Of a stretch of DNA of 38,029 nucleotides, positions 1-38,029 are shown piece after piece. The translations under genes were made by a program, and so were the position numbers. Source of the DNA: an uncultured Chlorobiota bacterium (GTDB lineage: Bacteria > Bacteroidota > Bacteroidia > Bacteroidales > JAADGE01). Under the pieces are notes generated by a model. That model saw only the letters and a list, made by a program, of their open reading frames with translations. It did no database searches and was not told where the DNA came from. The DNA lies in NCBI GenBank assembly GCA_947311255.1, contig CAMZKL010000073.1, positions 1 to 38,029 of the forward strand, written 5' to 3'. Each line of letters starts with the position of its first letter. Positions within the stretch are counted from its first letter, which is position 1.

Positions 1-51
1 CCTTAGAATATCTTGTTCGGTTTCTTGTTTCCTTGCCTTGTTAGGCTCCAT
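1..51 (-). CDS. possible N-terminal start of a leftward gene (partial)
   Basis: Reading leftward from an ATG at 51-49, 17 codons stay open to the window edge (MEPNKARKQETEQDILR). The first ~100 bases have about 40% G+C by eye, clearly higher than the neighbouring genes, and the codons (AAG, AGG, GCC-type) differ from the host pattern, which would fit a mobile or recently acquired gene. The peptide is too short to assign a family. It may also be a chance open frame. Confidence 0.25.
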   Translation of the reverse strand, partial: MEPNKARKQETEQDILR

Positions 52-90
52 GACAATTGTGGATGCTTGGTAGTGTTGTTTGGCACTCCT

Positions 91-110
91 CTCATAAATT
101 CATTTGTGAG
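91..110. other. 20-bp imperfect inverted repeat
   Basis: CTCATAAAT and ATTTGTGAG are separated by two bases and pair completely with one G-T wobble. It lies at the boundary between the higher-GC left edge and the first 195-bp repeat unit, so it could mark the end of a mobile element or act as a weak hairpin. No T-tract follows it. Confidence 0.3.
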
Positions 111-302
111 TTCAGTATAAAAAGGTTAAATACACGAAGAAGAACTCTGTCAGGGTTTGTTAATCGGCTGTAAATCAGAAGTTAAATTTTGGAGGATTTT
201 GCATATACGACCCTCACAGGGGTTTTTAGACCAAACTCAATAATGATTAAAAAAAGTAATTTCTGTTTAAAAGATCCTGCGGGTTTTTATTAATTAACTC
301 AA
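108..302. repeat. 195-bp near-tandem repeat, copy 1
   Basis: The segment starting GAGTTCAGT at 108 recurs at 303 with scattered substitutions and one added T, ending in both copies with TTAATTAACTCAA. It contains three short inverted-repeat modules: AACTCTGTCAGGGTT (about 143-157), GACCCTCACAGGGGTTTTT (about 209-227) and ATCCTGCGGGTTTTT (about 273-288). Modules of the type CCCTGACAGGG or CCCGCAGGG followed by T-runs look like terminator-derived REP elements. No protein is encoded here. Confidence 0.85.
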
Positions 303-498
303 GAGTTCAGTCTAAAAAGGTTAAATACTCGAATAAGAACCCTGTCAGGGTTTGTTAATTGACTGTAAATAAGAAGTTAAATTTTTAGAGAATTTACATA
401 TACGACCCTGACAGAGGTTTTTTAGACCAAACTCAATAATGATTAAAAAAAGTAATTTCTGTTTAAAATACCCTGCGGGTTTTTATTAATTAACTCAA
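303..498. repeat. 195-bp near-tandem repeat, copy 2
   Basis: This is the second unit of the duplication, 196 bp long because a T-run is one base longer. Its first module is a better palindrome than in copy 1 (AACCCTGTCAGGGTTT, 338-353). The second (GACCCTGACAGAGGTTTTTT, about 404-423) and third (ACCCTGCGGGTTTTT, about 470-484) keep the same order and spacing. Substitutions between copies fall partly inside the stems and sometimes restore pairing. Confidence 0.85.
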
Positions 499-534
499 TA
501 TTAAACTTTTAAAATTTAAGAATTTTGCAAATTA

Positions 535-553
535 AAACCCGCAGGGTCTTTTT
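535..553. repeat. third REP-like module (AAACCCGCAGGGTCTTTTT)
   Basis: An extra isolated module with the CCCGCAGGGT core and a following T-run lies 30 bp before the first complete gene. It is related to the CCTGCGGG modules at about 273-288 and 470-484 but is outside the 195-bp unit. It could serve as a terminator for transcription arriving from the left. No recognisable -7 promoter element was found between it and the TTG start at 585. Confidence 0.5.
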
Positions 554-584
554 ATACTTAGCTCAATAATTATAAAACAAAACT

Positions 585-2777
585 TTGAAAAAAACATTCA
601 ACATAAAAAAATTAAGCACTGCAATTTTAAACAGTTATTCTCAGATTTTTTTTTCAGAAAATAAACTTTTTGCATCTTTGCTCATAATTGTTAGTTTTAT
701 TGATATTTGGGCAGGACTTTCAGGCTTATTGGCAGTTTTAATAGCAAACATAATAGCCTACATACTTGGATTTAATAAAATTGCTATACAAAAAGGCATG
801 TATGGATTTAATGCTTTGCTTGTTGGACTTGGAACTGGTTTAACATTTCAACCAAGCCCTCAACTTTTTTTTATTGTATTTTTTGCATCACTACTAACAC
901 TATTTGTAACATTAGCACTACAAGGAATTCTTACAAAATATGCACTACCCTATTTAAGTATCCCTTTTCTACTGGGAATTTGGGCAATTATTCTTGCAAG
1001 CAAAGATTTTTCTGCACTTGGTTTAAGCGAAAGAGGAATATACACATATAATGAATTATACGCTTTAGGTGGAAACAAAGCTGTCGGTTTTTATAATTGG
1101 TTCTCAAACTTAAATTTTCCTGAAAGTTTTCGAATATATTTTTTATCTCTTGGAGCAATCTTCTTTCAAAATAATATATTGGCAGGTCTTATTATTTCTA
1201 TTGGACTATTATATTATTCAAGAATTGCATTTTCATTATCACTTTTAGGATTTTACATTGCATTTTGGTTTTACTATTTTATTGGAGCAAATTTCTCAGA
1301 ATTAGGATATAATTTTATTGGTTTCAATTACATTTTAACATCAATTGCTATTGGAAGTTATTTTATTTTAGCAAGCTGGCGGTCTTATTTATGGACTATT
1401 TTATTACTTCCTATTACAATAATAATTACAGCAGGTTTAGCAAAAATTTTTGCAGTTTGGTCATTATCAGTTTATTCCTTGCCTTTTAATATTATTGTAA
1501 TTATGTTTATTTATGTTTTAAAACTAAGAACTTCAAAAAGGCAACATCTTACAGATAATTTTGTAAAGCAATCTAATCCTGAAAAAACAATATACTTAAA
1601 TAAAACTGCAATTGAAGAAAATAAAAGCAAATTATTTTTTCCAATAAACCTCCCATTTTGGGGCGAATGGTCTGTTATGCAAGCTCATAACGGAGAATAT
1701 ACTCATAAAGAAGAATGGCAACATGCCTGGGATTTTATAATTATTGATAAAGATGAAAAACAATTTAAAAATACAGGCAATAATGTTAAAGATTATTATT
1801 GCTACGAAAAATCAATAATTGCTCCTGCCGATGGAATTATTTCAGATATTTTTGATGGAATTGAAGACAATAAAATTGGGGAAGTAAACACAATTAAAAA
1901 TTGGGGAAATTCAATTGTAATTAAACATACAGAAATACTTTATTCACAAATAAGCCATATAAAATCAGGCACATTTAAAGTTAAAAAAGGAGATTTTGTA
2001 AAGAAGGGAGAAATACTTGCACAAGTTGGTAATTCAGGGCACTCACCTTATCCTCACATACATTTTCAAATGCAAGCAACTCCTTATGTTGGATCAGAAA
2101 CTTTGGATTATCCAATTCATAATTACATCTTAAATAAAAATTCAAAAAAAGAATTAATAAGTTTTGGAAAACCTAAATTGAATACTAAAATTTCACCGGC
2201 AGAGAAAGATGAGATACTATTAAAAGTATTAAATTTTACACCTGGGCAAAAAATAAAAGTAAAATACTCGGCAAATAATAAAACAAAAGAATTAGAATGG
2301 AAAATATTTAAAACTGCCTATAACGAAACATATATCTATTGTAAAGAAACCGAATCTTCGGCTTATTTTTTCTCAAATGATGCTGGGTTTTATTTTAAAA
2401 ACTTTTATGGCAATAAAAATTCTGAATTATTACTGCTTTTCAAAAACTTTTATTCTGTAAAGAAAACTTTCTATAAGAACATCCAACATATTTCGTCAAT
2501 AAGACCAGACTTATTTTTCAATAAATTCATTTTAATAATTCAAGATTTTATAGCTCCTTTTTATTTATTCTTAAAAGCAAAATATATTCTAAACTATATT
2601 GAAAAGGATGATGACTTTTCAGCAGATTTTATAAAATTAGAGTCGAGTATTCAAAAATCATTTTTTAGTAAAAAAGGACAAATAACAAAATCAGATATTT
2701 TTATAAAAGAAAATGGGGAAATAACAATTACTTCACAAAATACAACTAATAACTTTAAGCTTATAATTAATACTTAA
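585..2777 (+). CDS. urea transporter-like membrane protein fused to an M23 (LytM-type) peptidase domain
   Basis: Residues ~20-315 are a multi-pass membrane domain resembling the UT family of urea channels, with the GMYGFNALLVGLGTGL signature near residue 70 that matches the family's YGFNGxLVG repeat. Residues ~350-510 form a peptidase M23/duplicated hybrid motif domain: HAWDF (His380, Asp383), a conserved SHIKSG segment, VKKGDFVKKGEILAQVGNSG, and the zinc-ligand pair HIH (His491, His493). The rest (~515-730) is unrecognised and has a hydrophobic stretch near 640-660. The start is TTG followed by an A-rich run; no ATG occurs until within the transporter domain. Three bases separate it from the next gene. 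M23 enzymes usually cleave peptidoglycan peptides or act as scaffolds. The first ligand spacing (HxxD rather than HxxxD) leaves catalytic activity uncertain. Confidence 0.85.
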   Translation: MKKTFNIKKLSTAILNSYSQIFFSENKLFASLLIIVSFIDIWAGLSGLLAVLIANIIAYILGFNKIAIQKGMYGFNALLVGLGTGLTFQPSPQLFFIVFFASLLTLFVTLALQGILTKYALPYLSIPFLLGIWAIILASKDFSALGLSERGIYTYNELYALGGNKAVGFYNWFSNLNFPESFRIYFLSLGAIFFQNNILAGLIISIGLLYYSRIAFSLSLLGFYIAFWFYYFIGANFSELGYNFIGFNYILTSIAIGSYFILASWRSYLWTILLLPITIIITAGLAKIFAVWSLSVYSLPFNIIVIMFIYVLKLRTSKRQHLTDNFVKQSNPEKTIYLNKTAIEENKSKLFFPINLPFWGEWSVMQAHNGEYTHKEEWQHAWDFIIIDKDEKQFKNTGNNVKDYYCYEKSIIAPADGIISDIFDGIEDNKIGEVNTIKNWGNSIVIKHTEILYSQISHIKSGTFKVKKGDFVKKGEILAQVGNSGHSPYPHIHFQMQATPYVGSETLDYPIHNYILNKNSKKELISFGKPKLNTKISPAEKDEILLKVLNFTPGQKIKVKYSANNKTKELEWKIFKTAYNETYIYCKETESSAYFFSNDAGFYFKNFYGNKNSELLLLFKNFYSVKKTFYKNIQHISSIRPDLFFNKFILIIQDFIAPFYLFLKAKYILNYIEKDDDFSADFIKLESSIQKSFFSKKGQITKSDIFIKENGEITITSQNTTNNFKLIINT

Positions 2778-2780
2778 AAA

Positions 2781-4115
2781 ATGAAATTATATAAAACATT
2801 CTTAATATTCGTTTTTTTTTATTTGTCCTTAACATCAGTTGCTCAGGAAAGTATAAATTACCCAAGTATTGATAAAAAAACATACCAGCAATACTTAAAT
2901 AAAGATTGGAAGGACTTAATAAAAACAGGAAAAAATTCATTGAAAAACAATATTGATTTTTACTATTTACAAGTAAGAATGGGAATTGCCTATTACGAAT
3001 TAAAAAAATATGCAAATGCTGTTAAATATTTTGAAAAAGCATATTTAGCAAATAAAAATGATGAATTGATACAAGAATATCTTTATTTTTCATATATTTT
3101 TATTGGAAGATATGAAGATGCAAGAGTATTATCCGATAAATTTAAACGAAACCTAAAAGAAAAGCTAAAAATATCAGCAGAAAATCCTTTTATTAAAGCA
3201 TTATATCTTGAAACAAAATTTGATTTTAATGACGATTATAAACAACTTCCTCAATTTGGTGAACTTATTGACCAAACATCTGTTTTAAACAAATCATACT
3301 ATAATATTAGTTTACAACATGATATAGGAAGTAAAACTTCAATATTTCATGGGTATAGCAATATAGGAATAACAAACTTAATAATAACAGATGAACTTGT
3401 AGATGTGAAGACTTATGAAGAAAAAGTTTTTCAGAATGAATATTATTTTTCATTAAAATACCAAATTGCAAAAGGAACAAATATTAGCGTAGGTTTTCAT
3501 TATTTACGTACAAACTATAAAGCATCAATCCCTAGTTCAACGTCTTCTGGACGTTGGGGCAATAATTCAGATATATCTCTATATAATTATTCTGAAAATT
3601 ATTTTGCTGCTTCTTTTAACATCTCAAAACAATTTTCAATATTTAACATTAATGCAGGGGCATCAATTTCTAATTTGAATAAAGCCAAACAAATTCAACC
3701 AATTATAAATGTTAAACTATATCCGTTTGGAAATAAAAAATTATACACAAATAGTACAATTATGTATATTTTGGGTGATGATGAAAATTCAAACTTAAAA
3801 CATCCAATTTTAAAACAGAGTATTGGAATTGCATTTTTAAAATATTCATGGTTTGAACCCTCTATTACTTATGGAGATATGAAAAACTACACTTTATATA
3901 ATGTTATGATTGCTAATAACGATATTAATATTGTTAAGCAAAAATACGAAGCTCTTGTAAATTTTGGCATTAATAAAGGTAAATTTAATATATTTTTAAA
4001 ATATGAATTTAATAAAAAAGAAAATCATTATACAATAAATCATGTCGATGTAAATACTCAATATATAAATCAAGCAATTACAGGAGGTATAAAATGGTAC
4101 TTCCAAAAATATTAA
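2781..4115 (+). CDS. TPR-containing outer-membrane beta-barrel protein (YaiO-like)
   Basis: The protein has a signal peptide (residues 1-21, ending SVAQ) and then a helical TPR-like region (~45-110; GIAYYELKKYANAVKYFEKAY is a textbook TPR helix pair). About 280 residues follow that alternate polar and hydrophobic residues and end in WYFQKY, the aromatic C-terminal strand expected for a BAM-inserted barrel. This architecture resembles the YaiO family. It starts 3 bp after the transporter/peptidase gene, so co-transcription is very likely. It is probably an envelope partner of that protein. The substrate is unknown. Confidence 0.75.
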   Translation: MKLYKTFLIFVFFYLSLTSVAQESINYPSIDKKTYQQYLNKDWKDLIKTGKNSLKNNIDFYYLQVRMGIAYYELKKYANAVKYFEKAYLANKNDELIQEYLYFSYIFIGRYEDARVLSDKFKRNLKEKLKISAENPFIKALYLETKFDFNDDYKQLPQFGELIDQTSVLNKSYYNISLQHDIGSKTSIFHGYSNIGITNLIITDELVDVKTYEEKVFQNEYYFSLKYQIAKGTNISVGFHYLRTNYKASIPSSTSSGRWGNNSDISLYNYSENYFAASFNISKQFSIFNINAGASISNLNKAKQIQPIINVKLYPFGNKKLYTNSTIMYILGDDENSNLKHPILKQSIGIAFLKYSWFEPSITYGDMKNYTLYNVMIANNDINIVKQKYEALVNFGINKGKFNIFLKYEFNKKENHYTINHVDVNTQYINQAITGGIKWYFQKY

Positions 4116-4138
4116 TAAATCTTTTAAACCTTTTAATT

Positions 4139-4747
4139 ATGAAACTTACAACATTTTTTACAATATTATTTTTTTATTTTTCAAGTCTTAATGCACAAAA
4201 TAATGAAATAATAAATGCTTTTAAAACAAGTTACACATTAGAAACGGCAGGAAAATACAAAAAAGCTGCCGATGAACTTAAAAAAGTATATACCGATAAT
4301 TCTTATGAAATAAATTTACGAATTGGGTGGTTACTTTATAATGCAGGATTATTCGACCAATCCTCTGCACATTATCAAAAAGCAATAAACCTTAAACCCT
4401 ATTCGGAAGAAGCAAAATTTGGTTTAACATACCCAAAAATTGCACAAGGAAAATGGACAGAAGTTGCAAATATCTATAATAATATTATTGAAATAAATCC
4501 TCAAAATACAAGTGCAAATTATAAATTAGGACTTATTTACTACGGCAAAAAAGATTATATAAATGCACAAAAAAAATTCAAAAAAGTTTTATCATTATAC
4601 CCTTTCGACCATGATGCTCTACTAATGTCTGCATGGGCATATTACTTTCTTGGGAAAAAAAATGAAGCAAAAATATTATTTAATAAAGTATTAATGAATT
4701 CACCTAGTGATGCATCTGCATTGGAAGGTATTAATATAATCAAATAA
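4139..4747 (+). CDS. exported TPR-repeat protein
   Basis: The 202-residue product from the ATG at 4139 begins with a clear signal peptide (MKLTTFFTILFFYF...LNAQ). An upstream in-frame ATG at 4094 lies inside the preceding gene and would put a poor sequence before the signal peptide, so 4139 is preferred. The mature part is mostly TPRs: helix pairs around GWLLYNAGLFDQSSAHYQKAI, YKLGLIYYGKKDYINAQKKF and AWAYYFLGKKNEAKILFNKVL. It is the third gene of the transporter/peptidase unit and probably acts as a periplasmic scaffold with the TPR-barrel protein. Confidence 0.8.
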   Translation: MKLTTFFTILFFYFSSLNAQNNEIINAFKTSYTLETAGKYKKAADELKKVYTDNSYEINLRIGWLLYNAGLFDQSSAHYQKAINLKPYSEEAKFGLTYPKIAQGKWTEVANIYNNIIEINPQNTSANYKLGLIYYGKKDYINAQKKFKKVLSLYPFDHDALLMSAWAYYFLGKKNEAKILFNKVLMNSPSDASALEGINIIK

Positions 4748-4769
4748 ACTTTCATAAAAACTTTCATAA
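4746..4769 (+). repeat. 12-bp perfect tandem duplication AAACTTTCATAA
   Basis: Two head-to-tail copies of the same 12-mer begin at the stop codon of the TPR gene. This is probably replication slippage. No function is evident. Confidence 0.7.
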
Positions 4770-4777
4770 AAACAAAG

Positions 4778-4804
4778 CCTTATTTAAAATCAATAAAAAT
4801 AAGG
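4778..4804 (+). terminator. possible weak hairpin terminator
   Basis: CCTTATTT (4778-4785) pairs with AAATAAGG (4797-4804) across an 11-nt loop, 30 bp after the three-gene unit. The stem is AT-rich and no uninterrupted T-tract follows, so termination strength is doubtful. Confidence 0.3.
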
Positions 4805-4890
4805 ACTAATTTAAAAAGCATTCAAAACTAATAATCAAACTGTTAGAGAATTTCATATTTTATACCATGAAAATTTTATATTTTTTTTTT

Positions 4891-4898
4891 TATTTTTG
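4891..4898 (+). promoter_or_regulatory. -7 promoter element of the nuo operon (TATTTTTG)
   Basis: The sequence matches the Bacteroidota sigma-ABfr -7 consensus TAnnTTTG exactly and sits 39 bp before the nuoA ATG, giving a short leader of about 30 nt. No convincing -33 TTTG at 19-21 bp spacing was seen; the upstream region is T-rich. Confidence 0.5.
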
Positions 4899-4937
4899 CG
4901 CCGTCATTATAAAATTAAGTATATAAAATATAAACAT

Positions 4938-5288
4938 ATGGGAATTGAAGCCTTATTAGTCTTTCCAATAGCTGGCATTGCACTTATTTTGATAGCAAAT
5001 TTCTTATCAAATTTAATTTCATATAAATCTGAAAATGAAAGAAAAAAAGAACCCTACGAAAGCGGAATGCAAACAATCGGCAAAACTTGGATACAGTTTA
5101 AAGTCGGTTATTATTTGTTTGCTATTATATTTTTAATTTTTGATGTAGAGGTTGTTTTTTTAATGCCTTGGGCAGTTGTTTTTAAAGATATTGGAGCAGT
5201 TGCTTTTTTTGAAATAGCCATTTTCTTGGTTATTTTAGGAATAGGTTTACTTTACGCATGGAAAAAAAGAGCATTAAGATGGGAGTAA
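4938..5288 (+). CDS. nuoA: NADH-quinone oxidoreductase subunit A (complex I)
   Basis: This 116-residue membrane subunit has three transmembrane helices and the hallmark segments KKEPYESG (loop 1) and [12 protein letters not shown] (helix 2, with the conserved Asp and Glu). NuoA helps shape the quinone-access cavity with NuoH and NuoJ. An upstream in-frame TTG at 4896 overlaps the predicted -7 element, so the ATG at 4938 is the likely start. It is the first gene of the nuo operon and overlaps nuoB by 10 bp. Confidence 0.97.
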
Positions 5289-5857
5289 TTATAAAAAAAA
5301 CAAAAGATGATGTTATTAATTTCCCGGGAAAAATTATTCCTGGAGGAAACGGTGGAAATATTGTTGTAACAACATTAGATAGTTTAATTAATTGGGGAAG
5401 GAAAAATTCACTTTGGCCCCTATATTTTGGAACAAGTTGTTGTGCAATTGAAATGATGCAAACCGGTGCAGCAAAACACGATTGGTCTCGTTTTGGTTTT
5501 GAAGTAGCAAGACCCACACCGCGTCAGGCCGATTTGATAGTGATTGCCGGAACAATAACAACTAAAATGGCACCTGTATTACGTCGATTATACGACCAAA
5601 TGGCTGAGCCAAAGTATGTTATTGCAATGGGTGCATGTGCAGTTTCTGGAGGACCTTTTTATTTTAATTCATATTCTGTAGTAAGAGGAGCAGACCATAT
5701 TATTCCTGTTGATGTTTATGTGCCTGGATGTCCTCCAAGACCAGAAGCACTACTTGATGGAATGATGGCGCTACAAAATAAAATTAAGCACGAAAGTATG
5801 GCACACCGCACAAAAAATAACCCAATTGAAGGTTTTGATGAAGGAAAAAATAAATAA
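5279..5857 (+). CDS. nuoB: NADH-quinone oxidoreductase subunit B (N2 cluster)
   Basis: NuoB carries the terminal [4Fe-4S] cluster N2, which reduces quinone. All four ligands are present: the adjacent Cys54-Cys55 in [10 protein letters not shown], Cys120 in MGACAVSGG and Cys151 in PGCPPRPE. The ATG at 5279 overlaps the end of nuoA by 10 bp and gives the normal family length (192 aa). An alternative ATG at 5258 would add seven residues and overlap by 31 bp. Confidence 0.97.
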
Positions 5858-5866
5858 ATCCTGACT

Positions 5867-6328
5867 ATGACAAATTTAGAAATTAAAAATAAAATTGAAG
5901 CACTACAAAGCGGATTAACTTATTCTAGTGAAGATACAGATTTTCTTTGCATTGAAGTTCCGAAAGATTTGATAAAAGAATTTCTTTTAGAAATAAGAAA
6001 TAACGAAGATTTATCTTTTGATTATCTTTTTGCTCTTTCAGGAATTGATTTTGGAGAAGATTTAGGGGTAATATATCATTTAGAATCTTCAAAATATAAA
6101 CATTTAATCCAAATAACAGTAAAAACTTCCGATAGAGAAAATCCTACAATTGATAGCATTCATGAAATATATCCTGCTGCATATTTTAATGAAATGGAAG
6201 CACACGAGTTCTTTGGAATAAAATTTATTGGGCATCCGAATTTAAAAAACTTATTCCTTCCAGCAGATTGGGATAAAGGATTTCCCATGAGAAAAGATTA
6301 TACTGACACAAATATGTTGATAAGATAA
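5867..6328 (+). CDS. nuoC: NADH-quinone oxidoreductase subunit C
   Basis: This 153-residue peripheral-arm subunit is of the 30-kDa family. The family signature is near the C-terminus: AHEFFGIKFIGHPNL, then LFLPADW and PMRKDYTD. It is a separate gene here, unlike the fused nuoCD of some Bacteroidota and enterobacteria. It lies 9 bp after nuoB and 5 bp before nuoD. Confidence 0.95.
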   Translation: MTNLEIKNKIEALQSGLTYSSEDTDFLCIEVPKDLIKEFLLEIRNNEDLSFDYLFALSGIDFGEDLGVIYHLESSKYKHLIQITVKTSDRENPTIDSIHEIYPAAYFNEMEAHEFFGIKFIGHPNLKNLFLPADWDKGFPMRKDYTDTNMLIR

Positions 6329-6333
6329 AAAAT

Positions 6334-7452
6334 ATGAAAGAATTTTTAACAGATCAACTTAAGACGCAAGAATATTTCCTAAATATGGGACCTCAGCACC
6401 CTGCGACACATGGTGTTTTGAGACTATTACTTAAACTGGACGGGGAAATTGTTCGAAATGTTGATATGGATTTAGGTTATATACATCGTTCCATTGAAAA
6501 AATGTGTGAACGAGCAACCTATAAACAAATTATTCATTTAACAGATAGATTAGATTACCTTTCTGCACATATGAATAATGAAGCTGTTTGTCTTCTTGCA
6601 GAAAAAGCACTTAATATTGAGGTAAACGACCGTATTAAAATAATAAGAACAATAATGGATGAGCTTACGCGTATTTCATCTCATGTTTTATGGTGGGGAG
6701 TTACGGGTATGGATATTGGTGCAATAACAACTTTTATGTATGGTTTTAGAGAAAGAGAGTTAATAAATGATATTTTTGAAGAAACTTGTGGCACACGCCT
6801 TACTATGAACTATAATGTTATAGGCGGACTAAGATATGATATACACGAAAATTTTGTTAAAAGAACCAAAGATATCTTAACGCATTTAAAGAAAAAACTT
6901 CCTGAATATGATAAATTACTTACTAATAATATAATATTTCAAAAACGTTTAATAAACATAGGAGTTATTTCCGTAGAAGATGCAATTGCATATGGTCTTA
7001 ATGGTCCAACAGCAAGAGGGTCAGGAGTATCATGTGATATTAGAAAAACTCATCCATACAGTGCATATGATATGGTAGATTTTGAAGAAGCAATTTTTAC
7101 AGAAGGAGATTCTTTTGCAAGGTATAAAGTAAGAATTAAAGAAATGTGGGAATCAATTTCAATTATAGAGCAATTGATTGATAAAATTCCGAATGATGAG
7201 CATAAGGTAAAAACAAAGGCAGTTATTAAATTACCTGTTGGAGATTTTTTGCAAAGAGTAGAAGCATCAAGAGGAGATTTTGGAGTTTATGTTAAAAGTA
7301 ACGGCCAGAAATTTCCAGAAAGATTAAAATTTCGTTCTCCCGGTTTTGCAAATTTAACTGCATTAAATAAAATGGCTTACGGACTTAAAATTGCTGATTT
7401 AGTTGCAATATTATCAACTATTGATGTTGTTGTTCCTGATATTGACAGATAA
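6334..7452 (+). CDS. nuoD: NADH-quinone oxidoreductase subunit D (49-kDa)
   Basis: NuoD forms the quinone-binding site with NuoB. MGPQHPATHGVLR near residues 18-30 holds the quinone-contacting His, GYIHRSIEKMCE follows, and DRLDYLSAHMN holds the quinone-site Tyr75. The C-terminus ends in the typical VVVPDIDR. At 372 aa it is the usual length for an unfused NuoD. The hydrogenase-like fold has lost its NiFe ligands, as in all NuoD proteins. Confidence 0.97.
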   Translation: MKEFLTDQLKTQEYFLNMGPQHPATHGVLRLLLKLDGEIVRNVDMDLGYIHRSIEKMCERATYKQIIHLTDRLDYLSAHMNNEAVCLLAEKALNIEVNDRIKIIRTIMDELTRISSHVLWWGVTGMDIGAITTFMYGFRERELINDIFEETCGTRLTMNYNVIGGLRYDIHENFVKRTKDILTHLKKKLPEYDKLLTNNIIFQKRLINIGVISVEDAIAYGLNGPTARGSGVSCDIRKTHPYSAYDMVDFEEAIFTEGDSFARYKVRIKEMWESISIIEQLIDKIPNDEHKVKTKAVIKLPVGDFLQRVEASRGDFGVYVKSNGQKFPERLKFRSPGFANLTALNKMAYGLKIADLVAILSTIDVVVPDIDR

Positions 7453-7464
7453 AATTATAAAATT

Positions 7465-8517
7465 ATGATATTAAATATTTTTACTGATATTCACGAATTA
7501 CTGCTCGGACTAATGCCTGAGAATATTGTTCATATTACAGAATTAGTACTAATTGCAGTAGCTTATCTTGGAATATTTGCAATTTTAGGGCTTTTCTTAG
7601 TTTGGTTAGAAAGGCGAATTGCAGCATTTTTTCAATTTCGTTTAGGACCTAACAGAGTTGGACCTATGGGGTTGTTCCAAACAGTTGCTGATGCCTTAAA
7701 ATTAGTTTCAAAAGAACTAACAGGAACTGAAAAAGCAGATAAGTTTCTTTACAAAATTGCACCATATTTTGTTATTACAACAGCTTTAATGTCTTTATCA
7801 TTAATACCTTTTTCTTATGAAATTCATGCTTTTGATATAAACATTGGCTTATTTTTCTTAACATCAGTTTCATCAGTGGGTGTTTTAGGAATTTTCTTAG
7901 CAGGTTGGGCAAGTAATAATAAATATTCACTTATTGGAGGAATGCGAACAGGAATTCAAATGATAAGTTATGAACTTTCCGTAGGAATGGCAATTGTTAC
8001 AATGGTTGTACTTGCAGGAACTCTTCAAATTTCAGAAATTGTTGAAATTCAAAAGGATGGTTGGCTAATTTACCAAGGACATATACCGGCAATTATTGCA
8101 TTTATGATTTTTATGATTGCAGGAACAGCTGAATCTAATAGAACACCTTTTGATTTGGTAGAAGCAGAATCTGAATTAGGAGCAGGATTTCATACAGAGT
8201 ATTCAGGGATGAATTTTGCATATTATTTTTTAGCAGAATTTGTTAATCTATTTTTAATATCTTCGGTTGCTGTGATACTATTTTTTGGAGGTTGGTTATC
8301 ACCTTTTGGAATAACAGACGCTATACCTTTCGCTGGATTATTTTGGTTTATAATAAAAGTATTGGGAGTAATATTTATTTTCATGTGGTTTCGTTGGACT
8401 TTTCCCAGATTTAGAATTGACCAGTTATTAACCTTAGAATGGAAATTTTTACTTCCCATAAATATGGTAAATATTGTTTTAATGGCACTAATGGTTTGGT
8501 TAGGATTAACCTTATAA
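7465..8517 (+). CDS. nuoH: NADH-quinone oxidoreductase subunit H
   Basis: NuoH is the membrane subunit that anchors the peripheral arm and lines the quinone channel. It shows ERRIAAFFQFRLGPNRVGPMG near residue 50 and the acidic loop EAESELGAGFHTEYSGM near residue 230, both diagnostic. The product has 350 residues and about eight helices. It starts 12 bp after nuoD, with no nuoE, nuoF or nuoG between them. Confidence 0.97.
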   Translation: MILNIFTDIHELLLGLMPENIVHITELVLIAVAYLGIFAILGLFLVWLERRIAAFFQFRLGPNRVGPMGLFQTVADALKLVSKELTGTEKADKFLYKIAPYFVITTALMSLSLIPFSYEIHAFDINIGLFFLTSVSSVGVLGIFLAGWASNNKYSLIGGMRTGIQMISYELSVGMAIVTMVVLAGTLQISEIVEIQKDGWLIYQGHIPAIIAFMIFMIAGTAESNRTPFDLVEAESELGAGFHTEYSGMNFAYYFLAEFVNLFLISSVAVILFFGGWLSPFGITDAIPFAGLFWFIIKVLGVIFIFMWFRWTFPRFRIDQLLTLEWKFLLPINMVNIVLMALMVWLGLTL

Positions 8518-8528
8518 TTGCAAAAAAT

Positions 8529-9014
8529 ATGAGTTATTTTTCAGATATAATAAACGGAACAAAAACGCTTCTTACAGGAATGCGTGTAACGGGTGGTTAT
8601 TTTTTCGTGAATTTCTTTACGAAAAGAGATGTAATTACGCAACAATACCCTAATAATATAGAAACACTTGAAATGTTTGATCGTTTTAAAGGTGAAGTTA
8701 TAATGCTTCATAATGAAAACAATGAACATAGATGTGATGCTTGTACCTTGTGTGAAAAAGCTTGTCCAAATGGTTCAATTGAAATATTGGGAGACAAGGC
8801 AAAAGACCCTGAAACAGGAAAAAATAAACGTTTTTTGGTAAAACATATTTATCATCTTCAAATGTGCACTATGTGTGGTCTTTGTATTGAAGCATGCCCT
8901 GTTAATGCAATTGATTGGGGACAAGATTTTCATCATGTAGAATATGATAGGTCTTTATTAACAAAAGTTTTAAATAAACCCGGTTCTAAAATAATGAGCG
9001 GGATAAAAGGATAA
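8529..9014 (+). CDS. nuoI: NADH-quinone oxidoreductase subunit I (two [4Fe-4S] clusters)
   Basis: Two ferredoxin motifs are complete: Cys69/72/75/79 (CDACTLCEKACP) and Cys113/116/119/123 (CTMCGLCIEACP), which bind clusters N6a and N6b. The frame is open upstream to 8439 but that part overlaps nuoH; the ATG at 8529 gives a normal N-terminus (161 aa) and a start 11 bp after nuoH. Without NuoEFG, electrons probably enter the complex through or next to this subunit. Confidence 0.96.
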   Translation: MSYFSDIINGTKTLLTGMRVTGGYFFVNFFTKRDVITQQYPNNIETLEMFDRFKGEVIMLHNENNEHRCDACTLCEKACPNGSIEILGDKAKDPETGKNKRFLVKHIYHLQMCTMCGLCIEACPVNAIDWGQDFHHVEYDRSLLTKVLNKPGSKIMSGIKG

Positions 9015-9018
9015 TTAA

Positions 9019-9549
9019 ATGGAAAGAATAATCTTTTACATAATATCGTTGCTTATAATTGTTTTTGCAGTAATGGCAGTTAGCAACAGAAATCTTATGA
9101 GATCAATTATTTATTTGCTTTTTGTTCTTATCGGAATAGCAGGAATATATTTTATAATTGAATTTTATTTTCTCGGAGCAGTTCAACTTACAGTTTATGC
9201 AGGAGGAATAATTATTCTCTACGTAAACTCTATAATGTTGGTTGAAAAAATCAATACACCATTAGATTTAGCTAAATTTTGGAAAAGGCTTTTAGCAGGA
9301 GCTATTGCCTTTGTAGGAACTTTTCTTACATTAATTGCCATTTGGTCTTATAATTTTAAAACGGTTGGTGTTGAAAAAGATACAAGCATTAGAGAAATTG
9401 GAAATGCACTGCTAGGCTACGGAGATAAGGGATATATTTTACCTTTTGAAGTAATTAGTATTTTACTTTTAGCTGCAATGGTAGGTGCAATTGTAATTGC
9501 AAAAACAAAAAAAATACAAAATATAAAGAACAAAACTAATATATTATGA
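9019..9549 (+). CDS. nuoJ: NADH-quinone oxidoreductase subunit J
   Basis: This membrane subunit has about five helices and the conserved GAVQLTVYAGGIIILYVNSIML segment near residues 55-75, which includes the pi-bulge region of helix 3. The length of 176 aa is normal. It overlaps nuoK by the ATGA stop/start tetranucleotide, implying translational coupling. Confidence 0.95.
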   Translation: MERIIFYIISLLIIVFAVMAVSNRNLMRSIIYLLFVLIGIAGIYFIIEFYFLGAVQLTVYAGGIIILYVNSIMLVEKINTPLDLAKFWKRLLAGAIAFVGTFLTLIAIWSYNFKTVGVEKDTSIREIGNALLGYGDKGYILPFEVISILLLAAMVGAIVIAKTKKIQNIKNKTNIL

Positions 9550-9863
9550 TTTTAGGAGTCAGTATATACGAAATATTAACAGTAAGTACAATTATCTTTT
9601 TTATTGGCTTATATGGTTTCTTTACAAGGAAAAATTTAATTGCAATGCTAATGTCCGTTGAATTAATACTTAATTCAGCTGCTTTAAATTTTGTAATTAT
9701 TAATAAATATTTATTTCCTGAGGAAATAGGAGGAGCAATATTCTCAATATTTATCATTGCCGTAGCTGCAGCAGAAACAGCCTTAGCATTAGCAATAATA
9801 ATTAATCTATATAGATTAACTATGAGTTTGAAAACAGATGAAATAGAAACTTTGAAATTTTAA
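9546..9863 (+). CDS. nuoK: NADH-quinone oxidoreductase subunit K
   Basis: This 105-residue MrpC-like subunit has three helices. The two buried glutamates needed for proton transfer are present in MSVELILNSAALNF and AAAETALALAI. It starts within the nuoJ stop (ATGA) and ends 6 bp before nuoL. Confidence 0.96.
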   Translation: MILGVSIYEILTVSTIIFFIGLYGFFTRKNLIAMLMSVELILNSAALNFVIINKYLFPEEIGGAIFSIFIIAVAAAETALALAIIINLYRLTMSLKTDEIETLKF

Positions 9864-9869
9864 AAAAAT

Positions 9870-11789
9870 ATGGATTTAAGTTACACAGTTTTAATACCAC
9901 TAATACCTTTATTTATGTTCCTTTTCCTAGGACTAAATTATAAAAGGATAAAAGAACCTATTTCTGGATATATTGGAACAGCAGGGATGTTAATTACGGC
10001 ATTAATATCATTCTATACGTCATTTCAATATTTTTTCAATTACGGAAAAGTTGATGGAGTATATCAAAAAATATACGCATATAATACTCTTTGGGTCAAC
10101 TTTACTGAGACTCTTCATATTGATATGGGGGTTTTATTAGATCCAATTTCTGCCGTTATGCTTATTGTAGTTCCTTTAATTTCTTTAATGGTTCATTTCT
10201 ATAGTATTGGCTATATGAAAAAAGAACCAGGATTTACAAGATTCTTTGCATACCTTTCATTATTTACATTCTCAATGTTAGGGTTAGTTCTTGCTACAAA
10301 CCTTTTTCAAATTTATATTTTTTGGGAAATGGTAGGAGTATCATCTTATTTGCTTATTGGATATTATTTTGAGAAACCATCTGCAATTCTTGCAGCAAAG
10401 AAAGCTTTTATTGTAACACGTTTTGCCGATTTTGGTTTTCTTGTAGGTATTTTAATTGTTAGTTTTTATGCTAAAACATTTGATTTTAAGATACTTACAG
10501 ATTTAGATTTTATAAATAACTTACAACTGCAAACAGGTCTTTTCATGGGCTTGTCCGTGATAACTTGGGCATTAATTTTAATTTTTATAGGAGGTGCAGG
10601 TAAATCTGCAATGTTCCCTCTTCACATATGGTTACCAGATGCAATGGAAGGGCCTACTCCCGTTTCAGCATTAATTCATGCAGCAACAATGGTTGTAGCC
10701 GGAGTTTTCCTTGTTGCAAGATTATTCCCAATGTTCTTTTTCTTTGATGACGGAATTGCTTTGGATGTAGTTGCATGGGTTGGTGCATTTACGACACTTT
10801 TTGCAGCAATAATTGCAATAACGCAATATGACATAAAACGTGTTTTGGCATTTTCTACAATGTCGCAAATTGGATATATGATGCTTGCACTTGGTGTTTC
10901 CGGATATAGCGGACACGAAGGATTAGGTTTTATGGCAAGTATGTTCCATTTATTCACTCATGCAATGTTTAAAGCACTTTTATTTTTAGGAGCAGGAGCC
11001 ATAATACATGCTGTTCATAGCAATTATATGCAAGACATGGGAGGATTAAGAAAGTATATGCCAATTACACATATTACATTTTTACTTGCTGCATTAGCAA
11101 TTTCAGGAATACCTCCATTTGCTGGTTTTTTCAGCAAAGATGAAATTCTTGCAGCTGCATTTGAGCATAATATGCCTGTTTTTATTATAGGATTCATAGT
11201 TGCAGGAATGACAGCTTTCTATATGTTCAGACTTTATTTTAGAATATTCTGGTGGACTAATCCCGAATATAAACATACACCACATGAAGCACCAAAGTTT
11301 ATGACTATTCCTTTAATAATTCTAGCTTTAATGACTGTTGGTTCAGGATTTATACCTTTTGATAAACTTGTTTCTGCAGATAGTACTCCATTTCATTCTC
11401 ATATAGATTGGAGTATTGCTAGTGCATCCATTGCAATTGGTGTTATAGGAATTCTTTTCGCAATGTTATTCTACAAAAAAGAAAATGATTTATCAAAACG
11501 TTTTACAATTGCTTTTGGAAGTCTTCATACATGGGCATATAACAAATTTTATATTGATGAAGTTTACAATTTTGTAACTAAAACAATTATTTTTAAATAT
11601 ATATCAGGCTCTTTTGCTTGGTTCGACAAAAAAGTAGTTGACGGTTCAATGAATGGAATTGGAAACTCAACAGTTTGGATAAGTTCAAAAATAAAAGGGT
11701 TACAATCTGGTAGAGTTCAAGATTATGCAATGTTTTTTATCTCAGGTGTTTTAATGATAATAATGATTGTTTGGTTATTCCTTAATTAA
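9870..11789 (+). CDS. nuoL: NADH-quinone oxidoreductase subunit L (antiporter-like)
   Basis: NuoL is the distal antiporter-like proton-pumping subunit. It shows the helix-5 glutamate in IFWEMVGVSSYLLIGYY, the helix-7 lysine region GGAGKSAMFPLHIWLPDAMEGPTPVSALIHAATMV, and a C-terminal extension consistent with the long lateral helix. The length of 639 aa is typical. Confidence 0.97.
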   Translation: MDLSYTVLIPLIPLFMFLFLGLNYKRIKEPISGYIGTAGMLITALISFYTSFQYFFNYGKVDGVYQKIYAYNTLWVNFTETLHIDMGVLLDPISAVMLIVVPLISLMVHFYSIGYMKKEPGFTRFFAYLSLFTFSMLGLVLATNLFQIYIFWEMVGVSSYLLIGYYFEKPSAILAAKKAFIVTRFADFGFLVGILIVSFYAKTFDFKILTDLDFINNLQLQTGLFMGLSVITWALILIFIGGAGKSAMFPLHIWLPDAMEGPTPVSALIHAATMVVAGVFLVARLFPMFFFFDDGIALDVVAWVGAFTTLFAAIIAITQYDIKRVLAFSTMSQIGYMMLALGVSGYSGHEGLGFMASMFHLFTHAMFKALLFLGAGAIIHAVHSNYMQDMGGLRKYMPITHITFLLAALAISGIPPFAGFFSKDEILAAAFEHNMPVFIIGFIVAGMTAFYMFRLYFRIFWWTNPEYKHTPHEAPKFMTIPLIILALMTVGSGFIPFDKLVSADSTPFHSHIDWSIASASIAIGVIGILFAMLFYKKENDLSKRFTIAFGSLHTWAYNKFYIDEVYNFVTKTIIFKYISGSFAWFDKKVVDGSMNGIGNSTVWISSKIKGLQSGRVQDYAMFFISGVLMIIMIVWLFLN

Positions 11790-11805
11790 AAAATAGAAAG
11801 AAATT

Positions 11806-13299
11806 ATGATAGATATTTTAACATTATTTGTAGTAGTTCCTGTCATTACAGTCTTTGGTTTAATGTTTGTAAAGGGCAAAAACAACTTTAGGCTTGTTGC
11901 ATTAATTGGTTCTGTAATCCAAGCTTTAATGTCTTTTAATTTGATATATCAATTTCTTGCTGAAAGAACAGCAGGAAACAAAGCAATTATGCTTTTTACA
12001 AAAGACGTAATATGGTTTGAACCGATGAATATTCATTATTCTATTGGGGTTGATGGTATTTCAATATTAATGATTATGTTAACATCAATTATTGTTCTTA
12101 CAGGTGTTTTTATTTCATGGAAAGTTGATGATTTACCAAAAGAATTTTTTGTTTCTTTAATTGTATTAGCATCAGGTGTTTACGGATTTTTTATTTCTGT
12201 AGATTTATTTACAATGTTTGTATTTTATGAAATTGCTGTAATTCCAATGTATTTGCTTATAGGAATTTGGGGAACAGGACCAAGAGAATATGCAGCAATG
12301 AAATTAACTTTGATGTTAATGGGAGCATCTGCATTATTGCTTGTTGGTATTCTTGGGGTTTATTTTAATTCAAACGCAGATGGAGGAGCATTAACATTTA
12401 ATTTATTTGAGATTGGAAAAGTTAGTATTCCAGAATCTGCACAAATTGTGTTTTTCCCTTTCTTGTTTATTGGCTTTGCAGTTATTGGCGCATTTTTTCC
12501 TTTTCATACTTGGTCGCCCGATGGTCATGCTTCTGCTCCAACTGCAGTATCTATGCTTCATGCAGGAGTTCTAATGAAGCTAGGAGGTTATGGTATTTTT
12601 AGGTTTGCAATGTATGTAATGCCTCTTGGTGCACATTATTGGGCTGATATTTTTATGGTATTTGCAGTAATAGGAGTTTTCTATGGAGCTTTGGCAGCAA
12701 TAAAACAAACAGATTTAAAATATATAAACGCCTATTCATCAGTAAGCCATTTGAGTTTGGTATTATTAGCTTTATTAATGATGAATGAAATTTCATGGAA
12801 AGGTGCAATGTTGCAATCATTATCTCATGGATTTATTACAGCACTTTTCTTTGCACTTATTGGAATAATTTACGGCAGAACTCATACTAGAATTGTAACA
12901 AAAATGAGTGGTTTGCTAAATGTTATTCCTGTTGCAGGTGCGTTATACGTAATTGCCGGTATGGCAAATTTAGGATTACCGGGCTTTTCTGGCTTTGTGG
13001 CAGAAATGAATATTTTTGTAGGAGCATTTCAACATGCCGATACATTTCATAGAATAATAACTATTCTAGCAGTTTCGTCAATTGTAGTAACTGCTGTTTA
13101 TATTCTAAGAGTTGTAGGAATGATATTAATGGGGCCCACAACACCCGAATTTACAAATTTACCAAAAATTGCCTGGTATGAAAAAACAGGAACATATATT
13201 CTTGTGTTATTCATTACATTAATAGGTATTTTTCCGTTTTGGTGGGGTGGAATTATTTCGGAGAGTGTAACTCCTTTTATTGAAAAATTAATAAACTAA
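11806..13299 (+). CDS. nuoM: NADH-quinone oxidoreductase subunit M (antiporter-like)
   Basis: NuoM is the second antiporter-like pump subunit. It shows the helix-5 Glu in FVFYEIAVIPMYLLIGIWG and the motif HTWSPDGHASAPTAVSMLHAGVLMKLGGYG. The 497 residues fit the family and the gene follows nuoL by 16 bp. Confidence 0.97.
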   Translation: MIDILTLFVVVPVITVFGLMFVKGKNNFRLVALIGSVIQALMSFNLIYQFLAERTAGNKAIMLFTKDVIWFEPMNIHYSIGVDGISILMIMLTSIIVLTGVFISWKVDDLPKEFFVSLIVLASGVYGFFISVDLFTMFVFYEIAVIPMYLLIGIWGTGPREYAAMKLTLMLMGASALLLVGILGVYFNSNADGGALTFNLFEIGKVSIPESAQIVFFPFLFIGFAVIGAFFPFHTWSPDGHASAPTAVSMLHAGVLMKLGGYGIFRFAMYVMPLGAHYWADIFMVFAVIGVFYGALAAIKQTDLKYINAYSSVSHLSLVLLALLMMNEISWKGAMLQSLSHGFITALFFALIGIIYGRTHTRIVTKMSGLLNVIPVAGALYVIAGMANLGLPGFSGFVAEMNIFVGAFQHADTFHRIITILAVSSIVVTAVYILRVVGMILMGPTTPEFTNLPKIAWYEKTGTYILVLFITLIGIFPFWWGGIISESVTPFIEKLIN

Positions 13300-13319
13300 A
13301 AAAAAAATCTTTTTAAGAT

Positions 13320-14750
13320 ATGAATTTGAATAATATGTTATTAATGAGACATGAATTAGTATTGACACTTGTTATACTAATTCTTCTTATCGCCGATATT
13401 TTTGTAAGTGATAAGAATAAAAAAACAGTTAGTTATATTGCAGTAGGTTTATTTGCAATTCATACTTTAATTGGTTTTATTCCTTTGAAAGAAGGTGTTC
13501 TTTTTGGAGGAATGTTTGTTAGTAATCCATTAGTTTATGGATTTAAAAACATTTTAAATATTGGAGTGCTTCTTATAATACTTTTAGCTGTTTCATGGCT
13601 CAATAAAAAGAGTTTGAAAAATGGAAAAATTGGTGAGTTTTATATTTTAATATTCGCTTCTCTTTTAGGAATGTTTTTTTTAATTTCTTCTCGGAATTTC
13701 TTAATGCTTTATTTATCTTTAGAACTTTCTACTTTACCTGTTGCTGCACTTGCTTCATATGATATTTATAACAGAAAATCATCAGAAGCAGGTATTAAGT
13801 TGATTCTTTCTGCTGCAATATCATCTGGAATTTTATTATTCGGAATGTCATTACTTTATGCTGTTGGCGGTAGTCTTTATTTTAATAACTTAACTGGTAA
13901 TATTGGTGTTTCATACCTTTCAATTGCTGGTTTAGTAATGTTTTTTGCTGGTTTGGCATTTAAAATTTCATTAGTTCCTTTCCATTTCTGGACAGCAGAT
14001 GTATATGAAGGAGCTCCAACACCTGTTGCAAATTACTTATCGGTAATTTCAAAAGCAGCAGCTGTTTTTATTTTAATGGTAACTTTATTTATAACTCTAA
14101 GAGAATTAAAAGAAATTTGGGTTCCAATATTATATGGAGTTTCTATACTTACAATGTTTGTGGGAAACTTTTTTGCACTTCGCCAAAAGAATCTTAAACG
14201 TTTTTTGGCATTTTCATCAGTTGCACAAGCTGGTTTTATTATGATGGGAATGGTATCTGCTGATGATCTTGCAGTTTCAACAGTAATTTATTTTATGGCA
14301 ATTTATATTTTCTCGAATATTGGAGCTTTTGGAGTTGTTCAAATTATTTCATTAGTGAGTGGAAAAGAAAATATTGACGATTATAATGGATTATACAGAA
14401 CAAATCCGATGTTGAGTCTTACATTAATGATTGCTTTATTTTCATTAGCTGGTATTCCTCCTATTGCAGGATTTTTTGGTAAGTTTTTCTTATATATGCC
14501 TGCTGCAAGTCAGGGTTTCTACATTCTAATATTTATAGCTGTTGTGAATGTAACAATTTCATTATATTATTATTTATTGGTAATTAGAGCAGCATTCCTC
14601 AGAAGAAGTGAAACTCCTATACCCTACTTTAAAAGTGATATTTTCACAAGAATAGGATTGTTATTAGTAGTAATTGCATTGTTTGTTTTAGGTATTTACA
14701 GTCCGTTCTATGATTATATTCACTCTATAACTAACATCTTAAATATTTAG
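13320..14750 (+). CDS. nuoN: NADH-quinone oxidoreductase subunit N (antiporter-like)
   Basis: NuoN is the third antiporter-like subunit. It shows LSLELSTLPVAALASYD (helix-5 Glu) and FHFWTADVYEGAPTPVANYLSVISKAAA (helix-7/8 region). Length is 476 aa. It is the last recognised complex I gene, and only 3 bp separate it from a small unknown gene. Confidence 0.97.
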   Translation: MNLNNMLLMRHELVLTLVILILLIADIFVSDKNKKTVSYIAVGLFAIHTLIGFIPLKEGVLFGGMFVSNPLVYGFKNILNIGVLLIILLAVSWLNKKSLKNGKIGEFYILIFASLLGMFFLISSRNFLMLYLSLELSTLPVAALASYDIYNRKSSEAGIKLILSAAISSGILLFGMSLLYAVGGSLYFNNLTGNIGVSYLSIAGLVMFFAGLAFKISLVPFHFWTADVYEGAPTPVANYLSVISKAAAVFILMVTLFITLRELKEIWVPILYGVSILTMFVGNFFALRQKNLKRFLAFSSVAQAGFIMMGMVSADDLAVSTVIYFMAIYIFSNIGAFGVVQIISLVSGKENIDDYNGLYRTNPMLSLTLMIALFSLAGIPPIAGFFGKFFLYMPAASQGFYILIFIAVVNVTISLYYYLLVIRAAFLRRSETPIPYFKSDIFTRIGLLLVVIALFVLGIYSPFYDYIHSITNILNI

Positions 14751-14753
14751 ATT

Positions 14754-15071
14754 ATGAGCATGCCAATTAAACATTTAACCGGAAAAATAGGAGACAAACT
14801 TTTAACATTTGTTGAGAAAGAAGCTTCTGAAGAAAGAAAGAATTTTCTAAAAGGCTTATTAGAATTTAATGGTTTTGAAGTTATTATAGAAGAAAATACT
14901 GCAAAAGAAGGAGAAAATACATCCTATATTGTTGCTGTTACAGATTTAATATTTAATCCTGTTATTTGGGTGTATGATAGGAATTTAAAAACACCTGAAG
15001 GAAACATTGTTAATGAAGATTATTGGATGCAAATAAACCAAGATTTTAAACCGCAATATTACGAAAGGTAA
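14754..15071 (+). CDS. small soluble protein of unknown function at the end of the nuo operon
   Basis: This 105-residue, mostly charged protein has no signal peptide or membrane helix. The first half looks helical (KLLTFVEKEASEERKNFLKGLLEFNG) and the second half looks like strands (FEVIIEENT, YIVAVTDLIFNPVIWVYDR). No family was recognised. It starts 3 bp after nuoN and ends before the operon terminator, so it is transcribed with complex I. It may be an assembly or regulatory factor, but this rests on position only. An alternative start is the ATG two codons later. Confidence 0.8.
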   Translation: MSMPIKHLTGKIGDKLLTFVEKEASEERKNFLKGLLEFNGFEVIIEENTAKEGENTSYIVAVTDLIFNPVIWVYDRNLKTPEGNIVNEDYWMQINQDFKPQYYER

Positions 15072-15129
15072 TAATTTTTTTAAATTTAGGCAAATCTTAT
15101 ATTTCCTGAAAGTCTATAATAAAATAAAG

Positions 15130-15157
15130 CTCCGTATTAAAAAATACGGAGTTTTTT
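15130..15157 (+). terminator. rho-independent terminator of the nuo operon, probably bidirectional
   Basis: CTCCGTATT (15130-15138) pairs perfectly with AATACGGAG (15143-15151) around an AAAA loop, followed by TTTTTT. A mostly A tract (AAAATAAAG) before the stem lets the same hairpin serve the convergent peptidase gene on the minus strand. Confidence 0.9.
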
Positions 15158-15181
15158 AGATTATTTGCATTTACAAGCAAT

Positions 15182-17533
15182 TTATTTTAAAATTAATTTA
15201 ATTGTTTCAGCAAAATTATTGCTTTTTAAAGTAATGAAATAAATTCCTTTTGAATAGTTTTGAAAGTTGTATGTGCTTTGTTTTATGTTTTGTTTGTTAT
15301 ATAAAATTTTACCTGCAATATCAGTAATTATAATATTAGCATTAGAAATATCCTTTAATTCTACATAAAAATCTCCATTAGATGGATTTGGATATACTTT
15401 AAATGATTTTGTCTTATTTTTTGTAATTATGGAAGGTTCCGGTAAAACAGATGAAATTGAAAAATCATCGAAATAGAAACCATCCGCTGTAACTCCTCCA
15501 TCACTATGCAATTCAAACCTAAATTTAATAGATTGATTTATGTATGGATTTAAATCAACATAATTTTCTATCCAAGAACTACTTGCATCAAAAAGAGGTT
15601 CTCCGGTTGGCTGAAAACTTCCTGTTCCTATGTTTGTATGATTTGTTGTTACAGGAACCCATGTTGATCCATTATTAGTTGAAATTAATAATTGAACATA
15701 GTCCCAATTATTTTCGATACTCCATTTTGCAAAAAAACTTAATTGAGGGTTTTGAACGTCTGTTAAATCAATAGGATTAGTTAAAGTTATTGAGCTATTT
15801 GTATTATCAGAATAATTTCCTCCTTCTGAATCTGTTATAGAATTATTAGGAGAATTATATGTAGCATCTGTTACAGTCCAATTTGTACTTGTCCAATTAT
15901 TCAAATCGTCTCCTGAATCTTCAATAATAATTTCAGTTTCAAAATATGATTTTGTAAATTCTTTACTTACAGAATAGTTTCCGGAAGTAACAGTTACAGT
16001 ATAAGAAAACTCATCACCATATGAAATATCGTTACTTAAGCTATAAGAAATAGAATCTGTTTTATCTTCTAATGCAGAAGCTAAATTAATGTTTAACGCA
16101 TTTCCAACTGATGAAAAAACAGAATTGTCAGGTGTTATGGCTAAAGTATATTCTCCGTCTCCTGAAAGTCCCATTCTTTTTAAGTTAAATTTTAAATAAC
16201 CTGTTTTATTAATATAATTTGGTGACTTGTCAGTTAATTCAGCAAAAGAAGTTGCAAATCTTGCAAGATATAAATTAGATAAATAACTTTCTTCGCAAAG
16301 AGGTATTATTCTACTTTGTGAAGGCCAAAATCCATCTGTACCTCCTCCTGTTTCTTGTGTATATGCCATAATTTTTGGTTTGGAAACTTGCTCTCCGTAC
16401 ATCCAATCATTTGCATCTCCATTAACAACATATAGTATCTCCCACCCTTGTCCTACTGTGTAGCCATTTTCTGATGCCATAAAGTTTGCAGAAGTTCTTA
16501 AGAAATCGTCATCAGGTGCATGTAATCCTTCTTGATATCCCCAGGGAATAATAATTAAGTTGCTGTATGTATGATGATTATGGGCTAACAAAAATTCATG
16601 TTCATTTGTAAAGTTTCTGATAATTTGGGTTTCCGGTTCAGAGAAGGCAGAAGTTCCTCTATATGTTTGGCTTGTTTCATCTGGTGAAGACCCTGCGTTG
16701 TCAAAGCCCCAATTATATCCAAAATTTCTGTTTAGGTCAACTCCATCATAATATTCATTAAAACCACCACCACCATTATTATCTCTTTTATTTTTTCTCC
16801 ACATTCCTCCTCCACTAGGGTCTGTTGTATGGTTATATTCATAACTGTCAGGGTTAATTACAGGAACAAAATACATTTGAAGATTATCTACAAGATATGT
16901 TATTTCATCATTAGTTCCGTAGTTTTCAAGAAGATACCACATATACCATATTAGTTGTTGCATAGATTCGGGTTCTCTTGCATGAATTAATGAGGTGTAT
17001 AAAACTTCGGGTTCGTCTTCGTTTACATTAGGGTTATCTGAAATTTTTATTGCATATATATATCTGCCCTCAATTGTTTGAGTGTTTCCTATTGTAAATT
17101 TTGCAGTAATTAAATTAGGATATTGTGTTGTCATATCATCTAATTCAGCCATAACTTCATCAAGAGTTAAAAAACCTCCCATTGAGCCAAAGTTAAAGTT
17201 TACAGGAGTTTCATAATTAATTCCTTTTAATGATGATTTATTTTTTAATGCAGATTTTTCATATCTTTCTCTATAAAATTTTGACATATCATTTATCAAA
17301 ACTTCGTATTTTATGTTATTGTCAGATAGTTTTTTTATTTCATTTTCGGAAAGTTCCATATCAATAAAAATTCCCGGTTTGCCGGATATATTTTCTAAAT
17401 CTATTCCTAGTTGCTTAATTTTTGTAGTTTCTTGCTTGTCTGCAAAAACTCTAACTTTTGAATACTTTTGTTGTGCATTAAGCTGTATTCCAATGAAAAT
17501 TGATAATAGAAATGCGATTGTTTTTAGTTTCAT
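15182..17533 (-). CDS. secreted M14 zinc carboxypeptidase with T9SS sorting domain
   Basis: Signal peptide 1-20. The M14 domain (~115-430) has the whole carboxypeptidase site: zinc ligands His184 and Glu187 (HARE) and His321 (HTYSNLIIIPWG), substrate residues Asn268/Arg269 (DLNRNF), Tyr379 (DWMY) and the catalytic Glu394 (YTQETGGG). Next come an Ig-like linker (~440-530), a jelly-roll/MAM-like domain (~540-695, TDSEGGNYSDNTNSS, FYFDDFSI) and a C-terminal type A sorting domain (~710-783, VYPNPSNGDFYVEL ... KGIYFITLKSNN). The sorting domain implies export and surface anchoring by the type IX (Por) system. The family is close to carboxypeptidase T. The 100 bp upstream resembles the leaders of two other exported-protein genes in this window. 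Confidence 0.96.
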   Translation of the reverse strand: MKLKTIAFLLSIFIGIQLNAQQKYSKVRVFADKQETTKIKQLGIDLENISGKPGIFIDMELSENEIKKLSDNNIKYEVLINDMSKFYRERYEKSALKNKSSLKGINYETPVNFNFGSMGGFLTLDEVMAELDDMTTQYPNLITAKFTIGNTQTIEGRYIYAIKISDNPNVNEDEPEVLYTSLIHAREPESMQQLIWYMWYLLENYGTNDEITYLVDNLQMYFVPVINPDSYEYNHTTDPSGGGMWRKNKRDNNGGGGFNEYYDGVDLNRNFGYNWGFDNAGSSPDETSQTYRGTSAFSEPETQIIRNFTNEHEFLLAHNHHTYSNLIIIPWGYQEGLHAPDDDFLRTSANFMASENGYTVGQGWEILYVVNGDANDWMYGEQVSKPKIMAYTQETGGGTDGFWPSQSRIIPLCEESYLSNLYLARFATSFAELTDKSPNYINKTGYLKFNLKRMGLSGDGEYTLAITPDNSVFSSVGNALNINLASALEDKTDSISYSLSNDISYGDEFSYTVTVTSGNYSVSKEFTKSYFETEIIIEDSGDDLNNWTSTNWTVTDATYNSPNNSITDSEGGNYSDNTNSSITLTNPIDLTDVQNPQLSFFAKWSIENNWDYVQLLISTNNGSTWVPVTTNHTNIGTGSFQPTGEPLFDASSSWIENYVDLNPYINQSIKFRFELHSDGGVTADGFYFDDFSISSVLPEPSIITKNKTKSFKVYPNPSNGDFYVELKDISNANIIITDIAGKILYNKQNIKQSTYNFQNYSKGIYFITLKSNNFAETIKLILK

Positions 17534-17632
17534 GTATAATTATTTAATTAAGTGATATTGAATAAGTTGTGTTAATATTGGTATTTAAAAAAATTATGTT
17601 GTTCTGCACACATAAATACTTCCACTTTTTTG
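17534..17632 (-). promoter_or_regulatory. shared leader, copy C (upstream of the M14 peptidase)
   Basis: Reading toward the start codon, this segment contains ATGTGTGCAGAACAACATAA, then AACACAACTTATTCAATATCA and CTTAATTAAATAATTATAC before ATG. These align in order with copy A (28075-28258) and copy B (18907-19050). Only the ~95 bp nearest the start are shared, and no TAnnTTTG element was found on the minus strand between this gene and the next one upstream. Confidence 0.6.
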
Positions 17633-17679
17633 TTGGAAATCATAAAAGAAGATAAAAAATACTAATTTGGTTGCATTTT

Positions 17680-18906
17680 TTAGTTATGTTTGTATGTTTC
17701 AGGATTGTTTTTGAAATCTTCGGGGTCTAAAATATTTTTGCTTTTTTCTAAGGTTTTTTTCAATCTTTCAGATGCTTTTTTGTCAAGTTCTTCAGCGTTT
17801 AGAGGATTTCCCTTTTTGTATATTATAACATCAATTTCTTTGCCTTCTTCATCATAAAAGGTCCATGTTCCTTCTTTTTTGTCTTTAATATATTTACCTC
17901 TAACTTCTACTTTTCCATTTTTATAAAATCGTAATAAAGGACCATCCATTAAGTCATTTTTTACAAATGCTTTTAAATGAGTATCTCCATTCTTAAAAAA
18001 TTTCATCCAAACTCCTTCCTGAACCCCTTTTATATATTTCTTTTTGTCAAAAACTTGCCCATTATCATGGTATGCATATTGAAAGCCGTGAAGTTTTCCG
18101 TCTAAATAGTTTTCTTCTCTAATTTTTATACCTTTTTTATAATATATCCATTTTCCGGTTTTAATTTTTCCTGTGTAACTTCCTTCTGATATTTTTTCTC
18201 CTTTATCATTATAAAATATTGCACTTGCATTTTCTCCATTTTCATCATAAATTAATAAAGATGCTAATTTTGAATTTTCATGAAATCTTTTAAACTCTCC
18301 TACCGGCTTATCGTCTTTAAAAAAAACTTCGTATGCAATTACTCCACTTTTATATACTTTCATCCATTTTCCTTGCCTTAACCCGTTTTTATCTATCTGA
18401 TTAATTTCCCCTTTTTCTGTAAGTTTTATAATCTCAGCATCTGGTTTTGCTTTTATCTGCAAAACAACTTCTTTATATTGAGGCAATGTGTCATTATAAA
18501 TCTTTGCCAAATAGTCGTAGTAGAATTTTGATTTCTTTTTATTTGCTTGATAATAGTTAAAAGCATATTTCTTTAAAATATTATGAAAACTTGTAATTTC
18601 TTTCTTAAATTTATCTTCAAACTCAATGTAACCTTCTTTTTTTCTACCTTTATAAATATTCTTTGATATTTCTTTAACTGCTTTTATATCAGCTTGGTTA
18701 TTGTATTGTTGAAAGTAGGACATTGCAAGATAATAATAAGGTGCGGCAAGTTCATTGTTATTTTGAATGTAGGCTATAGATTTAGCAATACATTTTTCGT
18801 AATTGCTTTTATTATAGCTTGAAGCAATTTTATTAATCTTTTTATTTTGTGAAAAAGTTAAAATTGAAAATGTTGTAAATGTTATAAGAAAAAATAAGTT
18901 TTTCAT
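17680..18906 (-). CDS. exported MORN/YwqK-type repeat protein
   Basis: The protein has a signal peptide (1-20, ...TFSQ), a helical N-terminal region (~25-150; YYYLAMSYFQQYNNQA looks TPR-like) and, from ~175 to 365, tandem MORN-variant repeats: GKWMKVYKSG, GKWIYYKKG, HGFQYAYHDNG, GVWMKFFKNG, GPLLRFYKNG, GTWTFYDEEGK. Repeats of this kind occur in the YwqK family, whose database label 'antitoxin' is inherited and no toxin gene lies here. Its likely place is the periplasm or outer-membrane surface. Role unknown. The leader is strongly similar to that of the C1 peptidase gene at 26689-28074. Confidence 0.8.
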   Translation of the reverse strand: MKNLFFLITFTTFSILTFSQNKKINKIASSYNKSNYEKCIAKSIAYIQNNNELAAPYYYLAMSYFQQYNNQADIKAVKEISKNIYKGRKKEGYIEFEDKFKKEITSFHNILKKYAFNYYQANKKKSKFYYDYLAKIYNDTLPQYKEVVLQIKAKPDAEIIKLTEKGEINQIDKNGLRQGKWMKVYKSGVIAYEVFFKDDKPVGEFKRFHENSKLASLLIYDENGENASAIFYNDKGEKISEGSYTGKIKTGKWIYYKKGIKIREENYLDGKLHGFQYAYHDNGQVFDKKKYIKGVQEGVWMKFFKNGDTHLKAFVKNDLMDGPLLRFYKNGKVEVRGKYIKDKKEGTWTFYDEEGKEIDVIIYKKGNPLNAEELDKKASERLKKTLEKSKNILDPEDFKNNPETYKHN

Positions 18907-19050
18907 GTGTCTAAATTTTTCTAATTAATTGATACTATATAAGTTGTTTGTATTTTTATTGTTGGTAATATTTATTTTGCTCTGTGCATAGGAATAGGTC
19001 ATGTCCTTTGGTGTCAAAATTCTTGTCGTGAGTGTTTTGCTTTGTAGAGC
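18907..19050 (-). promoter_or_regulatory. shared leader, copy B (upstream of the MORN-repeat gene)
   Basis: Reading toward the gene: CACTCACGACAAGAATTTTG, ACACCAAAGGACATGAC, CCTATGCACAGAGCAAAA, then ATATAGTATCAATTAATTAG and AAATTTAGACAC before ATG. Copy A has the same blocks in the same order, with about 40 extra bases between GACATGAC and CCTATG. The rest of the gap to 19211 holds a candidate -7 element (19139-19146) and AT-rich DNA with no gene. Confidence 0.7.
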
Positions 19051-19138
19051 CTTAGGGTTCATGAGTTTAGTATTGTATAATTAATTGATGTTAAGTAATT
19101 TACTGAAATGTTTAACAAAAAATATATATATTATTTAA

Positions 19139-19146
19139 CAAAATTA
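19139..19146 (-). promoter_or_regulatory. candidate -7 element (TAATTTTG) for the MORN-repeat gene
   Basis: On the minus strand this reads TAATTTTG, matching TAnnTTTG. If used, the transcript would have a leader of about 225 nt containing all of shared leader B. A matching candidate lies at nearly the same distance upstream of the C1 peptidase gene. No -33 TTTG at the usual spacing was seen. Confidence 0.35.
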
Positions 19147-19211
19147 ATAAAATTTTATTGTGATAACTATTTAGGTAAAAATTATTTTTTTATAATTTTG
19201 AAAAGTATAAA

Positions 19212-19661
19212 TTATTCCGGTTTATATTCTCCAAAAGATTTATCAGAATAAAATATAACAATTTTTTCAACTTCTTTAATTGAAATATTAAGCTCTTCAG
19301 AAGACTTTATATCAATCTTTTCAGATGATTTTTCTAAAATTTCATTAGAAAGTGAGTTATCTTTAATTTTTTCGTTACTACTTTCTTCAATTTTATTGGG
19401 CTCAGGTATATAATTCTCTGAAAAAAGATTCCCTTGTTTTTCAGTAAAATTACCTTTTTTCATTGATCCTCTTCCAAATAGGAGCCATTCAGCATTTATA
19501 TAATCAAAATTTTTTAAGATTTTTTGAACTATTTCTAAACTTGGTTTATTTCTTCCATTAATTATATGCGAAATCCCTGAGCGTTGAAAATCTAATATTT
19601 CAGCAAACTTACTAAATGAAATATTTTCTGTTTCTACAATTTTTTTTATTCTATCTTTCAT
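19212..19661 (-). CDS. XRE-family helix-turn-helix regulator
   Basis: Residues ~5-65 form a lambda-repressor-type HTH domain (SFSKFAEILDFQRSGISHIINGRNKPSLEIVQKIL, with recognition helix around RSGISHII), followed by INAEWLLFGRGSM, a frequent continuation in this family. The remaining ~75 residues are charged and end in VEKIVIFYSDKSFGEYKPE, resembling a C-terminal motif common in Bacteroidota XRE proteins. It is probably an autoregulated repressor: one TTAC-N4-GTAA palindrome lies 4-19 bp before its start codon and four more lie upstream. Confidence 0.9.
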   Translation of the reverse strand: MKDRIKKIVETENISFSKFAEILDFQRSGISHIINGRNKPSLEIVQKILKNFDYINAEWLLFGRGSMKKGNFTEKQGNLFSENYIPEPNKIEESSNEKIKDNSLSNEILEKSSEKIDIKSSEELNISIKEVEKIVIFYSDKSFGEYKPE

Positions 19662-19664
19662 AAG

Positions 19665-19680
19665 TGTTACAAATGTAAAT
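19665..19680. promoter_or_regulatory. operator-like palindrome 1 (TGTTACAAATGTAAAT)
   Basis: TTAC-AAAT-GTAA core lying 4 bp upstream of the XRE gene start. On the minus strand it contains TACATTTG, a match to the -7 consensus TAnnTTTG, so a bound repressor would cover a promoter element of its own gene. Confidence 0.6.
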
Positions 19681-19711
19681 ATTTAATTATTAAAAGGTTT
19701 TACTTTTACCT

Positions 19712-19727
19712 TGTTACAAATGTAACA
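19712..19727. promoter_or_regulatory. operator-like palindrome 2 (TGTTACAAATGTAACA)
   Basis: This is the most symmetric copy: TGTTACA and TGTAACA are perfect inverted arms around AA. It also contains TACATTTG on the minus strand, 50 bp upstream of the XRE start, a position that would allow a leader of about 50 nt. Confidence 0.65.
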
Positions 19728-19806
19728 CTAGCAATACCTTTAATTTTAACAACTTCAAATATATAATAAATATTTTAATTATCCATAAATAAAATGAAAT
19801 ATGATA

Positions 19807-19822
19807 TATTACATTTGTAAAC
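19807..19822. promoter_or_regulatory. operator-like palindrome 3 (TATTACATTTGTAAAC)
   Basis: TTAC-ATTT-GTAA core with TACATTTG now on the plus strand (19810-19817). The stretch 19662-20282 (621 bp) holds no gene; apart from the five palindromes and the -7 box at 20253 it is very AT-rich. Confidence 0.6.
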
Positions 19823-19850
19823 ACCTGTGTATTTTTACAATTTTCTTTGC

Positions 19851-19866
19851 GTTTACTTTTGTAAAC
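19851..19866. promoter_or_regulatory. operator-like palindrome 4 (GTTTACTTTTGTAAAC)
   Basis: Perfect GTTTAC/GTAAAC arms around TTTT. It contains TACTTTTG on the plus strand (19854-19861). It is centred 44 bp from palindrome 3, similar to the 47 bp between palindromes 1 and 2. Confidence 0.6.
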
Positions 19867-20182
19867 AACTGTAATCAGCTAATATTTAACATATTAATTG
19901 TGTTTGTATAATAATGTAACAGTGTATTGATTTTATATAGTTTAATTTTTGCTAGAAATAAACGATAATATCTATTAACTTATAATTTATATAAGTATTG
20001 TATTTGACTGTTTTATAACGGATTATATTATATTTCTTATTGTATTTTAATGTTTTTCAGATATTTTTCAATAAAAAAGTAAAGTTATACTTTATAAAAA
20101 TTATGTAAATAACTGATTATAATCATTTTAAAATTTTTAAAAGATTTTTGAAATAGTGCTGAAATTGTAAATTTACCTTACC

Positions 20183-20198
20183 TGTTACATTTGTAAAC
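20183..20198. promoter_or_regulatory. operator-like palindrome 5 (TGTTACATTTGTAAAC)
   Basis: TTAC-ATTT-GTAA core, with TACATTTG on the plus strand, 85 bp upstream of the secreted-protein gene at 20283 and about 55 bp upstream of that gene's better-placed -7 element. Confidence 0.6.
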
Positions 20199-20252
20199 AT
20201 TTAATATCTAGTATTAAAAACTCTTGAAACTATATTTTTTTATTTTTTTTTG

Positions 20253-20260
20253 TATATTTG
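20253..20260 (+). promoter_or_regulatory. -7 promoter element (TATATTTG) of the small secreted-protein gene
   Basis: Exact TAnnTTTG match 22 bp before the TTG start at 20283. A TTG at 20224-20226 is the nearest -33-like sequence, but the spacing (26 bp) is longer than usual. Confidence 0.5.
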
Positions 20261-20282
20261 GTAACTTATTTAACCTAAGAGA

Positions 20283-20750
20283 TTGAAAAAAATAATTTTA
20301 AGTATAGTAATAGCAATAATTCTATTGCCTTCAAATAGCATTGCTCAATGCGAAGAAAGAAAGGAGGTCTTTGTCTTTAAATGTGCTCAATTTTTTGGTG
20401 ATAGTATTATATTTCTTAATGATTTTAAGGTAAATAACCCAAAAAGAAAAGTTAAAGAAGATTCTAATGGCAAAGAATGGGATATTTATTTAATGAAGAA
20501 TACCGAATATAGATTTGCAATGTGCTGTAAATCTCTTTCTAAGATTTCCATGAAATTGTATTGCGATTCTATTTCTGAAAATAATCCACTCCTAAGTACT
20601 TATATGAATGGAAAAAATCAACGCTACTTTGATTTTATTTGTATGAAGTCTGCTTTGTATAAAGTTTCTATTAGATTCAAAAAAGAAAATGTTCTTAATA
20701 AAGAATTAGATGCTATGGGAATAGTAGGTTTTATTAAGAAAATAGAATGA
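20283..20750 (+). CDS. small secreted cysteine-containing protein, unknown function
   Basis: The gene starts with TTG followed by AAAAAA, giving a clear signal peptide (residues 1-22, ending SIAQ). The mature ~133 residues contain six cysteines (CEERKEVF, FKCAQFF, AMCCKS, LYCDS, FICMKS), consistent with disulfides in the periplasm or outside. Strand-like segments (KEWDIYLMKNTEYRFAM, YKVSIRFKKEN) suggest a small beta fold. No family was recognised. It is divergent from the XRE regulator, which may control it, and is tail-to-tail with ppk1 with only 2 bp between stop codons. Confidence 0.7.
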   Translation: MKKIILSIVIAIILLPSNSIAQCEERKEVFVFKCAQFFGDSIIFLNDFKVNNPKRKVKEDSNGKEWDIYLMKNTEYRFAMCCKSLSKISMKLYCDSISENNPLLSTYMNGKNQRYFDFICMKSALYKVSIRFKKENVLNKELDAMGIVGFIKKIE

Positions 20751-20752
20751 TA

Positions 20753-22807
20753 TTATTTTTCTTTAAGATAAGTATAGGTATCAACTTGTGCTCTATATTT
20801 TTTTGAATTATTTTTTCTTTCTTTCTTTATATTATTAATATTTTCATCTAAGAATTTAGCTTTTGTATTATCTCTTAATTGAATATGTAGGATGTCAATA
20901 ATTTCATTAATTAATTCTTTATCATAAATAGGAACCATCATTTCTACTCTTCTCCTCAAATTTCTAGTAAGTAAATCGGAAGAGGAAATATACACTTCCC
21001 ATTCTCCTGAATTATAAAATGCATAAATTCGTGAGTGTTCTAAATATCTGTCAATAATTCTTGTTATTTTTATGTTTTTACTGTATGGCATTCTTGGTTT
21101 TAGTTTGCAAATACCTCTTACAATTAGTTCGATGTCAACATTTTCAGATGAAGCCTGGTATAGGTAATCAATCATTTCTTTATCTCCAATACCATTCATT
21201 TTTAATATTAAATGAGCTTTTTTTCCTTGTTTTGAATTTTTAATTTCTCTATCAATTTTTTCTTTAAAAACATCTATCATATTAAATCTTGGAACTAAAA
21301 TATTTTTAAATTCAAAAGTTTCAAGAGGAGTTTCTAAATACAAAAATATTTTTTTAATATCTTTAATAATTCTTTTTTCAGAAGTAAAAAAACCTTCATC
21401 AGCATATTGCTTGGCAGTTTTTTCGTTAAAATTTCCGGTGCCTGTAAAAACATATGATTTTTCTTTATCAGATACTTTTCTTGTAACTAAAGCAACTTTT
21501 GCATGAACTTTTAATCCAGGAATTCCTGCAATAATATGTATTCCAGCTTTTTTCATTTTGTCTGCAAATTTTATATTGCTTGCTTCATCAAATCTTGCTC
21601 TTAATTCTACATATACAGTTACATCTTTGCCATTTTCGGCAGCTGCAATTAACGCATTAACTATTGCAGAATTTGTTGCAACTCTGTATTGTGTTGTTTT
21701 TATTTCAATTACGTATGGATCTATTGCTGCTTCATTAAAAAATTTAAGCACATAATTATAAGTATGATATGGAAAATGAAGCAGAATATCATGTTTATCT
21801 ATTGCTGAGAAAATAGAATCATATTGTTCAAAAATTGGATGTTTTAAAGATTTTACCGGTTCAAGTTCAAATTTTGGACTAAATGGGTTTTTAAATGTAA
21901 AGAAATCACTAAAATTCAGATACTTTCCAACAGAAAAAAAGTCTTCTTCAGTTAAATTAAATGCTAATTTTAATACTTCAGATAAATCGTCGGGCATAGT
22001 TCTATCATACGAAAATCTTGCAGGAAATCCTGTTTTTCTTTTTTTTAAATTCTTTCTTAATTTACTTAAAATGTCTCCTGAAAACTCATCTTCTATCATT
22101 AAATCAGCATTCCTAGAAAGTTTTATGCTATATGATGATAAAATATTATATCCAGGAAAAATATTAGTTAAATGTTGCCTAATCATATCTTCAAGGAAAA
22201 TAACAAAATATTTTCCTTTATAGTCTGGAAGTTGGATAAAGCGTCCTAAAGTATTTGTTGGCACTTGAATTACTGCATATCTTGGTTTAATATTATGAGG
22301 TCTATCTTTTCTCTGCATTTTTATTGCAAGATATATTACATTATCTTTTAAAAATGACATAACTGCACCTGAACTAGATAATAATACGGGTTGAATTTCC
22401 GGAAACAGCTCATTTGAGAAGTATTCTTTTATAAAATATATATGTTTATCTTCAAGTTTTTGGTTGTTAAAAATTAATATTCCGGATTCTTCTAATTCCG
22501 GAATTATTTGGTTATAATATTCATTTTCATAATCAATTTGTTGTTTTAAAACTTCTTCTTTTATATTTTCTAAAACTTTTTTAGGCTTATAATCTAAATT
22601 TTTTATATTTTTCTTTTTTAAACCAATTAAGCTTCGTTGGTTTGCTACTCGTACACGATAAAATTCATCTAAGTTTGAAGAATATATTGCTAAAAATTTG
22701 ATACGTTCAAATAATGGTAGTTCTTTATCTTTAATCTGTTCTAAAACTAGTCTGTTAAAGGATAACCAGCTTAATTCTCTGTCGTGATATTTATATTCTT
22801 CGCTCAT
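20753..22807 (-). CDS. ppk1: polyphosphate kinase 1
   Basis: This enzyme makes polyphosphate reversibly from ATP. The N-terminal signature HDRELSWLSFNRLVLEQ and FLAIYSSNLDEFYRVRV is typical. The phosphorylated His435 is in GLKVHAKVAL, and the second essential His591 is in LEHSRIYAF, inside the two phospholipase-D-like catalytic domains. The length of 684 aa is normal. It is transcribed alone, with a -7 element 19 bp before its ATG. Confidence 0.96.
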   Translation of the reverse strand: MSEEYKYHDRELSWLSFNRLVLEQIKDKELPLFERIKFLAIYSSNLDEFYRVRVANQRSLIGLKKKNIKNLDYKPKKVLENIKEEVLKQQIDYENEYYNQIIPELEESGILIFNNQKLEDKHIYFIKEYFSNELFPEIQPVLLSSSGAVMSFLKDNVIYLAIKMQRKDRPHNIKPRYAVIQVPTNTLGRFIQLPDYKGKYFVIFLEDMIRQHLTNIFPGYNILSSYSIKLSRNADLMIEDEFSGDILSKLRKNLKKRKTGFPARFSYDRTMPDDLSEVLKLAFNLTEEDFFSVGKYLNFSDFFTFKNPFSPKFELEPVKSLKHPIFEQYDSIFSAIDKHDILLHFPYHTYNYVLKFFNEAAIDPYVIEIKTTQYRVATNSAIVNALIAAAENGKDVTVYVELRARFDEASNIKFADKMKKAGIHIIAGIPGLKVHAKVALVTRKVSDKEKSYVFTGTGNFNEKTAKQYADEGFFTSEKRIIKDIKKIFLYLETPLETFEFKNILVPRFNMIDVFKEKIDREIKNSKQGKKAHLILKMNGIGDKEMIDYLYQASSENVDIELIVRGICKLKPRMPYSKNIKITRIIDRYLEHSRIYAFYNSGEWEVYISSSDLLTRNLRRRVEMMVPIYDKELINEIIDILHIQLRDNTKAKFLDENINNIKKERKNNSKKYRAQVDTYTYLKEK

Positions 22808-22825
22808 TTTATATTTTTAATGTTG

Positions 22826-22833
22826 CAAAGATA
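22826..22833 (-). promoter_or_regulatory. -7 promoter element (TATCTTTG) of ppk1
   Basis: On the minus strand it matches TAnnTTTG and lies 18 bp before the ppk1 ATG, similar to the spacing seen for hypA and glmM. Confidence 0.45.
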
Positions 22834-23010
22834 ATTCTTTTTAATAAAAATATACTATTGAAAATTGATACTGAGATTTGTAAGTATTATATAATAAATA
22901 ATGAAGTTTGCTATTACATAACATAAATAAAAAATAAAAGGTAATTGTTTATTATTAAAAGTATGTAAATTTTATTATTTTATTATGCTTTAATAATTTA
23001 CTTAATGCTT

Positions 23011-24999
23011 TTACCTAAGAATTTTACGAACAAAAGCAACTGTAAAATATGACATTAAAAACAAACCTACAAAACCCTCAATTGATGAAATCCATCTGGA
23101 AATTCCATCTGGATAATAATCTCCGTAACCTATTGTTAGAAAGGTTATTGCACTATGATAAAATGCTTTGCCTATTGGATTTAAAACTTTTGGGTCGTCT
23201 GGTGGAAAGAGTGAAGATACTATGTGTACGTCGCCAAATTTTGCTAACATAATATACATAAATGTAAAAAGAAGATATGTTACCAGCATAGTAAAAAGAA
23301 CTCGCAAGGGATCTGTTGCAAATTTGCCCATCTTGTCAAAGATTAACCATTTGAAAACGTACTTTACATATGCTAGTATTTTCTGATTTTTATTTATATC
23401 TTCTTCTAAGTGAGCATTTGCTTCTGTTCTTTTAAATTCAACATATGCTTCATCTTCATAGGAATATTGCCCGATTAAATTGTAATTTTCTTTTAAAATT
23501 CTAAATTGTTCTTCCTTACTTTTTATTGTAGTATTTTGACTATATATTAATTCTTTAACATTTGTTCTTCGCCAGTCTATATATATTCTTCCAAGTAGTC
23601 TCATTCCTGAAAAATCTATCGCTTCAATTTTTGGGTCAAAATCAGGAGGGTTAATATCAAGTATATATTTTACAACAGTATGAGAAAGGTCAAGTGTTTT
23701 ACATTCAGATACTTGTAAGTTGAAATAATTGTCTAACTGGGAGCTGCTTAAAGATAAAATTCTAAAACATGACTTGTGGAAAGATATTTTTCCTATTCCA
23801 AAATCTACATTTATAATTTTAACATCTGCATTTTGAAAATTTGCTTCTTTAAAATTAAATTCTCCTTTTCCAAAAACAGAGTCTTTAATAATTAGTTCGC
23901 CCGACAGAGTTGTTCCTTCAAAATTAATATCTCCATCACCAAAATATGTTTTATTAAAGCTTACTTTTCCTTCTCCAAAATCAGCGGCTTTTAAGTTAAT
24001 TCCTCCATTTATAAATTTTGTTCTATCAAATTGAATATTTCCTTTTCCAAATTCGCAAAAATGGAAGTCACAAGTCCCTTGTCCGAAAATAGATAATCTG
24101 AATGAAACTGTTCCATTAGCAAAATTTGTATTTTTAAAATATATATTTCCGTTACCAAAATTTGTGTTTATAAATGATTTTTTACCTTTCCCAAACTCTA
24201 CACTAGTAAAGCTAACTTTACCATTTTGAAAATCGGCGGACCTAAAAGATACATCTCCATCTCCAAATATTGCTTTTTCAAAAGAGGTTTCATCTTTTCC
24301 AAATTTAACTCTTGAAAAATCAACTTTTCCTTTTCCAAAATTTGCAACTTTAAATGAATTACTTCCGGAACTAAAATTAGTATCGGTAAAAAGCACATCT
24401 CCTGAATTAAAATCTACATTTATAAATAGTACTTTACCGTGTTGAAATTCAATGTTTTGAAAATCTTTATGTCCATCTGAGAAAATTGCATTTTTAAATG
24501 TTACATTTCCTTCTGAGAATGAACTTTTGGAGAAGTTGACGTTTTTGCATCTAAAAAGAGTATCACTAAAGTCTGTTTCTTCTGCAAAAAACGAAGAGTT
24601 TGAGAAGTCTATGGTATTACAGCAAAAAATTGTATTCTTAAAATTTATTTTCTTACTCTCAAAAAGAACATTTGAGAAATCAAGGTTTTCATTTTTATTA
24701 TAGAATATTGAATTTGAGGCAGAAAAATTTGAAAGGATTATTTTTTTTTCTAAAATTTTAGATTTTAAAAAATTAAGATTATAGTGTTCTATTAAACAAT
24801 AATCTAATTGTAGTTCGTTATTGGAAGTAATGTAATCTTCAATATATTCATTATCTGCGAAACCTTTTTTTTCTTCTGATAGTAGTTTTTTTTTTGAAGA
24901 AAAATATTTAATAATTGCTGTTTTTGGATAAATAAAATCCTTATATTCATATTTATCATTAATTATATCTACCTCAAAATAAGAAAACAGCCTTTGCAT
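23011..24999 (-). CDS. K+ channel with a long N-terminal 12-residue-repeat solenoid
   Basis: Residues 1-112 are unrecognised. Residues 113-411 are 25 tandem repeats of the form F-G-x-G-x-v-x-F-x4: Phe at positions 1 and 8, Gly often at 2 and 4. The period is exactly 12 except one 11-residue unit at 365-375. A linker (~412-560) follows, then a two-helix pore: TM1 ~566-586, pore helix and selectivity filter TIGYGD (622-627), TM2 ~637-657. TIGYGD is the classic K+ filter. The solenoid resembles pentapeptide-repeat proteins in its Phe-rich ladder, but the period is not five. With no signal peptide, the repeats should be cytosolic. It starts 18 bp after the SiaB/SiaC fusion gene, so the two are probably one operon. 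Confidence 0.9.
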   Translation of the reverse strand: MQRLFSYFEVDIINDKYEYKDFIYPKTAIIKYFSSKKKLLSEEKKGFADNEYIEDYITSNNELQLDYCLIEHYNLNFLKSKILEKKIILSNFSASNSIFYNKNENLDFSNVLFESKKINFKNTIFCCNTIDFSNSSFFAEETDFSDTLFRCKNVNFSKSSFSEGNVTFKNAIFSDGHKDFQNIEFQHGKVLFINVDFNSGDVLFTDTNFSSGSNSFKVANFGKGKVDFSRVKFGKDETSFEKAIFGDGDVSFRSADFQNGKVSFTSVEFGKGKKSFINTNFGNGNIYFKNTNFANGTVSFRLSIFGQGTCDFHFCEFGKGNIQFDRTKFINGGINLKAADFGEGKVSFNKTYFGDGDINFEGTTLSGELIIKDSVFGKGEFNFKEANFQNADVKIINVDFGIGKISFHKSCFRILSLSSSQLDNYFNLQVSECKTLDLSHTVVKYILDINPPDFDPKIEAIDFSGMRLLGRIYIDWRRTNVKELIYSQNTTIKSKEEQFRILKENYNLIGQYSYEDEAYVEFKRTEANAHLEEDINKNQKILAYVKYVFKWLIFDKMGKFATDPLRVLFTMLVTYLLFTFMYIMLAKFGDVHIVSSLFPPDDPKVLNPIGKAFYHSAITFLTIGYGDYYPDGISRWISSIEGFVGLFLMSYFTVAFVRKILR
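23767..24663 (-). repeat. 25 coding repeats of 36 bp (12 residues each)
   Basis: This is the DNA of the solenoid in the channel gene. At protein level the phase is kept for ~300 residues; the DNA copies have diverged, so recent expansion by slippage is unlikely. Unit 22 lacks one codon. Antisense open frames here arise from the repeat composition. Confidence 0.9.
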
Positions 25000-25017
25000 A
25001 CAAAGTTTAAAATTAAA

Positions 25018-26565
25018 TTATGCTTGATTATCAATTTCTTCTTCGTCTTCCATTAGCTCAATTATTTCAATATCTAATTCAATAAGTTCTTTGAATTTTC
25101 TACCATCATTAAGCATTGAAATATCACCGGTATTATAATGCCATTTAACTTCAACTTTATTATTTTTAGAAATTTCTTCAAGAATTAAAAGTACCTTAAC
25201 TAGTTGTCTGTCAGTAGCAGTATTATAATAGTCAAACTGAAAAATTACAGTTGTTTTTTCTGCTGGGTGTTTTTTATACAAGTTTAACCAGTCAACAACA
25301 GGTTTAAAAAAACTAACTGCATTTTCAGGAATTGATTTTCCTTTAAAGCTAATAATACCTTTTCTAGAATCAAGAGATATTTCAGGAGTATCGTCCTGCT
25401 CTTGAATTATGTAGTTTCCTAATCCGTCTTTCATTTTGTTTGTATATATTTTTAATTTAAAAAATGAAAATTCTTCATCTATCTTATAAAAATCATAAAT
25501 AAATGGTGTTTTGCTTTTTAACTTAATATCAAGTAAACCCAAACCGGGGTTTTCATCTGATGATTTTTTATTGATATTTAATAAAGTTTCATTATAAGCA
25601 ACTTCTTGTTCTTTTTCAGTTAAACTATTTGTATATTCTAGTCTGTCTTTAAAATCATCAATTTTTGAATTAAGAATATAGTTACCCGAAGTAAATATTA
25701 GTTTATCAGAAGTTTCGCGTATAAAAAATATTGCATGCTTTCCTTTTACTTTATTGAAAATATATTCATCTGCATGATTTACAATATTTTGCAAAACTTC
25801 AACCATAATATTAAAAACTTTCATTTTTAAAATTACAGTTCCTTGAAGTTGATATTCTGTAATAGCTAGTAAACTAACTAAAGTTTCCTGAGTGAAAGCA
25901 CCAATAAAATTTAGAAGAATATTCTGCTTTTCTAATAACTTATGCCTCTGAATAATTCTATTTATTGATTCATTTCCATTATCTTTTGATTCGATTCCGG
26001 TGTCAAGAATTTTAGTGTGCATATAAAAGAAGGAATATATTTCATTTATTTCACTAAATTTATATACTAATTTACATCCTGATTTACGAGCAATTTCAAT
26101 TAATCCAAGCCCTGCACCACCCTTGTCAGAATATGCACCTTCATCTAATATTTCTAATGAGTATTCTTTTAATTCTTGTTTACTTAGGCTGTTAATTTTG
26201 TCTATTTGTGCCTTAATATTTTTTTTATTCTCTTTTTTTATTAAATTACCTGTTGTTATATAATAACCATCAGGTTTATACTCAACAGCAAATAGACCTG
26301 GAAATCCAACTTCTTCTTCAAATTGATTTGAACTTTGGTGTCTTGTTATATTTTGCAAACCTTCAACAATTATAAAAAAAACTCTTTTTCTTATTTTCTT
26401 TTCAACATTTTCATTTTGAAGATTTGATTCTGTAAGAGAAAGGATGGTATCTGTTATTTTTGTAGTGAAACTTCCTCTATAGGTGTATTCCATAATACTT
26501 CCTTGCATACTTTTAAAAAGATTAAAAGCAAAGTTATTATTTTTTTCTATAAAGGAAATATCCAT
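25018..26565 (-). CDS. SiaB-SiaB-SiaC fusion: two GHKL-like kinase domains joined to a SiaC-type phospho-target
   Basis: Residues ~10-190 and ~205-375 are two related SiaB-like (DUF6272) ATPase domains. Each keeps an N-box (Glu68-Asn72-His76 in VEGLQNITRH; Glu256-Asn260-His264 in VEVLQNIVNH) and a G-box (GGAGLGLIEIA near 149; NPGLGLLDIK near 339). Residues ~390-505 match the SiaC/DUF1987 family: TPEISLDSRKGIISFKGKSIPEN, then FFKPVVDWLNLY and FDYYNTATDRQ, where Thr449 corresponds to the Thr of the conserved YFNTSSSK region phosphorylated in SiaC. In Pseudomonas SiaB phosphorylates SiaC and a PP2C phosphatase reverses it; these are normally separate proteins. Here kinase and target are one polypeptide. 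It is cytosolic and precedes the K+ channel gene by 18 bp. Confidence 0.87.
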   Translation of the reverse strand: MDISFIEKNNNFAFNLFKSMQGSIMEYTYRGSFTTKITDTILSLTESNLQNENVEKKIRKRVFFIIVEGLQNITRHQSSNQFEEEVGFPGLFAVEYKPDGYYITTGNLIKKENKKNIKAQIDKINSLSKQELKEYSLEILDEGAYSDKGGAGLGLIEIARKSGCKLVYKFSEINEIYSFFYMHTKILDTGIESKDNGNESINRIIQRHKLLEKQNILLNFIGAFTQETLVSLLAITEYQLQGTVILKMKVFNIMVEVLQNIVNHADEYIFNKVKGKHAIFFIRETSDKLIFTSGNYILNSKIDDFKDRLEYTNSLTEKEQEVAYNETLLNINKKSSDENPGLGLLDIKLKSKTPFIYDFYKIDEEFSFFKLKIYTNKMKDGLGNYIIQEQDDTPEISLDSRKGIISFKGKSIPENAVSFFKPVVDWLNLYKKHPAEKTTVIFQFDYYNTATDRQLVKVLLILEEISKNNKVEVKWHYNTGDISMLNDGRKFKELIELDIEIIELMEDEEEIDNQA

Positions 26566-26598
26566 TGGTTACTCTAATATTTAACAATATTAATTTAA

Positions 26599-26606
26599 CA
26601 AAAATA
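26599..26606 (-). promoter_or_regulatory. -7 promoter element (TATTTTTG) of the SiaB/SiaC-channel unit
   Basis: Minus-strand match to TAnnTTTG, 33 bp before the ATG of the fusion gene and downstream of the C1 peptidase stop. It supports separate transcription of the two-gene unit. Confidence 0.4.
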
Positions 26607-26688
26607 TAATTTTTTTTTAATAAACGAAAGAAATTGAAAGTATTAATTAATTGTTGAAAAATTTCATAAGATACTGATTATTTATTGG

Positions 26689-28074
26689 TTAGTCTATATG
26701 TTCAGTTTCAATAATTAGTGCTGAAATTGTTTTTTTACTATTTTTTACACTAAACGACGGATTTTGTTGACGAAAGGATATATTTGCTCCGTGAACTAAC
26801 TTGTCTTTTAAAACTTTTTGTATTCTGACTTTGAAAGAACCTGAGGAATTTTCAATTTTTTGTTTAATTTCTTCAATATTTAATTTTTCTTTCGAATATA
26901 AAACACACAAATAATCTTTGCCAATTGTGTTATCTGTTTGTATAAAATGTTCTTCATCCGGAATTGCTATTCTGTTATTAGAATAATTTAATGCAGGAGA
27001 AATGCCTGGTTTGTGTGGAAATATTGTAAAAGTTTTCCCGGTAGCATCAAAACCAAAGGCATAAACAAACGCTGGTTCCGAATTAGAAATATATAATCTA
27101 AATTTGGTTCCAGACCGATAGGCTTCAACAGTTTTGTAAATTCCATTATAATAAGTAGCTTTACTTTCAACACCATCGGATTTAACAAACTTTACACTTC
27201 CCGAAAAACTATACTTCTTTTCAATTTTATTACTTTTAAATTTTATCATTTCATAAGCATATTTTACAAAATCATGAAAATCTGCATATTTTACCCAAAT
27301 AAAACCTTCATTTCCCCATTTAGTTCCCCAACTATTAATTATTTCAAAAGCTCCTCCATATTTTGAATCATCATATCCAATAACGCACATTGCGTGTCCG
27401 CCATATATTAGCTTACTACTTTCAGTAGGTTTCCATACACCAAAGGCAGTGTTAAAAGAGGGAGGAACATTCATTCCAATTATAACAGGATTATTTTCTG
27501 ATAAACTTTTCTTTACAGCTTTAATTTTAAAATCTTTTGAATCAAACATACTGAATATTTTTGCATAATCAGTTATCTTATATTGTTTAGCTTTTGCAAA
27601 AACATCAGCAGGAAGATAAGAAGGGCAATTAGCTTCTGACATATCAGAAAATTTACAAACTCCTTTTGTTTTCATTATGTCCAAAGCATTTTTTATTGAA
27701 GATCCTAGTTTGCAATAAGTATCTGTTGAAGATTTTATTTGTTTATAAATAAAGCCAGGTGAAAAAGTATTTGCAGTTGTTTTAATTAAGTCTGTTCTTT
27801 TTTTATTTATTGACTCAAGAATTGTCATACCGGCATATGCCGAAGACCATCCAACACAAGTTCCATATTGCCCCTGACTATTTGGAATTGGAGCATATTT
27901 TTTCAGAGAATATGATTTTGGAAGCTCTGAATAAAGACTTCTAGTTAAATTTGCTTTTTTCTTTACTGTTTTATATTCTGCATCATTAAAATTTAAACCA
28001 AATCCGTGTTCTTGCGAAAGAATTAAACTAAATGTAAAAATTAATGATATAAGTAATAAAAAATGTTTTTTCAT
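26689..28074 (-). CDS. secreted C1A (papain-type) cysteine peptidase with DUF4384-like C-terminal domain
   Basis: Signal peptide 1-20 (...ILSQ). The papain fold spans ~50-280 with all key residues: oxyanion Gln67 and nucleophile Cys73 (QGQYGTCVGWSSAY), His227 (GGHAMCVIGYDD) and Asn247 (NSWGTKWGNEGFIWVKY). The C-terminal ~290-430 region (FRLYISNSEPAFVYAFGFDATGKTFTIFP, IAIPDEEHFIQTDN, DYLCVLYSKEKL) resembles DUF4384, a beta-sandwich domain often found in secreted Bacteroidota proteins. No T9SS sorting domain is seen. It could act in the periplasm on proteins or peptides. The long predicted leader shares sequence with two other exported-protein genes. Confidence 0.88.
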   Translation of the reverse strand: MKKHFLLLISLIFTFSLILSQEHGFGLNFNDAEYKTVKKKANLTRSLYSELPKSYSLKKYAPIPNSQGQYGTCVGWSSAYAGMTILESINKKRTDLIKTTANTFSPGFIYKQIKSSTDTYCKLGSSIKNALDIMKTKGVCKFSDMSEANCPSYLPADVFAKAKQYKITDYAKIFSMFDSKDFKIKAVKKSLSENNPVIIGMNVPPSFNTAFGVWKPTESSKLIYGGHAMCVIGYDDSKYGGAFEIINSWGTKWGNEGFIWVKYADFHDFVKYAYEMIKFKSNKIEKKYSFSGSVKFVKSDGVESKATYYNGIYKTVEAYRSGTKFRLYISNSEPAFVYAFGFDATGKTFTIFPHKPGISPALNYSNNRIAIPDEEHFIQTDNTIGKDYLCVLYSKEKLNIEEIKQKIENSSGSFKVRIQKVLKDKLVHGANISFRQQNPSFSVKNSKKTISALIIETEHID

Positions 28075-28258
28075 GTGTCTAAAATTTTATAATTAATTGA
28101 TATTGAGCAAATTGATTGTGTTCTTTTATTTATAAAAATTGTTTTGCTCTGCACATAGGAACACTTGCTTTCTTTTGCACGTAATCATGGTGCTGAATTA
28201 TAGTCATGTCCTTGCGTGTCAAAATCTTTGTTGTGAGTGTTTCATTTTCTTTGTTTGA
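28075..28258 (-). promoter_or_regulatory. shared leader, copy A (upstream of the C1 peptidase)
   Basis: This is the longest copy. Toward the gene it reads CACTCACAACAAAGATTTTG, ACACGCAAGGACATGACTAT, an extra segment with GCACCATGATTACGTGC (short GCAC/GTGC stem), CCTATGTGCAGAGCAAAACA, CTCAATATCAATTAATTATA and TTTTAGACAC before ATG. The 499-bp gap 28075-28573 otherwise holds only AT-rich DNA and two candidate -7 elements; no gene was found. Confidence 0.7.
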
Positions 28259-28311
28259 GCTTCGTAAATAATATTTTTAAAGAGATATAAACTTTATTAA
28301 GTTCTATAATA

Positions 28312-28319
28312 CAAATATA
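28312..28319 (-). promoter_or_regulatory. candidate -7 element (TATATTTG) for the C1 peptidase gene
   Basis: Minus-strand match to TAnnTTTG. It lies 237 bp upstream of the coding start, against 232 bp for the equivalent candidate of the MORN-repeat gene, so shared leader A would be transcribed as a 5' UTR of about 230 nt. Confidence 0.4.
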
Positions 28320-28549
28320 TAAAAGTCATTGCTACAAAACAATTTATTTTGACAAACTATATATTTATAAAATTTAATCTGTATTATTAAGTTACACATT
28401 AGAAAAGTTCATTAAATTCAATTATTATATATTTAAAGTATTCATTAACAATAGAATATGTAAAATATGAGTAGATGAATAATCCAATTTAATTTTCAAA
28501 ATACATTTCATGTTTGATTATTATCATTTTCTGAATCTAATTTTTGTTT

Positions 28550-28557
28550 TAATTTTG
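28550..28557 (+). promoter_or_regulatory. -7 promoter element (TAATTTTG) of hypA
   Basis: Exact TAnnTTTG match 16 bp before the hypA ATG, implying a very short leader. No -33 element at normal spacing was identified. Confidence 0.45.
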
Positions 28558-28573
28558 AAGAAAATACGAAATA

Positions 28574-28915
28574 ATGCACGAAATGTCAATTGTAGTAAGT
28601 ATTGTTGAAATTGCTGAAAGTGAAGCAAAAAAAGCAAATGCTGAAAAAATTACAGAAATGGAATTAGATATAGGCACAGTTTCAGGTATTGAAATTGATG
28701 CTTTAAATTTTGCTTTCGATAGCATAAAGCATAAAACTATGTTGAAAGATGCAGAAATAAAGATAAATATTATTGAAGCAAAATCTATTTGTGAAGATTG
28801 TAAGTATGAATTTAAAACAGAAAATGTTTACACTTTATGTCCTCAATGTGATTCATACAAAACAAGCATTTTGAAAGGAAAAGAAATGAAAGTAAAATCA
28901 ATTACTACCAATTAA
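28574..28915 (+). CDS. hypA: hydrogenase nickel chaperone HypA
   Basis: HypA delivers nickel with HypB to NiFe hydrogenase, and in some bacteria to urease. The protein starts MHEMS, with the nickel-binding His2, and has the zinc-finger cysteines 73, 76, 89 and 92 (CEDC, CPQC). Length is 113 aa. No hypC, hypD, hypE, hypF or hydrogenase gene follows; the next gene, 19 bp on, is hypB. Confidence 0.96.
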   Translation: MHEMSIVVSIVEIAESEAKKANAEKITEMELDIGTVSGIEIDALNFAFDSIKHKTMLKDAEIKINIIEAKSICEDCKYEFKTENVYTLCPQCDSYKTSILKGKEMKVKSITTN

Positions 28916-28934
28916 TTTTTTAAAAATTTAAACT

Positions 28935-29717
28935 ATGTGTATAACTTGTGGTTGCGAAGGAAATGAAAATGAAATAAAAATGACTGTGTTTGGAGAAAAA
29001 AGTGAAACAAAACATAATGAACACACTCATTCTCATGGGCATCATCATGAACATTCTCATTCGCATGAAATAAATTTAGAAACTAATATTTTAAATCAAA
29101 ATAACTTGCTTGCTGAAAGAAACAGAGGATATTTTGAAGCAAAAAATATATTTTCTATAAATATGATGAGTTCTCCTGGCTCTGGAAAAACAACTTTACT
29201 TGAAAAAACAATAAATGATTTAAAAAATAAAGTTCAATTATATGTTATTGAAGGAGACCAGCAAACCATGAATGATGCTGAAAGAATTGCTAATGCAGGA
29301 GCACCTGTTATTCAGGTAAATACAGGAAATGGTTGTCATTTAGATGCAGATATGATTAATAAAGCCGTAAAAAAACTAAATGTTAAAAATGATTCAATTG
29401 TTTTTATTGAGAATGTTGGTAATTTGGTGTGCCCGTCTTTATTTGATTTGGGAGAATCTAAACGCCTTGTGATAATGAGCACTACCGAAGGCGAGGATAA
29501 ACCAGTAAAATACCCAACAATTTTTGAAAATGCTGATATTTGTATCATTAATAAAATTGACCTTTTGCCCTATCTTAATTATGATATTGAAATTGCTAAA
29601 AATTATGCTTTAAGAGTAAATCATCATTTAGAATTTATTGAAGTTTCTGCAACTACCGGCGAAGGAATGGAAAAATGGTATGAAGCATTGTTAAAAATGC
29701 AAAAAACACAAGAGTGA
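28935..29717 (+). CDS. hypB: hydrogenase nickel-incorporation GTPase HypB
   Basis: This is a SIMIBI GTPase that powers nickel insertion. It has the N-terminal high-affinity nickel motif MCITCGC, a histidine-rich stretch (residues ~27-44, many H-S-H), the P-loop SSPGSGKTT (79-87), the interface metal site Cys134-His135 (NGCHLDADM), Cys166 (VCPSLFDLGE) and the NKID guanine motif (206-209). It probably both stores and delivers nickel. Its stop overlaps the next gene's GTG start by 4 bp. Confidence 0.97.
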   Translation: MCITCGCEGNENEIKMTVFGEKSETKHNEHTHSHGHHHEHSHSHEINLETNILNQNNLLAERNRGYFEAKNIFSINMMSSPGSGKTTLLEKTINDLKNKVQLYVIEGDQQTMNDAERIANAGAPVIQVNTGNGCHLDADMINKAVKKLNVKNDSIVFIENVGNLVCPSLFDLGESKRLVIMSTTEGEDKPVKYPTIFENADICIINKIDLLPYLNYDIEIAKNYALRVNHHLEFIEVSATTGEGMEKWYEALLKMQKTQE

Positions 29718-30355
29718 AAAGATTATTCTCTAAATTTAAAAAGATATTTGCAGCTTCGATACTATTTGTTTTCATATTATTTATTGTTTCAGAAAACATA
29801 ATTGGGCTTAATAAAAAGCTGTGTTTCAGTAATATAAATGATGTTCCATTTAATAAAGTTGGAATGGTGCTTGGCACATCAAAATATATAAGAAAGAAAC
29901 TTAACTACTATTATAAATACAGAATTGAAGCAACAATTCAATTATACCAAAATAAAAAAATAAAGTATATTTTAGTAAGCGGAGATAATTCTGAAAGTAA
30001 TTATAATGAGCCACAGACTTTTAAAAATGATTTAATTAAACTTGGAATTCCTGCTAGCAAAATTTATTTGGATTATGCAGGTTTCAGAACTTTTGATTCT
30101 GTAATAAGAAGTAAAGAAATTTTTGGACAAAAAAATATAACTTTTATTTCACAGCAGTTTCATAATGAAAGAGCAATTTTTATTGCAAAAAATAATGGAA
30201 TTGAGGCCGTTGCCTTTAATGCAAAAGATTTACACGGAAAACTTGGTCTTAAGACCAGAATTAGAGAACGATTTGCCAGAATAAAAGCGATTCTTGATGT
30301 TTTTGTTTTAAAAACTAAACCTAAATTCTTAGGCGATAAAGTTGTTATTAAATAA
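29714..30355 (+). CDS. sanA: SanA-type DUF218 envelope protein
   Basis: An N-terminal membrane anchor (~8-30) precedes a DUF218 domain: GMVLGTSKY, then ILVSGDN, YNEPQTFKNDLIKLGIP, LDYAGFRTFDSVIRSKEIF and ISQQFHNERAIFIA, all close to SanA of E. coli, which is linked to envelope barrier function. The start is GTG within GTGA, overlapping the hypB stop, so translation is coupled to hypB although no functional link is known. The 3' end overlaps the convergent HAD gene by 27 bp. Confidence 0.9.
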   Translation: MKRLFSKFKKIFAASILFVFILFIVSENIIGLNKKLCFSNINDVPFNKVGMVLGTSKYIRKKLNYYYKYRIEATIQLYQNKKIKYILVSGDNSESNYNEPQTFKNDLIKLGIPASKIYLDYAGFRTFDSVIRSKEIFGQKNITFISQQFHNERAIFIAKNNGIEAVAFNAKDLHGKLGLKTRIRERFARIKAILDVFVLKTKPKFLGDKVVIK

Positions 30356-31162
30356 ATTTATGGAATTAATAAAAGACAAAGGACTATCATTATTACTAGA
30401 AGTTTTTAAATATTTTTTTTTTAGAAATTCAGGAGCATTTGCAACAACAAAACTAATTTCACAAATATCCAAAAAATCAATATCATTATAATCGTTTCCT
30501 AAACCAATAGTTTTTTTAAGACTGATATTCAACCTGTTGCAAAGCCAAATTAAAGAACTTCCTTTATTTACTCCTGTGGGATAAATCTCCATCCAAATAG
30601 ATTTTCTATCAACAGGCGATGTTGCTCTTATGATACTAAATTCATTAAATTCAGTTTCTATTTGCTTAATAATAGCTGTATTTTTAGAAATGCAAATAAA
30701 CCTTGTTGCTTCTTTAAAATTATCAAAATTAGAAAGCTCAGAAATATGTTTTTTATAGATTGCATTAAGTGTATTAAAATCTGTATTTTCTTTTGAAAAT
30801 ATTTTATATGTATATTTATGACTATAAGGAATTTTGTCTCTTATTTGAAAATCAAGTTTGAGCTCATTTAGTCTTTTTGCAATCTTTGTAACATCATTGC
30901 TATTAATAAATTTTAGGCTTATTAATTCTTTAGTTTTAAAATCTATTATTCCTGCACCTGCATCAAAAATTAAATAGTCAATAGGGAATTTATCATCAAA
31001 AACTTCGTAAAAACTAAATAATGACCTGCCTGTTGCAATTATTCTTGTAATATTATTCTTTCCTAAAATTTTTAATGTTCTTAAGTCATCTTTGCTCACT
31101 TCTTTGTTATCATTTATGAGGGTTCCATCTAGATCTATTATTATTGCTTTTGTTTTTCTCAT
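30329..31162 (-). CDS. Cof-type HAD-family phosphatase
   Basis: The HAD core is complete: DLDGT near the N-terminus (nucleophile Asp and acid Asp), IIATGRSLFS (motif II region), the lysine in GVNKGSSLIWLC (motif III) and GLGNDYNDIDFL (motif IV acidic residues). The long insertion before motif III is a C2B cap, as in Cof proteins that act on sugar phosphates or flavin-type phosphates. The ATG at 31162 puts the first strand at the normal position; an ATG 11 codons upstream is possible. It follows glmM by about 70 bp and may be co-transcribed. Confidence 0.9.
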   Translation of the reverse strand: MRKTKAIIIDLDGTLINDNKEVSKDDLRTLKILGKNNITRIIATGRSLFSFYEVFDDKFPIDYLIFDAGAGIIDFKTKELISLKFINSNDVTKIAKRLNELKLDFQIRDKIPYSHKYTYKIFSKENTDFNTLNAIYKKHISELSNFDNFKEATRFICISKNTAIIKQIETEFNEFSIIRATSPVDRKSIWMEIYPTGVNKGSSLIWLCNRLNISLKKTIGLGNDYNDIDFLDICEISFVVANAPEFLKKKYLKTSSNNDSPLSFINSINLFNNNFIA

Positions 31163-31230
31163 TAAAATATTCTGAAGTGTAAAAAAAATATTCAAAGTTC
31201 CAAACTTGAAAAAGTTTGTTATTGCTAAAC

Positions 31231-32628
31231 TTATAAATTATCAACATCATTCATTATCATCATAGCAAATTCTTCTGATTGTTTATAAGTTTTACTTTCT
31301 GCATAAATTCTAATAATAGGCTCGGTGTTGGATTTGCGAAGATGTACCCAGCCATCTTTAAAGTCTAATTTAACTCCATCAATGTCAGATATTTGCACAT
31401 TTTCTTTGTTTTCATATTTTTTCTTAATTTCTTTCAAAATATTATCAACATCAGTTTCTGGTGTAAGTTGTATTTTGTTTTTTGAAATATAATAATTAGG
31501 ATAAGTTGCCCTAAGTTTCGAGCAAGTTTTACACGATTTTGCAAGATGCGTTAAAAATAGTGCAATACCAATTAACGAATCTCGTCCATAATGAAGGGGC
31601 GGAAAAATTACTCCACCATTTCCCTCGCCACCAAAAACAGCATTTGTTTCTTTCATTTTTGCCACAACATTAACTTCGCCTACTGCTGATGCAGAATATT
31701 TGCCTCCATGTTTTTCAGTAACATCACGCAAAGCACGGCTCGATGATAAGTTTGAAACAGTATTTCCTCCACCGTTTTTTGCCAAAATATAATCAGCAAT
31801 AGCAACAATTGTATATTCTTCGCCAAACATTGTTCCGTTTTCATTAATTATTGCTAGGCGGTCAACATCCGGATCTACCACAAAACCTACATCAGCTTTT
31901 TGTTTTTTTATTACTTCTGAAATTTCTGTTAAATTTTCAGGTAGAGGTTCAGGATTATGAGCAAAAATTCCAGTGGGTTCGCAATTTAATTCAATAGTAT
32001 TTTCTACACCCAAAGCTTTTAAAAGAGCTGGTAATGCAATTCCTCCAACTGAATTAACGGCATCAATTATAACTTTAAAATTTGCTTTTTTTATTGCATC
32101 AGCATCAACTAAGTTATTTTGTAAAACTAAATCTATATGCTTTTGCAAATAATCTTTTTCTGTTGTTTTCCCTATATCATCAATTTGGGCATAACTTATT
32201 GTATTGAACTCTTTATCAATAAATTGCAGTAATTCACTTCCATCTTCAGCCGATAAAAATTCACCATTTTCATTCAGCAATTTTAGTGCATTCCATTGTT
32301 TTGGATTATGGCTTGCTGTTAGGATTATTCCGCCGTCTGCATTTTCTTCTGTAACAGCAATTTCGGTAGTTGGTGTTGTTGCTAGTCCAATATTTACTAC
32401 ATCTGCACCCATACCACTTAAAGTTCCTAAAACTAAATTTAAAACTTGTATTCCTGACAGCCTGGCATCACGACCTACTACAATTTTTAAATGTTTTTTA
32501 TTAAGTTTTTTTTGCATTAAATGTGCATATGCTGATGTGAATTTTACAATATCAATTGGTGTTAAATTATCTCCGGGAGTTCCTCCAATTGTTCCCCTTA
32601 TTCCTGAAACTGATTTTATTAAGCTCAT
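31231..32628 (-). CDS. glmM: phosphoglucosamine mutase (phosphohexomutase family)
   Basis: This alpha-D-phosphohexomutase has all four motifs: active Ser106 in TASHNP, Mg2+-binding DPDVDR (252-257), the sugar-binding loop GGEGNGG (near 333-339) and the phosphate-binding RKSNTEPIIRIYAE near the C-terminus. The likely role is conversion of glucosamine-6-phosphate to glucosamine-1-phosphate for cell wall precursors. The loop GGEGNGG differs from the GGEQSGH of E. coli GlmM, so a phosphomannomutase/phosphoglucomutase activity cannot be excluded. Confidence 0.88.
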   Translation of the reverse strand: MSLIKSVSGIRGTIGGTPGDNLTPIDIVKFTSAYAHLMQKKLNKKHLKIVVGRDARLSGIQVLNLVLGTLSGMGADVVNIGLATTPTTEIAVTEENADGGIILTASHNPKQWNALKLLNENGEFLSAEDGSELLQFIDKEFNTISYAQIDDIGKTTEKDYLQKHIDLVLQNNLVDADAIKKANFKVIIDAVNSVGGIALPALLKALGVENTIELNCEPTGIFAHNPEPLPENLTEISEVIKKQKADVGFVVDPDVDRLAIINENGTMFGEEYTIVAIADYILAKNGGGNTVSNLSSSRALRDVTEKHGGKYSASAVGEVNVVAKMKETNAVFGGEGNGGVIFPPLHYGRDSLIGIALFLTHLAKSCKTCSKLRATYPNYYISKNKIQLTPETDVDNILKEIKKKYENKENVQISDIDGVKLDFKDGWVHLRKSNTEPIIRIYAESKTYKQSEEFAMMIMNDVDNL

Positions 32629-32645
32629 ATTTTTAAATTTTACTG

Positions 32646-32653
32646 CAAAAATA
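32646..32653 (-). promoter_or_regulatory. -7 promoter element (TATTTTTG) of glmM
   Basis: Minus-strand TAnnTTTG match 17 bp before the glmM ATG, within the divergent region shared with the SGNH hydrolase gene. Confidence 0.45.
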
Positions 32654-32687
32654 TGAATTTGATGCAGACTTTATTAAAAAATCAAAA

Positions 32688-32695
32688 TATATTTG
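32688..32695 (+). promoter_or_regulatory. -7 promoter element (TATATTTG) of the SGNH hydrolase gene
   Basis: Plus-strand TAnnTTTG match 24 bp before the ATG at 32720. A TTTG at 32658-32661 is the nearest -33 candidate, at a spacing of 26 bp. Confidence 0.45.
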
Positions 32696-32719
32696 CAATT
32701 TTAACAGAAACATATTTTA

Positions 32720-33448
32720 ATGAAGTTAATTAGCTTACAAATATTATTTATATTATTTTTTTCATTTAGTTTATCAAGCCAAAATCAAGATTTTGAAAAT
32801 AGTGACACAATTTTATACATGAAAGAAATGTCTGCTTATCTTGACACTTCATTTTTAAACAGATTTGAGAAAGATATTTTAAAATATGAAAAAAAAGACA
32901 GCCTAAATGGTATTGATGAAGGCAAAATATTATTTCTTGGTAGTTCAAGTTTTAGAATTTGGTCTTCAATGCAAAAAGATTTATTTCCTTTAAATGTTTT
33001 AAACAGAGGATTTGGCGGTTCAACTTTACCGGAAGCAATTTATTATTTTAACAGAATTGCAATGCCTTACAAACCTTCTAAAATAGTTCTGTATGAAGGA
33101 GATAACGATATTATGGCAACATTTCTTACTCCTTATGTAATTTTGGATGCTTTTAAACTTTTTGTAAGAATGCGAGATAAATATTTGCCGGATACTAAAA
33201 TTTATTTTTTATCAATAAAACCTTCTCCAAGAAGAGAAAAAGTTACAGATAAACTTCTTATTACCAATATGTTAATAGAAGAATACTGTAAAGAAATCCC
33301 AGATTTGGAGTATATTGATATTACTGAACCAATGTATGAAGAATATGGTGAAATAAGACAAGATATTTTTAAGAAAGATATGCTACACATGAATAAGGCA
33401 GGTTATAAAATTTGGTCTAAAATTATTAAAGACAGTTTGTTACATTAA
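32720..33448 (+). CDS. exported SGNH/GDSL-family hydrolase
   Basis: Signal peptide 1-20. The four SGNH blocks are visible: ILFLGSSSFRIW (block I, nucleophile probably Ser76), NRGFGGSTLPEAIYYF (block II Gly), YEGDNDI (block III, Asn129) and DMLHMNKAGYKIW (block V, Asp220 and His223). Such enzymes deacylate or deacetylate lipids or glycans in the periplasm; the substrate cannot be told from sequence. It is a single gene, convergent with recN. Confidence 0.88.
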   Translation: MKLISLQILFILFFSFSLSSQNQDFENSDTILYMKEMSAYLDTSFLNRFEKDILKYEKKDSLNGIDEGKILFLGSSSFRIWSSMQKDLFPLNVLNRGFGGSTLPEAIYYFNRIAMPYKPSKIVLYEGDNDIMATFLTPYVILDAFKLFVRMRDKYLPDTKIYFLSIKPSPRREKVTDKLLITNMLIEEYCKEIPDLEYIDITEPMYEEYGEIRQDIFKKDMLHMNKAGYKIWSKIIKDSLLH

Positions 33449-33500
33449 GATTTTTATCAGCTACTTTTTGGTTTTAATAAATTGTAAAAATGGCTTTTGT

Positions 33501-35153
33501 TTATTTCAACAATTCCTCAGCATTTTTTAATGCAGCATCGGTAATATTTTCCCCACTAAGCATTGTTGCAAGTTCTGTTTTGCGTTCTTGCTTATTTAAT
33601 TTTATAATTTTTGTTAGCGTATCATTCTTATTTTCAATTTTATACACTCTGTAATGAAAATCTGCTCTTGCAGCAACTTGCGGAAGATGTGTAATGCTTA
33701 TTACTTGCATATTATCAGACATAGCTTTCATAATATTGCCAATTTTCTCAGCAATATCACCAGAAACTCCTGTATCAATTTCATCGAATACAATTGTTGG
33801 AAGTGCTATTGTATCTGAGATAACAGATTTTATGCTCAACATTAATCTAGAAATTTCTCCTCCTGATGCTATGCTTGATATTTCTTGTACATCTGAATGT
33901 TTATTTGCCGAAAAAAGGAAACTTATGTTGTCCTTTCCGGTTTCAGAAAAATCATCTATAAGTTCTTGTTTTACTTTGAATTTTCCAGAAGGCATTCCTA
34001 GTTTTTGAAGAATTTCAATTATTTTAGTTTCTAATTTTACAGACGCCCCTATCCTACCCTCTGAAATTGTATTTGCTTTATTTTCAACTAGTTGTCTTTT
34101 ACTGTCTAATGTTTTTTCTAGATTTTTAATTTGCTCATCAAAAGAACTAATATCATCTAGCTTATGTTGTAATTCTTTTTTTATTGAAATTAATTCTTTA
34201 ATAGTTGAAACTTTATGTTTATTTTGAAGTGCATAAATTGTATCAATCCTTTCTTTTAAAAATTCTGCTCTTACAGGATTATGTTCAACATCTTCTGAAA
34301 GTATTTCTAGTTCATTCGAAATATCTTCAATTTCAATTTTTGCACTCTCTAACCTTTTAGAAATTATATTTATCTTATTATAAACATTTTGTATATGTTT
34401 AAGTGAAGCAATACTTTCTATTAAATTTTTAATTACACCGTTTCCTTCATCGGATAATAAAGAGAAAGATATTGAAAGATTTTCCTTTATTTCTTCGGCA
34501 TTATTTAATTGTTTAAGTTCATCTTCAATCTCAATTTGTTCTTCTTCATTTAGTTTTGCATCTTCTAATTCATCAAATCTAAATTGCAAGAATTCAAAAT
34601 CAGACTTTTCTTTTTCTGCACGCTCAAGAAGTTGCTTGTAGTCTTTTTTTATTTTAAGATATTCAAAATAGTCTTTTTTATAATCTTCAACTTTTGGCAA
34701 TAATCCAGCAAAGGCATCTAAAACGTTCATTTGAAATAAGTTATCGTTCAAATTTAAATTTTGATGTTGCGAATGAATGTCTGTTAATTGATTACTTAAA
34801 TCTTTGAGTACAGCTAAATTAACAGGAGTATCATTAATAAATGCTCTGGAACGACCAGAGGTAGATATTTCTCTTCTAATTATTGTAATTTCATCATAAT
34901 CAATATCATGTTTATCATAAAAAATTTTTAGAGAGAATCGTTGAATGTCAAATTCTGCTTCAACAATACATTTTTTATCTTTATTTTTAAGAATTCCGGT
35001 ATCCGCACGATTTCCTAAAATTAAAGACAATGCACCAAGCAAAATTGATTTTCCTGCTCCTGTTTCTCCTGTAATTACGGAATAGCCTGGCTCAAAAGTA
35101 ATTTTAAGTTTTTCAATTAGTGCGTAGTTTTGTATTTTAAGTTGTTTGAGCAT
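33501..35153 (-). CDS. recN: DNA repair protein RecN
   Basis: RecN is an SMC-like ATPase for double-strand break repair. It has an N-terminal Walker A GETGAGKS (29-36) after MLKQLKIQNYALIEKL, a long central coiled coil (~160-370), and the C-terminal ABC signature IASGGEISRLML followed by Walker B IVFDEIDTGVSGDIAEK and the VISITHLPQVAARAD switch. 550 aa is normal. Its ATG overlaps the stop of the upstream glycosyltransferase by one base (TAATG). Confidence 0.97.
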   Translation of the reverse strand: MLKQLKIQNYALIEKLKITFEPGYSVITGETGAGKSILLGALSLILGNRADTGILKNKDKKCIVEAEFDIQRFSLKIFYDKHDIDYDEITIIRREISTSGRSRAFINDTPVNLAVLKDLSNQLTDIHSQHQNLNLNDNLFQMNVLDAFAGLLPKVEDYKKDYFEYLKIKKDYKQLLERAEKEKSDFEFLQFRFDELEDAKLNEEEQIEIEDELKQLNNAEEIKENLSISFSLLSDEGNGVIKNLIESIASLKHIQNVYNKINIISKRLESAKIEIEDISNELEILSEDVEHNPVRAEFLKERIDTIYALQNKHKVSTIKELISIKKELQHKLDDISSFDEQIKNLEKTLDSKRQLVENKANTISEGRIGASVKLETKIIEILQKLGMPSGKFKVKQELIDDFSETGKDNISFLFSANKHSDVQEISSIASGGEISRLMLSIKSVISDTIALPTIVFDEIDTGVSGDIAEKIGNIMKAMSDNMQVISITHLPQVAARADFHYRVYKIENKNDTLTKIIKLNKQERKTELATMLSGENITDAALKNAEELLK

Positions 35154-36025
35154 TAAACAATTTTATAATTTTTATATTCACCTAATCTTATTTTGCTAAT
35201 TTTTTCTACAAAATTCTTAATTTTTTCTTTAAATGTTAAATTATTATAAGATAAATCATAATCGAATTTCCAGTTTTTTTCATTTATTCTATTCTGCATA
35301 CATTTAGGATGAGTACCTTCAAACAATTTCAAAGCATCAATTTCAGAATAGTCAAATTTATCTTTTTTTATTATATTTTTTTCAAGCCAATCATCAGAAT
35401 GCCATAGTTTATGAAAATTTTCTTGTTTTCTTTGCATTGCTTCGGGTGTTTTAACCCAGCCATAATGGTACATATAAGCATCAATGAGTTTAACTCTTAG
35501 CTTTAAATTATTTTCTTTACGGAAGCCTTGGGCATCTTTATATGAATATATCTTTTTATTGTTTTTTATTATTCTTATTTCGTTTCTATACCAATTTGAT
35601 GAAGTGCCAACATAATCGTAAGAACCATAGAAATGTAAATATTTAAAAAGTAAACCATCAACTTTTTTATCATTTTTATAAGTTTCCATTGCTTTTTTAA
35701 TTACATTGAAATATTTTTCATGTAAAACTTCATCTGCCTGAATATAAAAGCACCAGTCTGCATCTTTATTGATTGCCTGAAATGCTTTATTTGTTTCAAC
35801 AGCAAGAACTTGCCCTCCTTCTCTTAAAGTATCATCCCAAATAGTTTCAATTATTTTTATTTTATCAGGATTAATATTTTTAATCAAATCCAAAGTCTTA
35901 TCTTCTGAATTTCCAACTGCAACAATAAAATCATCGCAAAGAGGGAGTATTGAATTTATTGCTTCAACAACAGGATAATCGTACTTAATTGCATTTCTTA
36001 TTATTGTAAATCCGGTAACTTTCAT
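35153..36025 (-). CDS. family 2 glycosyltransferase
   Basis: A GT-A fold starts directly at FTIIRNAIKYDYPVVEAINSI. The nucleotide-sugar region has IVAVGNSEDKTLDLI and the metal-binding motif is QADEVLHE (DxD-like), after WCFYI. The C-terminal half contains YMYHYGWVKTPEAM. No membrane helix is seen. It probably adds sugars to an envelope glycan or lipid, in line with the ABC exporter gene 8 bp upstream, with recN translated from the same message. Confidence 0.88.
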   Translation of the reverse strand: MKVTGFTIIRNAIKYDYPVVEAINSILPLCDDFIVAVGNSEDKTLDLIKNINPDKIKIIETIWDDTLREGGQVLAVETNKAFQAINKDADWCFYIQADEVLHEKYFNVIKKAMETYKNDKKVDGLLFKYLHFYGSYDYVGTSSNWYRNEIRIIKNNKKIYSYKDAQGFRKENNLKLRVKLIDAYMYHYGWVKTPEAMQRKQENFHKLWHSDDWLEKNIIKKDKFDYSEIDALKLFEGTHPKCMQNRINEKNWKFDYDLSYNNLTFKEKIKNFVEKISKIRLGEYKNYKIV

Positions 36026-36033
36026 AATAAACT

Positions 36034-37851
36034 TTAAAAACTTTGTAAATCATGAAGTTTTTTATAAACTCCGTTTTTTTCAATTAATTCTGAATGATTT
36101 CCTGTTTCAACAATTTCTCCTTCGTGCAAAACACAAATAATATCAGCATTTTTTATTGTTGAAAGGCGATGTGCAATAACAATTGATGTATGATTTTTCA
36201 TTAAACTATTAAGTGCATCTTGTACTAATTTTTCTGATTCTGTATCTAGTGCCGAAGTTGCTTCATCTAAAATCATTATAGGTGGGTTTTTAAGAACTGC
36301 TCTTGCAATACTTAATCTTTGCCTTTGTCCTCCAGATAATTTTGTTCCACTGTCTCCAATATTTGTTTCAAAAGATTTTTCAGTTTCTTCAATAAAATTA
36401 AGTGCATTTGCAATTTCAGATGCCTTTTTAACTTCATCTATACTTACATTATCTATTCCGAAAGCAATATTATTTTTTATGGTATCATTAAACAAAACAG
36501 GTGTTTGATTTACATTTCCCATTAATGAACGTAAAGATTTCATTTTCAAATCTTTAATGTTTATTCCATCAATAAGAATTTCACCTTCTTCAATATCATA
36601 AAAACGTGGTAATAAATCTACCAATGTTGATTTTCCTGAGCCCGACTGCCCAACCAAAGCAACTGTTTTGCCTTTTTCAATTTTTAAGTTTATATTTTTA
36701 AGAACATATTTTTCTTCATATTTAAAAGAAACATTTTTATATTCAATTTTTGAATTTAAAGTATCAATTGTCTTTGCTTCTTCTTTTTCAGTTATTTTTT
36801 CATCAGCATTTAAAATAATATTTATTCTGTCTATTGATGCAAGTCCTTTTCTAACTTCATAAAAGGCTGTTGAAAATGCTTTTGCAGGTGGAATAATTTG
36901 TGAGAAAATTGCAATAAAACCTATAAACTCAGAAGGAGATAAACTGCTTTGATCATTTAAAACAAGAGAACCTCCATAATACATTATAATAATCATCACA
37001 ATTACGCCAAGAAATTCACTCATTGGTGAAGCAAGATATTGTTTTCTTGTAATTTTATTCATTATTCTTGTATAATCTGAATTAATTGAATAAAATCGTT
37101 TTTCTGATTTCTTTTCTGCTGTAAATGCTTTTATAATTCTTAAACCTGACAATGATTCTTCAACAGTTGCTAAAATATCTCCAAGTTTAGATTGTGCGAG
37201 TTTGGAATCTTTTCTCAGCGAACGACCTACAATTCCTATAATTGCACCACTAACAGGCAAAAGAATTAAAAGGAAAACTGTTAATTCGGGACTCATCCAT
37301 ATCATTGTTCCCAAATAAAAAATAATTGTAAAAGGATCTCTAAAAACTGTTTCAATTGAACGCATAATTGACCATTCAATTTCTTTTACATCATTTGAAA
37401 CACGAGAAATTATATCTCCTTTACGTTCGTCGGAATAATAGGACAAGGGTAAAACAAGAATTTTAGAATATATCTTATTCCTAATATCTTTTACAATTCC
37501 ATTACGAAGTGGAGCCATAAAGAAATTTGCAAAATAAAGGAATGTATTTTTCAATAAAATAACAAATACAACTATTAAACTTACAAAAAGTAGTGCTTTT
37601 TGTTTTCCGCTTGTTTCAATTAAATCGCTTACATAAAAGTTAAATATTTGGTTTAAACTTTCAAGAGAATAATTAAATTTTGGTAAAACACTAACAGCTT
37701 CTTGTTGGTTAAATAATATGTTTAAAAAAGGAATTACTAAAACTAATGCCGAAAGTGAGAATATTATTTGAAAAATGTTAAAAGTGATATTTCCAAAAGC
37801 ATTCCACTTATAAGGTTTAATGTATTTCCATATTTTTTTAAGGTTTTTCAT
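36034..37851 (-). CDS. MsbA-like ABC exporter (fused permease and ATPase)
   Basis: Six membrane helices (~20-335) are followed by an ATPase domain with Walker A GQSGSGKST (401-409), signature LSGGQRQRL (505-513), Walker B IMILDEATSALD (525-536) and the H-loop His561. The architecture and 605-residue length fit homodimeric lipid or lipid-linked oligosaccharide flippases such as MsbA; the substrate is not determined by sequence. It starts 16 bp after the stop of the partial gene at the right edge, so the operon continues beyond the window. Confidence 0.93.
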   Translation of the reverse strand: MKNLKKIWKYIKPYKWNAFGNITFNIFQIIFSLSALVLVIPFLNILFNQQEAVSVLPKFNYSLESLNQIFNFYVSDLIETSGKQKALLFVSLIVVFVILLKNTFLYFANFFMAPLRNGIVKDIRNKIYSKILVLPLSYYSDERKGDIISRVSNDVKEIEWSIMRSIETVFRDPFTIIFYLGTMIWMSPELTVFLLILLPVSGAIIGIVGRSLRKDSKLAQSKLGDILATVEESLSGLRIIKAFTAEKKSEKRFYSINSDYTRIMNKITRKQYLASPMSEFLGVIVMIIIMYYGGSLVLNDQSSLSPSEFIGFIAIFSQIIPPAKAFSTAFYEVRKGLASIDRINIILNADEKITEKEEAKTIDTLNSKIEYKNVSFKYEEKYVLKNINLKIEKGKTVALVGQSGSGKSTLVDLLPRFYDIEEGEILIDGINIKDLKMKSLRSLMGNVNQTPVLFNDTIKNNIAFGIDNVSIDEVKKASEIANALNFIEETEKSFETNIGDSGTKLSGGQRQRLSIARAVLKNPPIMILDEATSALDTESEKLVQDALNSLMKNHTSIVIAHRLSTIKNADIICVLHEGEIVETGNHSELIEKNGVYKKLHDLQSF

Positions 37852-37867
37852 TTAAAGGTTTTAATAA

Positions 37868-38029
37868 CTATCCTATACACTTAACCATCAAAACTTCACC
37901 TTCTTTTACAACTTCAACAAGTTCTAATTTAGTTAATGATTTTATGGTTTTATCCCATTTTTTATTTGAAAGTCCTGCAAGTTCTTTTAATTTAAGAAGT
38001 TCAATTTGTTCTTCTTTTTTTACTATTTC
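37868..38029 (-). CDS. C-terminal end of an unrecognised gene (partial)
   Basis: The last 53 codons are open to the window edge. The peptide (EQIELLKLKELAGLSNKKWD, then TIKSLTKLELVEVVKEGEVLMVKC) looks like a small winged-helix: two helices then a beta hairpin. It is 16 bp upstream of the ABC exporter gene on the same strand. The family cannot be assigned from the tail alone. Confidence 0.7.
   Translation of the reverse strand, partial: EIVKKEEQIELLKLKELAGLSNKKWDKTIKSLTKLELVEVVKEGEVLMVKCIG

Follow-up and report, generated by a model that had tools for sequence, protein, structure and literature searches.

A stretch of DNA of 38,029 nucleotides (the window) was found to encode a 515-residue protein in which two SiaB-type kinase domains and a SiaC-type target domain are merged in a single chain. 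Both families are already known, and what is new is their joining in the order SiaB-SiaB-SiaC. The fusion was confirmed as a real architecture, conserved in a group of uncultured Bacteroidales-like bacteria. Its gene usually has that of a potassium-channel-like protein beside it, a setting suggestive of a signalling switch whose output is of a new type. The positions of the gene and its parts are as follows.

25018..26565, minus strand: fused SiaB-SiaB-SiaC protein, 515 aa (open reading frame; Pfam, NCBIfam and solved-structure matches)
26008..26526, minus strand: kinase domain 1, residues 14-186, with E68, N72, N107 and KGGAGLGL at 148-155 (Pfam, alignment)
25438..25944, minus strand: kinase domain 2, residues 208-376, with E256, N260, N295 and a reduced G-box, GLG at 341-343 (profile, alignment)
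25390..25437, minus strand: linker joining kinase domain 2 to the SiaC domain, residues 377-392 (length 16 in 26 of 27 fusions, 15 in one)
25057..25407, minus strand: SiaC (PF09345) domain, residues 387-503 (Pfam)
25219..25221, minus strand: codon of Thr449, which corresponds to Thr68 in Pseudomonas SiaC (alignment; T in 26 of 27 fusions)

The frame runs from 26565 to 25018; on the plus strand this region is interrupted by numerous stops. Profile searches bore out the domain order given in the original prediction, which had been drawn from the sequence alone. DUF6272 (PF19788) matched in two stretches, the best at residues 49-180 (E 9.8e-64; 213.4 bits against a cut-off of 26.6), and SiaC (PF09345/DUF1987) matched at 387-503 (E 2.3e-31; 108.4 bits against 24.5), within the segment 385-515 where it had been expected, with all three stretches above the curated Pfam cut-offs. 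The SiaB family kinase model of NCBIfam (NF038262) also matched two stretches, scoring 226.5 bits where the cut-off is 85. Scores for the Pseudomonas SiaB and SiaC equivalogs NF038264 and NF038265 fell below cut-off (102.4 against 225 and 63.9 against 150 bits), and the domains of the fusion therefore belong to the same families as P. aeruginosa SiaB and SiaC and are different proteins. Among solved structures, 6kko chain A (SiaB) matched residues 31-182 (3.4e-9), domain 1 being the only one of the two kinase domains aligned, while 6kko chain C and 6k4f (SiaC) matched residues 390-493 (6e-9).

The first kinase domain contains an N-box (E68..N72) and a complete G-box, KGGAGLGL. The second contains an N-box (E256..N260) and a G-box without its first glycines, the conserved part of which is GLG. 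Both boxes had been predicted for both domains; this holds for the two N-boxes and for the G-box of domain 1, but domain 2 keeps GLG only, and the two kinase domains are unequal because these first glycines are missing. The SiaC landmarks named beforehand, SIPEN, FFKPVVDWL and YYNTATD, were located at residues 411-415, 419-427 and 446-452, with T at position 449. This residue, proposed earlier as the modified one, aligned with the T within LLYLNTSSIK, the peptide that carries T68 in P. aeruginosa SiaC (PMC7647112).

The survey of how common this architecture is, using genome search and gene calling on the loci, returned 27 intact fusions from at least 26 of 99 genomes (own genome included) in nine families. 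The intact fusion was present in 12/14 genomes of the same genus, in 6/7 belonging to other genera of the family and in 8/78 of the order's other families; G082, in the last group, has two. Family genomes without an intact fusion are G006, where a contig end cuts the gene, G017, where the frame of the SiaC part is broken, and G010, which is 70% complete. The genome count is a lower bound, as it rests on the matches listed, and gene calling covered these apart from two weak multi-stop ones. Genes were called by a simple longest-frame script, which in one locus (L113, genome G055) missed a channel gene although the genome search places one there. In an even draw of 395 genomes of the phylum, for which three candidates per genome were scored and places in five of these genomes were later fetched, any match was seen in 22 and no full-length fusion beyond that of the window was seen. 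Two-domain SiaB-SiaC fusions had been hinted at by stop-to-stop frame lengths; gene calling on 14 fetched loci showed none.

The related records named are metagenome assemblies and one frame, that of G017, is broken, as might be the case if the fused frame were an artefact of sequencing or assembly. Occurrence of the intact gene in so many genomes of nine families, with a near-constant linker length, argues against this, and the artefact reading, whose probability we regard as negligible, is refuted by independent assemblies.

Conservation extends to the residues on which function would depend. The ATP-binding residues E68/N72 and E256/N260, at least one pair of which the original prediction needed, are invariant in 27/27 aligned fusions, as is the G-box of domain 1, and residue 449 is T in 26/27, with Lys in one (L087). 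In a second set, made up of 21 fusions, 27 of 53 unfused SiaBB proteins and 27 of 57 unfused SiaC proteins, the four ATP-site residues were again invariant and the acceptor was T or S in all 48 rows having it, the unfused SiaC sample showing T (23) and S (4). Mean pairwise identity was 0.592 for domain 1, 0.542 for domain 2 and 0.485 for the SiaC domain.

These figures also bear on a rather unlikely alternative, in which the fusion phosphorylates other SiaC proteins in trans while the attached SiaC serves for autoinhibition or sensing and sits in the active site until phosphorylated. The genome has 14 further SiaC domains, several without a SiaB gene in the fetched surroundings, and the fusion could thus act through free SiaC. 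Moreover, the P. aeruginosa SiaB/SiaC complex is described as falling apart on phosphorylation (PMC7647112), so a tethered target could control access to the kinase. Retention of the acceptor threonine in all but one fusion is, however, what is expected of a true target, and the nearest relatives of the fused SiaC domain are other fused SiaC domains. The lower conservation of SiaC compared with domain 1 neither favours nor excludes this alternative.

The origin of the fusion was examined in a scan of a collection of 84,980 species genomes, from which the best 80 of 530 confirmed relatives were analysed. Among these best 80 loci, 21 have a fusion (including L137, the broken G017 gene) and 59 have a SiaBB gene, one of them (L134) being a contig-cut end, probably of a fusion. 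A SiaC gene follows SiaBB in 55 of these 59 loci, with a gap of -4 to 93 bp that is below 16 bp in 48/55. This adjacency indicates that the two proteins were probably partners before fusing. Since many of the relatives found have tandem SiaBB with SiaC as its own gene alongside, what the fusion adds is the joining of BB to C. The fused linker (15-16 residues in 27/27) is close to the sum of the unfused SiaBB tail (0-6) and SiaC head (11-14) and, given nearly touching genes, the fusion looks like a lost boundary between neighbours. Its likely ancestor is a two-gene operon, SiaBB followed by SiaC. The SiaBB and SiaC pairs of Bacteroidota resemble the fusion in domain order and are its close kin in sequence; they differ in having a separate SiaC, and a channel was labelled in 0/59 of the SiaBB loci among the best 80. 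A tree of all 90 rows needs six changes between fused and unfused states. Without L134, whose label is doubtful because of the contig-end cut, and L201, which has the longest branch, two changes are needed; a single fusion clade then has a p-AU of 0.191, so one clade is not rejected.

The short gaps, and a linker that adds up from the old tails, would also suit a fusion that is still the two-gene form in function, its merger only fixing stoichiometry, perhaps with free SiaC made from an internal start at Met378. This methionine is present in 18/27 fusions and missing in 9/27. The uniform linker may reflect constraint or simply common descent, and some genomes (G014, G015, G018, G056 and G086, for example) hold the fusion and a SiaBB and SiaC pair side by side, which suggests different jobs for the two. 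We consider such functional equivalence improbable, to about the same degree as action in trans.

Other arrangements of these domains were observed. In the window's own genome, a SiaBB gene is followed by four same-strand SiaC genes in a row (L052:8437-11273, contig C19), an array that offers one kinase unit with four possible targets. In an unfused SiaBB of the same genome (L054:11996-13168, contig C5) the N-box Glu of domain 2 is replaced by Lys, so the second half of this protein is probably a pseudokinase. Elsewhere, a 625-aa protein (L216:7162-9039) combines a response regulator, SpoIIE and a DUF6272 kinase beside a SiaC gene; its layout is like that of HsbR, but with a SiaB-type kinase.

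The genes around the fusion were also compared. Three neighbours in the window are of importance.

23011..24999, minus strand: potassium-channel-like gene, 662 aa, with pentapeptide-like repeats, candidate output (next downstream, 18 bp gap)
20753..22807, minus strand: polyphosphate kinase (Ppk), third gene of the conserved block (match and conserved context)
26689..28074, minus strand: papain-family C1 peptidase with DUF4384, upstream neighbour (Pfam)

The channel-like protein has 15 regular F-x4-F-x2-G repeats and, towards its C-terminus, two hydrophobic regions and a TIGYGD filter. The match to Ion_trans_2 (PF07885) has an E value of 1.1e-10, and the C-terminal part is a two-helix potassium channel pore. 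Among the matches listed, T[IV]GYGD was found in 32 of 33 channel relatives, the remaining one ending before the pore.

A channel gene lies near the fusion in 11/11 other loci of the genus and in 6/7 of the family's other genera, among the latter the broken G017 gene; for Ppk the corresponding figures are 10/11 and 3/7. Outside the family each was found in 3/15 loci, a figure made up of 3/11 loci first compared plus four (L140, L143, L148, L150) showing neither neighbour; of the outside-family loci, L091 and L077 share a genome, and named records such as L138 and L139 were assigned there by the tree and not by family code. The C1 peptidase is near the fusion in 11/11, 2/7 and 0/11 loci of the genus, the other genera and other families, respectively. 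Of the remaining flanking genes (100 aa or longer), 23/75 in the genus, 2/32 in other genera of the family and 0/64 in other families matched another window protein. The genus figures say little because so many of these other flanking genes are also conserved there, and the weight of the channel and Ppk neighbourhood evidence lies in the groups beyond the genus. Two of the four other-genera loci without Ppk (L075 and L095) stop at a contig edge just past the channel, and in G036, G076, G086 and G090 the fusion and channel genes are on different contigs. Across the 78 genomes outside the family, 14 had both SiaBB and channel, 7 SiaBB only, 1 channel only and 56 neither. Restricted to the 34 SiaC-bearing genomes among them, the counts were 14, 7, 1 and 12 (p 0.0008, a value that ignores shared ancestry). 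The cut-offs in this comparison were our own choice (about 1e-59 for SiaBB and about 1e-40 for the channel), with weaker matches, such as those of G057 and G034, not counted.

The same loci speak to a reading in which Ppk instead of the channel is the target of the switch, linking energy state to polyphosphate storage. Its frequency near the fusion in the genus and, to a lesser extent, in the other genera is consistent with this, as are the loci G056, G082 and L139, where Ppk is divergent and directly beside the fusion, so that the link outlasts a changed gene order. Within the family, in contrast, Ppk sits behind the channel and does not adjoin the fusion, and in G004 a 73-residue remnant is the only Ppk there. 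On balance, Ppk as the direct target seems distinctly improbable.

Other genes also lie beside the fusion. In other families a nucleotidyltransferase gene of about 230 aa directly follows the fusion in G056, G064, G086 and G090 (loci L080, L087, L076 and L073), and in G036 a response-regulator adenylyl/guanylyl cyclase is found two frames down. Given these neighbours, the output may not be constant, or gene adjacency may carry little information. A 230-aa gene is also next to the fusion in L150. Upstream of the C1 peptidase and fusion, two genus members have a MORN-repeat caspase (Peptidase_C14; L065:3966-6329 and L059:4535-7726) where the window has HypA. The window also holds a long run of same-strand genes (585-15071), in which the product of 9870-11789 is a subunit of a complex I/Mrp-type antiporter. 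A locus 98% identical (L125) is labelled Chlorobi and further near loci, L127 for instance, are labelled Bacteroidales, so the taxonomic labels disagree.

The fusion belongs to a genome rich in such parts. In 2.8 Mb (94.5% complete) it has 15 SiaC, 11 SiaB and 26 SpoIIE domains; SiaC is present in 55/99 relatives, with up to 21 per genome. No GGDEF match was obtained in this genome at that completeness, while 8/14 control genomes were positive, which makes a Pseudomonas-type output through a diguanylate cyclase unlikely here; as a candidate for this genome, such an output was ruled out on that absence. The own genome thus has a large partner-switch network that is apparently free of c-di-GMP, and with many Sia domains and no GGDEF match another output should exist. 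None of the 26 SpoIIE places of the genome is on the window's contig (C73). Among the best 80 of 530 loci, a SpoIIE gene was found within four genes in 2/21 fused as against 20/59 unfused loci, counts obtained with a profile of eight sequences. In one member of the family (G014; L068:7824-11765) a protein of 1313 aa that combines 4Fe-4S, Fe-only hydrogenase large-subunit, PAS and SpoIIE regions is encoded just upstream of the fusion and separated from it by an 82-aa frame, a hint that redox or hydrogen may be the signal in that genome.

In P. aeruginosa, SiaB phosphorylates SiaC at T68 and SiaA dephosphorylates it (PMC7278518, PMC7647112), and unphosphorylated SiaC binds and activates SiaD (PMC7278518, PMC8457831). 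Residues for SiaB dimer formation have been reported (PMC7278518). SiaC-type proteins are called widespread (PMC8457831), and the sole SiaC output described in the sources consulted is the Pseudomonas diguanylate cyclase. Compared with SiaABCD (SiaB kinase, SiaC target, SiaA PP2C phosphatase and SiaD cyclase), the fusion is alike in its kinase and target families and in the aligned acceptor Thr, and SpoIIE-type phosphatases are abundant in its genome. It differs in that a single chain carries two kinase domains plus the target, that its genome gave no GGDEF match, that a potassium channel and Ppk are its neighbours, and that a phosphatase is not encoded with it. The nearest precedents found for fused partner-switch components are CapK and HsbR, the target of each being described as a separate protein. 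CapK/CapS (an HTH-STAS-GHKL kinase and a STAS-wHTH repressor; PMC13373217) shares with the fusion GHKL and STAS in one chain and a STAS-type phosphorylation switch, but the target is the separate CapS, and domain order and families are unlike. HsbR/HsbA (REC-PP2C-GHKL and an anti-sigma factor antagonist; PMC6482189) likewise places several partner-switch parts in one chain; there, unlike in the fusion, phosphatase and kinase are fused and the target is free. In the open-licence papers searched, a description of a SiaB-SiaB-SiaC fusion was not found, and DUF6272, 'SiaB family' and 'SiaC family' had no mention while DUF1987 was named in one.

Taken as a whole, the fusion is probably a self-contained Sia-type phospho-switch with a non-cyclase output, for which the channel is the best candidate. 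From the domains, residues, conservation, operon-like ancestry and genome context observed, we infer kinase activity, phosphorylation site, cis or dimer geometry, phosphatase and output. The two SiaB-type GHKL domains may amount to a SiaB dimer made covalent. Domain 1, whose G-box is complete, is most likely the active kinase; domain 2 would be either a weaker second kinase or chiefly a dimer partner that binds ATP. SiaC, tethered to them, would receive phosphate on Thr449, either in cis or between the two chains of a dimer, and the phosphate would be taken off by one of the many separate SpoIIE phosphatases. In its dephosphorylated form the SiaC domain would then bind and alter a partner other than a diguanylate cyclase; in this lineage the candidate partner is the channel-like protein, through its repeat domain, with Ppk the second candidate. 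Tethering may set the ratio of kinase to target and hold the phosphorylated target on the kinase. The position of the switch would then be expected to follow the phosphatase and the ATP/ADP state.

A kinase-target fusion of this type opens the geometry of phosphorylation to direct study in one protein, and its conserved neighbours name two concrete candidate outputs, a potassium channel and a polyphosphate kinase. More specifically, though this version is a tentative one that we think rather unlikely in full, the tandem GHKL kinase and attached SiaC may form a switch free of c-di-GMP that gates the potassium channel by way of cytoplasmic pentapeptide-type repeats. Membrane potential would in this way respond to ATP state and to a signal from a SpoIIE phosphatase, and the same block encodes polyphosphate synthesis.
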